Positions 1-64,000 of a DNA stretch of 64,000 nucleotides are shown here, piece after piece. The position numbers and the translations under genes are program-made. The stretch is from Methanovulcanius yangii (GTDB lineage: Archaea; Halobacteriota; Methanomicrobia; Methanomicrobiales; Methanomicrobiaceae). How positions within the stretch are numbered: the first letter of the stretch is position 1; each line of letters begins with the position of its first letter. The notes beneath the pieces were generated by a model. That model saw only the letters and a program-made list of their open reading frames with translations, made no database searches and had not been told where the DNA came from. The stretch covers positions 496,001 through 560,000 of the forward strand of contig NZ_LTBL01000001.1 in assembly GCF_018687785.1 (NCBI RefSeq), in the 5' to 3' direction.

Positions 1-279
1 CATGAAGTAGGCCATCAGACGATATCCGGAACATCCCATCAGTATGACTTTTTTCAGGATGGTGAGTGCCTTGGGAACGGATGCGATCCTGTATGACGGG
101 CCTTCCTTCCCTTTCACCGAGAGCTCGAGAATGTTTTTTCTCTGCTGGAGGTCATCAATGGATTTGAGGGGAATATCGGTCGTGAGCGGTTCAGGGAGAT
201 GAATCACTTTCTCATCAATTTGAATATTCGCGGCTACCCATGACCCGTTGTTGTCTATTTTGGCAGGTAACGTTTTCAT
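1..279 (-). CDS. cheF: CheF-like archaeal taxis protein, 5' part only
   Basis: The reading frame starts with ATG at 279 and runs off the left edge, giving the first 93 residues. The start codon follows the TAA stop of the upstream gene with no gap, so it is probably the last visible gene of the archaellum operon. The segment is soluble and has the mixed beta/alpha look of the archaea-specific CheF (DUF439) family, which connects the CheY chemotaxis signal to the archaellum motor through ArlC/D/E. The family call rests on my memory of the N-terminal pattern (IPLKSIDDL, then SYRIASVPKALTILKK) and on the archaellum context. The C-terminal half is outside the window, so the domain cannot be fully checked. 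Confidence 0.55.
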   Translation of the reverse strand, partial: MKTLPAKIDNNGSWVAANIQIDEKVIHLPEPLTTDIPLKSIDDLQQRKNILELSVKGKEGPSYRIASVPKALTILKKVILMGCSGYRLMAYFM

Positions 280-1776
280 TTACATCTCCGTATTCTGATC
301 ATTTGTCTGGAAGGAAGGTTTGCCTCCCATCTTCTTTAACACATCTTCCAGTCCCTCGATGAGATCCTGGGAATCGACATCGGTGTCCTTCATGTCACGA
401 ACAAGGCTTGCATCCTGAATCGTTTTCTTCTGTTTGATATCGGTTTTCAGCATGCTCAGGAGACCGTCGTCATCGCCTCCGCCAAACGACATGATCTCGT
501 CGGATGTTGAATCTCCGTACCCTCCGAAACTGATGACCTCCTTTTTTGCCGGGTTGTATGCTGGCGGGGTATTCCCACTTTGTGGTATATTCTCTGAGAG
601 AACATCATCAGGAAGCAGGCCTATTGAATCGATATCCTCTTCCTCCTCGACCATATCCAGTTCGAGGTCATCGAGCGATTCATTTTCATTCAGATCCAGC
701 TCATCAAGGCTAAAGGAGCCAAAAGGATCTCCATCGATATCATCAGAACCCGCAAATCCGGTCGCATTTGTCTCTTCCGGAAGGACGAAGGGAAAGGTTT
801 GTTCATCCTCATCAGACTGCACCGGTTTGACCGACCCGGAGAAGGGGGCCTCAGCCAGGTCATCGTCAAGGGTAATGAATCCACCATCGACTTCGATTGC
901 ATCAAGGTCCTCCATCGACCCGATTCCAATTGCAGTCTCCCCGGAAATGTCGTTCTCTGGTTCCGCCTCGGGAATCACTGCATTATCATCGAATGATGCA
1001 TTTTCGGCAAGGATTGCATCAATTGACATCATTGCGCCATTGCCCATATCGACGGAGCCCCCTGATGATACCGGTTCAGCTACATCCCCTGACGCTCGAT
1101 TTCCCTCCGGGCCCTGAACATCATCATCGAGTTCGAGGTCATCGAGAAGCCCGAAATCCTCGTCATCAAAATCATCCGATAGCAGATCGGGAATTGAACT
1201 GTCATCGGTGGATTCTTCTTCTACCGGCAGTGGCTCCTGTACCGTGGTTGTGACCGGCTCATGTATGGTGGAATCAAGGAGCTCATCGATTTTTTGTCCA
1301 TGAGATGAATCCCTTGAACGAATAAACCGGGATTTAATGGAGCGTGTTGCAAGTACAAGGTCTGTTACCGGACTGTGTTTGTCCCTGGATTTATCATGTC
1401 TGCCGGGGGCCTTGCCTGAACGAGGATTTCTTTTTGCGCTGCTACCGCGTATTCGGGTAAATATTCCGGAAGAAGTATCGGAATTCTTCAGATCCGGGTT
1501 TTCGTTGCTGCCCGATGAACGCCCCTTTTTCTGCGTAACCGCTGCCTGATCCGATGGTTGCTTATCTTTTTGGCGGGTGATGATCGCCGGTAGGTTTCGA
1601 ATATCCTCGAGCGTCATCAGGCCGAGGCCCATGATGAGAATAATTCCGAATGCTATCGTACCTCCGATAATGATGGGAATTGATGCGTCCAGGAAAATAA
1701 AGACTGAACCGACGAGGATGATCCCGAACATCATTAATATGCGGCGTACTGTTTCATTCATGAAAATGCTCCTCAT
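280..1776 (-). CDS. Archaellum-operon membrane protein with long acidic tail, unknown function
   Basis: This 498-residue protein begins with about 20 polar residues and two adjacent hydrophobic segments (roughly residues 12-55). The remaining 440 residues look soluble. They contain a basic, Ser-rich stretch (about 70-150) and then a very acidic region with repeated short motifs such as LLDDLELDDD, LDELDLNENESLDDLELD and two copies of SFGG. The last 60 residues look helical again and end in DVLKKMGGKPSF. The start overlaps the arlJ stop as ATGA, and cheF follows directly, so the gene sits inside the motility operon. A second ATG at codon 6 is possible. I recognise no family. By position it could be a membrane scaffold between motor and taxis machinery, but that is inference. 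Confidence 0.75.
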   Translation of the reverse strand: MRSIFMNETVRRILMMFGIILVGSVFIFLDASIPIIIGGTIAFGIILIMGLGLMTLEDIRNLPAIITRQKDKQPSDQAAVTQKKGRSSGSNENPDLKNSDTSSGIFTRIRGSSAKRNPRSGKAPGRHDKSRDKHSPVTDLVLATRSIKSRFIRSRDSSHGQKIDELLDSTIHEPVTTTVQEPLPVEEESTDDSSIPDLLSDDFDDEDFGLLDDLELDDDVQGPEGNRASGDVAEPVSSGGSVDMGNGAMMSIDAILAENASFDDNAVIPEAEPENDISGETAIGIGSMEDLDAIEVDGGFITLDDDLAEAPFSGSVKPVQSDEDEQTFPFVLPEETNATGFAGSDDIDGDPFGSFSLDELDLNENESLDDLELDMVEEEEDIDSIGLLPDDVLSENIPQSGNTPPAYNPAKKEVISFGGYGDSTSDEIMSFGGGDDDGLLSMLKTDIKQKKTIQDASLVRDMKDTDVDSQDLIEGLEDVLKKMGGKPSFQTNDQNTEM

Positions 1777-3362
1777 ATCGTTGGAATGGTAAAGAACATG
1801 TCGACGACAAACGGAGTGACAATATACACAATGCCCGAAAGAGCAAAGAGAAGACTCCCGAATGCGTAATACATGTAATTATCTCCGCCCTTTACGATTT
1901 TTCCTGCGATTATGTTTGCTATGGTAATTATTATAATCACCATCGTTATATAGAATCCCATCTTTTCCTCGGGAAAATTCACGAAGATATTCATCATTCC
2001 GGACATCGATGATCCGACATTTGCCGATGAATCGCTCAGTGCTCCCGAACTGGCGGAGAAGCTCTCCATCACCGAGGTTACGGCATGCGACATGGAGATG
2101 AGAATCTGGAACAGGAATACGAAAATTGCAATCATGGCGACATGCATCGGGATCAGGAGTACGATGAATCCTGTTGCGAGCATCTCTCTTTTCTCCCGGA
2201 GAAGTGTCTGTTCCAGCATCGATGAGCTCACCACTTTGGCAATTTCTGCAGGATTTCCTCCCAGTTTCACCGAATCCCTGAAAATATTCAGGTATTTGTA
2301 GATGAGGTTGCTTCCGCTGTCATTAATGAAGCGGACCCAGACCATATCATCATCAAGTCCCAGATTGAGCTTGGAATATGCTGCATCGATAAATTCAGAC
2401 AAAACAGGCAGTGATTTTCTGTCGATTTCGCCCATTGCCGTTGTGACGGTCAGACCCTTGCCGCCCATGATCGTTCCAAGACTTCGGATGAAGGTTGTAA
2501 AATCCTCATCCCTGTGGATGATGTTGCTATCATCGATGAAGCCGAATATTCCCAGAGGAGCAAGCAAAATGGCTATAACGAGAAAGATAACGCCGAAGTT
2601 GAATCCCAGGATGAACATGATGATAATCGAGATACCGAGGATGGGCAGAATAATCCGTTCCAGTTTTTTGATCGTCTGCTGCTCGTAACTCCCTTTTGTT
2701 GGGTTATCGTGGCATTTCTGATCTCCCGGGATTGATCGATACATGGTGATGATGCCGAAGAGTCCAATGCCTATGATGAGGAGATAGGATGAATTCAGGG
2801 TGGAATCGAGATCGGTTGGTGCATAGATCGCCACCGATACCATGATGATGATACTGACGATGGTACTGGAGAGCATCAGGGCGATGTACGCATCACCCCA
2901 TTTTTTCAGCATCTCGATTCCCTGTTCGAAATGGTTGCGGTAGACACTGCGGACGGTCGAGAGTTCGAGGCGAATGAATTCATCGTCGGGGACACCGGAA
3001 CTGATGGAATTGCCGTATCGGGTCAGCATACTGCTGAGCATTGCGTTCTTCGTCCGTTCTGCAACCAGTTCGAGAGCCTTGGCGTAATTATAATTCCATC
3101 TTTTAACGAACCGCTCGACCTTCCCGATGTATTTGGAGGTGACATACTCCTTGCGCTCGGCAGTGAATGCAAAGATCTCCGGTCTTGATACATCCGAGGT
3201 GATGATAGAGGCCATATAGGTGATCATGAAGAGAAGGTCCGCTCCCATTCTTTTATTTTCAAAAATCTGGTCCAGGCGACCACGAATGTCGCCGGCCAGG
3301 TCTTCGAATGGAAGTTTTCCGCCGGAACGTTCCCGTAGGGATGAAGAAAGCGACTCTAACAT
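1773..3362 (-). CDS. arlJ: Archaellum membrane platform protein ArlJ (FlaJ)
   Basis: ArlJ is the polytopic membrane platform of the archaellum, a homologue of GspF/TadC-type proteins, on which the ATPase ArlI acts. The 529-residue product has a soluble N-terminal region, hydrophobic clusters near residues 165-205 and 235-275, a cytoplasmic loop, and C-terminal membrane segments near 395-430 and 470-529. This is the usual FlaJ layout, and the length is typical of euryarchaeal members. The gene lies one base after arlI and overlaps the next gene as ATGA, so arlI, arlJ and the acidic-tail protein are probably translationally coupled. Confidence 0.93.
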   Translation of the reverse strand: MLESLSSSLRERSGGKLPFEDLAGDIRGRLDQIFENKRMGADLLFMITYMASIITSDVSRPEIFAFTAERKEYVTSKYIGKVERFVKRWNYNYAKALELVAERTKNAMLSSMLTRYGNSISSGVPDDEFIRLELSTVRSVYRNHFEQGIEMLKKWGDAYIALMLSSTIVSIIIMVSVAIYAPTDLDSTLNSSYLLIIGIGLFGIITMYRSIPGDQKCHDNPTKGSYEQQTIKKLERIILPILGISIIIMFILGFNFGVIFLVIAILLAPLGIFGFIDDSNIIHRDEDFTTFIRSLGTIMGGKGLTVTTAMGEIDRKSLPVLSEFIDAAYSKLNLGLDDDMVWVRFINDSGSNLIYKYLNIFRDSVKLGGNPAEIAKVVSSSMLEQTLLREKREMLATGFIVLLIPMHVAMIAIFVFLFQILISMSHAVTSVMESFSASSGALSDSSANVGSSMSGMMNIFVNFPEEKMGFYITMVIIIITIANIIAGKIVKGGDNYMYYAFGSLLFALSGIVYIVTPFVVDMFFTIPTI

Positions 3363-3363
3363 G

Positions 3364-5229
3364 TCAGATCTCGATTTTCAGGAGTCCCTGCTTTTTGATC
3401 TTCGTCATCATGTCGTAGAGGTCCCAGAATCTTGTATATCCGGCCTTATGCAGCCGTTCAAGTATCCTTGCCCGTTTATCCACCTCGAGATAGATATCCG
3501 AGCGTTTGTTCTCCGGGATGCCGAGGAGCGTTGCGATCTTGTTTTCGAGGAGGAAACTTGAGCCACGTCCGGTAAAGTCGAATTCATCCGTGATTGGATT
3601 CCACACAAACATCGCAACGAAGGAGAATCCACCGGTATCGGGATCATACCCGACCAGTTCATTTATCGAGAGCATTCGGCGGACCATGTCCCCGTTTGGC
3701 CGTCGTACCGCACTCTGGATGATGACGATATTCAGGTTGTCGACGTGGGTCATGGGGATGTTGATGGGATCACTGCAGAGACGCTGGATCAGTTTTTCTA
3801 CGGATGCAGCGTGGAAGGTACTCATGACGGGGTGTCCGGTCTGCATCGCACCGAAGGCGACCGCGCCCTCCGATCCACGGATTTCACCGACGAGTATCTG
3901 ATTCGGGCGCTGACGGAGTGCCGCCCGTAGCAGATCGAACATGGTGACTGCTCCTCCGTCACCTTCTCCGCTTCCCTTCCCCTTGGATACCTGCCGCGTC
4001 CAGTTCTTGTGGGGGACAGTAAGTTCGGGTGTGTCCTCGATGGTGACAATCTTGTTTTCCGGGGGGAGAAAACCGGTGATTGCGTTCAGGCTGGTTGTTT
4101 TTCCCGATGCCGTTTCTCCGCTCACGAAGAGTGACATGCCGAACTCAAGGCAGATCCAGAGATAAGCGGCGACCATGTAATCCGTCGTCTTCCATTCGAT
4201 GAGGTTGAGAATGCTTGCCGGTTCCTCGGAGAATTTACGGATGGTGAAGTTACTGCCGTGTTTGCTGATCTCGGTTCCGTAGACGATATTGATACGTGAG
4301 CCGTCCGGCAGCGTGGCATCGACGATCGGGTCGCGATAGGTGAGCGGGCGTTTGATCCGTTCGGCCATTTTTATGACAAATTCATCGATTTCATCAGAGG
4401 TCCGAAATTCAACGGCTGATTTCAAACCCTTGAACGTCTTGTGCTCGATGAAGATCGGGCCCACGCCATCGCAGGTGATATCTTCGATATATTCGTCGTT
4501 GAGAAACGGTTCGAGGATACCCATATTGATTTTATCCCGTATGAGAAGATACTCGATGGACTGGTATTCCTGCTGGGTGACAATGATCTTTCCGTCCGGA
4601 GTGGTGGGGATATCCGAAAGCCCTGATTTTTTCAGGTCTTTTTTCTCTGAAAAATCGGTATTCAGGAAGTTGATGAGTCGGTCTTTCAGTCCTTTTGTCT
4701 CGGAGGCGGTGGAAGTCAGGTACTCAATGTCCTCATCAAATCCCCTGATGTAGGTGATCTCCCGCAATACCCGTTTGAGGACTTCCGTGCGTTCCTTGTC
4801 GGTGACAGGGTCATCTTCAAAACTATCGATGAAATCGACCAGTTTTTTCTCGACATGGGGAAGAATCTCGTTTACGCTATGGAGAAATGATGGTTCGATA
4901 GGGATGTAGAAATTGCGGACATCATTCTCATCGGGAAAGATGTGAATGAAGGTCATGTCGCTGACGGGGTAGATGAGATTGGGGCTTTCCAGTCCTTTCA
5001 GATCCCGTTTCAGTTCCGAGAAGAAGAGGGGGATCCCAAAGGTATTGACGGGGAATATCTGGAGGTACTCAAGGAGGTGAGGGGCATGTTTGACATACTC
5101 CTTGGCATTTGCCGGGAGCATTCTGTAGAGTGCATTTGCTTCGAGACCTTCGTTCGAGAAGTAATCCTCGTTTTCATCATAGTCCTCAGGGACGAAGGGA
5201 AGGTTTATCGATGCACTCAGCGCTCCCAT
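3364..5229 (-). CDS. arlI: Archaellum motor ATPase ArlI (FlaI)
   Basis: ArlI is the hexameric ATPase of the secretion-superfamily type that powers archaellum assembly and rotation. The 621-residue protein has the expected N-terminal domain and a C-terminal ATPase core. The Walker A motif GETASGKTT is at about residues 371-379, and Walker B with the catalytic Glu (ILVGEIRG) is at about 445-452. The His box GHPVMSTFHA follows at about 465-474. The first 30 residues are acidic. The start ATG is 9 bases after the arlH stop. The order H-I-J and the downstream ArlJ separate it from type II or type IV pilus ATPases. Confidence 0.95.
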   Translation of the reverse strand: MGALSASINLPFVPEDYDENEDYFSNEGLEANALYRMLPANAKEYVKHAPHLLEYLQIFPVNTFGIPLFFSELKRDLKGLESPNLIYPVSDMTFIHIFPDENDVRNFYIPIEPSFLHSVNEILPHVEKKLVDFIDSFEDDPVTDKERTEVLKRVLREITYIRGFDEDIEYLTSTASETKGLKDRLINFLNTDFSEKKDLKKSGLSDIPTTPDGKIIVTQQEYQSIEYLLIRDKINMGILEPFLNDEYIEDITCDGVGPIFIEHKTFKGLKSAVEFRTSDEIDEFVIKMAERIKRPLTYRDPIVDATLPDGSRINIVYGTEISKHGSNFTIRKFSEEPASILNLIEWKTTDYMVAAYLWICLEFGMSLFVSGETASGKTTSLNAITGFLPPENKIVTIEDTPELTVPHKNWTRQVSKGKGSGEGDGGAVTMFDLLRAALRQRPNQILVGEIRGSEGAVAFGAMQTGHPVMSTFHAASVEKLIQRLCSDPINIPMTHVDNLNIVIIQSAVRRPNGDMVRRMLSINELVGYDPDTGGFSFVAMFVWNPITDEFDFTGRGSSFLLENKIATLLGIPENKRSDIYLEVDKRARILERLHKAGYTRFWDLYDMMTKIKKQGLLKIEI

Positions 5230-5238
5230 GTGTTCCTC

Positions 5239-5976
5239 CTACACCCGTGCCATTGAAATGGGGATGATCTTCATGCCATAGCCCGGGTGAACCTCAAACG
5301 ACACGATATTACCCGTGGTTTTTCGGGCGCCACGCACCTTGACGACCTCCATGATCATCACATATTTTTGCCCGACCAGCGCCCGTTTCATCATCAGATG
5401 GGCATCACAGATGGAACGGATACGAACGAGTGTGTCCTCCTCAAAGGCGTAAGTGTGCAGGGTGATAAGAATCGTCTTTCCTGAATCCACAATATTTTTG
5501 CAGTTTGTCAGAAACGCCAAAAGATCGGATTGTGTTGTCGTCTCGGTCAGGAGGGTCAGGGAGTCGATGATAACGACCTGCGCCTTTGAATTTTTTATAT
5601 GATTGATAATTCTCTGAAGAATGCCCTGCATCTCCGCCTCACCCCATTCAAATCCGATGGTATGCATTGGAAAGATGCGAAGGTATCCCCAGGCAAAATA
5701 ATCCGAGATGTCGAGGCTCATCGATTCCATCTGTGACAGAAAGCTTTTGGAGGTGTTTTCCGAGGTATAGAGATCAACATCGAGTCCGCCTTTCATGGCG
5801 CCCCAGATGATCTGCTGGGTGATGACACTCTTTCCGGTATCATTCTCTCCTTCAATGAGAGTCAGGGATTCGAGGGGGAGGCCGTCTGCCAGTTTTTTAT
5901 CAATCTCGGGATTTCCGGTCGACAGGATATTCTTATCGCTGCCACCCAACAGGTCCCCAAGTAAATCTCCTCCCAT
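5239..5976 (-). CDS. arlH: Archaellum ATP-binding protein ArlH (FlaH)
   Basis: ArlH is a RecA/KaiC-like ATP-binding protein that sits under the motor and binds ArlI. The 245-residue product carries a P-loop GENDTGKSV at about residues 43-51. A Walker B-like hydrophobic strand ending in Asp (AQVVIIDSLTLL) is at about 135-146. Length and motif spacing fit the family. The gene lies between arlF and arlI, with 19 bases to the former and 9 to the latter. Confidence 0.93.
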   Translation of the reverse strand: MGGDLLGDLLGGSDKNILSTGNPEIDKKLADGLPLESLTLIEGENDTGKSVITQQIIWGAMKGGLDVDLYTSENTSKSFLSQMESMSLDISDYFAWGYLRIFPMHTIGFEWGEAEMQGILQRIINHIKNSKAQVVIIDSLTLLTETTTQSDLLAFLTNCKNIVDSGKTILITLHTYAFEEDTLVRIRSICDAHLMMKRALVGQKYVMIMEVVKVRGARKTTGNIVSFEVHPGYGMKIIPISMARV

Positions 5977-5995
5977 TGTACTCCTTCTCCTCGTC

Positions 5996-6487
5996 TCAGT
6001 TCACATAGCCTGAATCATATACGCCGTTCGGTGTTGTTATCTGTACCCATTCCGGGATCTCCGTGAGCGGAAACTGAACCGTCAGATTTAGTGTTTCACC
6101 CGGGTCCAGCTGATTTTTATGAATACTGTCGGGTGTTATCCCTTCGACGGTCCATTCTCCGGTTCCGGGCATGGAGGAAGAATACGAATAATACACCGGT
6201 TCCTTGTCGTTCCGGAATATCAGGTGAAGGTCGAAGTACTCAAAGCCGGAGATGATCTCCTTTCCGGTATTTTCCACCTGAAGGTACATGACGCCGGTGG
6301 GCTGTACTATGGTCGACCCGGTGATCTCGATATCTGTTCGCATTCTGGCTTCCTGGTGATTGAATTTATCCGTTTGTGCTGCGGAGACGATTTCTGTCGT
6401 GGCAAGGATCCCCCCGATAATCACATAGGCGGTTATGATGAGAAGGATGAGTGCTACCGCCGTTGCAATGAGACCTCCGCTTGCCAT
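5996..6487 (-). CDS. arlF: Archaellum stator-type protein ArlF
   Basis: The 163-residue product has one hydrophobic N-terminal helix (about residues 5-30) followed by a beta-rich domain of roughly 110 residues, the architecture shared by ArlF and ArlG. In the type of operon found in Crenarchaeota and several Methanomicrobia the order is G-F-H-I-J, so the copy next to arlH is best called ArlF. The N-terminal pattern, ending in an Ile/Gly/Ala-rich helix and ATTE, also fits ArlF. ArlF binds the S-layer and anchors the motor. ArlF and ArlG are similar enough that the two names could be swapped. Confidence 0.8.
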   Translation of the reverse strand: MASGGLIATAVALILLIITAYVIIGGILATTEIVSAAQTDKFNHQEARMRTDIEITGSTIVQPTGVMYLQVENTGKEIISGFEYFDLHLIFRNDKEPVYYSYSSSMPGTGEWTVEGITPDSIHKNQLDPGETLNLTVQFPLTEIPEWVQITTPNGVYDSGYVN

Positions 6488-6496
6488 GTGTACCTC

Positions 6497-7003
6497 TCAT
6501 ATTGCGGAATAAGTTGTCGAAACCGCGATTCCTGTCGGAAGAACATACTGGAAATAGACAACCCCGCCGGACGGGGGAAGAGGTGAGGTGGCGAGAGGTT
6601 TCATCTCCAGCTGCAATGTCTCCCCCGTATCCCAGTACCCGTTCGACGTATCTTCCCTGATACTGTATGTCCATTCTCCGGCCGAGGGCGCTCCTGAAGT
6701 GTAGAGAAGAATGTCGAAATCTCCCGGCTGGCCGAAGTAGATATCCGAGGTGTCGATGTCCGTATCTGCTATTCTGTTCGATCCCACGTTTTTGATCCAG
6801 ATCTTCGTCGCACCTCCGTCCGTCGGCGAGAAGGCGTTGATGATCTTGATATCCGTGCGTAACCGTTCATCGGCACTCTGGGATGACTGGGTGAATGTCG
6901 ATGTTGCTGAATATATGACAGGAAAAAAAGCATTGACCAGAATGGCGGCCGCTACAACGGCAGTAATAAGAAAAATGGCGGTGGCAAATGTTTCACTTGA
7001 CAT
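6497..7003 (-). CDS. arlG: Archaellum stator-type protein ArlG
   Basis: This 168-residue protein has an N-terminal membrane helix (about residues 5-30, MSSETFATAIFLITAVVAAA) and a beta-sandwich-like ectodomain resembling archaellin. It is a paralogue of the following arlF product; both contain RTDI followed by a beta-rich stretch. ArlG forms filaments that, with ArlF, link the motor to the cell envelope. The gene starts 3 bases after the arlC/D/E stop and ends 9 bases before arlF. The G versus F assignment relies on gene order and the N-terminal sequence. Confidence 0.78.
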   Translation of the reverse strand: MSSETFATAIFLITAVVAAAILVNAFFPVIYSATSTFTQSSQSADERLRTDIKIINAFSPTDGGATKIWIKNVGSNRIADTDIDTSDIYFGQPGDFDILLYTSGAPSAGEWTYSIREDTSNGYWDTGETLQLEMKPLATSPLPPSGGVVYFQYVLPTGIAVSTTYSAI

Positions 7004-7006
7004 CTA

Positions 7007-7870
7007 TCATATCCTGTCAAGCATTTTGATCCAGTCCTCGGTGGATGCGGTGGTTTTCCCCTCTCTGTCGCTCGTGGCTTCCTTCTGGAGATCGGTTGCA
7101 TTGTGCATCGCCATCAGCACCTCGATCATCTCCCGATCAAGGGAGGCGTCGTTGGGAGAGAGTATCCGGTTGAGGATATAGAGTTCCGATACAAATTCCT
7201 TCGATCCGATCTCATGGCATTCCCCCAGTGATTCCGGCATCAGACGTGCAATTTCGATGACCTGATCGAAGGCGTCCTCCTCGATATATCCCATCGTCCG
7301 GTAGGACTGCATCATGATCTCCAGGCGGTCATGACCATATTTTTTCACCATTCTGTTGGTCCACTCGAACAGCTGATGAAGTTTCTGGAGATGGAGTTTC
7401 TCCTCACGCGGTTTATCTGTCTCTGGCTGGAGTCCGGCAAGTTTCTGCTGCAGGTTCTTCAGCATCGCCTCATCCGACATCAGCTGCTGATAGGAGGGGA
7501 TATCATAGGGATTGTGTATTACAGAAGGATTTCCGGATACGGATTTCTCCGGGGTGGCGTGGGAATCGACCTGAGATGATACAGGAATATCTGCGACAGG
7601 TTCCTTGGCCTGAGTAACCTTCTCTTCCTCCAAAGATGGTTCCGGGGCCGGAGCCGGAACCGGTTGAATGATGGAGGGTGTTGACGCGGCAGACGCCAGA
7701 ATGAACGGGTTTTCCAGTTCGTTCATTCGCTCCCTGATATCGATGAGGAGTCGTTTCACCGATTTTTTCAATAAGTCTACCTCGTCCTGCAGGTTTTGCA
7801 GTTTGACTTCCGGGTCATCTGCGGAAGCGCTGCTGAGAATATGATCGACCTGGGACTGGTTTATTGACAT
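7007..7870 (-). CDS. Archaellum cytosolic ring / taxis adaptor ArlC/D/E-type protein
   Basis: This 287-residue soluble protein has an N-terminal coiled-coil segment (about 20-55), a Pro/Ala/Glu-rich linker (about 65-125), and a C-terminal domain with the FlaD/E-like helical pattern. That domain includes WTNRMVKKYG and LPESLG, and ends in WIKMLDRI. ArlC, D and E proteins form the cytosolic ring around the motor and receive the CheY signal through CheF. Only one such gene lies here, so it may combine the C, D and E functions as the fused proteins of other euryarchaea do. The start ATG lies in an A/T-rich region separated from archaellin by 334 bases. Confidence 0.8.
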   Translation of the reverse strand: MSINQSQVDHILSSASADDPEVKLQNLQDEVDLLKKSVKRLLIDIRERMNELENPFILASAASTPSIIQPVPAPAPEPSLEEEKVTQAKEPVADIPVSSQVDSHATPEKSVSGNPSVIHNPYDIPSYQQLMSDEAMLKNLQQKLAGLQPETDKPREEKLHLQKLHQLFEWTNRMVKKYGHDRLEIMMQSYRTMGYIEEDAFDQVIEIARLMPESLGECHEIGSKEFVSELYILNRILSPNDASLDREMIEVLMAMHNATDLQKEATSDREGKTTASTEDWIKMLDRI

Positions 7871-8023
7871 ATGTGTGATATATTTGAAAGTATAGTATAA
7901 AATCTTTTATCCTGATTTTTACCGGAGTTATAAATATTGTTCCCGAATTGTTGAAAACGGAGAGTTCTAAATAATTGCCAAATCTCATCAATAATTCAGA
8001 ATCGGCGTGATAGTTTTTGGGAA

Positions 8024-8182
8024 ATGAAAACATTATTCGTCAGTTTTCTTCCCGGGGTTTCGCCAATGCGTTTCAGTATTGATTGGCAAATGGCCGCAAG
8101 CGCTCAAGGTACGTCACAGCTGCCGCGAACAGGAAATGGTGTGACCGAAATCGTCGAAGAAATGAAGCGTGAACTGAGATAA
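8024..8182 (+). CDS. Possible 52-residue ORF between archaellin and arlC/D/E
   Basis: An ATG at 8024 opens a 52-codon frame ending in TAA at 8180-8182. It starts MKTLFVSFLPG and ends in a charged helix-like EIVEEMKRELR. It lies on the opposite strand to the operon, in the 334-base gap 7871-8204. Only a weak purine run (TTGGGAA) precedes the ATG. No family is recognised. It may be a chance frame or a remnant. Nothing else in this gap can be named. Confidence 0.2.
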   Translation: MKTLFVSFLPGVSPMRFSIDWQMAASAQGTSQLPRTGNGVTEIVEEMKRELR

Positions 8183-8204
8183 TAATGCGGAGAAAAAGTG
8201 TTGT

Positions 8205-8777
8205 TTAGTAGAGGAGGTTGACCGCGTCGATCTTCGGCGGGGTGGTCCTCTTCAGGCCGAGCGGTGAACCAACGGAGGGGCGCACCTCAAGGTTGAACTT
8301 CGTGTTGACACCGAGTGCGGTGCTGGGCATGGCAACGATGGTGAACTTGTCGTCTCCCTCAAGGAGAACATCGTTTGCTGATGCACCATCAACGATACAC
8401 CAGTGTCCGGCAGATGTGCCATTTGTGTCATACAGGGGGTCATCAGCGGGGAGGATCTCCACGACACTCGATGTTGCAAATACCATCTGGGTGGTGTCAA
8501 AGTCAACAGCGGTGCCGCCTGCACTCAGACCGACGGTAAAGCGGATGGTGGTGACGGTGTTGTTCGTTCCAAGACCGTACACATCACCGAGGATCTCCAT
8601 CGACGACGATGCCATATCTACACTCGTATACACAACTTCCTGAGACTTCTGGGTTGTGAAGAAACCGGCGCCCAGGACCACGTATGAGAACACAGCGGCG
8701 ACGACCACAAATGCAATGAGCACGATTGCAGCCTCAAGACCGGTGAAACCCTCTTCACGGTTCATAATTTTCTGCAT
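8205..8777 (-). CDS. arlB: Archaellin (archaellum filament subunit)
   Basis: The 190-residue protein has a class III signal peptide. The positively charged leader MQKIMNREEG precedes FTGLEAAIVLIAF, so ArlK/PibD-type peptidase should cut after Gly10. The hydrophobic helix (about 14-38) forms the filament core, and a beta-rich outer domain follows. A strong GGAGG lies 8 bases upstream of the ATG. This is the only archaellin gene in the visible operon, and its own promoter can be seen upstream. The 334-base gap to arlC/D/E suggests that filament and motor genes could be expressed at different levels. Confidence 0.93.
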   Translation of the reverse strand: MQKIMNREEGFTGLEAAIVLIAFVVVAAVFSYVVLGAGFFTTQKSQEVVYTSVDMASSSMEILGDVYGLGTNNTVTTIRFTVGLSAGGTAVDFDTTQMVFATSSVVEILPADDPLYDTNGTSAGHWCIVDGASANDVLLEGDDKFTIVAMPSTALGVNTKFNLEVRPSVGSPLGLKRTTPPKIDAVNLLY

Positions 8778-8842
8778 CTACATTTCCTCCATGAGATGAA
8801 CCACTATGATTCAGTGATTAACAAGAATACTTGGAATGTGAA

Positions 8843-8849
8843 TTATAAA
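8843..8849 (-). promoter_or_regulatory. TATA box of the archaellin gene
   Basis: On the minus strand the sequence reads AAGTATTTATAATTC, a good archaeal TATA element about 68 bases before the archaellin ATG. It would place transcription start near 8820 and leave a leader of about 40 bases with the GGAGG ribosome site. A second A/T-rich element (8896-8905) lies further upstream and might serve either strand. Confidence 0.55.
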
Positions 8850-9030
8850 TACTTTTCCATGAATCGAATCGCATAACTCGATTATTCAACAAAACATTTA
8901 TATGTAAAAAAAATTTTGATGCAATTTGTGCATATCGTAAGTGCTTGATGATGTGTAAGGCAATTCAGCGTATTGATTATTTATACTTTGGTTTGGATGT
9001 GGGCAGAATGGTGGATTTATGCATCATCTT

Positions 9031-9038
9031 CTTATATT
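9031..9038 (+). promoter_or_regulatory. TATA-like element of the 9060 gene
   Basis: CTTATATT is centred about 26 bases before the ATG at 9060, and no ribosome site lies between them. This spacing suggests a leaderless transcript that begins at or next to the start codon. Confidence 0.4.
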
Positions 9039-9059
9039 GCTGAAATCCAACATTCTTCT

Positions 9060-9731
9060 ATGAAAAAAGAGGATGCGGTCTTTTTCATCATTGCTGTTGT
9101 GGTTGTACTGTCGATGGCAATTTTTGTAAAACCCGTTCTCCAGGGTGAAGCGATCTTTGGCGGTGATGGTGACGCTGATGCCGATGAGCCACTTGCCATT
9201 CCGGCAGACCTCTCGGGTCTTCAGGAGGGAACATCATCCGTGACAACGGCCTCCCCTCCTCCGACTCCCACTCCGGTGCAGACCCCTGCATGGGACGGGG
9301 AGCCAAAACCGGTGAAGTATGTTGATCCTTCAACGTACAATATCGAGCAGGAAACAACGATTTCCATGCGGCCACAGCCGGTGGCCTATCAGAGCGACCG
9401 GACGATGGTGCCGTATGCGATTATCAGCGGCGACGCTTCGGGAACCACCGAAATCCTTCAGATCCCATCAGGATACTGGGAACTTCACCTGACATTCGAG
9501 GGATGGACCGGCAGTCCCTATGAGTCGTATATGGCTGTTCAGGTCAGAAATGCGGATGACAGAAATGATTACCGGGTCTTTAGCACACGGGAAATGGCCC
9601 CGGTCATCATTGATGACGATAATGTGTGGGTGCTGGAAAATTATGAACCCGGGAATTTCTATTTTATCCTGTATGAAGAACTGGTCAAATCCTACACCAT
9701 CAGAATACTCATCCCGGAGGATACGTTCTAA
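9060..9731 (+). CDS. Membrane-anchored or secreted protein of unknown function
   Basis: The chosen ATG (9060) gives 223 residues beginning MKKEDAVFFIIAVVVVLSM, a short charged N-terminus and one hydrophobic helix acting as signal or anchor. A linker follows that is Asp/Ala-rich and then Pro/Thr-rich (about residues 60-80, SPPPTPTPVQTP). The C-terminal domain of about 130 residues is beta-rich and Trp/Tyr-rich. The frame could extend upstream to 8973, but the TATA element at 9031 supports the later start. The gene is divergent from archaellin. Its 3' end overlaps the convergent agmatinase gene by 4 bases. I do not recognise the family; an envelope protein is likely. Confidence 0.7.
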   Translation: MKKEDAVFFIIAVVVVLSMAIFVKPVLQGEAIFGGDGDADADEPLAIPADLSGLQEGTSSVTTASPPPTPTPVQTPAWDGEPKPVKYVDPSTYNIEQETTISMRPQPVAYQSDRTMVPYAIISGDASGTTEILQIPSGYWELHLTFEGWTGSPYESYMAVQVRNADDRNDYRVFSTREMAPVIIDDDNVWVLENYEPGNFYFILYEELVKSYTIRILIPEDTF

Positions 9732-10585
9732 CGAACGTTCTTTTCTTTCCAGTGACAGGCAATAAATTCCCTGACCAGTTTGCCCGCCACCGCAGCGGTC
9801 TGACCCGCATCGATGGGACAGACTTCCACATAATCAAAGCCACATGATTCAGGACCTATGGTTCGGATCACGTCCCTGATGTCAAAAGGGGTCAGACCAA
9901 ACGGTTCCGGGGTCCCGTGTCCCGGAGTAAGACAGCAATCAATGGCATCTGCATCGATTGAGAGATAGGTTCGTTTTCCGGCAATTGCCGGGAGTATCTC
10001 CTCAATGATGTCATATATTCCCCTCTCCCGGACATCCTCGGCGGTATACAGATGAAGGGTGCGGGCATACTCGTATTCTTCCCGGGTGCCGCTTCTTGCC
10101 CCGATGATGAATATGTCCTGTACCCCAAGTTCAGCGACTCTTCGGGTTACGCAGGCATGATTATATGGCGATCCCCCGTATTCTTCCCGGAGGTCGAGAT
10201 GAGCATCGCATACGATATAGCAGTCGGGTCGCAGGGCACGGATAACACCAACCGTGACGCTGTGCTCCCCGCCGAGGAGGATGGGAATTTTTCCGTCTGC
10301 CAGCAGGTCCCGGGCAACGTCCTCTACCTGTGCGACAACCATGTCGGGGTGTGACTCCGGTTCGATATTTCCGAGATCGGTAAATGGGATGTCGGTCAGA
10401 TCGATATCAAAATCCGGAATATAGGTTTCGAATGTCCGTGTTACCCGGCGGATTGCATCCGGCCCTTCACGTGTGCCTGCGAGATAGGTCGTTGTTCCGT
10501 CGTAAGGGACACCAAAAATTACATACTCTGCGGATTCGTACGGTGCATCAGCATCCGCAAAAAAATTGTGTGATAGATATTGCAT
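9728..10585 (-). CDS. speB: Agmatinase / arginase-family ureohydrolase
   Basis: Ureohydrolases use a two-Mn2+ centre to split guanidino compounds; agmatinase makes putrescine and urea from agmatine. The metal-binding motifs are present: GGEHS, DAHLDLR and SIDADAID, followed by GTPEPFGL. The start at 10585 (MQYLSHNFF) gives 285 residues, normal for the family. A longer frame up to 10651 would overlap the neighbouring eIF5A gene and is rejected. The ATG follows the eIF5A stop by 4 bases, so the two form an operon. In Haloarchaea an agmatinase-like enzyme takes part in hypusine formation on eIF5A, and this arrangement supports the same role here (inference). Confidence 0.88.
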   Translation of the reverse strand: MQYLSHNFFADADAPYESAEYVIFGVPYDGTTTYLAGTREGPDAIRRVTRTFETYIPDFDIDLTDIPFTDLGNIEPESHPDMVVAQVEDVARDLLADGKIPILLGGEHSVTVGVIRALRPDCYIVCDAHLDLREEYGGSPYNHACVTRRVAELGVQDIFIIGARSGTREEYEYARTLHLYTAEDVRERGIYDIIEEILPAIAGKRTYLSIDADAIDCCLTPGHGTPEPFGLTPFDIRDVIRTIGPESCGFDYVEVCPIDAGQTAAVAGKLVREFIACHWKEKNVR

Positions 10586-10589
10586 CTCT

Positions 10590-10973
10590 TCAGAGGTCGA
10601 GTTTCTTTTTGTTGAGGGATTCGATGTACGGAATTTCCTTCCCTGCCTCAAGCTGGGAAAGCTGCTGGTCCGTCACTTCAAGCTCAAACATTTCGTAGTC
10701 CTTAATGTCCATAAACTGGACGGTGTTCCCTGCAATCGAGATGACCTGGGCATTTTTACGCTCCACAATGGGGACATACGTCTTGGCGCTTACCGGCTGA
10801 ACGATCGAGCGCTTGACGCCGTCGAAGATACCGACAACATCAATTCTGGATTTTGCTGCTCCGTGTTTGCCGGGTTTTGATGTTGAGATGGAGAGAATTT
10901 TGCATGGCTCATCATCAACAACAACATATTTGCCCTCTTTCAGTTTCCCAATTTCCGTCTGCTGTTTACTCAT
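10590..10973 (-). CDS. eif5A: Translation initiation factor 5A (aIF5A)
   Basis: The product helps the ribosome pass difficult peptide bonds and must carry hypusine or deoxyhypusine on one Lys. The modification loop STSKPGKHGAAK is present at about residues 36-47. The 127-residue length with start MSKQQTEIGKLKEGKYV fits archaeal eIF5A. Codons further upstream (to 11003) are in frame but look like non-family sequence. An N-terminal SH3-like domain and a C-terminal OB domain are expected. It is the first gene of an operon with speB. Confidence 0.95.
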   Translation of the reverse strand: MSKQQTEIGKLKEGKYVVVDDEPCKILSISTSKPGKHGAAKSRIDVVGIFDGVKRSIVQPVSAKTYVPIVERKNAQVISIAGNTVQFMDIKDYEMFELEVTDQQLSQLEAGKEIPYIESLNKKKLDL

Positions 10974-11004
10974 GACAATCAAACTCTCCATTACTTTTCT
11001 CAAT

Positions 11005-11020
11005 AAAGTTAAATAAATAC
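11005..11020. promoter_or_regulatory. A/T-rich promoter region shared by aIF5A and the IMPase gene
   Basis: The stretch AAAGTTAAATAAATAC lies between divergent genes. On the minus strand it reads GTATTTATTTAAC, about 40 bases before the aIF5A ATG. On the plus strand TTAAATAAATA lies about 40 bases before the ATG at 11055. One element may serve both directions. Confidence 0.4.
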
Positions 11021-11054
11021 ACTGGTAAGGTCCATACTACCTCGAGTGGATTCA

Positions 11055-11846
11055 ATGCAATTTTTGGTCTCCTGCGCTGAGATGGCAGATATGGTGGAGG
11101 AAGCGATCAGCGGTCTTTCAGGGAATTCCCGTGCATCGGCGTTCGTTGCAATGGGTGCGGACGGAACACCGACCAAATATATTGACAAGGTCGCAGAGGA
11201 TGTTATTTTTGAATATCTCAGAGAGAATGAGATATGTGCGAACGTCATCAGTGAGGAGGCCGGACGATGTGAAATGCCGTCGGGTGAGGGAACGGTTATC
11301 GTTGATCCCATTGATGGCACGTCCAATGCCATCCGCGGAATTCCGTATTATGCTCTCTCGATAGCGCGGGAAGTTGATGGTCATCTTGAGGAAGCATTTA
11401 TTCGTGATCTCGCGCACCACGAGACCTTCACCGCCATTTACGGGAAGGGGGCCTGGCTCGACGGGAGTAGTATCCGGGTATCGGAAACCAGAAACCTTGA
11501 AGAGGCGACGGTTTCCTTGTATGGAAGACGATATCATCCCGAGTCACTGATGGGATTGGGGAAAAAAATCCGGAGGTGGAGACTGATGGGTGCCTCGGCT
11601 CTTGAACTTGCGTATGTTGGTGCGGGAAGGATTGATGCATTCGTGGATCTCAGGGGAAGCCTGAGAATTACTGATGCTGCAGCAGGTATCCTGATCTGTC
11701 AGGAGAGCGGAGGAATGGTTAGCGCTCCGGACAGTGGAGAAATCAGGTATTCGGGAGATGTAAGGGAAGGTGCCCGGCTTGTCGCATCAAATGGACATCT
11801 TCACCCCGGCATTATGGATGTACTGGAGGTATACCATGAAAATTAA
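11055..11846 (+). CDS. Inositol monophosphatase-family phosphatase (FBPase/NADP phosphatase type)
   Basis: This Mg2+-dependent phosphatase family includes archaeal fructose-1,6-bisphosphatase (class IV), inositol monophosphatase and NADP phosphatase. The motifs SEEAG and DPIDGTSN (metal site, about residues 75-100) and the C-terminal RITDAAAG are visible in 263 residues. ATG 11055 is preferred, though an in-frame GTG lies at 11046. The last 11 bases overlap the NAD kinase gene. In Methanocaldococcus jannaschii the two activities are fused in one protein (MJ0917), so an NADP phosphatase function is a good guess. The substrate cannot be read from sequence alone. Confidence 0.82.
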   Translation: MQFLVSCAEMADMVEEAISGLSGNSRASAFVAMGADGTPTKYIDKVAEDVIFEYLRENEICANVISEEAGRCEMPSGEGTVIVDPIDGTSNAIRGIPYYALSIAREVDGHLEEAFIRDLAHHETFTAIYGKGAWLDGSSIRVSETRNLEEATVSLYGRRYHPESLMGLGKKIRRWRLMGASALELAYVGAGRIDAFVDLRGSLRITDAAAGILICQESGGMVSAPDSGEIRYSGDVREGARLVASNGHLHPGIMDVLEVYHEN

Positions 11847-12651
11847 CTGTATCCCCCGTCCCGACGAACCGGACGCCATCAGGTATGCCTTTGATCTGGC
11901 CAGTGTGCTTCGGGGGGACGGACATGATGTCGGGGTTGACTATGCAGGAGATGCGGGCATACCGGGAGGCTCGGAGGAAGGGGGGGCCGGTATCCCGGAT
12001 ATGGCCGTCGTCATAGGGGGGGACGGGTCGGTTCTGCATGCCGTACGTCATCTCTCCCCGCAGGTTCCGCTCATCGGCGTCAATTTCGGGAGGGTGGGGT
12101 TTCTGACGGATCTCGAAGCCCAGGAGGCTCCTGCCTACCTGCGCCGGATTGCACGGGAGGGATTTTCCGTTGAAAGAAGGATGCGCATCCGTCTTTCAAT
12201 TGACGGCAACTATATGGGCGATGCCCTGAATGAGGCGGTCATTGTCACCGAACGTCCTGCGAAGATGCTGATGTTTACCGTATTGGTTGACGGTATCGCA
12301 GCAGAAACCTTCCGTTCAGACGGAATCATTCTTGCAACGCCGACAGGCTCGACCGCCTATGCGATGAGTGCGGGAGGCCCGATCGTGGATCCGAGAATCA
12401 GGGGGTATCTCCTCGTACCCCTTGCCCCGTATATGCTTTCATCCAGACCTCATCTCATCTCGGCGGATCGCTCCCTCGAAATCGGATTTGAGAGCGACAA
12501 ACCGGCAAGCCTGGTCCTTGATGGGCAGCCGGCCGGAGAACTGGAGAACGGGGCGGTGGTCAGGGTGGAGGAATCTCCCGAACCGGCGATATTCGTCGAC
12601 GGAGGAAAGAATTTCTTCATAAAGGTGGACCGGAAACTGCGCCGCCTTTAG
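11836..12651 (+). CDS. nadK: NAD kinase
   Basis: NAD kinase phosphorylates NAD (in archaea often with ATP or polyphosphate) to NADP. The 271-residue product has the diagnostic GGDGSVLHA motif at about residues 59-67, then GVNFGRVGFLTDL, and the second conserved block ATPTGSTAYAMSAGGPIV. The ATG at 11836 is preceded by GGAGG with 5-base spacing and overlaps the upstream phosphatase gene by 11 bases. A longer in-frame start at 11770 lies well inside that gene and is not supported. The coupling suggests balanced control of the NADP pool. Confidence 0.93.
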   Translation: MKINCIPRPDEPDAIRYAFDLASVLRGDGHDVGVDYAGDAGIPGGSEEGGAGIPDMAVVIGGDGSVLHAVRHLSPQVPLIGVNFGRVGFLTDLEAQEAPAYLRRIAREGFSVERRMRIRLSIDGNYMGDALNEAVIVTERPAKMLMFTVLVDGIAAETFRSDGIILATPTGSTAYAMSAGGPIVDPRIRGYLLVPLAPYMLSSRPHLISADRSLEIGFESDKPASLVLDGQPAGELENGAVVRVEESPEPAIFVDGGKNFFIKVDRKLRRL

Positions 12652-12671
12652 ATGCCATATTGGGTTGAAAG

Positions 12672-12680
12672 ATATATTTA
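12672..12680 (+). promoter_or_regulatory. TATA box of the DUF169 gene
   Basis: GATATATTTATC lies about 77 bases before the ATG at 12753, in an A/T-rich gap after nadK. Transcription would start near 12702 and give a leader of about 50 bases that includes the GGAGG ribosome site at 12742-12746. Confidence 0.5.
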
Positions 12681-12752
12681 TCATATTTTTGTCTCAATCT
12701 AACCACTACCTGCAGGCGAAGCTCTGCATGAGTGAATGAATGGAGGTTTCTC

Positions 12753-13481
12753 ATGATTGACGAGATGAAAACAGATATTGATTATGCCGCTGTTGCGGAA
12801 ATGTTCAAGGATATCGGTATATCCGGTTCACCGGTTGCAATAAAATTTGCCAAGAATGAAGAGGGGATCCCGGTTGGTGTACCGGAGACCGATGAAGCGG
12901 CCCGCCACTGTCAGATGGTAACCCTCGCAAAGAATGAAGGTCGTATCATGTATGCCCGTGCCGATAAACACCAGTGCATGGGAGGGGCATGGGCTCTCGG
13001 TCTGAAAGAACTGACGACAACTCTGAAATCCGGAGAATTTTATTTCAAACTTGGAAAGTTCAATTCATGGGCCGCGTGCATGCGCACCATCGATTCTGTT
13101 CCGCATGTACACCCTCCGGCGACCGAAGAAGTGAGTACCTATGCGACCGTCTATGCACCGCTTGAGAAGACGCCCTTCGATCCTCATGTCGTTGTCATTC
13201 TGGCACAGCCATTTGTCATGCTCAAGATTGCCCAGGCAATTCTCTATAAAACCGGCGGCCGTGTGGAGAGCAACATGGCCGGAATTCAGTCGGTCTGTGC
13301 CGATGCATGTGCCTATCCGTACATGACCGGCAAAGTGAACTATTCCCTTGGGTGTGACGGCTCGCGGAAATTCTCCGGTATTGACGATGAACTGATGGTC
13401 ATGGGAATCCCCGGCGAACTCATCAAGGATGTGGCCGACGCCCTCCCGATCGTCACCGGTGCTGCAGGGTCCAAAAAATAA
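12753..13481 (+). CDS. DUF169 family protein
   Basis: The 242-residue cytosolic protein matches the DUF169 pattern common in methanogens and anaerobes. That pattern includes an early SPVAIKF segment, the CQMVTLAKNEGR and QCMGGAWALGL blocks, and a late FSGIDDELMVMGIP. Conserved Cys residues near 50, 72, 98 and in VCADACAYP (near 190) could bind a metal or cofactor, but no function is established to my knowledge. ATG 12753 has GGAGG 6 bases upstream; an in-frame codon at 12732 is less likely. The stop is directly adjacent to the stop of the convergent protease gene. Confidence 0.8.
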   Translation: MIDEMKTDIDYAAVAEMFKDIGISGSPVAIKFAKNEEGIPVGVPETDEAARHCQMVTLAKNEGRIMYARADKHQCMGGAWALGLKELTTTLKSGEFYFKLGKFNSWAACMRTIDSVPHVHPPATEEVSTYATVYAPLEKTPFDPHVVVILAQPFVMLKIAQAILYKTGGRVESNMAGIQSVCADACAYPYMTGKVNYSLGCDGSRKFSGIDDELMVMGIPGELIKDVADALPIVTGAAGSKK

Positions 13482-13934
13482 TCAGGATGTCTGATTATCA
13501 ATCAGGTCCTCAATTTTTTTAACCGCTTTCGGAACCGCATTTTCAACATCAGGGTCCATAATGTCGGAAAAATGGTCTATGTGGCCCCCCTCGATGCCAA
13601 TTATTATTATTTCGGTCGATATTCCCATTTCCTTTGCTATTCCAACGGTATCGAGGACTCCTATATCTGAAAGGGAAAGAGGAAACGTCTCGTTATCCGG
13701 CGGGGTGTTAAATACTTTGATCTCCCCTTTATTTGCAGCGTATCCGGACATCGCGTCGACGATGATAATCCTTTCATGATTTTCCATCATTGGAATCAGG
13801 CCCAACCCCCCGACACCGCCCTCGCTGGTGGCGATATCGGGGCGTTGCCCTTCAAGTGCCTCAATAACCCGAAGTCCAACAGCGTCATTGCCCATAAGAG
13901 GGTTCCCGCATCCGATGACCAGTGTCCGTTTCAT
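13482..13934 (-). CDS. Hydrogenase maturation protease (HycI/FrhD type)
   Basis: These proteases cut the C-terminal extension of a [NiFe] hydrogenase large subunit after nickel insertion. The 150-residue product starts MKRTLVIGCGNPLMGNDAVG. That carries the GxGNxLxxDDxxG-like nickel-sensing motif, with Asp at the usual position, and then IIIVDAMSG. Two in-frame ATGs a few codons upstream (13943, 13949) are possible starts. No hydrogenase lies beside it. The EhaO large subunit in this window appears to end at its metal ligands, so the protease more likely serves an F420-reducing or MV-type hydrogenase encoded elsewhere. Confidence 0.85.
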   Translation of the reverse strand: MKRTLVIGCGNPLMGNDAVGLRVIEALEGQRPDIATSEGGVGGLGLIPMMENHERIIIVDAMSGYAANKGEIKVFNTPPDNETFPLSLSDIGVLDTVGIAKEMGISTEIIIIGIEGGHIDHFSDIMDPDVENAVPKAVKKIEDLIDNQTS

Positions 13935-14054
13935 TTCGTTCATATGCATACATGTCAGGATCGGATATCTTCACTCTCCTCCTGCCAGCCCCCGTACGAC
14001 GTTGTAAAAGACTTATCTCTTTCAGAGTTGAAGTACTTTCAGGAGTGCATTTCA

Positions 14055-14555
14055 GTGCAGGTGTCGATGAAACTCGAGATGAAGGATTCTCCGGGGCAAC
14101 TGGTCGCGGTCATTCAGCCGATATCGGAGATCGGCGGAAATATCCTCTCGGTAATCCATGAACGTGATCCCGCGGTGAAAAGTGACGTTCTGGATGTGCA
14201 GATCCTCTGTGAAATCCCTGAAGGATCGCTTGAATCACTTCTTGCCAGTTTCCGTGACCGCGGTGTCAATGTGCTGAGGATAGGCGAGGAACGATTGCTC
14301 GTCCGGCGTTCCGTGATCCTTATCGGCCATCTCATCCATACGGATATCAGCGATACGATCGACAAGATCGATTCTACCGGGTTTGCAGAAGTTCATGCCC
14401 TCTCCATGATTATGCCTGCGATTACCGAGCCTTCATCCACAAAAATGACAATAAAATCCGATAGCCTTGCAAATATCAATCGTGCACTCGACATCCTCAG
14501 AAAAGTGGCGCGTGAGAAGGAATTTCTCATCATTGAACCGCTGGAGGACGTATGA
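14055..14555 (+). CDS. ACT-domain amino-acid-binding protein upstream of hom
   Basis: The 166-residue protein has an ACT-like N-terminal half (VSMKLEMKDSPGQL, then GGNILSVIHE) and a second region (about 90-160) that looks like another regulatory domain. GTG at 14055 is chosen because AGGAG lies 9 bases upstream; an ATG at 14067 is the alternative. The stop overlaps the homoserine dehydrogenase start as ATGA. In many methanogens such a protein precedes hom and probably senses an aspartate-family amino acid. That role is inferred from position. Confidence 0.8.
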   Translation: MQVSMKLEMKDSPGQLVAVIQPISEIGGNILSVIHERDPAVKSDVLDVQILCEIPEGSLESLLASFRDRGVNVLRIGEERLLVRRSVILIGHLIHTDISDTIDKIDSTGFAEVHALSMIMPAITEPSSTKMTIKSDSLANINRALDILRKVAREKEFLIIEPLEDV

Positions 14556-15541
14556 TTAGAATTGCGATGCTCGGTCTTGGTTCGGTGGGGAAGGGAATTG
14601 CACGTGCAGTCATGGAGCAGGACCTTGGGTTCTCGCTCACCGCCGTCGCCGACTCGAAAAGCGGTCGGATTGAACCCTCGGGAATAGACATCGCCCCGAT
14701 GCTTGACCAGAAAGAACGGACCGGGATGTGCGGTACGGCCGGGGTGACCGCCGCCGAGATTCTGGCCTCCGATGTCTATGATATATTGATTGAGGTGTCG
14801 CCGACAAATGCCGAAACCGGGGAACCGGCCCTTGGGTATATACGGGAAGCACTCTCCCGGGGAAAGAGTGTGGTTACCTCGAACAAGGGCCCGGTTGCGC
14901 TTGATTTTCAGTCGCTGCACAGACTGGCAAAAGAGAATGGGGCGTATTTCCGATATGAAGCGACCGTCTGTGGTGCAATTCCGATCATGCACACCATCGA
15001 GTCCGGGCTTGCAGGGAATACCATCACAAAACTGTACGGTGTCTTTAACGGCACCTGCAATTACATCCTGACGAGGATGGCCGAAGAGGGGCTCACCTAT
15101 CAGCAGGCGCTTCTCGAGGCACGGGAACTTGGGTATGCAGAGGCGGATCCAACCTACGATGTCAAGGGAATCGATGCGGCCATCAAACTCGTGATCCTCG
15201 CAAATGCCGTTTGGGGGATGGAAAAGACCCTGGATGATGTCGACATCACCGGAATCGACGGGGTGACAACCGCAGCCATTGCACTTGCAGAGGAGCAGGA
15301 TCTCACGATCCGGCTCATCGGCGAGATTATTCCGGCCGAGAATATCCTGAGAGTCTCTCCCCGCATTGTGTCGAAGTCTCATCCGCTGGTGGTCGAGGAG
15401 ACCCTGAACGCAGTGGCTATCGACACGGAAATGGCGGGTGAGATTACCCTTATCGGAAAAGGCGCAGGGTCTCTCGAGACCGCAAGTGCGGTCATTTCCG
15501 ATCTCCTTTTCATACGTGATTGCCATGGCGGGCGTTCTTGA
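14552..15541 (+). CDS. hom: Homoserine dehydrogenase
   Basis: The enzyme reduces aspartate-4-semialdehyde to homoserine with NAD(P)H on the way to threonine and methionine. The 329-residue protein has the Rossmann motif GLGSVGKGIA at about residues 7-16, and the catalytic-region blocks SNKGPVAL and EATVCGAIPI. The GVFNGTCNYIL and EADPTYDVKGIDAAIK signatures follow. No C-terminal ACT domain is present; the separate ACT protein upstream may supply regulation. The gene overlaps its upstream neighbour by 4 bases and its downstream neighbour by 17. Confidence 0.95.
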   Translation: MIRIAMLGLGSVGKGIARAVMEQDLGFSLTAVADSKSGRIEPSGIDIAPMLDQKERTGMCGTAGVTAAEILASDVYDILIEVSPTNAETGEPALGYIREALSRGKSVVTSNKGPVALDFQSLHRLAKENGAYFRYEATVCGAIPIMHTIESGLAGNTITKLYGVFNGTCNYILTRMAEEGLTYQQALLEARELGYAEADPTYDVKGIDAAIKLVILANAVWGMEKTLDDVDITGIDGVTTAAIALAEEQDLTIRLIGEIIPAENILRVSPRIVSKSHPLVVEETLNAVAIDTEMAGEITLIGKGAGSLETASAVISDLLFIRDCHGGRS

Positions 15542-16640
15542 GAAGAGAAGAGAACTTCTGAGCATCATGAGGGATCTTACCCTCGAACACGGCTATTTTA
15601 CGGTGAACGATATCGCAGAAGCCCTTGAGATCCCCCGGAGCACGGTTCAGGACTGGGTTTCCCGGCTCATCAACGAGCAGTGCGTTGTGGTAAAGGAAGA
15701 AAAAAAAGGGCGTTTTCCTGCAAAATACCAGATCCTGAGTGCAAAACTGGCGCCTGCGTGCAGGAGAATCTTCACGACGGTCGATGGGGACAGGGTTGCC
15801 ATCTTTCACCAGTGCATGAGCACGGGGTGCGCCGCATTCTGCGCATATCACCATACCTGTGCAGGTGGGGCAATCGAGACAATCGGCCTCGAAGGGCGGC
15901 TTCTTGTCGAATACGCACGGATAGGGGACAGCGATGCTGAGATCGGCCTCTATCCGCTTCCAGCGGTGGGAGTGCTTGGAGTCCGTCGGGAAAACGGATT
16001 CATTATCCAGCGTATCAGCAGCGTGGGCGGTCCGGCCTATTCCCTGACCGATATGATGGCCATGGCTGAGGGTGTCTGCGATGTGCGCGTGGGGAGTACG
16101 GAGGGGATTGTTGAAGGGGAGGTGATGACCCGTGCCCTCACACATCTGATCATCGGGGTGGATGATACCGATTCGAAGGACGGGGGGGCGACCTTCGCCC
16201 TTGCCCTCGGTCTGATTCAGTACCTCGGAAAGATGCGAAGGGTCTATCCAATTGGGCACAAGGTTGCGATGCTTGTTCCGAATCCTGAAATCTGCACCAC
16301 CGGCAACTCCTGCAGTTTTATCGAGGTGGCGGTCAGACCGGAAGATGTCGACCGGGTGATTGAGCGGGCTCTCCGCTTTGTTCGCAACCAGTCGCTCTCA
16401 CGGGAGTGGGGCATTGCCGTAAAAAAAGGGTTTTCCATTCCCGGACAACTCCGGGGATTTGGTCTTCTGGCACGCAGGGAGCTTGTAACGCGGGAAGAAG
16501 CACTCGATGTCGCAGGAGAGTGCTCCATTCTCCTTGCCGGGGGAAACGGGATCATCGGTGCTCTTGCGGCGGTCGGACTCTCGGGAGAGAAGATGTCCGT
16601 GCTCCTGAATCCGGCAGAGATGCCGGATTCCACTCTGTAG
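15525..16640 (+). CDS. HTH protein with TiaS-like (marker 11-like) domain
   Basis: ATG at 15525 gives 371 residues in three parts. Residues 1-65 form a winged-helix DNA-binding domain (FTVNDIAEALEIPRSTVQDWV). Residues 95-115 contain four Cys spaced C-x4-C-x3-C-x5-C, a possible metal site. From about 208 the segment LIIGVDDTDSKDGGATFAL begins a domain like that of TiaS (tRNA-Ile2 agmatidine synthetase, DUF1743) and, as I recall, methanogenesis marker protein 11. The C-terminal part is rich in Gly and Ala, as in that family. The gene overlaps hom by 17 bases. Whether it modifies RNA, binds DNA or has another ATP-dependent function is unknown. Confidence 0.7.
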   Translation: MAGVLEKRRELLSIMRDLTLEHGYFTVNDIAEALEIPRSTVQDWVSRLINEQCVVVKEEKKGRFPAKYQILSAKLAPACRRIFTTVDGDRVAIFHQCMSTGCAAFCAYHHTCAGGAIETIGLEGRLLVEYARIGDSDAEIGLYPLPAVGVLGVRRENGFIIQRISSVGGPAYSLTDMMAMAEGVCDVRVGSTEGIVEGEVMTRALTHLIIGVDDTDSKDGGATFALALGLIQYLGKMRRVYPIGHKVAMLVPNPEICTTGNSCSFIEVAVRPEDVDRVIERALRFVRNQSLSREWGIAVKKGFSIPGQLRGFGLLARRELVTREEALDVAGECSILLAGGNGIIGALAAVGLSGEKMSVLLNPAEMPDSTL

Positions 16641-16767
16641 AAATGTGGACCGGTACCGGGCGGCCTTACCCGTGGTGGTGGCATACCTTCAAGAAAGTGC
16701 ATGCCCCAATAATGCATGACTGCTGAGCGAACGGCGATGATGCTGCAGCAGAATATGAGGAGATTTC

Positions 16768-17319
16768 ATGAATACCCGAATTGCACGAATACCTCCCTGG
16801 CTCCTGCTCGGGATTGTTATTGCCCTTGGTATCGTATGTGCAGGATGTACGACGCAGGATGCCCCGGCCGCAGAGACTGCAGAAAATGGTGATCTGGTTC
16901 AGGTGCATTACCGTGGATATCTGGATTCCGGGGAAGAGTTTGATAACTCGTATGCAAAGGGCCAACCCATTGAATTCGTCGTCGGCGCAGGGCAGATGAT
17001 TGCAGGGTTTGATGCTGCGGTGGTCGGGATGGCCGTCGGCGACACAAAGACGATTCATCTGACACCTGAAGAGGCATACGGGTACCCTGACCCCGACCTG
17101 ATTCTGCCTTTCCCGCGTGAGTCGTTTGGAAATGGAAGTAGCCCTCAGACGGGTGATGAATACACTCTTACAAGCGGTGGCTCAACATATCGTGTCGTAG
17201 TTGTGTCGGTGAATGAAACAACGGTAATGGTTGATTTTAATCCACGCCTCGCCGGACAGGACCTGAACTTTGATATGGAGCTTGTCGGGCTGGAAAAGAA
17301 TGCCGAAGATGGCAGCTAA
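16768..17319 (+). CDS. FKBP-type peptidyl-prolyl isomerase, lipoprotein
   Basis: The enzyme speeds cis/trans isomerisation at proline and here acts outside the membrane. The 183-residue product has a hydrophobic signal (about residues 10-28) ending in a lipobox VCAGC, so Cys28 or so would be lipidated. The FKBP core follows: VQVHYRGYLDSGEEFDNS, then GAGQMIAGFDAAVVGMAVGD. The inserted region and the NPRLAGQDLNFDMELV ending are typical of the SlyD-like archaeal type. A ribosome site (GAGGAG) precedes the ATG. A second FKBP gene without a signal follows after 18 bases. Confidence 0.92.
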   Translation: MNTRIARIPPWLLLGIVIALGIVCAGCTTQDAPAAETAENGDLVQVHYRGYLDSGEEFDNSYAKGQPIEFVVGAGQMIAGFDAAVVGMAVGDTKTIHLTPEEAYGYPDPDLILPFPRESFGNGSSPQTGDEYTLTSGGSTYRVVVVSVNETTVMVDFNPRLAGQDLNFDMELVGLEKNAEDGS

Positions 17320-17337
17320 GAACGAATGGGTGGCAGA

Positions 17338-17802
17338 ATGGACGGGGTAAAGGCCAGGTTCGGGGATACGGTACGGGTCCATTTTACCACGGCGGATATG
17401 GAAGGGAATGTTCTCGAGTCCTCCCGCCCGGGAAATCCGCAGACTGTCGTTATTGGAGAGGGAACCATCAATCCCCTCTTTGAGGAAGCCGTAATCGGGT
17501 GTTCCTCCGGGGATGTCCGCACGGTTCGGCTGAGTGCCGATCAGGCATACGGGAAATACAGGAAACAGCTGATATTTACCCTGAAGAAAAAGACCCTCTC
17601 TCTCAAGGAGGAACCGGAACCCGGCCAAATCGTTGTGATATCCCTGCCGTCAGGCCAAAAGACCCACGCAGTGGTCAGGGAAGTGAAGGCAACGAAAATT
17701 GTGGTGGATGCCAACCATCCCTATGCCGGAAAGGACCTGATCTATACCCTTGAACTGGTTGATGTTCAGTCCCGCCCCCCGGGTGGTTCCGAGACGCTCT
17801 GA
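17338..17802 (+). CDS. FKBP-type peptidyl-prolyl isomerase, cytosolic
   Basis: The 154-residue protein has the FKBP/SlyD layout without a signal peptide: GDTVRVHFTTADMEGNVLES, GEGTINPLFEEAVIGCSSGD, an IF-like insert (about 65-120), and the closing NHPYAGKDLIYTLELV. It is a partial paralogue of the preceding lipoprotein, so the operon supplies a folding enzyme on each side of the membrane. The start may be ATG 17338 or ATG 17326, and neither has a strong ribosome site. The 3' end overlaps the convergent cutA gene by 37 bases. Confidence 0.9.
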   Translation: MDGVKARFGDTVRVHFTTADMEGNVLESSRPGNPQTVVIGEGTINPLFEEAVIGCSSGDVRTVRLSADQAYGKYRKQLIFTLKKKTLSLKEEPEPGQIVVISLPSGQKTHAVVREVKATKIVVDANHPYAGKDLIYTLELVDVQSRPPGGSETL

Positions 17803-18107
17803 AGCACCCACGCCAGATACGACTCCGTTCCCTGCGACACCGGAACTCCCAGAATTTCCGGCACATCGTACGGGTGCAGGGTCCGTATCCGATTCTCAAT
17901 CTCGGAAAATTTTTCAGGGGTTGTTTTCATCATCATCAGGAGTTCGCGCTCTGTACAGAAATTCTCCTCCCAGATATACATTGATCGTACCGGGATGAGA
18001 TTGATACAGGCTACCAGATGTTCATTGACAAGGGCGTGTCCGATGTCATATGCCACATGTTCAGGGGCGGTGGACATGACAATCATCAGGGATGGATCTT
18101 CGGGCAT
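17766..18107 (-). CDS. cutA: CutA1 family divalent-ion tolerance protein
   Basis: CutA1 is a small, very stable trimeric ferredoxin-like protein with an unclear role in metal tolerance. The 113-residue product shows the family pattern MIVMSTAPEHVAYDIGHALV, VACINLIPVRSMYIWE, and LHPYDVPEILGVPVSQG. Length is typical. The C-terminal 12 codons overlap the end of the FKBP gene on the other strand. Confidence 0.93.
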   Translation of the reverse strand: MPEDPSLMIVMSTAPEHVAYDIGHALVNEHLVACINLIPVRSMYIWEENFCTERELLMMMKTTPEKFSEIENRIRTLHPYDVPEILGVPVSQGTESYLAWVLQSVSEPPGGRD

Positions 18108-18144
18108 ATTCGTATCTCCTCATTCCTGAATGGAATACGAGATG

Positions 18145-18179
18145 AAAAATCCTTCTCCCCGAATCAAAGAAGGGGAAGG
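18145..18179 (-). terminator. Hairpin plus T-run at the end of feoB
   Basis: On the minus strand CCTT-CCCC pairs with GGGG-AG-AAGG around an 11-base loop that includes the feoB stop codon, and is followed by ATTTTTC. This is an intrinsic-terminator-like structure, with a 2-base bulge. The T-run alone could also be a site for FttA-type termination. Confidence 0.45.
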
Positions 18180-20017
18180 AGGATGTTGATGAGGATGCCA
18201 ATTCCCATACCCAGGAGAAGGGTATATGCAGATACCAGACAGGCAATCTTTATTCCCATTTCCCTGTACAGGACTGCAATCGTCGATATACACGGGACGA
18301 AGAGGACGCTGACGATTGCAAAGGTGTAGAGCTGTATTCCGGTCATGACCGCCCCGAGATCGGCCGTCCCCGCGAGGACTGCCAGCGTCTCGAATGCCAT
18401 CTCTTTTCTGAGAATCCCGAAGATGAGTGCGGTGGATGCATAATCCGGAAGTCCGAGGGCATTTTCCATGAATGATGCAAATATGTCCTGGAACGCCTGT
18501 ATGGTCCCGGTATATTGGAGAATGCCGAGGAATATACTGCTGACAATCAGGATCGGCATCGCAATGAAGAGGAACTCCTTCATCCGCAGCCATGCACGCT
18601 TCAGGGACTGTCTGGGATCCGGTTTTCGAAGAGGCGCCATTTCCAGAATCATGCCGAACTGTTCACCGGGAGTAAACCGGGTAAGAACCAGCCCGGTCAG
18701 TATGATCAGGAGAAATACGATCAGGTAGATGGAAAATGCCCAGCCGATCCCCACAAATACCGCAACAATACCGGCGATGATAACCGTGCGTGCGGAACAG
18801 GGAACCATTGTAATCAGAAATGCGGCGATGACACGTTCCCGTTTTGACAGTTGTCGGATACTCATGATTGCCGGGACATTGCAGCCAAGGCCGAGCACCA
18901 GAGGGATGAGCGCCTGACCATGCATGCCCACCTTGTGCATGGCACGGTCGGCGAGGAATGACGCACGGGTCATATACCCGGTATCCTCGAGAATCGAGAT
19001 GAGGATGTAGAAGGTAAAGACAAAGGGAAAGGCGATTCCCAGACCCGCCTGTATGGCGATGACAAGGGAGAAGAGCACCTGTTCCCAGAATGGTGAAAGA
19101 CCTGCCGCCAAAAGAGGGGTGATGAAGTAGATGTCGAAGAATTCAACGATGAGTTCTTCCATCCATGAACCGACAAAGAAGACCGTCAGGAGGAGGGAGA
19201 AGAGAATGGCAATCATGATCGGAATGCCGGGGAAGGCACGCGTCAGGATGCTGTCGATATCAATGCGCTGCCGCGGATGTCTGGTGGTAACGATGGATTC
19301 GGCGATCTTTGCCGCTTCATTATGCCTGTTGGTGGCAATGATCTGCTGAACGGACATTCGGTGCTGTTCTTCGATCTCGTCACTGATGGTCTGGGCTGCT
19401 TCTATGAGCTCGCTGTTCTCTCCAAGGCCCTGCAGGGCATAGAGTGCCTCCAGCCGCGAACATCCGGTAAGTTTTCCGAGACTTCTGACGGCGGCCTCGA
19501 TATGCCGGTCAAAGGGGACCTTGTGGCTGATCCTGCACGCCCCTGAGAGGGCACAGGGGATGATGTCCCCTACATTTTTTCCTTCGTTTGCCGCCGTCGC
19601 GATGATGTTGCAGCCGAAGATGTCCGCCATATGCGCAAAGTCGATCTCAATTCCCTCTTTTTCTGCCTCATCCATCATATTGACGACGATGACCGCGGGG
19701 ATGGTATACTCCGCAAACTGGAGGAGAAGATAGAGATTGCGCTCGAGCTGCATGGCATTGAGCACCACAACGACGGCATCGAGGTTGCTGGAGAGGAGAT
19801 GATTTCTCACCTGAATTTCTTCGTCGGAGGTGCCGTCGAGTGAATAGATGCCCGGGAAGTCCGTCACCTCGATCATCTCCCTCTGGTAGCAGACGTTGCC
19901 GGAGAAGAGATCGACGGTAGTCCCGGGGAAATTGCTTATTTCAACACCTATTCCCGTGAGTTGGTTGAAGATCAGGGATTTGCCGACATTGGGATTGCCG
20001 ATCAATCCGATCTTCAT
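18164..20017 (-). CDS. feoB: Ferrous iron transporter FeoB
   Basis: FeoB imports Fe2+ through a membrane domain controlled by an N-terminal GTPase. The 617-residue protein shows G1 GNPNVGKS (about residues 7-14), the switch I SNFPGTTVD, and G3 DFPGIY. A helical linker follows and then eight or so membrane segments from about residue 265. The Gate-like Cys motif VLGLGCNVPAIM and MVPCSARTVI are present. The gene overlaps the DtxR-FeoA gene by 4 bases, so regulator and transporter are coupled. Confidence 0.96.
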   Translation of the reverse strand: MKIGLIGNPNVGKSLIFNQLTGIGVEISNFPGTTVDLFSGNVCYQREMIEVTDFPGIYSLDGTSDEEIQVRNHLLSSNLDAVVVVLNAMQLERNLYLLLQFAEYTIPAVIVVNMMDEAEKEGIEIDFAHMADIFGCNIIATAANEGKNVGDIIPCALSGACRISHKVPFDRHIEAAVRSLGKLTGCSRLEALYALQGLGENSELIEAAQTISDEIEEQHRMSVQQIIATNRHNEAAKIAESIVTTRHPRQRIDIDSILTRAFPGIPIMIAILFSLLLTVFFVGSWMEELIVEFFDIYFITPLLAAGLSPFWEQVLFSLVIAIQAGLGIAFPFVFTFYILISILEDTGYMTRASFLADRAMHKVGMHGQALIPLVLGLGCNVPAIMSIRQLSKRERVIAAFLITMVPCSARTVIIAGIVAVFVGIGWAFSIYLIVFLLIILTGLVLTRFTPGEQFGMILEMAPLRKPDPRQSLKRAWLRMKEFLFIAMPILIVSSIFLGILQYTGTIQAFQDIFASFMENALGLPDYASTALIFGILRKEMAFETLAVLAGTADLGAVMTGIQLYTFAIVSVLFVPCISTIAVLYREMGIKIACLVSAYTLLLGMGIGILINILLPLL

Positions 20018-20667
20018 GAAAGTTTCTCCACAAAGACTGTAGAGGCAATTTCCGGACTGATTGCTATATCGCTATCCTTTATTTCAACAACGAGAGCTCC
20101 GTTGGAAAGCCGTCTCCTGATGATAATTTCTTCACCGGGGATGATACCTATGTCATTGAGCCTGCTTGCCCGTTTCGGGCCGCCGACCATGAGCACCCGC
20201 AGATGGTCGCCTTCATGAAATTCCTTCAGGGTGGGGAGATCGATATCGAATCTGCATCCGCCCCGGCGATGCATAAAGTGCCCATGGGAGGGCGGCATCG
20301 TGTGCCGTTTCAGGTGGTGCTGGAGGCGGCGGATGGTTTCATTTGAGGCGTTGTGCTCCAGAGCACATGCCTCCCGGGATGCCTTTTCCGGATCGATGCC
20401 CAGCATTTCTGTGAGAAATGACTCGAGAACCCGGTGTTTCCTCTGTACGCATTCCCCTCTGCGCCGCCCCTCGTCAGTAAGGCGGATGGTGGTGTTGTCT
20501 TCTATGACAAGTTCGCCCTCTTCCTCCATGTGGCGGAGATCGGAGACTACCTGTTCTTCGGACCGTTCAAGAGTCTCGGCCAGTATACCAATGCTCTTCT
20601 CGTCAAGGGAAGAAATATTGTGAGTCAGAAGAGCCTCGAGGTAATCCTCATGCTTCGAGATATGCAT
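20014..20667 (-). CDS. DtxR-family iron regulator fused to FeoA domain
   Basis: ATG 20667 gives 217 residues. The N-terminal winged helix (about 1-60) and the dimerisation/metal region KHRVLESFLTEMLG (about 78-91) with EACALEHNAS match DtxR/MntR regulators. A His-rich stretch (HHLKRHTMPPSHGHFMHRR, about 116-134) follows. The C-terminal 75 residues form a FeoA/SH3 domain. It probably senses Fe2+ or Mn2+ and represses its own operon with feoB. A longer frame to 20718 lacks family sequence at its start. No separate feoA gene lies nearby, so this FeoA domain may also touch FeoB. Confidence 0.88.
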   Translation of the reverse strand: MHISKHEDYLEALLTHNISSLDEKSIGILAETLERSEEQVVSDLRHMEEEGELVIEDNTTIRLTDEGRRRGECVQRKHRVLESFLTEMLGIDPEKASREACALEHNASNETIRRLQHHLKRHTMPPSHGHFMHRRGGCRFDIDLPTLKEFHEGDHLRVLMVGGPKRASRLNDIGIIPGEEIIIRRRLSNGALVVEIKDSDIAISPEIASTVFVEKLS

Positions 20668-20738
20668 AAACCAAACAAATTGCGACCGTTGATACAATAA
20701 TAGTATGGTCCTTTCCAAAACGAAGAGAACGGGATATC

Positions 20739-21365
20739 ATGGATACACAGAGAACGCCTTCATTGCTGCTGCACGGCCCGCCGTTTTATATGCCTGAGTT
20801 CGAGGATGCCTACCGGTATATCATTGAAGAATATGAGGTTGAACCACGCAGGATCGGGATATTTATCCCCTGCGCGGTACGAAAACCGTACAGTTCCTCT
20901 CCCAGTCACCGACTGTTCAGGAAGATATTCAGTGAGGTGTTCGAAGATGCCGACTATCACGTAACCATCTTCGGGACATGCGGGACCGTCCCTGCCGAGC
21001 TGGAGTTGATGTACCCCTATGCCCAGTACCACTATATGCTTGGGAAATGCCCGGATCCGCGGATCAAAATGGATTTCCTGAAGATCGAGACCTACCGGCT
21101 GAGGGGATATCTGGAAAAGACGCGGGATATCTATGATCACCGTATTGCCTATTGTATCGGTATCTTCCGGGAAGCGATGATCCGGGCTGTGGAGGAGACC
21201 GGCATTCCCGTAACACTCTACCCGACGGTTCCGACCATTGAGCGGATGTATGACGATGACTGCCCGTTTCCGGAGGGCAGCCTCTCCATGCAGGAGTATA
21301 TCGATGAATTCCGCGAGGGGCTGATATTGGTCAGAAGCCTCGCTGGAACCGTCAGGAATCCGTAA
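20739..21365 (+). CDS. DUF5591 protein, archaeosine-synthase-related
   Basis: This 208-residue soluble protein contains IGIFIPCAVRKPYSSSPSHRLF (about residues 42-63), a signature I associate with the DUF5591 domain found in archaeal TGT-related and archaeosine synthase (ArcS) proteins. Only that domain is present here; the PUA and TGT parts are missing. A stand-alone domain might act in tRNA modification or another amidotransfer reaction, but this is inference. The gene is divergent from the iron operon, and its 3' end overlaps uvrB by 14 bases. Confidence 0.65.
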   Translation: MDTQRTPSLLLHGPPFYMPEFEDAYRYIIEEYEVEPRRIGIFIPCAVRKPYSSSPSHRLFRKIFSEVFEDADYHVTIFGTCGTVPAELELMYPYAQYHYMLGKCPDPRIKMDFLKIETYRLRGYLEKTRDIYDHRIAYCIGIFREAMIRAVEETGIPVTLYPTVPTIERMYDDDCPFPEGSLSMQEYIDEFREGLILVRSLAGTVRNP

Positions 21366-23286
21366 TATCCGATTGCAGCCGCCGAATCTGTTCCCGCAGT
21401 ACAATAGCCCGCTCGAAATCAAGTCGTTCCGCCGCCGCCTGCATCTCCGCCTCCAGTTCTATGATGAGGTTGGGGAGTTCCGCCTTTGGAAGGTGCCGGG
21501 TGTCGGTGATCTCGACCTCCTTTTCCCGGATGGGTTTCTGGATGGTGCGGGGGACGATGCCGTGCTCCCGGTTGAATTGTACCTGCATCTCCCTGCGCCG
21601 ACGGGTCTCAGCGATAGCCCGTTTCATCGAATCTGTATCTTCATCGGCGTAGAGAATCACCTTTGAATTCTCGTTGCGGGCTGCCCGTCCAATTATCTGG
21701 ATGAGGGATCGTGCATCACGGAGAAATCCTTCCTTGTCCGCATCGAGAATGGCAATGAGGCCGACTTCCGGAATGTCCAGTCCTTCCCTGAGGAGATTGA
21801 TACCGACGAGGACATCGAAGGTGCCGAGCCGGAGTTCACGGATGATCTCCATCCGTTCGATGGTCTTGATATCCGAATGGAGATACCTGGTTTTGATGCC
21901 CTGCCCTGCAAGGTACTCGGTAAGTTCTTCGGCGAGTTTCTTGGTGAGCGTGGTGATGAGGATTCGATCTCCCCGTTCGATGATGGAGTGGATCTCCGCG
22001 AGAATATTCTGCGTCTGCCCCTCAATCGGACGAACCTCCACCTCCGGGTCGACGAGACCGGTCGGACGGATGATCTGTTCGACGGGATGTCCGGAGTGGC
22101 GAAGCTCATACTCGCCGGGGGTGGCAGAAACGAAGATCACCTGGCGCATGTACTCTTCGAACTCATGGAATTTCAACGGGCGGTTGTCATAGGCGGAGGG
22201 GAGGCGGAAGCCGTAATCGACAAGGGTTTTCTTCCGTGAGTAATCGCCGTTGAACATGCCGCGTACCTGGGGCAGCATCTGGTGACTCTCGTCGATGACC
22301 ATCAGGAAATCATCCGGGAAATAGTCCAGCAGGCAGAACGGTTTTTCCCCCTTCTGCCGGTGATCGAAGAACCGTGAATAGTTCTCGATGCCCTTGCAAT
22401 AGCCGGTCTCCTCGATCATCTCGATGTCGTAGAGGGTCCGCTGTTTGAGTCGGTGGGCTTCGAACGGACCCAGCAGCGGCAGGGTCTCCTCCAGTTCCTT
22501 TCGAATCTCCTCGACGGCCCCCGCCTTCTCCTCCTCGGGAATGACATAGTGGCGGGCAGGATAGACGAAGAAATACGACATGGTCTCGAGCCGTTCGTGG
22601 GTGGTCCGGTCGATCTCGGAGATCCGGTCGATCTCATCGCCGAAGAGTTCGACGCGGATGATGTTGTTGAAGTAGCCGGGGATGAAATCAATCGTGTCCC
22701 CTTTGACCCGGAATCTCCCGGGTAGGAGTTCGATGTCATTGCGTTCATACTGGATGTCGATGAGGCGTGAGAGAATCTCCCTTCGGTCGACAGGTTCCCC
22801 GACACTCAGTTCGAATCCGAGCTTCTCGAAGTTCTCGGGGTTGCCGAGACCGTAGATGGCCGACACAGAGGCTACGACGATGACATCGTCCCGTGAGAGA
22901 AGGGATGCCGTTGCGGCAAGGCGCATCTGTTCGATCTTCGGGTTGATGCTTGCATCCTTTTCGATATACTGATCTTTTTGTGGAATATAGGACTCGGGCT
23001 GGTAGTAGTCATAATAGGAGACGAAGTACTCCACCCTGTTGGACGGGAAGAAATCCTGAAATTCGTTGTAGAGCTGGGCCGCGAGGGTCTTGTTGTGGGC
23101 GAGGACGAGGGTGGGTTTCTGGACGTTCTGAATGACATTGGCAATGGTGTAGGTCTTTCCCGACCCGGTCACTCCCAGAAGGGTCTGGTACCGGTCCCCG
23201 TTTCGAATGCCTTCGGTCAGTTGCCTGATTGCATCCGGCTGTGATCCCTTCGGCGAGAACTCCGAGACCAGTTCAAACGATGTCAT
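21352..23286 (-). CDS. uvrB: Excinuclease ABC subunit B
   Basis: UvrB is the damage-verifying helicase-like subunit of bacterial-type nucleotide excision repair. The 644-residue protein has Walker A GVTGSGKTYT (about residues 39-48), the beta-hairpin region around YYDYYQPESYIPQ, and helicase motifs such as DESHQMLPQ. The C-terminal UVR motif that contacts UvrC is at about 605-640. The gene overlaps uvrC by 4 bases as ATGA. The bacterial origin of uvrABC in methanogens is well established. Confidence 0.97.
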   Translation of the reverse strand: MTSFELVSEFSPKGSQPDAIRQLTEGIRNGDRYQTLLGVTGSGKTYTIANVIQNVQKPTLVLAHNKTLAAQLYNEFQDFFPSNRVEYFVSYYDYYQPESYIPQKDQYIEKDASINPKIEQMRLAATASLLSRDDVIVVASVSAIYGLGNPENFEKLGFELSVGEPVDRREILSRLIDIQYERNDIELLPGRFRVKGDTIDFIPGYFNNIIRVELFGDEIDRISEIDRTTHERLETMSYFFVYPARHYVIPEEEKAGAVEEIRKELEETLPLLGPFEAHRLKQRTLYDIEMIEETGYCKGIENYSRFFDHRQKGEKPFCLLDYFPDDFLMVIDESHQMLPQVRGMFNGDYSRKKTLVDYGFRLPSAYDNRPLKFHEFEEYMRQVIFVSATPGEYELRHSGHPVEQIIRPTGLVDPEVEVRPIEGQTQNILAEIHSIIERGDRILITTLTKKLAEELTEYLAGQGIKTRYLHSDIKTIERMEIIRELRLGTFDVLVGINLLREGLDIPEVGLIAILDADKEGFLRDARSLIQIIGRAARNENSKVILYADEDTDSMKRAIAETRRRREMQVQFNREHGIVPRTIQKPIREKEVEITDTRHLPKAELPNLIIELEAEMQAAAERLDFERAIVLREQIRRLQSDITDS

Positions 23287-24833
23287 GCACCCACTTTCTT
23301 TTGACGGAGGAGGCGGTTATAGGTTATTGCAAACCGGTGCGCCTCGTCACGGATCTCCTGGACAAAGAGCGAGGCGGGGTCATGTTTTTTCACCGGAAGA
23401 GGGTGCGGAAAGCCGGGCACGAAGAGTTCCTCTTCCCGTTTTGCGATGGAGATGACGGGGACCTTTACCCCGAGTTCGTTGAGTGCCTCAACGGCCGAGG
23501 AGAGTTGTCCTTTTCCCCCGTCGATGATGATGAGGTCGGGAAGATCCTCTTCCTCATCGACCAGACGGCGGTACCTGCGGCTCACCACTTCATGGATGGC
23601 GGCAAAGTCGTCGATGCCCTCCACGGTCTGAATCTTAAAGCGCCGGTAATTCCGTTTGTCCGGCCGTCCGTATCGGAACTGCACCATCGATCCCACCATG
23701 GCGGTACCGGCGAGGTGCGAGATGTCGAAGCACTCGATGACATTGGGGGGGTCCGGGAGGCCGATTCGTTTCTGGAGGGACAGCACCTTCTTTTCTCCTC
23801 CGAAGAAGACCGTTTCGATGTTTCTGTCGACCAGATCGAGGAGATTCTTCTTCTCTCCCTTCAGGGGGATGGTGATAAGGACCTTTCTGCCCTTCTGTTC
23901 CGAGAGGAACTCCTGGAGAGCCTCTTCCGGAGGTTCCGGCAGGATGAGCTCGGATGGGGGTTCGTATTCCGAATAATACTGGACGAGGAATTCATCGACT
24001 GCGCCGTCCTTATAGTCAAAGATAAATTCCTGTTTTTCCCCGAGTGTTCCTTTGAAGACGGAGAAGAGCATCAGGTAGACGACATTCTGCCGGACGGTAT
24101 AGCTGATGATATCCTCATCGGTTCTCTTCTTCCGGTCGATATGTTGCCGGGTGGAGAGATGACGGATTGCCTGTATCTGGTCCCGAATGTCCAGCGCCCG
24201 TTCAAACTCCTGATCCCGGGAGAGTGCCATCATCTCCTCCTCCAGCGAACGGATCAGTCCGGCGGCATTTCCCTTCAGTACCTCCTCTGCCCGTCCGACC
24301 TGGATGGCATATGTCTCTTCGCTGATCGTTCCCTTGCATGGAGCACTGCATGTTCCGATATGGTAGCGCAGGCAGGGGCGTTTCGGCATTCTGCGGCATG
24401 AGCGAAGTTTGAACGTCTTTTTCACAACCTGGAGAACATGATCCCTCTCCTTTCCGGAGACAAAGGGGCCAAAGCGGGTTCCGCTCCCCTGTTTCCCACG
24501 GGCAATCCCGATGCGGGGGAACGGGCCGTCGCTCAGGGAGATGAATGCATAGCTCTTCGAATCCTTGAGGTCGATGTTGTATTTCGGGCGATACCGTTTG
24601 ATGAGAGAGTTTTCAAGAATCAGTGCCTCGACTTCCGTATCGGTAACGATATAGTCGATGTCACGGATGGAACGAATCAGGGCGGCGGTCTTCGGGTCGT
24701 GATCCGATTTGGTGAAGTAACTGGCTACCCGCTTTTTCAGGTTCTTTGCCTTGCCGACATAGATGACCGTCCCGTCGTCGTCTTTATAGAGGTAGCAGCC
24801 GGGGAGATCGGGAAGGGAGCGGTAGTCAGTCAT
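23283..24833 (-). CDS. uvrC: Excinuclease ABC subunit C, lacking C-terminal HhH domain
   Basis: UvrC makes both incisions in excision repair. The start [12 protein letters not shown] at 24833 gives 516 residues; a longer frame to 24893 would extend into uvrA. The GIY-YIG nuclease ([20 protein letters not shown]), the central UVR motif and the RNase H-like endonuclease ([22 protein letters not shown]) are all present. The protein stops shortly after RDEAHRFAI, where bacterial UvrC continues with a tandem helix-hairpin-helix domain, so it is about 90 residues shorter. The stop overlaps the uvrB start, so this is a natural end and not a window artefact. Confidence 0.95.
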
Positions 24834-27639
24834 GTACTTCGAGCATGTGGCGCAGGAACTGCCCTGTGTAACTCCGGGGGGTCCGGGCGACATCTTCCGG
24901 GGTACCTGTTGCGATGATCTCTCCTCCGCCGTCGCCGCCTCCCGGTCCGAGATCGATGATATGATCGGCCGATTTGATCACATCGAGGTTGTGTTCGATT
25001 ACGATGACCGAATTGCCCATCTCCACGAGTTCATTCAGGACCGATATCAGCTTCTTGACATCATGAAAGTGAAGTCCGGTCGTCGGCTCATCGAGGAGGT
25101 AGCAGGTCTGCCCGGTCGCACGTTTCGAGAGCTCCCTCGTCAGCTTGATCCGCTGGGCCTCTCCTCCCGAGAGGGTGGTTGAACTCTGGCCGAGCTTGAT
25201 GTAACCGAGACCCACCTTCTGGAGGGTTTCGAGTTTCTTCATGATGGACGGGATGCTGGAGAAGAGCTCGCATGCCTCGTCGACCGTCATATCGAGAACC
25301 TCGGCGATGGATTTTCCCTTGAATTTGACCTCGAGGGTTTCGGCGTTGTACCGCGTCCCCTTGCACTCCTCGCACTCCACGTACACGTCGGGGAGGAAAT
25401 TCATCTCAATTTTTATAAGGCCGTCTCCGGAGCATCCTTCGCATCGTCCGCCCTTCACATTGAAGGAGAACCGACCCGGTTTGTACCCCCGCATCTTTGC
25501 CTCCTTCGTCTCTGCAAATACCTTGCGGATCTCATCGAACAGCTTCGTATACGTTGCGGGGTTCGAACGGGGTGTCCTGCCGATGGGGCTTTGATCGATG
25601 ACGATCACCTTGTCGACAGGCGTGTCGAAGGTGAGCGTGTCGTAGGTGCCCGGCTGCATCCGGGAATGGTGGATCTCCTTCATCAGCGCCCGGTACAGGG
25701 TATCATATATGAGGGTTGACTTCCCGGAACCCGACATGCCGGTGATGACCGTGAAAAGGCCGATGGGAATTTCTGCGGAGACGTCTTTCAGGTTGTTCTG
25801 GCGGCAGCCGGTCAGGTGGATATACTGGTCTGTGGTCCGCCGAACAGGCGGAACGGGTATGATCTCCGTCCGGGCGAGGTACCGGCCGGTCAGGGATTCC
25901 GGGTTCTTTTCTATTGCGTCGGGGGTACCCTCTGCGACGACCCGCCCTCCATGGATTCCTGCTCCCGGCCCCATATCAACGACATAGTCTGCCATGCGGA
26001 TGGTATCCTCGTCATGTTCCACGACGACCAGAGTGTTGCCGAGGTCACGAAGTTTCTGGAGCGTTTCGATGAGGCGGTGGTTGTCCCGCTGATGCAGCCC
26101 GATGGAGGGTTCGTCGAGGACATAGAGGACGCCCATCAGGTTGGAACCGATCTGGGTGGCAAGGCGTATCCGCTGGGCTTCACCCCCGGAGAGGGTGCCT
26201 GCACTGCGCGCGAGGGTCAGGTATCCGAGACCGACCTGTTCGAGGAAGGTGAGGCGTGATTTGATCTCCTTTATCACCAGCCGGGCGATTTCCTGTTCCC
26301 GTGGCGTAAGGTCGAGGTCGCGGAAGAATGCGAGACATCCCGTAATGGAGAGGGTGGTGACATCCACGATGGACTTGTCGCCCACCTTGACGGCGAGTAC
26401 CTTCTCCTTGAGACGACGGCCGTGGCAGGCGGGGCAGTCGGAGATACGCATGAACTTTTCCAGTTCCTTTTGCCGGTATTCGGATTTTGTCTGCTTGTAG
26501 AGGCGTTCAGCCTGGGGGAGGAGGCCTTCCCATTTCCCCTTATGGGACCAGTGCGCATCACCGTCCTTCATCCGCATGTCGAAGCGGATGTTCTCCGGGG
26601 AGCCATACATCAGGGCATTATACTGCTTCTCCGTGAGATCGCGGATAGGGGTGAAGATATCAAACCCGAAGTGGGCGGCGACTGCCGCGAGATACTGGAT
26701 GCGGTAGCCGTCAAGGAAATTCCGATAGGTGGCGACGGCCCCATCCGAGATGGACTTCTCCTGATCGGGAATGATGAGGTCGGGATCAAATTCCATCCTG
26801 AACCCCAGACCGTTGCATTCCTCGCAGGCCCCGAAGGGGCTGTTGAAGGAAAACATCCGGGGCTGGAGCTCCTCAAATGACATTCCACAGACCGGACAGG
26901 CCATATGGGAAGAATACATCCGCTCATCTTCGTCATCTCCCCCCATGACGATGACAAGGCCCCCGGATTTGTTCAGTGCTTCTTCGACGGCCTCCACGAG
27001 GCGGGACCGGTCGCCGGGACTGAGGCGGTCGATGACCACGTCGATGTCATGCTTCACATACCGTTCGAGGGTTATCTCCTCATCGGTTCGTACGATTTGG
27101 CCATCCACCCGTGCACGGACATACCCCTCCTTGTCGAGGTCACGGAGGAGCTGCTGGTAGGTTCCTTTTTTTTGCCGGATGACCGGGGCGAGAATCGTCA
27201 CCTGATCGCCATAATCTGCAGAGATGGCGTCCGCGATCTTTTCAGGCGACCGGGACTCGATCCTGGTGCCGTGCTCGGGGCAGTAGGGGATGCCGATCCG
27301 TGCATACAGGAGGCGCAGGTAGTCATAGATCTCGGTGACGGTCCCCACCGTACTCCGCGGGTTTTTGGAGGTGGTCTTCTGCTCGATGGAGATGGCGGGG
27401 GAGAGACCGTCGATCGAGTCCACGTCCGGTTTGTTCATCAGGCCGAGGAACTGGCGGGCGTAGGAGGAGAGGGACTCCACGTACCTGCGCTGCCCCTCTG
27501 CATAGATGGTGTCGAAGGCAAGAGTGGATTTCCCGGAGCCGGAGACGCCGGTGATTACAATGAGTTTGTCGCGCGGGAGCTCTATTGTGATATTCTGGAG
27601 GTTGTGCTCACGTGCTCCACGGATCGTAATGTTTTTCAT
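24826..27639 (-). CDS. uvrA: Excinuclease ABC subunit A
   Basis: UvrA finds DNA damage as a dimer with two ABC ATPase modules. The 937-residue protein has Walker [10 protein letters not shown] (near residue 31) and GMSGSGKST (near 630). ABC signatures ([11 protein letters not shown] and [11 protein letters not shown]) and Zn-binding CxxC pairs (CPVC...[12 protein letters not shown]...CEEC) are also present. It is the first gene of the order uvrA-uvrC-uvrB, with 8 bases of overlap into uvrC. The upstream region 27640-27705 is shared with a divergent small gene. Confidence 0.97.
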
Positions 27640-27705
27640 GGTTCGGTTGTCCCAATACTACGTGAGATACCCTAATAGAGTTAGAGGTTGGAGCAGCGTA
27701 AGTAT

Positions 27706-27885
27706 ATGACCAAAGAAATATCCGTCTGTGAATTTTGTGGAGAACCTGCAATCGGGGTTCAGATCCTCGGATGCTGCAAACAGGTGGTCTGTTACCGTCA
27801 TGCGGAATCACAGTTGCGTGAAATGAAACCCGGTGAACAGAAAAGCTGGGGAATATGCTATTTTGTCAGGTATGATGAGGAGTAA
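27706..27885 (+). CDS. 59-residue Cys-rich protein, unknown function
   Basis: ATG 27706 opens a 59-residue protein with a compact putative zinc site: CEFC at residues 8-11, GCC near 23, and CYRH near 29-32. It is acidic at the C-terminus (VRYDEE). The last 14 bases overlap the start of the hypoxanthine-DNA glycosylase gene, which implies coupled translation. It is divergent from uvrA. I do not recognise the family. The context suggests a DNA-repair-linked role. Confidence 0.6.
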
Positions 27886-28411
27886 ACAGTCCGCATCCTG
27901 TGCAGAAGGGACCGGTGGTCTCCCCCCTGTAATCGGTGACTGTCCGGCTGTACTGATTCTGGGCAGCAGCCCGAGTGTGATATCCCTTCAAAAGGGGGAG
28001 TATTACGGTAATCCGCGGAATCATTTCTGGCAGTTAATGGAGCGGATTGCCGGGGTGCCGGCAGACGGGTCCTACACCGAACGGATCGCCGGCCTGAAGG
28101 AACGGAGGATCGCCCTCTGGGACGTCCTTGCGACCTGCGAGCGGCATGCAAGCTGCGACCAGTCGATACGAAATCCCCGGGCGAACAATATCGCAGACGT
28201 TCTTGACAACAATCCAAGTATCGCATGTATCGCCCTGAACGGGAAGGTGGGTGCGACACGGTGGATGCGAAGGCTCATGCCGGATGTTATGGAACGAGCG
28301 GATATCAGGATATTTTTTCTCCCATCCTCGAGCCCTGCAAATGCCCGTCTGAGCCTCGAAGAGAAGGCTGTGGAATGGGCCCGGATAATGGACTGTATAA
28401 AAGAAAAATAG
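27872..28411 (+). CDS. Hypoxanthine-DNA glycosylase (UDG family 6)
   Basis: The enzyme removes deaminated adenine (hypoxanthine) from DNA. The 179-residue product shows the family 6 pattern: LILGSSPSVISLQKGEYYGNPRNHFW (motif I region, about residues 31-56, with the PRNHFW Asn). The RRIALWDVLATC block and the late FFLPSSSPANA motif follow. The chosen start is the ATG at 27872, which overlaps the upstream gene by 14 bases. Other readings are a Mug-type G:U mismatch glycosylase, but the YYGNPRNHFW wording fits the archaeal/bacterial HDG group better. Confidence 0.82.
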   Translation: MMRSKQSASCAEGTGGLPPVIGDCPAVLILGSSPSVISLQKGEYYGNPRNHFWQLMERIAGVPADGSYTERIAGLKERRIALWDVLATCERHASCDQSIRNPRANNIADVLDNNPSIACIALNGKVGATRWMRRLMPDVMERADIRIFFLPSSSPANARLSLEEKAVEWARIMDCIKEK

Positions 28412-29041
28412 TTATTTCGTCCCGAAGAGACGGTCTCCCGCATCGCCGAGGCCGGGCATGATATACCCATTTTCATTGAGATGGCTGTCGATCATTGCGG
28501 GAATGATCTCGACATCGGGATGATCCGTTTCTATTCTCCGGATGCCTTCCGGCGCCGCAAGAATGCACAGTACCTTGATCTTCCTGACGCCGGCTTTTTT
28601 CAGGAGGCTACAGACGGCGGATGTGGTACCTCCGGTGGCAAGCATCGGGTCCAGGACATAGTTCGTCCTTTCCTGTGCCCGCTCTGCAAGTTTGGCATAG
28701 TAGAGTTTCGGGTCCAAGGTCTCCTCGTCCCGGTAATACCCGACGTAACTTACCTTTGCAGTGGGGAAGACCGAGAGGAATCCTTCCTGCATGCCAATTC
28801 CCGCCCGGAATATGGGCACGATGGACGGGTCTTCGTCCGCAACCATATCGACCTCGAGATCTCCGCCGTGCCACCCGGGAATCATTGTCTTCGACAGGCG
28901 GAGATCACGGGTCGCTTCGTAGGTGAGGAGAAACGTGACCTCGGTTACGATCTCCCTGAAATCCTTTGAATTTGTCGTGATATCACGCAATAAATTGATT
29001 TTGTGGGTGATGACCGGGTGCGTGATCCTGGTGACGGTCAC
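28412..29041 (-). CDS. upp: Uracil phosphoribosyltransferase
   Basis: UPRT salvages uracil to UMP using PRPP. The 209-residue protein has the PRPP-binding loop VLDPMLATGGT (about residues 127-137), the early TYEATRDL block, the GAGI-like FRAGIGM, and the C-terminal GYIMPGLGDAGDRLFGT uracil site. The gene overlaps the uracil permease gene by 4 bases as ATGA. The two genes form an import-and-salvage unit. Confidence 0.96.
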   Translation of the reverse strand: MTVTRITHPVITHKINLLRDITTNSKDFREIVTEVTFLLTYEATRDLRLSKTMIPGWHGGDLEVDMVADEDPSIVPIFRAGIGMQEGFLSVFPTAKVSYVGYYRDEETLDPKLYYAKLAERAQERTNYVLDPMLATGGTTSAVCSLLKKAGVRKIKVLCILAAPEGIRRIETDHPDVEIIPAMIDSHLNENGYIMPGLGDAGDRLFGTK

Positions 29042-30282
29042 GCGGTATCACCTCCGGCCTGGACCGGGTCGGGTATGATCAGGTTGAGCAGGACGCCGAG
29101 GACTGCAGAGAGGCCGATACCTGCAAGCTGGAAATCCCCGAGCGGGATGAAGAGTCCGCCGATACCGCTGACGAGCACGATCGAGATGACCACCAGATTC
29201 TTGTCCTGGTGCAGGTCGACCTGATTTCTCACGAGCTGGTTGATACCGAGACCCGCGATGAGGCCGAAGAGCAGGATGAGGACGCCGCCCATCACCGGCC
29301 CCGGAATCGTCTGGAGGAAGGCACCAATCTTTCCAACGAAGGAGAAGATGATGGCACAGACTGCAGCTGCGGTCATGATCATCGGGTTATAGGCTTTGGT
29401 CAGTGCGACGGCTCCGGTCACTTCAGAGTAGGTGGTGTTGGGCGGGCCACCGAGGAAGGATGCGGTGAAGGTGGCGATTCCGTCACCGAGCATGGTCCGG
29501 TGAATGCCGGGGTCCTTGAGGTAGTTTTTGCCGGTGACCGACCCGATGGCCAGAATGTCGCCGAAGTGTTCGATCGCCGGGGCGATGGCGACCGGGACGA
29601 TGAAGAGGATGGCGGCCAGATTCCATTCGGGCAGGACAAAGTGGGGCATTGCAATCCATGCCGCGGTTCCGACGGACGAATAGTCCACCACGCCCAAGGC
29701 AATGGAGAGGGTGTAGCCGACGACAATGCCGAGGAGAATCGGAATGAGCTTGATCCAGCCCCTGCCGAAGACAAATGCCGCAAGGGTGGTCAGAAGCGAT
29801 GCTCCGGCAATGATCAGTGCCGTCTCCACCGGAATGGCCTGCACGTCACCGGAAAGGCCGACTGCCATGTTGACCGCGACGGGTGCAAGAGAAAGGCCAA
29901 TGACGGCGATAACGGGCCCGACGACGATCGGCGGGAAGATCCTGTTGATGATATCGATCCCGAAGAATCGGATCACAAAACTGAGAACAACATAAAAGAG
30001 ACCGGCGGCGGCAAGACCGCAGAGAGTACTGGGGATACCCCATGTTGCAACTCCATAGGTGATGGCTGGAATGAATGCGAACGAGGATGCAAGGAATATT
30101 GGCACCTTCCATCTGGTGATTACCTGAAATATCAGGGTGCCGAGGCCTGCCGTGAACAGCGCCACGTTCGGGTCGAGTCCGGTGAGGAGTGGAACCAGAA
30201 CGAGTGCTCCGAAGGCCACGAAAAGGATCTGAACCCCTTGAAACATCCTTTTGCCCCCTGATACGAGATCGATGTTTTCCAT
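29038..30282 (-). CDS. uraA: Uracil permease, NCS2 family
   Basis: The 414-residue protein is a polytopic symporter of the nucleobase-cation type 2 family. It shows about 12-14 hydrophobic segments, the family block ERFGDI-like IEHFGDILAIG (about 255-265), and GGPPNTTYSEVTGAVALTK. The start ATG 30282 (MENIDLVSGGKRMFQGVQ) has AGAGGT 6 bases upstream; the longer frame from 30324 is not supported. It is the first gene of a two-gene operon with upp. Confidence 0.93.
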   Translation of the reverse strand: MENIDLVSGGKRMFQGVQILFVAFGALVLVPLLTGLDPNVALFTAGLGTLIFQVITRWKVPIFLASSFAFIPAITYGVATWGIPSTLCGLAAAGLFYVVLSFVIRFFGIDIINRIFPPIVVGPVIAVIGLSLAPVAVNMAVGLSGDVQAIPVETALIIAGASLLTTLAAFVFGRGWIKLIPILLGIVVGYTLSIALGVVDYSSVGTAAWIAMPHFVLPEWNLAAILFIVPVAIAPAIEHFGDILAIGSVTGKNYLKDPGIHRTMLGDGIATFTASFLGGPPNTTYSEVTGAVALTKAYNPMIMTAAAVCAIIFSFVGKIGAFLQTIPGPVMGGVLILLFGLIAGLGINQLVRNQVDLHQDKNLVVISIVLVSGIGGLFIPLGDFQLAGIGLSAVLGVLLNLIIPDPVQAGGDTA

Positions 30283-30325
30283 GTGATTACCTCTTGACAT
30301 GAATACCACCGTATGGGCGTCCATT

Positions 30326-30346
30326 CGGACCGGGAAAATCGGTCCG
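30326..30346. promoter_or_regulatory. Candidate operator palindrome upstream of uraA-upp
   Basis: CGGACCG (30326-30332) and CGGTCCG (30340-30346) form a perfect 7-base inverted repeat around 7 bases. On the minus strand an AAAATATC TATA-like element lies at about 30361-30369, so the palindrome would cover the expected transcription start of uraA-upp. The position suits a repressor site. A hairpin in the leader RNA is the alternative. Confidence 0.4.
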
Positions 30347-30472
30347 TCCGGTATTCGTGATATTTTGTCATTAAAAAAAGGGACTGAGATGGAATATAGT
30401 TACGGATTTTTACCCGGAAACCGGTTGATGAGATGCCGTTTCCGGGGGGTAGGCGCTGCGGTGCGGGAGTTG

Positions 30473-30949
30473 TTATTCCACCCGGAGTTCTTCGAGCCGC
30501 TTCCGGACAGATTCAACATGACCGGTCACCTTCACTTTCGGCCATACGTCCCGGATGATTCCCTTGGGATCGATGAGGTAGGTCGAGCGGACCGTTCCCA
30601 GAAATTCCCTGCCATAGAGTTTTTTCGGCTGCCATGCGTGGTAGGCTTCGAGGACCCGGTGTGCGGGATCAGCGAGGAGGAGGACCTTGAGATCATGTTT
30701 TTCGATAAATTTCACATGGCTTTCCGGGGAGTCGTTACTCACTCCGATGATCATGGCATCCAGATTTTTGAATGCCTCGACCTCATCTGAAAATCCTTTT
30801 GCTTCAAGGGTGCATCCGGGGGTGTTGTCGCGTGGGTAGAAATAGAGGACGACCCATTTGCCCCTGAATGTACTGAGACAGATCTCCGTTCCCTTCGCAT
30901 CAGGGAGGCAGAAGTCTGGCGCGGGAGTGTGCGGTGTCAGCATCTCCAT
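30473..30949 (-). CDS. bcp: Peroxiredoxin, BCP/PrxQ type
   Basis: The 158-residue thiol peroxidase reduces peroxides in the cytosol. The active-site segment YFYPRDNTPGCTLEAKGF carries the peroxidatic Cys. The resolving Cys usual for PrxQ five residues later is replaced (EAKGF), so it may work as a 1-Cys enzyme. FEFLV-like VRSTYLIDPKGIIRDVWPKVKV is at the C-terminal part. It has its own promoter upstream. The 3' gap before the uraA promoter contains a run of seven T on the transcript strand (30373-30379) that could end its transcript. Confidence 0.93.
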   Translation of the reverse strand: MEMLTPHTPAPDFCLPDAKGTEICLSTFRGKWVVLYFYPRDNTPGCTLEAKGFSDEVEAFKNLDAMIIGVSNDSPESHVKFIEKHDLKVLLLADPAHRVLEAYHAWQPKKLYGREFLGTVRSTYLIDPKGIIRDVWPKVKVTGHVESVRKRLEELRVE

Positions 30950-30983
30950 GGTATATCACATTGCGGTGATTCTCATACTTCAT

Positions 30984-30993
30984 ATATAACAAT
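30984..30993 (-). promoter_or_regulatory. TATA box of the peroxiredoxin gene
   Basis: On the minus strand the sequence reads TGTTATATATGAAG, about 39 bases before the ATG at 30949. This leaves a short leader of roughly 14 bases. Confidence 0.55.
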
Positions 30994-31045
30994 GTGGGCC
31001 ACTCCGGTGCCGTGATTGGTTGGTGAATGCCTCACGGCTCCGGGC

Positions 31046-31053
31046 AAAAAAAA
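31046..31053 (-). terminator. T8 terminator after TBP gene
   Basis: On the minus strand a run of eight T begins 9 bases after the TBP stop codon. Uridine tracts near the 3' end are the normal termination signal in archaea and the target of FttA. Confidence 0.55.
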
Positions 31054-31062
31054 GAGGCGAGG

Positions 31063-31620
31063 CTACTGGATCTCAATGAATTTTGGCATCATCCTATCGA
31101 TTGCCCTCTTCACATCTTCGATATTTTTTCCACCCGTCAGGATGATCTTACCGGAGGAGAAGACGAGAAGCACGATGTTCGGGTCCTCGAGGCGATATAC
31201 AAGTCCGGGAAATTGTTCCGGTTCATACTCGATGTTCTCCAGGTTGAAGGTGAGCATCATTTTATTGAGGTTGATGGGCGTGCCGGTATCATAGGAGCAG
31301 ACCATATTGGTAATGGCAACCTTGGGTGCATCTATCAGCGTCGCCCCGATGCGTCGCAGATTTTCGCTCAGGGTTGCACATCCATATGTGAATTCCTGAG
31401 GGTTGTGAATACCGGTGAGGACGATTTTTCCCGATGAGAAGAGAAGTGCAACGATCTTTGGGTCCGCTATGTGGTAAACGGCCCCCGGAAACTTCTTTCT
31501 GTCCAGGGTGCAGGTATCCAGTCGTGAGGTGATATCATCGAGATCCAGGCTGTCAGCGATCTTTCCGGAAGCCACAATATTTTCTATCTTCAGTGATGCG
31601 TATGAATTCTCAGGCTTCAT
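31063..31620 (-). CDS. tbp: TATA-box-binding protein
   Basis: TBP recognises the TATA element and recruits TFB and RNA polymerase. The 185-residue product (start MKPENSYASLKIENIVASG at 31620) shows the two direct repeats of the saddle fold: FPGAVYHIADPKIVALLFSSGKIVLTG near residues 40-67, and FPGLVYRLEDPNIVLLVFSSGKIILTG near 131-158. A GGAGA ribosome site directly precedes the ATG. The longer frame to 31653 adds 11 non-family residues. The gene stands alone. Confidence 0.97.
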   Translation of the reverse strand: MKPENSYASLKIENIVASGKIADSLDLDDITSRLDTCTLDRKKFPGAVYHIADPKIVALLFSSGKIVLTGIHNPQEFTYGCATLSENLRRIGATLIDAPKVAITNMVCSYDTGTPINLNKMMLTFNLENIEYEPEQFPGLVYRLEDPNIVLLVFSSGKIILTGGKNIEDVKRAIDRMMPKFIEIQ

Positions 31621-31995
31621 TCTCCAATACATCCGTGTGGTAAACGATAACAATAACCGGATAGTTTTATCGTTTTTGCATACCTGTGAACCGGGATGAT
31701 TCGGGGAAGGGGTGAGAAGGCATGTGGTGGTGATTGCGAAGGAAGGGCGATGGCGTATGGACTGAATGGCATGGTGCCGGGGCCGATCGGGGTGGGGTGG
31801 TTTTTTGCGGGGGACGGAAGTGCCCTAATCTTTGCACAGGGTCACGGGGAACGCCGGTGGCTGAAAAAGGGGCGAAGGACGGCTGTCGGGATAATTTTTC
31901 TTCAGGAAAAAGAGGGGGGATATGAAGAGACCGGGGAGAGAGCGGCTCTACAACCGGGTAGAGGTGGACGGAGTGGTGCTTCCTGCGGCCGGGTA
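31621..31995. other. Intergenic region without a supported gene
   Basis: The stretch holds the presumed TBP promoter at its left end. Beyond that it is G-rich, with an open frame on the plus strand (31696-32145) that looks compositional. I see no tRNA, repeat or clear hairpin in it. Confidence 0.5.
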
Positions 31996-32524
31996 TTACC
32001 TGCGAACCTGGTACCCCGATGCCATGAGCGTATCGATGAGGGTTTTATCCCACTCCCGGTCATCAAGGCCGGTGAGCGTCGGTTTTATTCTTTCCCACAG
32101 GTTCCTGAGGGCGTCATTGTCCGCCATGAATGTCCGCTGATATAATACCCGTCCGACCCGTCGTCCACCGGAGTCGAGAATGAGCAGGCGCCAGCAACAG
32201 TAATCGCGGCATATGTCGGGGCGTGTCAGGTGGACCGTGCACCATGCCTTTCCCCTATCGTCAAATCTCAGAAAGGGGCATGCTTCCGGGAGATTTTCAA
32301 GACTGCTCCGGTCTTCATAGAGGGCATACTTGTCCGGGTCGACCCGTACCTCCTTTACGTCACCGGAGTAGTAGTTATAGACGACAAAGGTGTAGTCGCC
32401 CCTGTCTTCAGTGATGCAGTGAACAAGCTGCATATGGCTGCAGCAGTTGCCGCACTGCGAGCATTCACAGGCGATGGTGCCACTCCCCGGAAATGTTGAA
32501 TATTCGGTGCATCCGGCAGGTCAT
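31996..32524 (-). CDS. YkgJ-family Cys-cluster protein, 5' end out of frame
   Basis: The 145 codons from the first in-frame ATG (32433) include the second Cys cluster (CPFLRFDDRGKAWCTVH, then CRDYCCW). The diagnostic first cluster CECSQCGNCC is encoded in the same frame but upstream of that ATG. In that frame no ATG, GTG, TTG or CTG occurs before a TGA at 32521-32523. An ATG at 32524 with a GGAG site lies in a neighbouring frame and runs MTCRMHRIFNISGEW. A single extra base between about 32465 and 32485 would join the two. YkgJ proteins bind Fe-S or Zn through such Cys. Function is otherwise unknown. Gene may be frameshifted, or the assembly may have an error. Confidence 0.7.
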
Positions 32525-32681
32525 TATCTGATATTTCTCCTGTCTCATGATAAGCCCCATCTCTTTTCCCTGTTGGGATGCAGTCCGGGGATCTTCCCGT
32601 GATTTTGGTGTTGGTGACATTCACCCCTCGGGCAGAACCTTTAATGCCTCTCTGCGTTGCTATCCTCATTCGGTGAATACC

Positions 32682-33053
32682 ATGGCAACGATTGTGCACT
32701 TTGACGTGCCTGCCGATGATCCCGAACGGGCAAAGGCCTTTTACTCCTCCCTGTTTGGATGGACCTTCGAACATCCGCCGGGATGGACCGACTATTATTT
32801 CATCACCACCACCGCAGAGGACGGGTCCCCCGGAGTTGCGGGCGGTATGGGAAGGCGCGGGATGCCGGAACAGACGATCACCAATTATTTCGGGGTGCCG
32901 TCAATTGACTCTTCCCTCGCGGATGTAATTCGTCTCGGGGGAACGGTACTGATGAAGAAAATGGCCGTTCCGAAATTTGGCTATCTGGCGGTCTGCAAGG
33001 ATACCGAGGGGAATTCATTCGGGCTTTGGGAAGAGGACGCGGGGGCGGAGTAG
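32682..33053 (+). CDS. VOC/glyoxalase-fold protein
   Basis: The 123-residue product has the vicinal-oxygen-chelate fold pattern: VHFDVPADDPERAKAFYSSL at the start, GWTDYYFITT, and the C-terminal DTEGNSFGLWEED that carries a usual metal-ligand Glu position. Such proteins include glyoxalases and resistance proteins, and the substrate is unknown. ATG 32682 is the family start; a longer frame from 32547 is rejected. The following gap to 33199 holds nothing supported. Confidence 0.85.
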   Translation: MATIVHFDVPADDPERAKAFYSSLFGWTFEHPPGWTDYYFITTTAEDGSPGVAGGMGRRGMPEQTITNYFGVPSIDSSLADVIRLGGTVLMKKMAVPKFGYLAVCKDTEGNSFGLWEEDAGAE

Positions 33054-33199
33054 GGCAGGACCGGGCTGTGAGAATTTCTCCGTGTGGTTAGTCCGCCGGC
33101 AGTATGAGATACCACAGGAGATTTCGGGATGCATGATGCGAAGTAGTATCACAGGGATGAAAGGATGATCGCAGGGTCGGGCTCCAAAATCCCGGGAGG

Positions 33200-33206
33200 A
33201 AAAAAA
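33200..33206 (-). terminator. T7 terminator after the DUF333 gene
   Basis: On the minus strand CCCCTTTTTTTCC lies 25 bases after the stop of the DUF333 gene, a simple U-tract end for the two-gene protease operon. Confidence 0.45.
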
Positions 33207-33231
33207 GGGGACGGTTGATGAGATTTTTGTC

Positions 33232-33759
33232 TCACTGCTTTCGGATTCTGCCCGTCACGACCATCATTGTGGCCGCTACTCCTGCGAGCGGTACGAGAAG
33301 GGAGAGTGGCGTCTCCGTGGCAGTCGGGGCGGCAGCGGGTGCTGCCGTCTGAACCGGGCCCGCCGCCCCGTCGATTACAAGGTCCGGCTCCTTGTATGAG
33401 AGGCCCATCAGTGCGGTCACCTCCATGATGTTTCCGTCGGGAAGCACACAGACTGCACAGGAGTCGGAGTAGACATCGGCACACAATGCCGGATCGGTAA
33501 TGGTTCTGGTATCATATCCCTGCCGTTCGCAGTAGCCGTACTCGGTGCCCTCTTCTCCCCTGAGAAATGCCCAGGCATCGATGTGTGTCCCGGCGTCGAC
33601 GACGCAGTATCCTCTCTCACCGGTTTCATCGCTTTCCACCGTGTAGGTGTAATTCATTGCATCGCAGTAGACGGCCGCCGGATTTAGGAGTGCTGTTGCC
33701 CCCGGGAGGAGAAGTGCAGCCCCGATAATGAGTACCATTATACATCGAACGTGCTTCAT
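33232..33759 (-). CDS. Secreted DUF333 protein with C-terminal anchor
   Basis: The 175-residue protein has a signal peptide (MKHVRCIMVLIIGAALLLPG), then a DUF333-type domain: LNPAAVYCDAMNYTY, GYCVVDAGTHIDAWAFLRG and YGYCERQGYD. A second Cys pair (CADVYSDSCAVC) follows. After an Ala/Pro/Thr linker there is a membrane helix (about 150-170) with RIRKQ at the end. The gene starts 1 base after the papain-like protease gene, so both are exported from one operon. A helper or control role for the protease is inference from position. Confidence 0.8.
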   Translation of the reverse strand: MKHVRCIMVLIIGAALLLPGATALLNPAAVYCDAMNYTYTVESDETGERGYCVVDAGTHIDAWAFLRGEEGTEYGYCERQGYDTRTITDPALCADVYSDSCAVCVLPDGNIMEVTALMGLSYKEPDLVIDGAAGPVQTAAPAAAPTATETPLSLLVPLAGVAATMMVVTGRIRKQ

Positions 33760-33760
33760 C

Positions 33761-35374
33761 TCAGATCACTCCCACGCCACTGACCGAATAGGCATTGTTC
33801 AGGAAATCCTGCCCGATATCACTGTCATAGCCGATGAGGCCGTAGCCGTTGTCCTGCCAGCCGGTCCCCCAGCTGTTCTTGACGATCCATGAATTCTGGG
33901 TATCATCCCATCCGACGAGTACGACGCAGTGCCACCATTCGCCGGAACAGACGTCAAGAGGGCCGTTGCAGACGAGTTTGCGTTTCATTTGCTCAACGGT
34001 CCCTGAGAAATACTTGTAATCAGTGATCGTCCACGTCTCAAAGGGGTTTGCGCAGGGGGAGCAGGTCTGCGGCTGTGAGCAGTGACCGGCGAAGTTGCAG
34101 ACCATCTTCTGGTGGTTCGGATCATCGGGTTTCGGGTCCGGTTCGTGGTGGACGCAGTTCGTGGACATATACGGGAAGCATTCCTCGGTGACTACGCCGT
34201 CCGTCTTCAGGTGGGCGAGGACCGCACTCGTATCTCCCCCCATGCAGGACCCCACATTCGAAAAACAGGGGGAGACGTACTGCTGCTCGGCGAGGTTGAG
34301 GTACCAGAGGTAATTCTGTTCAAGGTTGTATTTTGCCTCCATCGCACCGATTGCCGAATGGGCATAGCAGGACCCGCAGACTGCCTGGTCCTTTACCATC
34401 GTCAGCCAGTTCTTCCCTTTCCACTCGCGGTAATCAAACTGTGCGGGAAGTACGGCGGCGCCGCAGACATTGCAGGGCAGGGGGCAGGAGCCGCCGCAGT
34501 CGATGTCCTGTTCATTGACGCCTTTTACGCCGTCATTGCAGTCACACGCATCTCCCTCGCCATCCTTGTTGGTGTCCTTCTGGTCGGGATTGTAGACATT
34601 CGGGCAGGTATCGCACGCATCGCCTACTTTATCGTTGTCGGTGTCTTTCTGGTCAGGATTGACGATCGTCGGACAGTTGTCACATGCATCTCCCTGCCCG
34701 TCCTTATCGGTGTCTTTCTGGTCGGGATTGATGACATACGGGCAGTTGTCGCATGCATCGCCAATACCATCGCCGACACGGACTGGGACACAGACCGGGG
34801 GTGTGTTGATGGAAGGCGCAGGTCCGCACTGCACCTCGGTTTCGGAGTCGAGCTGGTCGGAATTTGCGACCGCCGGGCAGTTGTCCTGATAATCAAAAAT
34901 CCCGTCCTTGTCGGAATCCTTTAAGGCTACGCTCATCGGGGTGGGGGTGACGGTTGTCAGAACATTCGTGAGCGGGGTGGGTTTCACCAGAATCTGAATC
35001 GTGGGTGTCGGCGTGACTGTGGTGGTCGGGATCTCCTTTGTCTGGGTCGGAGTAGGTGTCCGCGTCACAATGGAGGTGGCCCGCGTGAAGGGATACTGCA
35101 GTGGCTGGAAACAGTACTGGGGAATCCTCGTCGTCCGGTCAATCGTGAGATAGCCGCAGGCCTCCTCGTCGCATCGCACGTATTCACCGCGGCCGAACCG
35201 TTCAATCGCTTCCTCCTCCCTCATGCATTCGCATGGTGATGTGCAGGTTGCAAGCGCACTTACCATGGGAACGAGGAGATACAGAATAAGGACGATGGCA
35301 AAAACGGAACGGGCAGGGTGAGAAATCCCTGCGAAGGTACGCCCGGATCTTGCTGGGTTTTTCTGAAATTTCAA
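33761..35374 (-). CDS. Secreted papain-like (C1) protease with TSP3 repeats
   Basis: The 537-residue protein has an N-terminal signal (about 22-41) and a Cys-rich segment (44-90). A Thr/Pro linker (100-150), calcium-binding thrombospondin type 3 repeats (152-280) and a C1A peptidase domain (310-537) follow. The catalytic set is complete: Gln330 (DQAVCGSCYAHS), Cys336, His482 (WWHCVVLVGWDD) and Asn500 (NSWIVKNSWGTGW). The usual inhibitory propeptide is not seen; the TSP3 region sits in its place. Translation begins at a TTG with GGAGG 7 bases upstream. It is followed by the DUF333 gene in one operon. Confidence 0.93.
   Translation of the reverse strand: MKFQKNPARSGRTFAGISHPARSVFAIVLILYLLVPMVSALATCTSPCECMREEEAIERFGRGEYVRCDEEACGYLTIDRTTRIPQYCFQPLQYPFTRATSIVTRTPTPTQTKEIPTTTVTPTPTIQILVKPTPLTNVLTTVTPTPMSVALKDSDKDGIFDYQDNCPAVANSDQLDSETEVQCGPAPSINTPPVCVPVRVGDGIGDACDNCPYVINPDQKDTDKDGQGDACDNCPTIVNPDQKDTDNDKVGDACDTCPNVYNPDQKDTNKDGEGDACDCNDGVKGVNEQDIDCGGSCPLPCNVCGAAVLPAQFDYREWKGKNWLTMVKDQAVCGSCYAHSAIGAMEAKYNLEQNYLWYLNLAEQQYVSPCFSNVGSCMGGDTSAVLAHLKTDGVVTEECFPYMSTNCVHHEPDPKPDDPNHQKMVCNFAGHCSQPQTCSPCANPFETWTITDYKYFSGTVEQMKRKLVCNGPLDVCSGEWWHCVVLVGWDDTQNSWIVKNSWGTGWQDNGYGLIGYDSDIGQDFLNNAYSVSGVGVI
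34547..34753 (-). repeat. Three tandem TSP3 coding repeats, 69 bases each
   Basis: Residues 208-276 of the protease consist of three 23-residue units of the form CDNCP-x-x-x-NPDQKDT-x-x-D-x-x-GDA. Each unit gives the Asp-rich Ca2+ loop. The DNA copies differ at several codons but keep one period. Confidence 0.8.
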
Positions 35375-35602
35375 CGTCTTTCCTCCAAATTGGGCAATAA
35401 TTCATGCCTGCCGGTAAAGTATTTATAATTACGCGTTTGGAGGCCGGAGAGGAGACGCGATGGAGAAGAAAGGGGAATTCAGGATACGAAGCCCGTATTA
35501 TTTCCTTGTGAGAGGTGGATTCAGCAAGGGGATACCCTGCAATCCACGGAATTTACCGGGGAGAAGGCAGGTGGTGTGGCAGGAGACCACCGGAAACCAC
35601 TT

Positions 35603-36315
35603 ATGGTATCCGGCAGGAACAGGAGCGTGTACAAACTGACAAAATCGGACAGGATTTTTCTGGTTCTCATATCATTGATGATTCTCGGAAAAGCGGCCTG
35701 GACCTATTCTGGAGTCGACAATCCTATTGTGCAGAACTGAACCGGAACCTGGTCGGCGATACTTCTTGCCACCTTCTTCGGATATATCGCAATACGGCTC
35801 GCTGTGAAAACAGGGTTTCCTGATATCTGGGATGAACGCATCTCCAAAAGAGAGCGGGTCCTGTATCCTGTCCTCCTTGGTCTTGCATTTGCCTTTTTTG
35901 AAATAATGGTCGGCCTGGCAATGGGCCTGCCCAATATCCATGTCCCGTTCCCGTTTACTATTCCCGTGTATGGAAGCGTGGACATCTTTCTTTAAATACT
36001 GTACCACCTGATTTCGGTCGTGTTTCTGGTATGGCTCATCTCCAATGTTCTGCTGAAAGGAAAACGGCAGGGGGAGGTGTTCGTGGCGTTAGCCATTCTG
36101 GTGAGCCTGTGGGAACCGGTCATGCAGATCACCGGCATGTACCGGATGGGACTTCTTCCCGGCATGGCGATCGGGGTGGGTCTCTTTATCTTCATATTTG
36201 CCGGAAACCTGATCCCCATTGCACTTTTCAGGAAATACGGCTTCCTGGCCCCGGTGATCTGGAGGCTACGGACTATGACCTGTGGCATGTCGTCTGGCCG
36301 ATGATCTACTTCTGA
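35603..36315 (+). pseudogene. Decayed multi-pass membrane protein gene
   Basis: One frame from ATG 35603 gives continuous, membrane-protein-like sequence interrupted by TGA at 35738-35740 and TAA at 35993-35995. The parts are residues 1-45 (RIFLVLISLMILG), about 84 residues (SAILLATFFGYIAIRLAV; VLYPVLLGLAFAFFEIMVGL) and about 100 residues (ISVVFLVWLISNVLL; VGLFIFIFAGNLI). Near 36270 the frame shifts by one base. The neighbouring frame then ends in DYDLWHVVWPMIYF, a plausible true C-terminus. Together this is a gene with two stops and one frameshift. Family is unknown; some CAAX-protease-like and YhhN-like proteins have a similar ending. Confidence 0.65.
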
Positions 36316-36355
36316 TCAGGGAAAGGGAGGAGGAAGAGGGGGTGGTTTGGCCCCC

Positions 36356-36817
36356 TTATGGTTGTGTTAGGGTAACACTCCTGGTGATGACGGTTGCACC
36401 CGTCCCTCCTGCCTGGCTGGCTGCCTCATCATAGGTGATGGAGGTGGCGGCGTCGACAATGCCTGCAAGCGATACGGAGATGAGGATGTAGTCAGAAACG
36501 GGAAGGCCGATCTGTTGTTTGTGCAGGTTATATCCGGCGGTAAAGCTGGCTTTTCCGTAACTGTCCGTGTATCTTCTGGTACTGAACTCACTTCCCTCCT
36601 TCATCGCCGTTCCGGTGTACTTTACCATTTGGAAATAAATCGGGACGTCGGGTACCGGGTTGCCGTTCTGGTCGATGACGAGTGCTTCGCAGATGGCGGT
36701 GACGTGGACGGGTTCGCCTGAGGTGACCTCAGTGACTTCCGTGCAGCCGCACAAGAGGACGGTTGCGCCGAGGAGGACGGTGGCAAGGAATACAAGATGG
36801 TACGATGATGATTTCAT
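36356..36817 (-). CDS. Lipoprotein with Ig-like/carboxypeptidase-regulatory-like domain
   Basis: ATG 36817 with GGAGAT upstream gives 153 residues. A signal helix ends in the lipobox LLCGC (about residues 19-23). The rest is beta-rich and resembles a bacterial Ig-like or CarboxypepD_reg-type domain (ALVIDQNGNPVPDVPIYFQM; YTDSYGKASFTAGYN). The product is probably membrane-tethered on the outside. A TTTATAA element on the minus strand (36906-36912) may be its promoter. Function unknown. Confidence 0.75.
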   Translation of the reverse strand: MKSSSYHLVFLATVLLGATVLLCGCTEVTEVTSGEPVHVTAICEALVIDQNGNPVPDVPIYFQMVKYTGTAMKEGSEFSTRRYTDSYGKASFTAGYNLHKQQIGLPVSDYILISVSLAGIVDAATSITYDEAASQAGGTGATVITRSVTLTQP

Positions 36818-37296
36818 ATTACAGATCTCCATAAGGTGATATGAGAGGGTACAGGAAACGACCCGGAATGAACGTTTGTTAATTACCAAATCTACGTGAT
36901 GAAGGTTATAAAGATGTTACGATGGGATCGACCTGCATCGCGGATGTCTGCCTTTTTACTATAATTAACGCTTAAATAGGCCTCCTTTTGGAAGAATGGT
37001 CTCAGATATGCCATCAACACAGACGCAAAATACAGCCAGATCGCACTCTACCCTGACCATCTGCACCTCCGGATTTTTCCTGCCTGTACAGGGCTGATAT
37101 AGTCGATGAATATCTCTTCATTCCTCGTGAAAAGCGGAAATGTCGCTTATTATTCGAAGTGGTGGTAGACGGGTAAAAATATGGCTGAATCGGGCTTCTT
37201 TTGCCCGGACTCCCCCATCTATGATTGGGTAGAAAAGGGGATTTTAACCCGGAAAACATTCAGGACGTGTTCCTCCTGCCGGGACCGGTGGTACAT
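36818..37296. other. Intergenic region, no supported gene; one hairpin
   Basis: The 479-base gap contains the promoter of the lipoprotein gene and an inverted repeat CGGGC-TTCTTTT-GCCCG at 37191-37207. On the minus strand this hairpin lies about 90 bases after the stop of the marker 8-like gene and is followed by a T5 run at 37176-37180. It may be that gene's terminator. A small frame at 37014-37259 shows no coding character. Confidence 0.4.
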
Positions 37297-38157
37297 TCAC
37301 ACGAGAGGGTCCGGCTGCTCTTCAGAGATTACCGGAAGTTTTGTTGTCCGGATGAGCACCTGCGCATTGCTGCGCCGGATCTTTTCCAGGAGGATGTCCT
37401 TCGCCGTCGGGGTAATGGCGAATGTCGGAACACCGACGCCTGCCTGGACGAGCGCCATCTCTCCGGCGGCCTCGCGTATCGTGGCCGAAGCGCAGGAGGT
37501 GACAAAGTCGGACGCATCCACGAGCATCCGGGCTTCATCATGGTCGAGCCCGGTGACATGAACGCCGAAAATGAACGCATCGGGATACTGGTGCCGTATC
37601 GTCTTCGCCTCCTCTGGAACCGCCACCGTTACCGCGACCTTGGAATATCCCAGTTCGTATGCCCGTGCGATCCCGGCCGACTGATCGAGCGTGGCAGACT
37701 CTGTATCGATAACGACGCCGCCTGCCTCCTCAATACGGCGGATCACGTCCTCGTACGGCACCGTCCTGACGAGGCCGGACATTCTTCCCCCGATGCCCTG
37801 GACGAGTGCGGGCGTCGTCGCGATGAGGGTCCCGGCACCGTCGCATGCAAGGACAACGGCATCGAGCATCCCGGCGGAGAGCCCGAAACTCAGGATTTCG
37901 GATGCACCGAATCCGACAAATTCCCTTGTCTCGATGACTTCCCGGTGAGGGGTGCACATCCCCCACTTCTTAATACGGTATTCGATATTCGCCTTCACCG
38001 ATTCCTTGTCGGGCGTCGAGACCGGATGTGCAAACTTTCTGGTCAGCGGGCAGGAACTGATTTTTGCGTCCCCCACGTCGACCACTTCGCCGTTTTGTAT
38101 CACTATACGGCACCGGCCAACCGCTTCGATGATATGTTCGTCCTTTTGTTCTGTCAT
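37297..38157 (-). CDS. Methanogenesis marker protein 8-like (DUF2099)
   Basis: The 286-residue soluble protein matches my memory of the DUF2099 / methanogenesis marker 8 family. It has an early VVDVGDAKISSCPLTRKF, a central FVGFGASEILSFGLSAGMLDAVVLACDGAGT, and a C-terminal SDFVTSCASATIREAAG. Conserved Cys residues occur near 36, 67, 106 and 226. The family is restricted to methanogens and relatives, and its function is unknown. It is divergent from the deformylase-like gene. Confidence 0.78.
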   Translation of the reverse strand: MTEQKDEHIIEAVGRCRIVIQNGEVVDVGDAKISSCPLTRKFAHPVSTPDKESVKANIEYRIKKWGMCTPHREVIETREFVGFGASEILSFGLSAGMLDAVVLACDGAGTLIATTPALVQGIGGRMSGLVRTVPYEDVIRRIEEAGGVVIDTESATLDQSAGIARAYELGYSKVAVTVAVPEEAKTIRHQYPDAFIFGVHVTGLDHDEARMLVDASDFVTSCASATIREAAGEMALVQAGVGVPTFAITPTAKDILLEKIRRSNAQVLIRTTKLPVISEEQPDPLV

Positions 38158-38325
38158 ACAGCTCTCCCATATTTGTGTTGGTTCAAAATGTATTGAATAA
38201 TTTCAATGAGCCATCTGAAAACAATGGGGCTTCCTCTTCGCTCCTTCCTTGAGGAGGTCACAGATGAATCGCCCATTCCATCCATGCCCCAACCATTATC
38301 CCCTTTTGGAAGAGAGGAGGGAACG

Positions 38326-38847
38326 ATGGAGCCTGCCGACATATTCAGGAATATTGCCTTCCTCAAGGCCGAGGAGGACGTCGCCGTACGATTCGGTCTT
38401 CCCGCCGAGGCACTCCTCCCTCTCTTCTTTTCGCTCAGGTTCGGGGGTGACTGGAGTTATGCGTCCGAGAATCTCCGGACTGTCTCGGTCATGAAGAAGA
38501 CGTCGGTGTACGACGAGGAGACGAAGCTCGGGTCCTCCGTTGAGGAGATCTATCTGCTGGCCAATCCGGTGATAGAAGAGCGTGAGGGGACCGTTCGGCG
38601 GCTCGAAAAATGCGGGGATCAGCCCTCCCGTCTCCTCGTCGAACGGCCGTACCGGGTCCGTGCAAGGGCGGAGAGGATCCTGAAGATGACGATCGACCCC
38701 CGTGCCGGCGAAATTAGGGTCGAGGATCTCCGGAAAAGGGAGATCCGCTTCGAGGGGTCTCCGGCATATGGCCTTGCCCACGAACTCGAGCATCTGGAGA
38801 AGAAGGAGATTACGGGAAGGGATCTGAGCGAGCTTCGGTTTGTTTGA
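38326..38847 (+). CDS. Peptide-deformylase-like protein, degenerate
   Basis: GAGGAGGG six bases upstream supports ATG 38326 (173 residues) over the ATG at 38206. The C-terminal AHELEHLEKKEITGRDL matches the deformylase HExxH metal motif (His152, Glu153, His156). RRLEKCGDQPSRLLVERPYRVRA corresponds to the EGCLS region with Cys96 as third ligand. Motif 1 (GxGxAAPQ) is absent. Archaea start proteins with unformylated Met, so true deformylation is unlikely. Related archaeal proteins are known without a defined substrate. Confidence 0.7.
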   Translation: MEPADIFRNIAFLKAEEDVAVRFGLPAEALLPLFFSLRFGGDWSYASENLRTVSVMKKTSVYDEETKLGSSVEEIYLLANPVIEEREGTVRRLEKCGDQPSRLLVERPYRVRARAERILKMTIDPRAGEIRVEDLRKREIRFEGSPAYGLAHELEHLEKKEITGRDLSELRFV

Positions 38848-38983
38848 GGGGGAATGATTCGAAAATCATCCACATAGTCTATTGGGGACGATAATTATGA
38901 TTGTTCGTAGGCGAATTGAAAATAGAATATAATTTTGGTGATAGTTCCAAACATATGGTAATTTGATGAAATGGAGAGGAAAT

Positions 38984-39745
38984 ATGAATGATTTACCATT
39001 GGCGCTTTTGATCGATCTGCATAAATCAAATTTACGGCAAGGTCCCGGAGGCGAAGCAGAGACCGAACAGGCTATGAATCTGGCTGGACTCGACCGTTCG
39101 CGCCATTTAAAGATCGCGGATATCGGGTGCGGAACGGGCGCTTCGACCATTCTCCTTGCAAAGAATCTGGATGCCACCATCACAGCAGTGGACTTTCTGC
39201 CGGAGTTTCTTGACGAGCTTCAAACCAGGGCAGAAGACCATGGGGTGGCGGACAGGATCACTACGCTGAATTGCTCCATGGATGTCCTCCCGTTTGCGGA
39301 GGGGGAGTTCGACGTGATCTGGTCAGAGGGGGCCGTCTATAACATGGGTTTCGAGGCAGGGGTATCGGCCTGGAGCAGATATTTAAAGCCCGGGGGAAAA
39401 CTCATCGTTTCCGAAATCACGTGGCTCAGCGCCACGAGGCCGCCGGAGCTCCAGTCCTATTGGGAGACTGAATACCCGGAGATTGACGTCGCTTCGGCAA
39501 AGATGGGAATCCTTGAGCAGCATGGATACAGCCCCGAGGCTTACTTTGTCCTGCCGTGGCACTGCTGGCTTGAGAATTACTATCGGCCCATGCAGAGCCG
39601 TTTTGACGCATTCCTTGAGCGTCATGGAGGGAGCGACGAGGCGATGGCAATCGTAGAAGCGGAACAGCAAGAAATTGCCCTTTATGAAAAATACCGCGAT
39701 TACTACAGCTACGGTGTTTATGTGGCGAAAAAGTGTGAGGCATGA
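38984..39745 (+). CDS. Class I SAM-dependent methyltransferase
   Basis: The 253-residue protein has the SAM-binding motif IADIGCGTGASTILLA (about residues 43-58), the acidic AVDFLPEF after strand beta2, and the LKPGGKLIVSE motif near 145. GGAGAGG lies 4 bases before ATG 38984. In-frame codons at 38963 and 38966 are less likely. The substrate is unknown. The flank 38850-38980 is A/T-rich compared with neighbours, which could point to an acquired gene. Confidence 0.88.
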   Translation: MNDLPLALLIDLHKSNLRQGPGGEAETEQAMNLAGLDRSRHLKIADIGCGTGASTILLAKNLDATITAVDFLPEFLDELQTRAEDHGVADRITTLNCSMDVLPFAEGEFDVIWSEGAVYNMGFEAGVSAWSRYLKPGGKLIVSEITWLSATRPPELQSYWETEYPEIDVASAKMGILEQHGYSPEAYFVLPWHCWLENYYRPMQSRFDAFLERHGGSDEAMAIVEAEQQEIALYEKYRDYYSYGVYVAKKCEA

Positions 39746-39810
39746 TGCTTGGAGAGGGGATTGCCCCAAGGCGCATTCTTTTTATTGAGCACCAATTTAC
39801 TTTCAGAATA

Positions 39811-39894
39811 TGCGAGGGGAGGGATTCGAACCCGCGAACTTCTACAAGACCGGGCCCTAAACCCGGCGCCTTTGACCGACTCGGCAACCCTCGC
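39811..39894 (-). tRNA. tRNA-Leu (anticodon UAG)
   Basis: The minus strand folds into a class II tRNA. The acceptor GCGAGGG pairs with CCCTCGC, the discriminator is A, and the D arm is present. The anticodon arm is CCGGG-TTTAGGG-CCCGG with anticodon TAG. The long variable arm is TCTTGTAGAAGTTC and the T loop is TTCGAAT. The T stem is GCGGG/CCCTC, with one C-T mismatch at the second pair. CCA is not encoded. No intron is seen. Confidence 0.93.
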
Positions 39895-39922
39895 AGAATG
39901 CATCATTGTATTTTGCGTTCGG

Positions 39923-39931
39923 AAATTTAAG
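39923..39931 (-). promoter_or_regulatory. Box A (TATA) of tRNA-Leu
   Basis: CTTAAATTT on the minus strand is centred about 33 bases upstream of the tRNA 5' end, a normal spacing for archaeal stable RNA promoters. Confidence 0.5.
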
Positions 39932-40077
39932 TGCTCTTATTGGGACGGATTCGTACCTGATCCCCCGGGTATTCATGTACGATTCCCTGAAAGAATTCCG
40001 GACTGATTTTTTAATTGCGGAAATCAGTCAGCAGGGCCGATGGTGCATATGCCGTCGAAGGAGAAAAGGGGAGGTGA

Positions 40078-43000
40078 TTATCCGGTGTCCTCGTCACCGG
40101 GCAGTTCTTCTCCATCTTCATCCTGTGATCCCTGTTCTCCCTGTGTTGGCACCCCCTCCGGTGCCAACTGTTCCTGTTTCCCGTTCACACCGGCTCCCGC
40201 GTCCACGGTGGCGGCCACATCGCCCTCTGCTCCGTCAGTTCCGACGGGCATAATCATCCTCACATATGCGGTGATGTCGTCGATCTTCTTCGTGATGTGC
40301 TCCTGTGCGGTCGGGTCTATGATCCAGTCGTCACCCGCCTTGCCGTCAATCGTTCCGTCCGCCTTCTCCCGGACATTGTTGTTGAGGGCCTGGACGAATC
40401 CGTTCCACCCCTTTTCCGCGATCATCTCATCGAGCGCCTCGAACATATTGTGGAGTGCATTTTTCCGCTGGTCGGCATTTCCTTTGAATGCGCCATCGGG
40501 AAGCCCCATGATATAGTCGCTAAGATCCATCATGGCCTCGGCGACCGTGGAGACGGTCAGCTGGACCGTCGTGATGCCCGTTCCGCCGTCATCATCGGTG
40601 ACCGTTAGCTCGACGGTGTACACCCCGGGTGCAGGGTAGACATACGTAACGTTGCGGGTGAAAGCATCAATCGTCCCGTTTCCGTTGAGGTCCCAGGCAT
40701 ACGTCCAGCTGTCACATCCTGGATCAGTGACGATGGCGTTCCCGGTGGTCTGCAACAGCGGGAGGATGAACTGGCGGTTTGGCTGATAGAGGCCGATACC
40801 GGCCGTCGGCGGCACATTGACGACCTGAACGGAGGCGGATGCGGTACTGGTGAGGCCTTTTGTATCAACGACCTGGACGGATACTGTGCCGGTGTAGTCG
40901 TCGCACCAGAGATACGAAAACGTGGGATCTGCCGACCACGCCGTATCCCATGCGCCGTCGCCGTTCAGGTCCCAGCGATAGGAGAGCACGTCACCGTCGG
41001 GGTCCGACGAACCGGAGGCATCCAGCATGACCGGCGTCCCTTCGTTCGCCCCGTAGGGGCCGCCTGCGTCCGCCACCGGTGGCGCACCGGTGTCACCGAG
41101 GGGATCGGTTCCCGCCGCAACCTCATCACCGTCGCTCACCCCGTCCCCGTCGGTGTCGGCATTGCGGGGATTCGTCCCGTACCGGGCCTCGTCGAAATTG
41201 ATGAGGCCGTCCCCGTCGTTGTCACCCGCTGCGTCCGCGGTGTAGCCCGGATGCAGCCCGTAGGTATCCTCGTAGTCGTCCGCCATCCCGTCGCAGTCGG
41301 AGTCCGAGAGGACAGTGAAGGCCGCCTCACGAATTGCAGTAAATCCTTCCGTATCGGAGACTTCCAGCCGCACGATGTGTACCCCCGGTGCGAGGGGTGT
41401 GACGTCCGTCCGGGTGCCGGTGCCCGCCGGGAGGCCGTCAACATACCAGGCAGATGTCAGGCTGTCCCCGTCGGGGTCGTAGGCATATCCCCTGAGCATG
41501 ACCCTGCTGCATTCGAGAACGGTTCTGCCGTCATGGGGCTCCACGATGATGGCAATCGGGGGTTTGTTCGCGATGCTGAACCCGACGGCGTTTCCGTCCT
41601 CTGCAGCATTCAGCCCGTCGGATGCGACGATACGGACGACTCCCTTCCCTTTCGTCGCAGGCGCGGTGGCGAGGTCCCATGCGAACTCCGTACCCCCGAC
41701 ACGGGTGGCAACGACCCGCCATGTGTCCCCCCCATCGGGCGAGTAATGGATGGTGTGGGTGAGGGCATCACCATCGGGATCGGAGGACGTCCATCGGATC
41801 ATCGCCACGTCCGTTCCGCCGAAAGTGTCTCCCGCGGACGGTGCGGTGAGCGTGACGGTCGGTGGTCCCGCGGAGCGGACGAATCGTTCAAGCACCGTCT
41901 CAAAATACCTGACCTCCACCCAGCCGGTATCGGCCGGGAACGGGGCGACGACCTGCACCGGAATCAGAGCGGACGTGTAGTTAGGGTACCCTTCGACCAT
42001 TGAAAGTCCATCATCGACAGGAAACGGAGACCTTTGGAGAATGTCCGTGCCGTTCCCGAATACCAGGCTGTAGGGGCTTGCGGCGTCCTCTTCGGTGAGC
42101 GGTACCCCGGTCATCAGGTCGGTGTGGAAGTCGTGGTCGTTCGTTACGCTATTGATGAGGCCGGTGAGGACGAACCGCTCGCCATCCGTCCGGGTGACCG
42201 CCGTCTTCACGGCAGAGGATGACGATATCCTGAGGGTATCGAAGAGGTCCTGGTAATCGGGCTGATAGTGCACCACTCGGTCCGGGGGGGCATCGAGCCC
42301 CATCACGGCGTAGACATCGCCAGGGGCAACACTCTCGGTATCAATATAGACGGCCCATGCCCCCTCCTTGGTATCCATGTCGTCGGCATCGGGATCGGCA
42401 CGTTTACACGTGCCGGCGGTAGAGGTATAGAGTTCGGACAGGCCGCCGATATTATGGCCGAATTCATGGGGGAGGGCGGATGCGTTTCTCATCTTGATCC
42501 AGGAATAGAGCCCGCCATCGCCGTTTCCACATTTTCCCTGACCCGGACCGATGTCGCCGAACCTCGAATCATGTGCCACGAGTTCGTCCGGGAACCAGAA
42601 GGTGGCGAGGGGGAATTTCGATCCACAGTTCCCGTCCTTACAGAATGCAGCCCTCGCATCCGCGACCGGTCCCCAGAGGATGGACTGCTGATGATTCCAG
42701 AGAAGGCGGATATCGGCCTGCGTTTCGTCCGATTCGTCGTTGCAGTAATCCCCGTCGGCATCGATGAAGAACCGGAAGGTCTCACCCTGGTCGTAGAGGT
42801 TCAGGTCCGTCGTCCAGGCATCTGTCTGGTCGTCATAGAACTCGGCAATATAATGGGAGAGATCAGCCGTATCGATTGTTCCGTCATGGTCGCTGTCGAG
42901 AGGGATGGCAAACTTTGCATTCTTCCATTTCGGGTGTGCTCCGGCGCGGTATATCCCAAGGGCGGTGTCGAAGGCGTAGGTGAAGGTCGCACCGCTCTGG

Positions 43001-44697
43001 ACCGCGCCACCGATCTGGTGGTCATCCGGGTTGCCGCAGGCATCGATGCTTGCATTGGTCACGGCAGCGGCATCGGCGCGGGTGAGTATGCCGCTCGCAT
43101 CATGATCGATGAAGGTCCATTCAAACCCGGTTCCTCCGCAGTAATCCGGCGTGCTGTTGACCGTATCCATCGTTCCGTCGCACAGGGAAAACGGATTCAC
43201 TTCATAAAAATAGAATCCGCCGCTTCCCGAGTCCTGTATTGGATAGGTCCGTGTCAGGGCATAGATCTGGCGAAGGGTGTACTCGGTGTGGTTGGTGCCC
43301 ATGAAACGGGGGGAATACAAACCGGCCTCCACCGGGAGGACGATCGCTTCGATGTCCCTCGTCTCTTCGAAGGTATAGTAGTCCTCTCCGTTGCACGTTG
43401 CGGTGAGGGGACTTCCTATCGGGGTCATTCCTGCGTATGGCTGGAAGGTAAACTTATAGTCCCCCGCCGGATGGAGCATCTCACCGGGCACCCAGAAGTG
43501 AATCGATGCCATATCCGTCGGGGATCCGAATCCGCTGACGAACGGCGAGTACACCCATCCATTCAGCGTCCCCACCGTTATGTCGGAACCGGTGATCCCC
43601 TTTCGTGAGACATTCATCTCCACCCATGATACATAGGTATTGTACCCCGCCTTTGTTTTCACATCCAGATCGATTCTGATAATCGCGGATTTCCCGGCAA
43701 CAAGGGGGGTGTCGATATCACAGGAGGTGTCCTGCATCACGCCGCGCTGGGTGAGATGAAATGCATCGAGCGTTGCCGAATCAGGGGTGCCCAGATCGAG
43801 ATAGATCTGGTCGTCTGCAGAATAGCCATAGAGATTCTCTGCAACGGCGGTTATCGTATTTCCCCCCTCCTCCAGCGTAACTTTCCCGGTAAACTCGAAC
43901 CAGAAGGGGTAGAGATTATCAGAAAAGGAGCTGTTCAGGTAGGCCTGTGCCGGTTCGCCATCGATCTGTACGGATTTGAATATTCCACTTGTGCCGACGA
44001 TGCCCTGAATCGTCTGGCTCTGTTCATTCACGGTAATTCTTTCTCCGGAAGAAGCCGGGGACCGTATCCATATGCTGATCCCGGCCGGTTCGGAGCAGAC
44101 GGATCCGGGTCCGGTCGCGTAGTTAAACGCCAGATCATCGATCGCCTCGGGACAGAGGGAACTGCCGTAATCGATGACCAGCATTGAGAATCCGTCATTA
44201 TCATCGATTTCAAGGGGGGTATCGAAACCCGGGGTGACGAGAACTTCCGTTTCATTTCTCAGTATTCCGGAGCAGGAATAGGCCGAGACTTTCGCATTGA
44301 TGGGGCCGGGGCATGCCCCGCCGCTGCCGCCCGTATCCGGAACCGTTCCCAGCCACATCCCGACGCCGGAAACGGGCTTGTCGAACCAGATCACAAGCGA
44401 GGCATTTTCACTGCTGGAGAGTTCCCAATCAGAATATCCGTTGACGAGGACACTCGTGGGGCTCTTTGCCGTTCCATGCTGTACGATCCGCGGAGCGGCA
44501 CGATAGGTGCCGCCACCTGCCGAATCGCTCATGAAATGGATGTGGTCGGAAGCATACTGTTCAGCGATATATGTGTCAACGGGGAACTCCTCGAAGGTGA
44601 GGAAGGCGTCGGCCGATACATCAGCGGCGGATGCTCCCGTCATGCACAGTCCGATACAGGCGATACAGATTATCCAGAGGTAAGGAATAGCGTTCAT
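40078..44697 (-). CDS. Giant secreted protein with metallopeptidase-like and PKD domains
   Basis: The 1539-residue protein begins with a signal peptide (about 1-25). An N-terminal beta-sandwich follows (30-195, DUF-like), then Ig-like regions (200-450). A large middle part (450-830) contains HEFGH at 744-748 with GGLSE after it and VMG near 798-800, resembling a metzincin zinc site and Met-turn. The usual third ligand position is Ser754, with Glu755 next to it. Then come fibronectin/Ig-like segments (945-1130), Ca2+-binding Asp repeats (1131-1200), two PKD domains (about 1206-1294 and 1297-1383), a helical module (1386-1480) and an acidic tail without an anchor. It is likely surface or extracellular and may degrade or bind polymers. 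Confidence 0.85.
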   Translation of the reverse strand: MNAIPYLWIICIACIGLCMTGASAADVSADAFLTFEEFPVDTYIAEQYASDHIHFMSDSAGGGTYRAAPRIVQHGTAKSPTSVLVNGYSDWELSSSENASLVIWFDKPVSGVGMWLGTVPDTGGSGGACPGPINAKVSAYSCSGILRNETEVLVTPGFDTPLEIDDNDGFSMLVIDYGSSLCPEAIDDLAFNYATGPGSVCSEPAGISIWIRSPASSGERITVNEQSQTIQGIVGTSGIFKSVQIDGEPAQAYLNSSFSDNLYPFWFEFTGKVTLEEGGNTITAVAENLYGYSADDQIYLDLGTPDSATLDAFHLTQRGVMQDTSCDIDTPLVAGKSAIIRIDLDVKTKAGYNTYVSWVEMNVSRKGITGSDITVGTLNGWVYSPFVSGFGSPTDMASIHFWVPGEMLHPAGDYKFTFQPYAGMTPIGSPLTATCNGEDYYTFEETRDIEAIVLPVEAGLYSPRFMGTNHTEYTLRQIYALTRTYPIQDSGSGGFYFYEVNPFSLCDGTMDTVNSTPDYCGGTGFEWTFIDHDASGILTRADAAAVTNASIDACGNPDDHQIGGAVQSGATFTYAFDTALGIYRAGAHPKWKNAKFAIPLDSDHDGTIDTADLSHYIAEFYDDQTDAWTTDLNLYDQGETFRFFIDADGDYCNDESDETQADIRLLWNHQQSILWGPVADARAAFCKDGNCGSKFPLATFWFPDELVAHDSRFGDIGPGQGKCGNGDGGLYSWIKMRNASALPHEFGHNIGGLSELYTSTAGTCKRADPDADDMDTKEGAWAVYIDTESVAPGDVYAVMGLDAPPDRVVHYQPDYQDLFDTLRISSSSAVKTAVTRTDGERFVLTGLINSVTNDHDFHTDLMTGVPLTEEDAASPYSLVFGNGTDILQRSPFPVDDGLSMVEGYPNYTSALIPVQVVAPFPADTGWVEVRYFETVLERFVRSAGPPTVTLTAPSAGDTFGGTDVAMIRWTSSDPDGDALTHTIHYSPDGGDTWRVVATRVGGTEFAWDLATAPATKGKGVVRIVASDGLNAAEDGNAVGFSIANKPPIAIIVEPHDGRTVLECSRVMLRGYAYDPDGDSLTSAWYVDGLPAGTGTRTDVTPLAPGVHIVRLEVSDTEGFTAIREAAFTVLSDSDCDGMADDYEDTYGLHPGYTADAAGDNDGDGLINFDEARYGTNPRNADTDGDGVSDGDEVAAGTDPLGDTGAPPVADAGGPYGANEGTPVMLDASGSSDPDGDVLSYRWDLNGDGAWDTAWSADPTFSYLWCDDYTGTVSVQVVDTKGLTSTASASVQVVNVPPTAGIGLYQPNRQFILPLLQTTGNAIVTDPGCDSWTYAWDLNGNGTIDAFTRNVTYVYPAPGVYTVELTVTDDDGGTGITTVQLTVSTVAEAMMDLSDYIMGLPDGAFKGNADQRKNALHNMFEALDEMIAEKGWNGFVQALNNNVREKADGTIDGKAGDDWIIDPTAQEHITKKIDDITAYVRMIMPVGTDGAEGDVAATVDAGAGVNGKQEQLAPEGVPTQGEQGSQDEDGEELPGDEDTG

Positions 44698-45133
44698 GGT
44701 TCACCACCTTTCTGATGATTCTGATTCACGGCCCTGTGAGGGGGCCAGAGCAGATGCCATTCATACTCCGGACTTGCGTGTATCCCTGGTGCCTGAAAGT
44801 GGTTGCTGACGGTCGAATGTCCTTTGATGATGTTGTTGACGGGAAGACTCTCTGGTGTATCCAACGGAGGAAACCGGAGTTGGCATTTTCAGAGCAGTTG
44901 GTCTAAGTCTCCATAGGAAATATTTAATTATTTTCAGGCATTGTCAGGCCGGATACGGTTTTGGTGGTGGATGTCGGATTTCGTTCGAAAAATTGGGTCG
45001 ATATTTCATGCCTTCATCCGGAAAGGTTGCAGAAATGTCTGTCATCGCGGGTCATGTCAATATCCGGATGAATGAAATTGATTCAAAAAGAGAAGGGGGA
45101 AATCTACAAAGAAGTGGTTTAATGCGGGCGTGT
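44698..45133. other. Intergenic region without a supported gene
   Basis: The 436 bases between the giant-protein start and the AI-2E-family stop have short frames only. The right part (44910-45080) is A/T-rich. I see no RNA gene, insertion sequence or clear hairpin. Confidence 0.5.
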
Positions 45134-46237
45134 TCAGTTCTCAGGAGCCCTTTCCTGCCCGGACGCAGTGGGGGGTGCCGGCCCGTCCGGCTTGTCGGGG
45201 CGTTCATCGCCGAGCCATCCCCTTTTGCGTGCGGCCTTCATGATGACGAGGAACTCCGCACCACCCGCCACAAGGAGGGCGAGTACGAGCGGGCCCACGA
45301 TGAAGCCCACGAGGCCGAGGAGCCAGATGCCGCCGAAAAACCCAATCCACATGATGGCGGGATGGATTCCCGCACGTTCGCCCATGAGCCACGGCCGGAA
45401 GAAGAGATCCGGCACCGCACAGACGACGGGGTACCCGATGATCGCGATGAGAGCTGCCGCCCGGTAATCGCCGAGGGAGAGGGCATAGAACCCGAGGAAG
45501 ATCATGATCAGCGTCGGACCGATGATCGGGATCAGCTGGAAGATGGCGACCACGAGGGCCCAGAAGGCGATGTGGCCGTATCCGAGGAAATAGAAGAACG
45601 GGATGGCCAGAAGAAACGTGATGACCGCCGTTGCGATGTGGACGATATAGATGGAATAGAGGGTGTTGACCCCGATCTCCGACAGGCGCCGGATGAAACT
45701 TGAGAGCGCATCCGGAATGCCGGACAGGAGTTCACTCCAGATATAATCCCCCCGGTAGGTGAACATGAAGAGCGTCAGGAAGAGGATGATCACCTTGAAG
45801 ATCAGACCGGCAAAGGACTGAACGAATCCGAAGAAGTTCGTTTCGAAGAACTGCAGCTGCGCCTGGACGAATCCCGTGACATCGACGGACGATGAGGGCT
45901 CCTCGATGGAAAATCCGGGGAACTGTATGGACTTCACCGCATCGACGATGATAAGGATGATCTCCGAGAGATAGTCGATATTTTGGTAGATGATGTAGAT
46001 GCCGAAGCCGAGTGACGCAAAGATAAAGACACCGACGACAATCGTCGTCAGGAGGGCGGCCATGCTGTCCCCCATCGAACGGGAAAGCCATATTTTGAGC
46101 GGCATGACCACAACCGCGAGGGAGATGCCGATGATGATGACATCGAAGATGGGCAGGAAGATGACGAAGGTCGTCAGTAATATGAGGGCGATCAGGGCGA
46201 TGCTGATATGTTCCGTCTTGCTCAGTGGTGTTCCCAT
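45134..46237 (-). CDS. AI-2E family membrane protein (PF01594)
   Basis: The 367-residue protein has about eight hydrophobic segments and the family signature near the end: GYPVVCAVPDLFFRPWLMG, HPAIMWIGFFGGIWLLGLVGFIVGPL. Family members include the TqsA exporter and Na+/H+ or acid-tolerance transporters; substrate here is unknown. The charged C-terminal tail (KAARKRGWLGDERPDKPDG) is cytoplasmic. ATG 46237 is preceded by an A/T-rich region without a strong ribosome site. Confidence 0.9.
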   Translation of the reverse strand: MGTPLSKTEHISIALIALILLTTFVIFLPIFDVIIIGISLAVVVMPLKIWLSRSMGDSMAALLTTIVVGVFIFASLGFGIYIIYQNIDYLSEIILIIVDAVKSIQFPGFSIEEPSSSVDVTGFVQAQLQFFETNFFGFVQSFAGLIFKVIILFLTLFMFTYRGDYIWSELLSGIPDALSSFIRRLSEIGVNTLYSIYIVHIATAVITFLLAIPFFYFLGYGHIAFWALVVAIFQLIPIIGPTLIMIFLGFYALSLGDYRAAALIAIIGYPVVCAVPDLFFRPWLMGERAGIHPAIMWIGFFGGIWLLGLVGFIVGPLVLALLVAGGAEFLVIMKAARKRGWLGDERPDKPDGPAPPTASGQERAPEN

Positions 46238-46520
46238 ATATTGTACCTACATACTTCTGCAAAGGTGAAAACCATTGCTGAAGAGTGTAATTATCTGGTT
46301 TTGGCTCAAATGCCGCTGCGGGCACCGTAATCCGCGGGACTCCATGCCGTTTTCCGTCATGCAACCAATTGCTCCTGTTTGTCCGATATAATCGCGTTTC
46401 CTGGAAACAAAGAGAGATTGCATCGAAAAATTCACATTCAGGGATTTATCGGGAAAATATTGTGAGAATAGAAAAACTTAATCATATTGGTGAAGACTCC
46501 TATCCATCTGGAGATTGTGG

Positions 46521-47006
46521 ATGCTGGGTGAACTGGTCAACATATTCATCGCGGCAGTACTGTGCTGGCTTCTCTTTATCGTGGTCGATGTGACGTTCAG
46601 GCTTCCCGAAAAAGGAGGAGTGAGTGGTGCTGATGCGATCGCCTCCTCTGTCGAGAGAGCGGGGGGTGACCTCAACGGCGGTTCTATGATGGGCAATATT
46701 GTATGTTCGCCCGATGCATCCGCCGGGACACTTCTGGCAGCCTGCGGCGTCTATGTCGCAGGTATCGGCGGAGGCCTTACCGCTGCCGTCCTTGTTTTTA
46801 TCGGAAACCGCATCTGCCATGACCCCGGGTATGCCGGGACGACAGGTGCGGTCCTTGCGACATTTATGGTCTATGGACTGGGCATGGCAGGAATTGCTGC
46901 GGCGGAGTGCATCGCAGGAATGGTTATTGCAATACTAACGATACAGGGGATATCCCACCTGCATGCCAGCAGACTTCTCGGCAGGTTCTGGGGGTGGCGA
47001 TCATAA
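46521..47006 (+). CDS. ehaB: Energy-converting hydrogenase A, EhaB-like membrane subunit
   Basis: The 161-residue protein has about four hydrophobic segments and a conserved-looking hydrophilic loop (GGSMMGNIVCSPDASAGTLLAACGVYVAG). It matches the size and place of EhaB, the first large membrane subunit of the Eha complex. GGAGA lies 6 bases before ATG 46521. It is the first gene of a coupled run of about 18 genes; no EhaA-like gene precedes it. The name follows order and size rather than a diagnostic motif. Confidence 0.7.
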   Translation: MLGELVNIFIAAVLCWLLFIVVDVTFRLPEKGGVSGADAIASSVERAGGDLNGGSMMGNIVCSPDASAGTLLAACGVYVAGIGGGLTAAVLVFIGNRICHDPGYAGTTGAVLATFMVYGLGMAGIAAAECIAGMVIAILTIQGISHLHASRLLGRFWGWRS

Positions 47007-47245
47007 TCCCCGTTCTGGTATGTGCCGTCATCGGATTGTTTGCCGCCGTCAGGATGGTTGTTGAACAGGAGACGCCCCGCAAACTGCTCTACCTGAATGT
47101 GCTTAATTTTGCGATCGCCGGTTCAGTCGTCCTTCTGGTGCCGGATATCATGGGGCTCTTTGCGGCTGCGGCATATTTTGTCGGTTCGACGCTGGAATCA
47201 AATGCCATTGCAAGCACGCTGGCAGGAGGAGTGAAACGAGCATGA
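46994..47245 (+). CDS. ehaC: Eha subunit EhaC-like (DUF2109)
   Basis: Starting at GTG 46994, which overlaps the ehaB end by 13 bases, the frame gives 83 residues with three hydrophobic helices (VAIIIPVLVCAVIGLFAAV; VLNFAIAGSVVLLVPDIMGLF). The size and position fit EhaC, a small membrane subunit. A start further upstream would lie inside ehaB in another frame. Confidence 0.72.
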   Translation: MAIIIPVLVCAVIGLFAAVRMVVEQETPRKLLYLNVLNFAIAGSVVLLVPDIMGLFAAAAYFVGSTLESNAIASTLAGGVKRA

Positions 47246-47472
47246 TGGACTACCTCATCATAATCTTCGCCATGATCGCCCTCATTGGAGCGGTTTCGAC
47301 GTACCTGCGAAAGAGCCCGTTCGATAAACTGATCGGGATTGCGGTCATGACCGGTGGGATCATTCCGTTTGTCGTCATTAAGGGATATCTGGATGTGGCG
47401 ATTGTCATCGCCCTCGTCGTCCCGGTCACGACGATCTTTCTCCTCCAGGCAACAGGGAGTGATGCGACATGA
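47242..47472 (+). CDS. ehaD: Eha subunit EhaD-like (DUF2108)
   Basis: The 76-residue protein consists of three hydrophobic helices with the inner YLRKSPFDKLIGIAVMTGGI segment. It overlaps ehaC by 4 bases and ehaE by 4. Eha and Mrp-type complexes share MrpC/G-like small subunits of this kind that help form the ion channel. Confidence 0.78.
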   Translation: MMDYLIIIFAMIALIGAVSTYLRKSPFDKLIGIAVMTGGIIPFVVIKGYLDVAIVIALVVPVTTIFLLQATGSDAT

Positions 47473-47705
47473 CCCCTGAATTTATTCTGGGACTTCTCCT
47501 GCTGGTTATCGGTATCGGTGCATCGGTGTTCCCACGGACGCGGAATTATCTCGACCGGCTCATCAATGTGGAAGTTGCGGCGACCGGCCTGATGCTGGTC
47601 CTTCTCTCCTTCGATGAGACGATAGCACTTCTCACCTTCGTTGCGGTAACCACGCTTGCCACCGCAGTGCTGGTGCGGGTGATTGAACGGAGGTGTGGCA
47701 TATGA
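47469..47705 (+). CDS. ehaE: Eha subunit EhaE-like (DUF2107)
   Basis: This 78-residue protein has two or three membrane helices (LGLLLLVIGIGASVFP; AATGLMLVLLSFDETIALLTFVAV). It overlaps both neighbours as ATGA. The order C-D-E-F with these sizes is the eha order of Methanothermobacter. Confidence 0.78.
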   Translation: MTPEFILGLLLLVIGIGASVFPRTRNYLDRLINVEVAATGLMLVLLSFDETIALLTFVAVTTLATAVLVRVIERRCGI

Positions 47706-48157
47706 TCGGCCGTCTTTCACGGTATCTCGCAAATATCGACAACCTGACGACGGTGTATGCCGTCGTGGTTGTCGCGGTCGCCGTGTTCGGCATCCTTCTC
47801 CTCATTGTCTCGCCGGTTGACTATCATGACGACCAGCTCTATCCGAAATCCATCGACACGGGCTCGTCGCTCAATCCATACGACCGGGGCGGCGATCCAT
47901 TCAACCGGACAGCCGTCGTGGCGCAGTATCCGGAAAATTCACCCTATCTCGGATATGTCACGGCGTACCTGACACCACTTTCGGCGTTCTTCGCTGCAAG
48001 CAACATGTACCTCGGGACGACGATCGTCTCGCACCCCGGCGGCATCATCGATGAGATTCTCTACAATACGCGTGGGCTCGATACGATAGCAGAGACCAGC
48101 ATTCTCTTCGTTGCCTTTGCCATCGCATCGTTCCTGTTCAGGAGGGAAGAGGAATGA
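47702..48157 (+). CDS. ehaF: Eha subunit EhaF-like (DUF2106)
   Basis: The 151-residue protein has an N-terminal helix (about 20-40) and a long hydrophilic loop rich in Asp, Tyr and Pro (VDYHDDQLYPKSIDTGSSLNP). A C-terminal helix ends in FLFRREEE. The extracellular or cytosolic loop is unusual for a small ion-channel subunit and is a mark of EhaF. The start ATG 47702 overlaps the ehaE stop. Confidence 0.78.
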   Translation: MIGRLSRYLANIDNLTTVYAVVVVAVAVFGILLLIVSPVDYHDDQLYPKSIDTGSSLNPYDRGGDPFNRTAVVAQYPENSPYLGYVTAYLTPLSAFFAASNMYLGTTIVSHPGGIIDEILYNTRGLDTIAETSILFVAFAIASFLFRREEE

Positions 48158-48753
48158 TCAGCTGGTATGTCATCGGCCTGATCGTAATCTTTGCCGGGGT
48201 TGCGCTCACCTTCAGCGCATTCCTGAAGGAACGGGATGATGTCCATAAACTGATCCTCGCCGATTTGGCGGAGATCTCCGGTCTTGCGATCATTGCCCTT
48301 ACGGCAACCGATCTGGCCGAGGCGCTCATCATCCCCGGTCTCGTCGTCGGGATATCCGAACTTCTGGCGGTATCCGAGATCTACCTGACGCGGGAAAAGT
48401 TGTTCGAGCAGCCAAAAAAGCGTTTCAGGATCGAAGTGATGGACAGTGCCCCTGCCCTTCTGGGGGCGATCCTCGTCATATTCGGTATTGTTCTCTCCGG
48501 GTTTACCGGCGGTGCCGTGGCGGCGACAGGAGTGATCTTCTACTTCCTCTGCAAGGGGCAGCAGGAGCGGTTTGCGCTCATCGAGACCGTATCCGGGTAT
48601 GCATGGGCGCTCTGGATTGTGGCCTTCTTCACCTTCATGCTGGCTCCGTCCTACTGGTTCTTCGGGGTCATGCTGGCAGGGTCTGCGATTCTTGCAAAGG
48701 TCGTAGCGAAGATGTCCCTGATAGGGGCGATGCGGGGTGAGAGCAATGCCTGA
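48154..48753 (+). CDS. ehaG: Eha subunit EhaG-like (DUF2105)
   Basis: The 199-residue protein has six or so hydrophobic segments. It resembles the MrpB/C-type part of energy-converting hydrogenases (LIIPGLVVGISELLAVSEIYL). It overlaps ehaF by 4 bases and ehaH by 8. The size fits EhaG. Confidence 0.78.
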   Translation: MISWYVIGLIVIFAGVALTFSAFLKERDDVHKLILADLAEISGLAIIALTATDLAEALIIPGLVVGISELLAVSEIYLTREKLFEQPKKRFRIEVMDSAPALLGAILVIFGIVLSGFTGGAVAATGVIFYFLCKGQQERFALIETVSGYAWALWIVAFFTFMLAPSYWFFGVMLAGSAILAKVVAKMSLIGAMRGESNA

Positions 48754-49414
48754 CCTGGCTTCGGCACGCATCGCGGGTGAGCCGTTCTTTACGCTTCCTT
48801 TCGGGGATATCGTCAATTACTTCACTCCCTATACGGCGGTTCTCTTTGGTTTCGCCCTCCTTTTCACGGCAATATGCATATTCAGCAGGCCGGAGCGGCA
48901 GCTCGATGTGGTCTTTGGGACGGATGCCTACTACGCCAAGGGGGTGACGGGAAAAGAGCTCCGGTTCCGACGGTTCATGGCAATCGCCTGCGGGTGTGCG
49001 ACGATGGGGGCCATGCTGAGCGGGGATGTGTTCAACTTCACGCTCTTCGTCAGTATGGTGGGAATCTGCATCATCGGCATCGTGGCGGCGGTGAAGAGCC
49101 GGCACGTCCTCGATGCGGCATACAATTACGGGATCATATCGATCATTGCCACCGTCCCGCTCTTCGGTGGCGCCGCAATCACGCTTGCCACGACAGGAAC
49201 CCTCTCCATATGGGCCCTCTCCGGGATGCAGGCGGGTATGCCCCTCATCGCAAAGATACTGATTCTCCTCGGTGTGATGGGCGAGGGTATTGCGCCGTTT
49301 TACGCGGCAAAGGCGGAGCTGTTCAGGGCGCCCGGCGCCCCGTACGTGATCATGATCCATGTGAGTTCCCTCCTGATGTTCCTCAGGGTGGTCGAAATAC
49401 TGCTGACGGTGTGA
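48746..49414 (+). CDS. ehaH: Eha subunit EhaH-like, short NuoL/MrpD-type subunit
   Basis: The 222-residue protein has about six membrane segments and the antiporter-like pattern MLSGDVFNFTLFVSMVGI followed by LDAAYNYGIISIIATVPLFGG and LGVMGEGIAPFYAAKAELF. This is a shortened version of the NuoL/M/N fold, as in EhaH. The Glu and Lys residues in the helices are candidates for ion translocation. ATG 48746 is preferred over the in-frame GTG 48737. Confidence 0.8.
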   Translation: MPDLASARIAGEPFFTLPFGDIVNYFTPYTAVLFGFALLFTAICIFSRPERQLDVVFGTDAYYAKGVTGKELRFRRFMAIACGCATMGAMLSGDVFNFTLFVSMVGICIIGIVAAVKSRHVLDAAYNYGIISIIATVPLFGGAAITLATTGTLSIWALSGMQAGMPLIAKILILLGVMGEGIAPFYAAKAELFRAPGAPYVIMIHVSSLLMFLRVVEILLTV

Positions 49415-49623
49415 TGAAAATGGAAAAGTGGAAAGTACAGACAATGACGATTGCGGCTTTCATCGTGGCTATCGGTGCGTGGGCTGCCGGTCTTGTGGGA
49501 ATAATCAGTCAGGGAATTGAAGCGGCCCTGCTGGTTGTTTCATTTCCGGTTCTCTGTGTCGGCATGATGCTCTGGTGGACGCTGGGGAAGGGAGAGGACG
49601 ATCTTCCGTTCATGGGGTACTGA
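49414..49623 (+). CDS. ehaI: Eha small membrane subunit EhaI-like
   Basis: ATG 49414 overlaps the ehaH stop (TGATG). The 69-residue product has two hydrophobic helices (MTIAAFIVAIGAWAAGLVGII; LLVVSFPVLCVGMMLWWTL) and a short acidic end GKGEDDLPFMGY. Its place between EhaH and the NuoH-like subunit fits EhaI. Confidence 0.68.
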   Translation: MKMEKWKVQTMTIAAFIVAIGAWAAGLVGIISQGIEAALLVVSFPVLCVGMMLWWTLGKGEDDLPFMGY

Positions 49624-49624
49624 T

Positions 49625-50467
49625 ATGCTGGTAGAACTCGTAATTGCCGTGATTCTGGGACTGCTCTTTCTGGGTATCCACCGGAAGGTCATCGCACGGG
49701 TGCAGGGACGGCCGGGACCTCCCGTCTGGCAGGAGATCCTCCATACCCTGAAGTTCTCCTTCAAGGAAACATGGGTCCCCAAGACCGCAAGCAGACTCCT
49801 CTATGTCGGCATCGTCATCGTCGCGATAGGCATCTGGACGGCGGCTCTGTATGTCGTGCTTGCAGGGGGGAGCATCCTCATCCTCTTTGGAATTTACATG
49901 CTGCACAAGATGGTCGAGCATGGTGTCGGCCTCTCGCCCGGTTCGCCGTATGCGAAATTCGGTGGAATTCGATCCGTCATCTCCGCATCGTCGGAGATCC
50001 CGCTCTTTGCGGTCATCGGCGGTATCTACTTCTTCACCGGTTCGCTGATGATATCGGATCTCGTCGCCTACCAGGCAATTAACGGTCCAATCCTGATTTC
50101 GATACTTCCTGCCGGTATTGCAATGTATATGGTCATTCTCTCCAAGATGCATTACGGGCCGTTCTCCATCGTCGAGAGCAAGGAGATTGTAAGCGGTTAC
50201 CAGACCGAACACTTCGGTGTCTGGCGGGCAGGTCTCCAGATAGGGGATGCAATAAAGACATTCGTGCTTCTCTATGCGTTCATTCTCATCTTCATCGGGC
50301 AGATGAATCCGGTGCTGATGCTGGTTGCCATGCTGGTGCTTCTGGTGTCCCTGTCCTTTGTCTGTGCCGTCTCTCCGATGCTCAGTCCCTATGATTCAGT
50401 GACGGTTCAGATGGTGGCGATATGTATCCTGGTGATATGGCTTGGTGTTCTGGTGGTGATCGCATGA
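49625..50467 (+). CDS. ehaJ: Eha subunit EhaJ-like (NuoH/EchB-type)
   Basis: The 280-residue membrane protein belongs to the NuoH/EchB/HycD group that links the hydrogenase arm to the membrane. IHRKVIARVQGRPGPPVWQ is the RxQxRxGP-like family motif (about residues 19-37). SSEIPLF and SILPAGIAMYMVILSKM, and the loop FSIVESKEIVSGYQTEHFGV with the conserved Glu cluster (about 178-197), follow. It ends in ATGA overlap with the next gene. Confidence 0.88.
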   Translation: MLVELVIAVILGLLFLGIHRKVIARVQGRPGPPVWQEILHTLKFSFKETWVPKTASRLLYVGIVIVAIGIWTAALYVVLAGGSILILFGIYMLHKMVEHGVGLSPGSPYAKFGGIRSVISASSEIPLFAVIGGIYFFTGSLMISDLVAYQAINGPILISILPAGIAMYMVILSKMHYGPFSIVESKEIVSGYQTEHFGVWRAGLQIGDAIKTFVLLYAFILIFIGQMNPVLMLVAMLVLLVSLSFVCAVSPMLSPYDSVTVQMVAICILVIWLGVLVVIA

Positions 50468-50712
50468 CGCTTCTTCGAAAGGCAATGACACTTGGAATTA
50501 TCGGGTATATCCTCATTGCCGCCTGGCAGGTTGCAACGAGGCCCGAGGTATTCACCGGCGCAGCACTTCTTCTGGTCGGTCTGGCAGGGCTCGCCGGGCT
50601 GGTCTGGGCAAAGAATGAACCGGTCCTGAAGAGGGTGGAGATGGTGATGCTCTGGCTCTGTATCGGACTCTTTGTGCTCTACGGAGCCCTGACTGCAGGA
50701 GGGGTCGTCTGA
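50464..50712 (+). CDS. Eha small membrane subunit (EhaK/EhaL position)
   Basis: The 82-residue protein has three hydrophobic helices and overlaps its upstream neighbour by 4 bases and the next by one base. In the Methanothermobacter eha operon the slots between EhaJ and EhaM are EhaK and EhaL. Only one gene is present here, so I do not choose between the names. Confidence 0.65.
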   Translation: MTLLRKAMTLGIIGYILIAAWQVATRPEVFTGAALLLVGLAGLAGLVWAKNEPVLKRVEMVMLWLCIGLFVLYGALTAGGVV

Positions 50713-51101
50713 TGGCGGACTACCTGTATGAACGGGATCTAAGGCAGATGAAATATATCATCGTCACGAGTCCGCTTCATGAGCCGGTTGTAACCGAAAT
50801 CGCTGCGCATTATGCACTTGGCAGGCAGATCATCCGGCGAAAGATGATCGATGAGTGTGACATGTCATTTCTGGAAAATATTCCCGCGCGGTACGAGGTA
50901 TGGAAAACAACGGACAGCATCCATGACCCGGTGGAACGGCAACTGGGAGTGCGTCTCCTCACCGTCTATATCCCCATGCTCCCTCAGGGAGAGATGAAGG
51001 CGGTGGAGGAACGTGTGCGGTCGCGCATACGGGACGGCAATCCCGAAGCCGATGTGTATGATGAGGGGATGGATGCAATCAGGGAGATGATACGAAGATG
51101 A
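50712..51101 (+). CDS. ehaM: Eha hydrophilic subunit EhaM-like (DUF1959)
   Basis: The 129-residue soluble protein is helical and charged ([20 protein letters not shown]; the ending [13 protein letters not shown]). Its size and place just before the [NiFe] small subunit fit EhaM, a DUF1959 protein of unknown role. It overlaps both neighbours. Confidence 0.75.
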
Positions 51102-51553
51102 GCAGATTACAGGACCTCAAAAATACGGTGCGGTCGAGGTCGATTCATGTCTGTTATGTCAATGTCGGGTCCTGCAACGGATGCGACATTGAGATTCTTG
51201 CATGTCTGGCCCCGCGGTATGATATTGAACAATACGGCATCTATGTCCATAATAACCCGCGAGAGGCGGATGTTCTCCTGATCACCGGGGCTTTTTCCCC
51301 GCAGTGGGAGGATAAACTCATGGATCTATGGGAGAAGATTCCCGAGCCAAAGGTGGCCATCGCCATCGGAAACTGCCCGATTTCAGGGTGTGTGTTCAAC
51401 CGCGAAGGCAGTTATGTGGACCCGCCGGTGCGAAAGCACATCCCGATAGCAGCCGAAGTGCCGGGATGCCCCCCCCGGCCCACGGAAATTCTGCAGGCGG
51501 TTCTCTCGCTGGCACCGGTGGTATTCAAGGATTACGAGGGTGATGGAAAATGA
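51098..51553 (+). CDS. ehaN: [NiFe] hydrogenase small subunit EhaN
   Basis: The 151-residue protein carries the proximal [4Fe-4S] cluster of a group 4 hydrogenase. Ligands are visible as GSCNGCDIE (Cys at about 24 and 27), NCPISGC (near 88-94) and the later VPGCPPRP (near 121). It lacks the twin-arginine signal of uptake hydrogenases and is related to NuoB/EchC. It overlaps its neighbours as ATGA. Confidence 0.93.
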
Positions 51554-52635
51554 AGCGAACGGTTGATGTCTCTCTTCCCATCGGTCCTGTCCATCCGGTG
51601 TTCAAGGAGCCCTGTCGGATCAAATGTGAAACGCGGGGAGAATATGTGTTGAATGCCGAGGTGGAGCTTGGATACGTGAAGAAAGGGATCGAGCGTATCA
51701 TGCGGGGGCGGCCATGGCAGGAGGTCATGTTCCTCGCCGAGCGGGTCTGTGGCATCTGCTCGGTCATCCATAATATGGTTTTTATCGAAGGGGTGGAGCT
51801 GATCTCGGATATCCCCCTGCCGGACCGGGCGGCCTATCTCCGGGTCATATCCAATGAACTGGACCGCATCCAGAGTCATCTTCTGGCAAACTACTCGTAC
51901 TGCTATACGATCGAGCATGAAACACTCGCGATGTATCTGCTCAACCTGCGGGAGACGGCGATGGATGCGATTGAGCGACTCACCGGTGCCCGCGTTACGT
52001 GTTCGTACATCATTCCCGGCGGTGTCAGGTTTGACATCTCGGAAGAGGATGCCCGGTGGTTACGGGAGACGCTGGATACGATTGACAGCGAACTTGCCCG
52101 TTTTGTCTCCATGTTCAGGAATGGTTCCCTGATTGCTCTCAGGAGCAAAGAGATAGGAATTTTCACCCGGGAAGAGGCCATCGAGGCGCATGCGGTAGGA
52201 CCGACGGCGAGGGCGAGCGGGATAGCACACGACTATCGTCTGGAGCATCCGACCTATCGCCGGCTGGATTTCTCGCCTGTGGTGTATACCGAGGGAGACA
52301 ACTACGCCCGGATCATGGTCAGGTTCGATGAAGTCTTCCAGAGCACCGCCCTCATTCGTGAATGCCTCAATCGCCTCGAGCCCGGAGATATCCGCGGCGG
52401 TGGAGCGGTCATCGCCGGAACGTCGCGGTGGGCCGGGGAGGCACCCCGCGGGGAGCTTACCTACCAGATCACGACCGACGAATTCGGCAGGGTGACCGAC
52501 ATCGGCATACGGACGCCGTCGATTATGAACATAGAAGCATGTGCCCATTATATGCTCAAAGGAGTGCTTTCTGCTGCTGATATTACTGCGACCTATATCA
52601 GCTCGGACCCATGTATCGCATGCAATGAGAGGTAA
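51550..52635 (+). CDS. ehaO: [NiFe] hydrogenase large subunit EhaO
   Basis: The 361-residue protein holds the Ni-Fe active site. The L1-type ligands [11 protein letters not shown] (about residues 63-73) and the C-terminal DPCIACNER are present. The protein ends four residues after the last Cys pair begins (CNER), so no cleavable extension is visible, as expected for many group 4 enzymes. It is related to NuoD/EchE. Together with EhaN, EhaJ and EhaH it should couple H2 oxidation to ferredoxin reduction, driven by ion flux. Confidence 0.93.
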
Positions 52636-52637
52636 CC

Positions 52638-53261
52638 ATGAGTTCATCCGTCATCTGGTATCTGAAGGAATTCGCCCGGGGAGAATGGCTGAGGAAATTC
52701 TTCTTCGTGAAGACTGCCCCACTTGAGACTCCCCCGCATTTCAGGGGATTTCCGCAGACCACCGAAAACCTCTGCACCCACTGCCTTGCCTGCCGCATGA
52801 TCTGTCCCGCCCCGGGGGCGATCGATGTTCTCCGGGAAGGAGAGGTATGGATGCCCCATATCCATCTTGGTCACTGCATCCGGTGCGGTCTCTGTGTGGA
52901 GGCATGTCCTGAAAATGTGCTCACCTCCGGAAGAATCCTTGATGTCCAGAAAAGGGATCAGACCATGTATGCATCGACCTTCCATGTCATCATAGATCCT
53001 GCTCTGTGCAAACGGTGCGGAAACTGCTCTGTTGCCTGCCCCGTCAACAAGGAGATCGACCCCTACCTCGCCGGAACCGGCACCGCTTCCAGCGAAGAGG
53101 TGATCATGCGCATTATCCGTGGTGAGATGAGAGTCATTCATCCGGAGAAATGTACCGGGTGCAAGACGTGTGAAGAGACCTGTCCCAATCATGCCATCCG
53201 TGTGGCGCGGGTTGTCCGGGGGATTCATGGTGACAAGGGTGTCCTGGAGGAGAGCTCATGA
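52638..53261 (+). CDS. Polyferredoxin with four [4Fe-4S] clusters
   Basis: The 207-residue protein contains four CxxCxxCxxxCP motifs: CTHCLACRMICP, CIRCGLCVEACP, CKRCGNCSVACP and CTGCKTCEETCP. The first two are about 25-30 residues apart, and the others further. This resembles the EhaP/EhaQ ferredoxins or FwdF/G-type electron carriers. Set directly between ehaO and fwdD, it is the obvious conduit for electrons between hydrogenase and formylmethanofuran dehydrogenase (inference from position). The next gene starts 4 bases before its stop. Confidence 0.92.
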   Translation: MSSSVIWYLKEFARGEWLRKFFFVKTAPLETPPHFRGFPQTTENLCTHCLACRMICPAPGAIDVLREGEVWMPHIHLGHCIRCGLCVEACPENVLTSGRILDVQKRDQTMYASTFHVIIDPALCKRCGNCSVACPVNKEIDPYLAGTGTASSEEVIMRIIRGEMRVIHPEKCTGCKTCEETCPNHAIRVARVVRGIHGDKGVLEESS

Positions 53262-53650
53262 AGTTCATCATGAATACGGGACGCACCATCCGTCAGGGCA
53301 AGCACATCGAAAGCAAACTTGGAAGCGCCTACAGCGACGAGACGGGAACCTGTTTCATGCACCCGATGGACATGCTGGCTCTTGGTGTCGAGGAGAATGA
53401 AAACGTGAAGGCATCAACGGGTGTAGGTGAGGTGGTGCTGACAGTAAAAACGGATGAAGGGCTGCCCGAAGGAATGATATTCATCCCGTATGGCCGCCAC
53501 TGCAATGCCATTCTCCCGTCGACGACGCACAGTACGGGAATGCCTGACTACAAGCACTCAGATATTGAGGTCATCGCCACCGATGAGAAACGGAAGAGTG
53601 CCGCTGAGCTGATGCGGGATATGGGGGGGATCTCCTATGAAAACCATTGA
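53258..53650 (+). CDS. fwdD: Formylmethanofuran dehydrogenase subunit D
   Basis: The 130-residue protein corresponds to the molybdopterin-dinucleotide-binding C-terminal domain of oxidoreductases, which is a separate subunit in Fwd/Fmd. GLPEGMIFIPYGRHCNAILP and TGMPDYKH are the typical contacts. It overlaps fwdB by 14 bases and the polyferredoxin gene by 4. Confidence 0.92.
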   Translation: MKFIMNTGRTIRQGKHIESKLGSAYSDETGTCFMHPMDMLALGVEENENVKASTGVGEVVLTVKTDEGLPEGMIFIPYGRHCNAILPSTTHSTGMPDYKHSDIEVIATDEKRKSAAELMRDMGGISYENH

Positions 53651-54929
53651 GGATATGGTCTGTCCGTTCTGTGGTTGTCTCTGTGATGATGTGACCCTGA
53701 CGGTTGAAAATGACATGATCATTGCCGCCGACAACTGCTGCACCGTCGGAAATGCAAAATTCATGGGGAAAAACCGCCTGAAGTCCCCCATCATCAGGAA
53801 GAACGGTGCATGGGAGGAGACCGGGTATGAGGAGGCCGTTCAGTACGCGGTCGACACGCTCCTTGATGCTGATCGTCCTCTGATGTTCGGCTGGTCCGGG
53901 ACTCACGGAGAGGCGCAGTGTATCGGCGTTCACATGAACGAGCTCATCGGCGGAGTCATCGACAGCACCACCTCCGTCTGTCACGGACCATCCATCCTTG
54001 CGATTCAGGAGGTAGGGCATCCGGGCTGCACCCTCGGACAGGTGAAGAACCGCGCCGACCTGATCATCTACTGGGGGTGCAATCCGGTGGAAGGGCATCC
54101 GCGTCATATGAGCCGGTACACGGTGTATGCGGACGGGTATTTCCTCGACAACTCCTTCAGGGATCGCAAGGTAATCGTCGTCGATGTCCGTGAAACGGAG
54201 ACGGCAAAAATTGCGGACGAATTCGTGCGCATCAAACCCGGCGGCGATTATGCCGTCATCTCGGCACTCCGTGCCATCGTCCGTGGAAAAGGGGACATCA
54301 TCCCCGAGTCGGTTGCAGGCGTGAGCAGGGAACAGCTTTTCAAAGTGGCGGAGCTCTGCAAGACCTGCAAGTTCGGGGCGCTCTTCTTCGGCCTTGGTCT
54401 TACCATGGTGAAGGGCAAATACAAGAACGTCCGCAATGCCATCGAACTTGTCGATGAACTGAACCGCCATACGAAGTTTACCCTCACCCCCATGCGTGGC
54501 CACTGGAATGTGTACGGGTCGAATGAAGTCTTTACGTGGATGACGGGATATCCGTATGCAGTGGATTTCTGCCGGGGAGTGGCGTTCTACAATCCCGGAG
54601 AGACCTCTGCCATCGATATCCTTGCGCGAAAGGAGTGCGATGCGTGCCTCGTGGTGGCAAGCGATCCGGGGGCGCATTTCCCCCGGGCCTGTGTCGAACA
54701 TATGAAGGACATACCGACGATCGTCATCGATCCCTTCCAGACGCTCACGACGACGGTGGCAACCCTCCAGATTCCGGTAGCGGTCACCGGCATCGATGCG
54801 GAGGGGACGGCATACCGTATGGACGGTATTCCCCTGAAAGTGAAAAAAGCGCTGGATTTGGGGTATCCGAGTGACGAGGAGATCCTGTCGAGAATTTATG
54901 GGAAGATGATGGAGGTGAAGAGTCGATGA
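53637..54929 (+). CDS. fwdB: Formylmethanofuran dehydrogenase subunit B
   Basis: Subunit B is the catalytic subunit that reduces CO2 to formate with a tungsten or molybdenum bis-pyranopterin cofactor and one [4Fe-4S] cluster. The 430-residue protein has the cluster ligands CPFCGCLCDD and Cys34 or Cys35 (NCC). Cys115 (TTSVCHGPS) is the metal ligand; it is encoded by a normal Cys codon, not UGA. Later blocks MRGHWNVYG and ASDPGAHFPR support the family. W versus Mo use cannot be decided from sequence. Confidence 0.95.
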   Translation: MKTIEDMVCPFCGCLCDDVTLTVENDMIIAADNCCTVGNAKFMGKNRLKSPIIRKNGAWEETGYEEAVQYAVDTLLDADRPLMFGWSGTHGEAQCIGVHMNELIGGVIDSTTSVCHGPSILAIQEVGHPGCTLGQVKNRADLIIYWGCNPVEGHPRHMSRYTVYADGYFLDNSFRDRKVIVVDVRETETAKIADEFVRIKPGGDYAVISALRAIVRGKGDIIPESVAGVSREQLFKVAELCKTCKFGALFFGLGLTMVKGKYKNVRNAIELVDELNRHTKFTLTPMRGHWNVYGSNEVFTWMTGYPYAVDFCRGVAFYNPGETSAIDILARKECDACLVVASDPGAHFPRACVEHMKDIPTIVIDPFQTLTTTVATLQIPVAVTGIDAEGTAYRMDGIPLKVKKALDLGYPSDEEILSRIYGKMMEVKSR

Positions 54930-56626
54930 GCGAACTTCTCATTAAAAACGGGTACGTGATCGACCCGCTGGGCGGCATTTCCGGCGAGATTATGGATATC
55001 GCCGTACGGGACGGGAAGATCGTTGAATCGGTCGGAAGTTCGGCCGATGTCATCGACGCCCATGGCATGCTCACTCTTCCCGGAGGTATCGATTCCCACA
55101 CCCATATCTGCGGGACCAAGGTGAACTTCGGCCGGTACATGAGTCCCGAGGACATGCGGGCTGGCAGGACGACCCGGAAGGGTGATATGCATGCCACCTC
55201 GGGATTTTCCGTCCCGACGACCTACGGGAACAGTTACCGGTATGCCCGGATGGGGTATACGACCCTCCTCGAGGGGGCGATGGCACCCATGGAGGCCCGC
55301 CACACCCACGAGGAATTCCAGTATACACCGCTGCAGGACTGTATGGCAAATACCCTTTTTGACGGCAACTGGCAGGCGCTGGAGGCCATCGGAAACAAGG
55401 ATATCAAGCGTCTGGCTGGAATTATCGCATGGTATCTGACCGCTTCGAAGGGATTTGCCGTCAAACTCACCAATCCCGGCGGAACCGAGTCATGGGGATT
55501 CGGGCGCGATGTCTCATGTATTCACAAGCGCATTGAGCACTTCAATGTCTCGCCGCGTGAGATCATCACCTCGATGATTGAAGCGAACGAGATGCTGGGT
55601 CTTCCCCATTCCGTCCACCTTCACTGCAACAATCTCGGCAAACCGGGGAACTACCTCTGTACCCTTGACACCTACAACTCGATACCGGACCTGAACGACA
55701 AGAGGCAGTCGCTCTATTCAACGCATGTGCAGTTCCATTCCTACGGGGGGACGTCATGGCACGACTTCTGCTCGAAGGCGGAGGATATCGCCCGCTCGGT
55801 GAACAACAAGCCGCATATCGTCATCGATACCGGTCAGGTGATGTTCGGGAAGACCACGACGATGACTGCCGACGGCCCGATGGAGTTCAACCTCTACCGG
55901 TTGTATCATAATAAATGGAGCAACCATGATGTCGAGCTCGAGACAGGTTCCGGGGTCATACCTGTTCTCTACAGCAGAAAAAATCTGGTCAATTCAATCA
56001 TGTGGGCCATTGGTCTTGAACTGGGCCTGCTTGTTGAGAGCCCGTGGCAGTGTATCCTTGCAACCGACAATCCGAACGGTGCGCCCTTTGTCCGGTACCC
56101 CGAGGTGATGGCGCTTCTGATGAGCAAAAAATACCGGGATGCTGAGTTTGCAACGGTTGATCCGGGGACGGAATCACGCGTGTCACTTCCTGCTCTCGAC
56201 AGGGAATTTGACTGGGAGGAGATCGTCATTGCAACACGGTCTGCACAGGCCCGGGCGCTCGGTCTCGTGGATCATGGAAAAGGGCATCTTGCGGAGGGAG
56301 CGGATGCCGATATTGCGATCTATCCGATCGATGTTGCGTCGACGGACCCCGCGCAGGACTATGAATCTGTCATCAATGGCTTTTCAATGACCGATTATAC
56401 CATCAAGATGGGTCATGTGGTGGCACGCAAGGGCACCTGTACCATCGATTACTCGAATCGTACCTTCTGGGTCCGCCCACGGGTTCCTGAGAATTATGAT
56501 ATGGGCCGCGACCCCGAATTCATCGACAGTTTCAACAAGTACTATTCCATGAGGATGGCGAATTATCCGGTACAGGATGAGTATACGAAACGCAATGTCT
56601 GTATCGAGACGGAGGTGTCGCTATGA
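54926..56626 (+). CDS. fwdA: Formylmethanofuran dehydrogenase subunit A
   Basis: Subunit A is a binuclear zinc amidohydrolase that condenses formate with methanofuran; formate reaches it through an internal channel. The 566-residue protein has the metal motif IDSHTHICGTK (about residues 52-62) and the Lys/His-rich core typical of the family. GMGGTSWHDF-like YGGTSWHDFCSKAED, HIVIDTGQVMFG and ATDNPNGAPFVRYP follow. Both ends overlap neighbours as ATGA. Confidence 0.96.
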   Translation: MSELLIKNGYVIDPLGGISGEIMDIAVRDGKIVESVGSSADVIDAHGMLTLPGGIDSHTHICGTKVNFGRYMSPEDMRAGRTTRKGDMHATSGFSVPTTYGNSYRYARMGYTTLLEGAMAPMEARHTHEEFQYTPLQDCMANTLFDGNWQALEAIGNKDIKRLAGIIAWYLTASKGFAVKLTNPGGTESWGFGRDVSCIHKRIEHFNVSPREIITSMIEANEMLGLPHSVHLHCNNLGKPGNYLCTLDTYNSIPDLNDKRQSLYSTHVQFHSYGGTSWHDFCSKAEDIARSVNNKPHIVIDTGQVMFGKTTTMTADGPMEFNLYRLYHNKWSNHDVELETGSGVIPVLYSRKNLVNSIMWAIGLELGLLVESPWQCILATDNPNGAPFVRYPEVMALLMSKKYRDAEFATVDPGTESRVSLPALDREFDWEEIVIATRSAQARALGLVDHGKGHLAEGADADIAIYPIDVASTDPAQDYESVINGFSMTDYTIKMGHVVARKGTCTIDYSNRTFWVRPRVPENYDMGRDPEFIDSFNKYYSMRMANYPVQDEYTKRNVCIETEVSL

Positions 56627-57393
56627 GAGTCATCATGGAAGTCAGGGAACGGCATCGGCCGAACCTTCCCATCGAGGCGGAATGTATCGTCCCGAAGAAC
56701 TTTGTGGGGCCGGAGCGGACGTTTTACGTCTGGAAGGGAAACAAAAAGCTCGAACTGCGGGATGTCTTCCGTATCCGTCGTGACGGTCACGCCAATTCGG
56801 TCGATAAGGTGGAGATTATCATCCGTGGCGACAGCTCCCATATCAAACGCATCGGGGAGTACATGGATGGAGGGAAGATCACCATCGAGGGCGATATCGG
56901 GATGCACTGTGGCAATTTCATGAGTGACGGTGTCATTGAGATCAGGGGCAATGCCGACTCATGGTTGGGCCGGGAGATGAACGGCGGAACGATCATCTGC
57001 CATGGAAATGCCGGTGATTATGCCGGGTCCGGGTATCGCGGTGAAAAGCACGGGATGAAAGGGGGTACCATCGAGATCATGGGGGATGCCGGTGATTTTG
57101 CCGGAGAAACCCTTGCCGGCGGGGAGATCATCATCCATGGTGATGCCGGGGATATGCCCGGTGTCGACATGAAAGACGGCACCCTCGTCATCAAAGGCGA
57201 CTGTTCCCGGCCCTGCGGGAATATGACCGGAGGCACCTGTACGGTACTGGGGACCGTTCATGATATGCTCCCGACCTTCAGGAATGAAGGGACACAACAG
57301 CGGGGCGATCAGGTCCTGACCAGATTCACGGGTGACCATATCTCCCGGGGACTGGGAACACTTTATATAAACAAATTCAAATATATTGATTGA
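56623..57393 (+). CDS. fwdC: Formylmethanofuran dehydrogenase subunit C
   Basis: The 256-residue protein forms a right-handed beta-helix like the C-terminal domain of glutamate synthase. It contains many G-x-x-G-x-x-x repeats (GDIGMHCGNFMSDG, GNADSWLGREMNGG, GDAGDFAGETLAGG, GDAGDMPGVDMKDG). It is structural in the Fwd complex. The stop TGA overlaps the ATG of a 50-codon zinc-ribbon gene. Subunits E, F and G are not in the window. Confidence 0.95.
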   Translation: MRVIMEVRERHRPNLPIEAECIVPKNFVGPERTFYVWKGNKKLELRDVFRIRRDGHANSVDKVEIIIRGDSSHIKRIGEYMDGGKITIEGDIGMHCGNFMSDGVIEIRGNADSWLGREMNGGTIICHGNAGDYAGSGYRGEKHGMKGGTIEIMGDAGDFAGETLAGGEIIIHGDAGDMPGVDMKDGTLVIKGDCSRPCGNMTGGTCTVLGTVHDMLPTFRNEGTQQRGDQVLTRFTGDHISRGLGTLYINKFKYID

Positions 57394-57545
57394 TGCTCAG
57401 GCACACCTGTGGATATGAGGCTGATGTTCACTGCCGGAAATGCGGACGTGAACTGATCTATCATGAAAAAAACGGACTGTACTGTCCATATTGCGGAAGA
57501 AAGGTCACCATGATCTGCCCGGGGTGCGGCAAGCCCTGGTTATAG
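57393..57545 (+). CDS. 50-residue zinc-ribbon protein at the end of the Eha-Fwd operon
   Basis: ATG 57393 overlaps the fwdC stop (TGATG), and the frame runs to TAG at 57543-57545. The product has Cys at 6, 14, 17, 32, 35, 43 and 46, arranged as single C, CRKC, CPYC and CPGC, which suits two zinc ribbons or knuckles. The Cys spacing, the good coupling to fwdC and the sequence GLYCPYCGRKVTMICPGCGKP all argue for a real gene. It overlaps the convergent DUF1922 gene by 6 bases. Function unknown; Fwd assembly or expression control are guesses. Confidence 0.72.
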   Translation: MLRHTCGYEADVHCRKCGRELIYHEKNGLYCPYCGRKVTMICPGCGKPWL

Positions 57546-57809
57546 GGTGTTTGTCCGTATCCAGCGGGCATATGCGGTCTGCAGGCCCACCTTTTCTTCT
57601 TCGCTGAGATCATGCTTTCCTGTTGTGTGAAGGAACCGCTCCAGTTCATGCACGACCGCCTCAGCATCGCGGTGGTTGTGAAGATCAAGATAGATCTCTG
57701 CACGTCGGGAATTGATTGTTTCTCCGCATATGGCACACAATTTCCATTCCTGGTACTGGTCGACATAGGTGAACGTACCGCAGTTCGGACATCGTATGAC
57801 TAGGTACAT
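57540..57809 (-). CDS. DUF1922 zinc-ribbon protein
   Basis: The 89-residue protein begins MYLVIRCPNCGTFTYVDQ and then CAICGETIN (Cys near 8, 11, 25 and 28), the pattern of the archaeal DUF1922 family. The C-terminal 50 residues are helical (AEAVVHELERFLH; KVGLQTAYARWIR). Function is unknown. It converges with the Eha-Fwd operon end. Confidence 0.78.
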   Translation of the reverse strand: MYLVIRCPNCGTFTYVDQYQEWKLCAICGETINSRRAEIYLDLHNHRDAEAVVHELERFLHTTGKHDLSEEEKVGLQTAYARWIRTNTL

Positions 57810-57927
57810 GAGATAACCGATACATTCTCTGCTGCGCTATATGAATGTTACCGTAAAACTCTTCCCCGGCGCTGTCGGGGTGGAGCAAACACAATGATTT
57901 TTCTACATTCGATGTTCATCCTCATTA

Positions 57928-58671
57928 ATGAGTCTAGAAATAATTCCGGTGGAGGGACTCCCGATGATTAAAAAAGGGGACGATCTTCCTGCATTGATCG
58001 CCGCCTGTGTTGATGTCAGAGACGGGGATATTCTCTGTGTGGCATCGTCCGTCTACTCGAAATCAAAAGGGCACTGCCGGCGGCTTGCCGATATCACGCC
58101 GACGGAGAAGGCAGCAGGTATCGGGGAGAAATGCGGCGAGGACCCCCGGTTTATCCAGGCAATTCTCGATGAAACCGATGACATCATCCTCGAGTATCCG
58201 TTCCTCCTCTGCCAGCTGCCGCATGGCCATGTCGGGGTGCGTGCCGGTGTGGACAATTCGAATGTTGACAGGGGTCTCATCATTCTCCTCCCGCCCAACC
58301 CCATGGGAGCAGCCGAAGACCTGAGACAGGGCATCAAGAACGTCTGTGGTGCGGATGTGCGGGTGATCGTCACCGATACCTGCGGACGATCCTTCCGGCG
58401 CGGACAGACCGGTGTTGCCATCGGGTGGAGCGGCATGCCGGCAATCCAGGACTACCGCGGGGATACGGATCTCTTCGGACGGGTTCTTGAGATAACCGAA
58501 GAGGCGGTTGTGGATGAGATCGCAGGTATTGCAAACTTTGTGATGGGTGAGAGTCACCGTGGTGTTCCGGCTGTCGTGTGCAGGAATTTCCCCGAATGGG
58601 AAGGCCATGATGAACTGTACTTTACCCCCGAAGAGGATATCACGCGCAGGGCGCTAAAAAAGATGAATTAG
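57928..58671 (+). CDS. cofE: Coenzyme F420-0:L-glutamate ligase
   Basis: CofE adds the glutamate tail to F420-0 with GTP, making F420-2 used by methanogenesis dehydrogenases. The 247-residue protein shows early GLPMIKKGDDLPALI, SSVYSKSKGH, HGHVGVRAGVDNSNVD, DTCGRSFRRGQTGVAIG and late NFVMGESHRGVPAVVCRN. These match the family. The stop overlaps the convergent Sec61-beta stop by 3 to 4 bases. No clear ribosome site precedes the ATG. Confidence 0.95.
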   Translation: MSLEIIPVEGLPMIKKGDDLPALIAACVDVRDGDILCVASSVYSKSKGHCRRLADITPTEKAAGIGEKCGEDPRFIQAILDETDDIILEYPFLLCQLPHGHVGVRAGVDNSNVDRGLIILLPPNPMGAAEDLRQGIKNVCGADVRVIVTDTCGRSFRRGQTGVAIGWSGMPAIQDYRGDTDLFGRVLEITEEAVVDEIAGIANFVMGESHRGVPAVVCRNFPEWEGHDELYFTPEEDITRRALKKMN

Positions 58672-58826
58672 AAAAATGCATTCAGGAGTATTGTTGCGAT
58701 TCCGATGACAGCGGCAACGATCATCACTGATTGCGGTGAGATTTGAATTGCTCTGCGGTCTTCGCTGTCATAATATGTCACAAGACCTGCAGAGGATACG
58801 AGTCTTCCACCACTCTTCTTTGCCAT
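58668..58826 (-). CDS. secG: Preprotein translocase subunit Sec61-beta (SecG)
   Basis: This 52-residue tail-anchored subunit of the SecYEG channel has a basic, Gly/Ser-rich start MAKKSGGRLVSSAGLVTYYD, an IQISPQSVMIVAAVIGIA helix and a short end NAFF. The pattern is characteristic of archaeal Sec61-beta. A TATA element lies about 26 bases upstream, so the mRNA is probably leaderless. Confidence 0.95.
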   Translation of the reverse strand: MAKKSGGRLVSSAGLVTYYDSEDRRAIQISPQSVMIVAAVIGIATILLNAFF

Positions 58827-58848
58827 ACAGTTAATATTGGCTTTTTGG

Positions 58849-58857
58849 ATATATAAA
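58849..58857. promoter_or_regulatory. TATA element between Sec61-beta and the amidohydrolase
   Basis: GATATATAAATAAG lies between divergent genes. On the minus strand TTTATATATC is centred about 26 bases from the Sec61-beta ATG (58826), a leaderless arrangement. On the plus strand the same bases lie about 21 bases before ATG 58874, slightly short for leaderless transcription. Confidence 0.5.
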
Positions 58858-58873
58858 TAAGAGGTTACGGAGA

Positions 58874-59911
58874 ATGGGAGGGGAATACACTCTCGAGGGG
58901 CGGGCGCTTGTCGGGGAATTATTTGAAGAACAGAAGGTCGCTCTTCATATCCGGGACGGTGTCATCATCGAGATTGAGGAGAGGCACACGGTCCCGGAGC
59001 GGTGGGTCTGTCCGGCTTTTTTCAATGCCCATACCCATATCGCCGATACGGTCGCCATGGACATCGACGCGCCCGGTAGCCTTGCAGAACTCGTGGCTCC
59101 GCCGGACGGGCTGAAACACCGGCTGCTGAGAACGACCGGAACGGATGCTATGATCCATGCGATGCGTGGGACTGTGGACGTGATGCGGATGACGGGAACA
59201 TCCGGGTTTGCGGATTTCCGGGAGGGGGGTCCTGCCGGAGTGGCCGCCCTGAGGACCGCCCTCGGGGGGTCGGGCATGGACGCCGTCATCTTCGGAAGGG
59301 ACGGCGGAGAAGCGGATGCCGACGGGCTCGGCATCTCATCCGTCCGCGAACATGGCGCGGGGACAGGGGACCTGGTCGCCCGGGCGCGCAGTGCCGGAAA
59401 AATGGTTGCATTGCATGCCGGCGAGAAACACAGCCGTGATGTGGAAGAGGCAATCGCCCTGGAACCTGATCTTCTGGTGCACTGCACCCATGCCACCGAT
59501 CGCCAGCTGAGAATGATCGCCGATGCGGGGATTCCCGTTGCCGTCTGTCCCCGGTCGAACTGGCGGCTTGGAGTTGCATCGTCCCCTGAGTTTCCCCCCA
59601 TCCGCAGGATGCTGGATATCGGATGCAACGTCGTTCTCGGGACAGACAATGTCATGTTCGTCCAGCCGGACATGGGAGCGGAGATGTCCTTTGTAAGCTA
59701 TGTCTATGGTCTCGAACCGGCGACAATCCTTGGAATGGCTACGGCGGGCGCAGCCCTTGCGGGAGCGTCCTACTTGATTGCCGAGCAGAATAAAGCACAT
59801 TTCATTACTGTCGATGGTGCTCGTGGCAATGCGCTTTTTTCTAAAAATATTGCGAGATCCGTCGTAAATCGACTAAATTCACTCTCGTTTGAAGGAACTA
59901 TTTTAAATTGA
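58874..59911 (+). CDS. Amidohydrolase-family metal-dependent hydrolase
   Basis: The 345-residue protein has an N-terminal beta segment and the HxH motif FNAHTHIAD (about residues 51-59). VHCTHATD (near 203) and the GTDN motif (near 257, VVLGTDNVMFVQPDMGAE) follow, as in the chlorohydrolase/adenosine-deaminase-like group of the amidohydrolase superfamily. The substrate is unknown. UspA follows 40 bases downstream. GGAG is very close to the ATG (2-base spacing), so the start may be imprecise. Confidence 0.82.
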   Translation: MGGEYTLEGRALVGELFEEQKVALHIRDGVIIEIEERHTVPERWVCPAFFNAHTHIADTVAMDIDAPGSLAELVAPPDGLKHRLLRTTGTDAMIHAMRGTVDVMRMTGTSGFADFREGGPAGVAALRTALGGSGMDAVIFGRDGGEADADGLGISSVREHGAGTGDLVARARSAGKMVALHAGEKHSRDVEEAIALEPDLLVHCTHATDRQLRMIADAGIPVAVCPRSNWRLGVASSPEFPPIRRMLDIGCNVVLGTDNVMFVQPDMGAEMSFVSYVYGLEPATILGMATAGAALAGASYLIAEQNKAHFITVDGARGNALFSKNIARSVVNRLNSLSFEGTILN

Positions 59912-59951
59912 TATTCAATATTCTATAGTGACATTTCTGGAGAGGTGACCC

Positions 59952-60380
59952 GTGTACAAGAAAATACTGGTTGCGGTAGACGGCTCCGATATCAGTCGTA
60001 AGACCCTGAAAATCGCTGTTGATGAGGCGAAGGTATGGGGCAGTGATCTTACTGTCGTTTATGTGCTTGAAACCGGTATGTTCGAAGACATCCCAGCCGA
60101 TCAGAAGATGGAGTATATCCGGAATCTGTTCGAACAGCAGGGAAACAATGTCTTTGAGTATGCCGAGGACCTCGGAAAGGAGGCTGGCGTCAGTGTTGAT
60201 ACCATCTTCAAAGAGGGCCATGCGGGAATTGAGATCATCCATGCCGCTGAGGAGACCGGTGCCGACCTGATTGTCGTCGGATCGCATGGCAGGAGCGATA
60301 TAGAACAGATTCTCCTCGGGAGTGTATCTGCCCATGTTGTTCGTCACAGCAAAATCAGTACTCTGGTGGTGAGAGTATAG
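59952..60380 (+). CDS. Universal stress protein, UspA family
   Basis: The 142-residue protein has the ATP-binding UspA pattern: MYKKILVAVDGSDIS at the start and VVGSHGRSDIEQILLGSVSAHVVRHS near the end. Translation starts at GTG 59952 with GGAGAGG 5 bases upstream. The CBS gene follows after 20 bases, so co-transcription is probable. Confidence 0.92.
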   Translation: MYKKILVAVDGSDISRKTLKIAVDEAKVWGSDLTVVYVLETGMFEDIPADQKMEYIRNLFEQQGNNVFEYAEDLGKEAGVSVDTIFKEGHAGIEIIHAAEETGADLIVVGSHGRSDIEQILLGSVSAHVVRHSKISTLVVRV

Positions 60381-60400
60381 GTAAAAATATTGTTCGCGAT

Positions 60401-61243
60401 GTGATGACCACCGATGTCGTCACCGTCGAGATCCCCGGAAACCGGGATGAGGTTCTCAGAATTCTCAAGCGAACCGGCATCAGTGGCGTTCCCGTCCTGA
60501 AAGAGGGTGTACTGGTCGGGATCATCACCAGAAAGGATCTTCTCCGAAAGCCGGATGAGATGCAGCTCGGTCTTCTGATGACCCCCGACCCCATCACGAT
60601 TACCCCGGATGCAACCATCGCAGAAGCGGCGGAAATCCTCACAAGGAACAATTTCCGCAGGCTTCCGGTCATAGAAGACGGGAGTCTCGTGGGTCTTATC
60701 AGTGTGTCGGATATCGTCGGTGCCATCGCCCAGATGAAGATTGCCCATGAGATCAAGAACCGGTTCATGACACATACCTTTGCCCTGTGGGAAAACACTC
60801 CGCTTCCTCTGGTGGGAAGAATCATGGAGATGTCCGGGTATGATGCGGTTCCGATCCTCAACGAAAATGCGCAGCTGACAGGTATCATCTCCGAACTTGA
60901 TCTCATTCGTCATTCATGTATTGAAGACAGTGTCGAGGTCAGTGATTTCTCGAACGGAACGGATGATGACGAATGGACGTGGGAGTCCATCCGGGATATG
61001 CACACCATATCCTACGGGATATCCAAGGTTCAGCTTCCGAACAAACCTGTCCGTGAGGCGATGGTCACCGATGTTGTAGCCGTTCCCCTGAATGCAGAAA
61101 TCAGTGAATGTGCCCTGAAGATGAAGCGCGCACGTGTTGATCAGCTTCCGGTCGTCAACGGCGACAAAAAAATGATTTCAATGCTGTATGACCGGGATCT
61201 CATCCGGATCCTTGTCAATGGCGATGCTGCGAATGCGGTCTGA
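60401..61243 (+). CDS. Protein with four CBS domains
   Basis: The 280-residue protein contains four CBS motifs, near residues 1-55, 58-120, 125-185 and 220-280 (VMTPDPITITPDATIAEAA, LRRLPVIEDGSLVGLISVSDI and similar). They would form two Bateman modules that bind adenosyl ligands. ATG 60401 begins in the usual first strand, where the family expects VRDVMTTD. The codons for NIVRDV lie in frame upstream without an ATG, except the GTG at 60398, so the real start may be GTG or a rare codon. Function is regulatory but unspecified. Confidence 0.88.
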   Translation: MMTTDVVTVEIPGNRDEVLRILKRTGISGVPVLKEGVLVGIITRKDLLRKPDEMQLGLLMTPDPITITPDATIAEAAEILTRNNFRRLPVIEDGSLVGLISVSDIVGAIAQMKIAHEIKNRFMTHTFALWENTPLPLVGRIMEMSGYDAVPILNENAQLTGIISELDLIRHSCIEDSVEVSDFSNGTDDDEWTWESIRDMHTISYGISKVQLPNKPVREAMVTDVVAVPLNAEISECALKMKRARVDQLPVVNGDKKMISMLYDRDLIRILVNGDAANAV

Positions 61244-61378
61244 ATTGGACTGCAATCTATATCATTTTCCGTTCGTTTGACGCGAATACAGCCAATACAT
61301 TTAATAAATTGGGGTACATTGTATATCTGAACGCTTTTCATCATTTATATAGCGTACTTTTTGGCTGGAGGATTTCAA

Positions 61379-61993
61379 ATGGCAGAACTTTCTGAAACAA
61401 TAAGTAAAGGAACCACTACGGTCGGAATCGTGTTCAAGGATGGAGTTGTTCTTGCTACTGAACGCCGGGCCACGATGGGGAACATGATTGCCAGCAAAAA
61501 GGCGAAAAAGGTCTATCAGATAGCCGACCGTATCGGAATGACGACGGCCGGCGGCGTGGGTGACGCACAGCAGCTGGCACGCCTGATGCAGGTGGAATGC
61601 TCCCTCTATGAGATCCGCAGAGGACGGTCCATGACGGTCGGCGCCGCAGCGACCCTTCTTTCGAATGTGCTGAACCAGAATCGCATGTACCCGTTTTATG
61701 TGCAGCTTCTCGTCGGCGGGTTTGACAAGACCGGGGCAAGTGTCTATTCGGTCGATGCCCTCGGCGGCGCTTCACTTGAAGAGGATATTGTGGCGACCGG
61801 GTCGGGATCGCCCTTTGCCTACGGTGTCCTTGAAGACCGGTTTACCAAGGATATGTCCCGGGATGAAGCGGTTGACCTTGCAAAACGGGCACTGAAATCT
61901 GCGATACGCCGCGATTCGGCTTCGGGCGAATCCATCTGTGTTGTTGTGATCACCAAAGACCAATATCTGGAATATAGTGAGGAGGACATCTGA
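61379..61993 (+). CDS. psmB: Proteasome subunit beta (PsmB)
   Basis: PsmB is the proteolytic subunit of the archaeal 20S proteasome. The 204-residue precursor has a short propeptide (residues 1-11) cut at KG|TTTVG to expose Thr12. The catalytic set is visible with Lys near 44 (SKKAKK) and Asp in the first strand region. GGAGG lies 7 bases before ATG 61379, and ATTTATATAG at 61343-61352 is its TATA element. The next gene starts 52 bases downstream. Confidence 0.96.
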
Positions 61994-62045
61994 AACCTGC
62001 TATACTTCCCTAATTTTTTCAAATCTTTTTTTAAGGACGGTTTTA

Positions 62046-63938
62046 ATGTTAATTGATGAACGACTTGATGAATTCAAGAAAAAGATAAATGCGAAAGTAC
62101 CTGCGGGTATTTCCGTGTCTGAAGTCGAATTTGAGGGGCCGGAACTTGTCATCTACACTGATGATCCGAAGAGGTTTGCGCAGGAAGCGGACCTGATCAA
62201 GATCCTTGCCCGTGATTTGAGAAAACGCATTGTGGTGCGCCCCAATGTGCTGGAGGACCCGGAGGTTGCCGCCGGCAGAATCCGCAGCGTGGTTCCCGAC
62301 AATGCCGGTATCACCGATCTGTTCTTCGACCCCGATACCGGCGAAGTCATTGTTGAGGCGGAAAAACCCGGGGTCGTTATCGGGAAGAACGGGTCAACGC
62401 TGAGGGACATCACGAGGGAGATTGGCTGGACGGCAAAGGTCGTGCGCACCCCTCCCATCGAGAGCAAGACGGTAAAGGATATCCGGCAGTACCTCCGGTC
62501 CGTCAAGGACGAGCGAAAGGAGTTTCTCCGGCGGATCGGCCGGCGCATCCACCGGGACGTCACCAGTAAGGACAAGTGGGTCCGCGTCACCACACTCGGG
62601 TGCTGTCGCGAGGTCGGACGTGCGGCCTTCCTCCTGACAACTCCGGAAAGCAAGATTCTCATCGACTGCGGGGAGAAGCCCGGTTCGATAACGGAAGGGT
62701 ATCCCTACCTCTACGTTCCCGAGATATATCCCCTCAATACGCTCGATGCAGTCGTTCTCACCCACGCCCACCTGGACCACTGCGCCATGGTCCCGCTCCT
62801 CTTCAAATACGGATACGACGGTCCGGTCTATAGCACGCCGGCGACGCGTGACCTTTCAGCGATGCTCCAGCTCGATTATCTCGATGTAGTCAACAAGGAA
62901 ACCGGGACGGTACCGTACTCATCGAAGGAAGTCCAGAAATACCTCCAGCACTCCATCACCCTCAATTACGGCAGTGTCACGGACATCGCACCGGACGTAA
63001 AACTCACCTATCATAATGCCGGACACATCCTCGGTTCGGCGATCTGTCACTTCCACGTGGGCGACGGCCTGTACAACATCGCCTTCACCGGCGACTTCAA
63101 CTACGGGAAGACCCGTCTCTTTGGGCCTGCCACGGTCCAGTTCCCCCGACTTGAGGCGATATTCATGGAGAGCACCTACGGCGGGTCGAACGACAACCAG
63201 CCCTCGCGCAAGGAAGCGGAGCAGAAACTCTATGACTATGTGAACACGACGATCAACCGGGGCGGGAAGGTCATCATTCCGGCATTTGCCGTCGGGCGGT
63301 CGCAGGAAGTGATGCTGGCACTCGAGGAGGGCATCCGGCTCGAGAAGATCCCGAAGGTGAAGGTGTATCTCGACGGGATGATCAAGGAGGCGACGGCCAT
63401 CCACACCACCTACCCCGAATACCTGAACCCGGACCTTAGGACCCAGATATTCCGCGAGGGGATGAATCCGTTCCTCGCTGAGTGTTTCGAACAGGTCGAT
63501 TCTCCCGACCTGAGAGAACAGGTCATCGAAGGCGACCCCTGCATCATCATCACGACGAGCGGTATGCTCAGCGGCGGTCCGGTGATGGAATATCTCCGTG
63601 CCCTTGCTCCTGATGAAAAGAATATGCTGGTATTCGTCGGATATCAGGCGGACGGGACTCTCGGGCGGCGCATCCAGAAGGGGTGGAAGGAGATCCCGCT
63701 CGGACGCAGGGAGACGATCGTCGTCAACCTGGAGATCGAGACGGTCGACGGATTCTCCGGCCACTCGGACAGGAAGCAGCTGATGGCCTATGTCAACCAT
63801 CTCCAGCCGCGGCCGGAGAAGATCTTTACCATCCACGGGGATGAGAAGAACACGATCGATCTTGCATCTTCCATCTACAAGCGATATCATATCCAGACGG
63901 CATCGCCGATGAACCTGGAAACCTACCGCATGGTATGA
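62046..63938 (+). CDS. fttA: Beta-CASP ribonuclease / termination factor FttA (aCPSF1)
   Basis: The protein cuts nascent RNA at U-rich 3' ends and promotes transcription termination. The 630-residue length fits. Residues 1-180 hold two KH domains (AEKPGVVIGKNGSTLRDITRE). The metallo-beta-lactamase and beta-CASP domains follow: HAHLDHC near 239-245, GDFNYG near 350, the catalytic SGHSDRKQL near 570, and the terminal HGDEKNT. Start MLIDERLDEFKKKINAK at 62046 is the family start; an earlier ATG in frame is not supported. The U-tract ends seen in this window are its expected substrates. Confidence 0.95.
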   Translation: MLIDERLDEFKKKINAKVPAGISVSEVEFEGPELVIYTDDPKRFAQEADLIKILARDLRKRIVVRPNVLEDPEVAAGRIRSVVPDNAGITDLFFDPDTGEVIVEAEKPGVVIGKNGSTLRDITREIGWTAKVVRTPPIESKTVKDIRQYLRSVKDERKEFLRRIGRRIHRDVTSKDKWVRVTTLGCCREVGRAAFLLTTPESKILIDCGEKPGSITEGYPYLYVPEIYPLNTLDAVVLTHAHLDHCAMVPLLFKYGYDGPVYSTPATRDLSAMLQLDYLDVVNKETGTVPYSSKEVQKYLQHSITLNYGSVTDIAPDVKLTYHNAGHILGSAICHFHVGDGLYNIAFTGDFNYGKTRLFGPATVQFPRLEAIFMESTYGGSNDNQPSRKEAEQKLYDYVNTTINRGGKVIIPAFAVGRSQEVMLALEEGIRLEKIPKVKVYLDGMIKEATAIHTTYPEYLNPDLRTQIFREGMNPFLAECFEQVDSPDLREQVIEGDPCIIITTSGMLSGGPVMEYLRALAPDEKNMLVFVGYQADGTLGRRIQKGWKEIPLGRRETIVVNLEIETVDGFSGHSDRKQLMAYVNHLQPRPEKIFTIHGDEKNTIDLASSIYKRYHIQTASPMNLETYRMV

Positions 63939-63980
63939 GTGCCGTGATGATGATGACGGGGTGGACGGGGAGATGAAGCC

Positions 63981-64000
63981 GTGAAACAGCGCATTTCCCT
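63981..64000 (+). CDS. Possible start of the next gene, partial
   Basis: GTG at 63981 follows a GGGGAG 8 bases upstream and begins MKQRIS before the window ends. Six codons are too few to name it. Confidence 0.2.

Follow-up and report, generated by a model that had tools for sequence, protein, structure and literature searches.

A central problem in the energy metabolism of methanogens is how H2 serves to reduce CO2 at a potential beyond the reach of H2 alone. Whether the membrane hydrogenase Eha acts in the main pathway or only refills its intermediates has been under discussion since at least 2009. One study describes an eha-fmd gene neighborhood in three Methanomicrobiales, without EhaA and EhaM, and proposes that the initial reduction of CO2 is driven by Eha, via reduced ferredoxin (Anderson 2009, PMC2686161). 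In Methanocorpusculum parvum, one Fwd set was found with Eha and a second with Hdr, each with a ferredoxin gene, and the Eha-linked set was proposed to refill intermediates (Gilmore 2017, PMC5563889). Direct feeding of a Fwd core by an electron-input enzyme is represented by the Hdr-Fmd megacomplex (e.g., 7bkb), in which it occurs via FwdG/FwdF. The F420-reducing Fwd of ethane-oxidizing archaea (8rja) has FwdI in place of FwdF and keeps FwdG, an example of the known exchange of electron modules in Fwd (PMC11493965).

The locus compared with these systems here lies in a 64,000-nt stretch of Methanovulcanius yangii DNA (the window). Nineteen tightly packed genes, all on the forward strand, run from ehaB to a zinc-ribbon ORF (46521-57545) and encode EhaB, C, D, E, F, G, H, I, J, K, L, N, and O, a four-cluster Fer4 protein, FwdD, B, A, and C, and the zinc ribbon. 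All 18 junctions are overlaps or spacings of at most 2 nt. Upstream, the run is bordered by a divergent AI-2E transporter gene on the reverse strand (45134-46237), and downstream by a gap of 382 nt, after which cofE begins at 57928. The coordinates and gene names of the original prediction hold, as does the tight packing that it had described, with the correction that its "about 18" genes number 19; Pfam and NCBIfam matches identify most of the products. The gene order has also been found in most sequenced relatives, amounting to dozens of named genomes, which refutes the notion of a chance adjacency or annotation artifact; nothing spoke in favor of that notion, and we regard it as practically dismissed. 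A sigma-70 promoter and terminator scan gave terminator-like matches at shuffle level, and its promoter model is a bacterial one that is not applicable to archaea. When a related methanogen was shaken in one published study, expression of its eha subunits fell and the fwd genes next to Eha showed no differential expression, which counts against coupling.

The hydrogenase is a group 4h energy-converting [NiFe] enzyme, as judged from both its large and its small subunit. The large subunit, EhaO (51550-52635; PF00346 Complex1_49kDa, 3.2e-49; PF00374 NiFeSe_Hases, 8.1e-12), has both CxxC nickel-ligand motifs (RVCGIC and DPCIAC), and its best PDB match was the Mbh alpha subunit (6cfw_L, 2.4e-54); the small subunit, EhaN (51098-51553), matched PF01058 (Oxidored_q6, 8.6e-28). 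The Eha-specific membrane subunits are present in the run as ehaC (46994-47245, start uncertain; PF09882 DUF2109, 5.6e-29), ehaD (47242-47472; PF09881 DUF2108), ehaE (47469-47705; PF09880 DUF2107), ehaF (47693-48157; PF09879 DUF2106, 2.3e-60), ehaG (48154-48753; PF09878 DUF2105, 4.3e-70), ehaH (48746-49414; PF10125, 6.7e-95, starting at ATG 48746 or GTG 48737), and ehaJ (49625-50467; PF00146 NADHdh, 5.5e-30). Assignment of ehaB (46521-47006, beginning with ATG at 46521) was by position and tblastn orthologues in related eha loci. The small membrane proteins ehaI (49414-49623), a hydrophobic ORF, and ehaK (50464-50712) were named by position, with no family match, and the ehaL-like DUF1959 gene (50712-51101) has a conserved position and a PF09218 match (8.4e-4) under the curated cut-off. 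Pfam and NCBIfam searches found no EhaA, EhaM, or EhaP-T in the run, so the full class I set EhaA-T is not represented; that set does not define the enzyme in this order, from which Eha is known in a smaller form lacking A and M. Gene order, the absence of EhaA and EhaM, and the proposal that Eha powers CO2 reduction all agree with the published eha-fmd neighborhood (PMC2686161).

The catalytic core of Fwd is complete. Matches above cut-off identified fwdB (53637-54929; TIGR03129, 602 bits), fwdA (54926-56626; TIGR03121, 766 bits), and fwdC (56623-57393; TIGR03122, 248 bits), and fwdD (53258-53650; Molydop_binding) was assigned from its position and an NF042908 match (8.7e-31) under the curated cut-off. 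The closest solved FwdB is that of the F420-reducing enzyme (8rja_B, 1.1e-156), in which the electron module is an F420 reductase, whereas that proposed for the run is a hydrogenase. Many Fwd enzymes, though not all, have the polyferredoxin FwdF. No FwdF was found within 46521-57545, the sole one found being in an hdr-fwd operon elsewhere in the host genome. The run ends with a double zinc-ribbon ORF (57390-57545; PF08792, 1.4e-5) that is conserved in position and remains beside Eha where the fwd genes are elsewhere.

As had been predicted, a four-cluster protein sits exactly between hydrogenase and Fwd: the Fer4 gene (52638-53261) begins 2 nt after ehaO, overlaps fwdD in the ATGA manner, and encodes a 23-kDa protein with 16 Cys in four motifs. 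No dedicated NCBIfam family for it was among the matches listed. Class I Eha, as in Methanothermobacter, likewise comprises a membrane hydrogenase followed by polyferredoxin genes, but by its description it is set apart by EhaP and EhaQ, polyferredoxins of 6 and 10 clusters, and by fwd genes lying elsewhere. The protein of the window looks like a chimera of a hydrogenase iron-sulfur subunit (N half) and FwdG (C half), a reading based on sequence matches and, for the C half, also on a structural model.

FwdB receives its electrons from the FwdG subunit. Residues 114-192 of the Fer4 protein matched FwdG over its full length, with FwdG structures as the best single-domain PDB matches (9sfi_U, 74 bits; 5t5i_G), and phmmer aligned 73 ungapped residues, including IMR...G. 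We modeled the fusion with AlphaFold from a 43-sequence input (pLDDT 84, compared with 34 for a single-sequence input), and residues 114-192 of the model superposed on 79 of the 80 residues of 5t5i_G (Z 12.7, rmsd 1.9). A comparison across the host genome likewise gave FwdG as the best paralogue, the one in the hdr-fwd operon scoring 43 bits against 30 for FwdF. Of 127 copies of the protein, 126 have all eight Cys of the C half, including 22 from loci without an adjacent fwdB. Bacterial-type ferredoxin domains are all alike, and a study of ethane oxidizers avoided FwdG as a BLAST query on account of this similarity (PMC11493965). The C half might accordingly be a generic two-cluster extension of an EchF-like subunit that merely lengthens the Eha electron chain, its likeness to FwdG reflecting common ancestry. 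We consider this very unlikely, because the FwdG match spans the whole length, is the top one in the host genome, and stands clear of other ferredoxin domains both in sequence (74 bits, against 34 for the best FwdF domain) and in fold (Z 12.7, against 9.8 for the next row).

Subunits of the EchF/NuoI type receive electrons from the hydrogenase small subunit. Residues ~25-110 of the Fer4 protein matched hydrogenase subunits EchF/HycF/NuoI, and the best full-domain matches of the N half were of the NuoI type (6u8y_N and HycF 7z0s_F). Among the host loci examined, the best paralogue was EchF of the ech operon (33 bits versus 22), although by a simple pairwise score EchF was only slightly ahead of FwdG (96 versus 88). 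When residues 31-108 of the model were compared by VIA-align, the structures retrieved were HdrA ferredoxin domains, with no NuoI among the matches listed. The assignment of the N half combines a two-cluster-domain sequence match with a gene adjoining that of the large subunit. The second Cys of the first cluster, present in the window copy, is absent from 47 of the 127 copies, so one cluster may be unusual. Loss of this Cys did not track the unlinking of fwd: linked Methanoregula and Methanolinea lack it, and several unlinked copies keep it.

The original prediction had proposed a survey of the ehaO-polyferredoxin-fwdD junction across methanogens. We searched genomes within the phylum, the survey set being 122 EhaO-bearing genomes of Methanomicrobiales. 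The ehaO side of the junction is kept almost throughout, with the fusion directly 3' of ehaO in 121 genomes and frameshifted in the remaining one. The fwd side is kept in part: fwdB lies close 3' of ehaO in 83 genomes and does not in 39, some of which reflect contig breaks, implying that tight operon coupling is not required. Where the fwd genes have moved off, the fusion stays beside ehaO, and none of the genomes listed has the fusion without an Eha-type EhaO. In one genome outside the order, the N half alone follows ehaO and the fwd genes adjoin hdr; this unfused state is known from that single incomplete genome (63% complete). The prediction of a physical or regulatory unit can now be narrowed. 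The chimera and its retention beside ehaO point, beyond gene order, to a putative physical unit, and a purely regulatory one explains less well why the chimera stays with ehaO after fwd has moved away.

Taken together, these results suggest an eha-fwd operon in which the two enzymes would be joined via a chimeric iron-sulfur subunit. Ion influx through the Eha membrane arm would drive electrons taken from H2 by EhaO via EhaN to the clusters of the N half and on to those of the C half. From there they would pass to FwdB, first to its FeS cluster and then to its W/Mo pterin, at which CO2 would be reduced to formate for FwdA. The operon provides FwdDBAC with neither a FwdF nor a separate FwdG, so the FwdG borne by Eha would serve as its plug, and transfer would be direct. 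We infer, from sequence and model, that Eha probably has a FwdG of its own, through which electrons go to Fwd with no free ferredoxin in between. The fusion can also present electrons to a free ferredoxin, and in the published model Eha reduces a free soluble or dedicated ferredoxin, Fwd draws from the pool, and the operon serves co-expression only (Anderson 2009; Gilmore 2017, with ferredoxins specific to each Fwd). Eha is indeed known to reduce ferredoxin, M. maripaludis has its eha and fwd genes at separate loci (PMC2686161), and many Methanomicrobiales genomes lack side-by-side eha and fwd. We nevertheless think this model unlikely, because the Fer4 protein is unlike a free ferredoxin, being a hydrogenase-type subunit plus FwdG, and keeps its place beside ehaO where fwd is distant.

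A supply of electrons from Eha to Fwd was already proposed in 2009 and 2017, and the gene order too had been published, but we found no earlier report of the chimeric nature of the junction protein. It is not described as an EchF-FwdG chimera in the available part of Anderson 2009 (PMC2686161), and the Gilmore 2017 model (PMC5563889) assumes separate ferredoxins, whereas the "ferredoxin" of the Eha set in the window carries FwdG. The run differs from the Hdr-Fmd megacomplex in its proposed input, a [NiFe] hydrogenase of the membrane, and in having no FwdF gene.

Direct transfer from Eha to Fwd fits either bulk methanogenesis or refilling, because refilling also proceeds via CO2 reduction by Fwd; the predicted role "rather than only refilling intermediates" is therefore not supported. 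Besides Eha, the host has Mvh and a second, Hdr-linked Fwd operon of the megacomplex type, fwdG-fwdF-hdrCBA-fwdDBAC, which has its own fwdG and fwdF. We considered whether Eha replaces a missing Mvh and found no support for this, as the genome has a large subunit of the MvhA/VhuA type (VhuA as best model, 416 bits, under the VhuA cut-off of 800). The eha-fwd operon would provide hydrogenase-powered CO2 entry alongside the electron-bifurcating Hdr-Fwd system.

On balance we lean toward a membrane supercomplex in the Methanomicrobiales and a relative, whose [NiFe] hydrogenase, driven by protons or sodium, would have FwdG covalently attached and would need no diffusible ferredoxin. One enzyme would then oxidize H2, admit ions, and reduce CO2 to formylmethanofuran, and Fwd would have a third direct electron input, beside Hdr and F420. 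Different electron plugs would fit one Fwd core (FwdF/FwdG for Hdr, FwdI for F420, and the chimera for hydrogenase), and the role of Eha, should it bear a FwdG of its own, would become directly testable through one 23-kDa protein.

The original prediction read the eha hydrogenase and fwd (formylmethanofuran dehydrogenase) genes at 46521-57545 as one coupled run, and gene calls and family searches bore this out, with an overlap or a gap of no more than 2 nt at each of the 18 junctions. The run holds 19 genes, not "about 18": 13 eha genes, a Fer4 protein gene, fwdD, fwdB, fwdA, fwdC, and a zinc-ribbon ORF. Most were named by family searches; ehaB, ehaI, and ehaK were assigned from position, ehaB also from orthologues in related loci. 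Upstream lies a divergent AI-2E transporter gene and downstream, across a 382-nt gap, cofE. On the reverse strand at 40078-44697, a 1,539-aa ORF with PKD domains probably encodes a surface protein.

The gene between ehaO and fwdD (52638-53261) had been taken to encode a polyferredoxin. By phmmer and profile searches, its 207-aa product splits into two halves. Against PDB chains, phmmer matched residues ~25 to 110 to HycF, MbhN-type, and NuoI subunits and residues 118 to 190 to the entire FwdG (9sfi_U, 6.9e-15; 5t5i_G, 4.3e-13). The best single PDB domain for a C-half profile was FwdG (74 bits; best FwdF domain, 34 bits), and the best full-domain matches of an N-half profile were 6u8y_N and HycF 7z0s_F, multi-cluster polyferredoxins scoring highly there only by adding up weak domains. 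The top paralogue of the C half in the whole M. yangii genome was the FwdG of an hdr-fwd operon (43 bits; FwdF domains next, 30 bits); that of the N half, among the host loci examined, was EchF of the ech operon (33 bits; next, 22). In a structure model built from 43 sequences (pLDDT 84, pTM 0.64), residues 114 to 192 had FwdG 5t5i_G as top fold match (Z 12.7, rmsd 1.9 Å, 79 of 80 residues; runner-up, Z 9.8), and Foldseek agreed. The structure matches listed for the N half included no NuoI-type fold, so this half is assigned by its sequence and by where the gene lies. We found no earlier description of the apparent chimera in the open-licence papers searched; one may exist elsewhere.

The best 80 named relatives in 84,980 genomes were all from Methanomicrobiales or unplaced Euryarchaeota. 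The fusion immediately followed ehaO wherever the contig reached that far, with fwdD next in 74 loci and no fwd gene following in six (e.g., Methanomicrobium mobile, L091). Because this sample is skewed toward close relatives, 150 genomes of the order were also compared. Eha-type EhaO was present in 122, adjoined by an intact fusion in 121 (median, 8 nt between matches) and by a frameshifted one in the last (G105). In 83 of these 122 genomes, fwdB follows at a distance of no more than 3 kb; in the other 39 it was not seen there, in some owing to contig ends. Most unlinked genomes belong either to a subset of the family of M. yangii or to a single genus of a different family. The fusion was missing from the listed genomes whose large subunits were all of the Ech type.

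Three genomes (G007, G001, and G025) keep the ehaO-fusion pair intact, with the zinc ribbon nearby, and carry an Eha-type fwdDBAC block convergent to an hdr-fwd operon, hundreds of kilobases from eha; G043 is similar, but its block was seen as fwdD and fwdB only. At three loci of another family (L137, L138, and L140), fwdA and fwdC follow the fusion and fwdD and fwdB lie elsewhere. Since the ehaO-fusion pair persists where fwd genes have moved, gene order indicates that the fusion belongs to Eha. The zinc-ribbon ORF (57390-57545) likewise seems to go with Eha, not Fwd, because it stays a short way downstream of the fusion gene where fwdDBAC is elsewhere (L089, L101, L133, L135, L143, and L169). 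At loci L134, L136, L144, and L146, from unlinked genomes, an Eha-type fwd block either faces the hdr-fwd operon convergently or lies in tandem with it, and one genome (G148) has an orphan second fusion gene (L167:9645-10286) near moeA-like genes with no adjoining hydrogenase.

Clear Eha outside the order was seen in three of the phylum genomes sampled (G274, G172, and G221). The fusion is present in G274, where a fwdDBAC cluster lies some 20 kb away. In G221, what follows ehaO is only a two-cluster protein of ~102 residues that matches the N half, and the fwd genes cluster with hdr; this single genome, thin evidence, is consistent with an unfused state.

Clusters that convert between 3Fe and 4Fe forms are usually marked by loss of the second Cys of their motif. 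Across the 127 fusion copies from the loci examined, that residue of the first motif (Cys49 in the M. yangii protein) is the sole ligand that varies freely (C 80, A 18, E 16, H 7, Q 3, T 2, S 1), the remaining 15 Cys ligands being essentially invariant; in about one-third of copies, therefore, one cluster may be of the 3Fe-4S kind or be ligated in another way. The FwdG half keeps all eight Cys in 22 of 22 copies (some from the same genome) without adjacent fwdB, which would be expected of a protein acting physically in trans but not from mere co-regulation.

Our observations are of gene order, domain make-up, and conservation. From these we infer that electrons driven by ion influx would pass from EhaO via EhaN, the N half, and the C half to FwdB and, by running directly, would allow CO2 reduction without free ferredoxin. 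Module exchange on Fwd has a precedent in ethane-oxidising archaea, where an F420-reductase subunit replaces FwdF (PMC11493965); among solved structures, the FwdB of that enzyme is the nearest to the one encoded in the window. An expression study on a related methanogen (PMC12008871) recorded lower expression of eha subunits on shaking and no change in the Eha-adjacent fwd genes, which counts against reading the run as a strict operon.

Neither the arrangement nor the basic idea is new. Passages of Anderson et al. (2009, PMC2686161) deal with Methanomicrobiales eha gene order and with the proposal that Eha powers the first CO2 reduction. Gilmore et al. (2017, PMC5563889) reported two Fwd sets for Methanocorpusculum parvum, each accompanied by a ferredoxin gene of its own; one goes with Hdr and the other with Eha, and for the latter they proposed a refilling role. 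The original prediction set direct CO2 reduction against mere refilling; this is not a contrast of mechanism, because refilling also passes via CO2 reduction by Fwd, and gene content is compatible with either a bulk or a refilling role. M. yangii also encodes Frh, Ech, another Mbh-like hydrogenase, and an MvhA-type large subunit (a VhuA model match under that model's cut-off). Beside the eha-fwd run it has a second operon, fwdG, fwdF, hdrC, hdrB, hdrA, fwdD, fwdB, fwdA, fwdC, all in one direction a few kilobases from the mcr genes (L006:7156-16873, about C1:1317155-1326872 in the host genome). The two Fwd sets therefore appear to have dedicated inputs, one from bifurcating Hdr via FwdF/FwdG and the other from Eha via the chimera.
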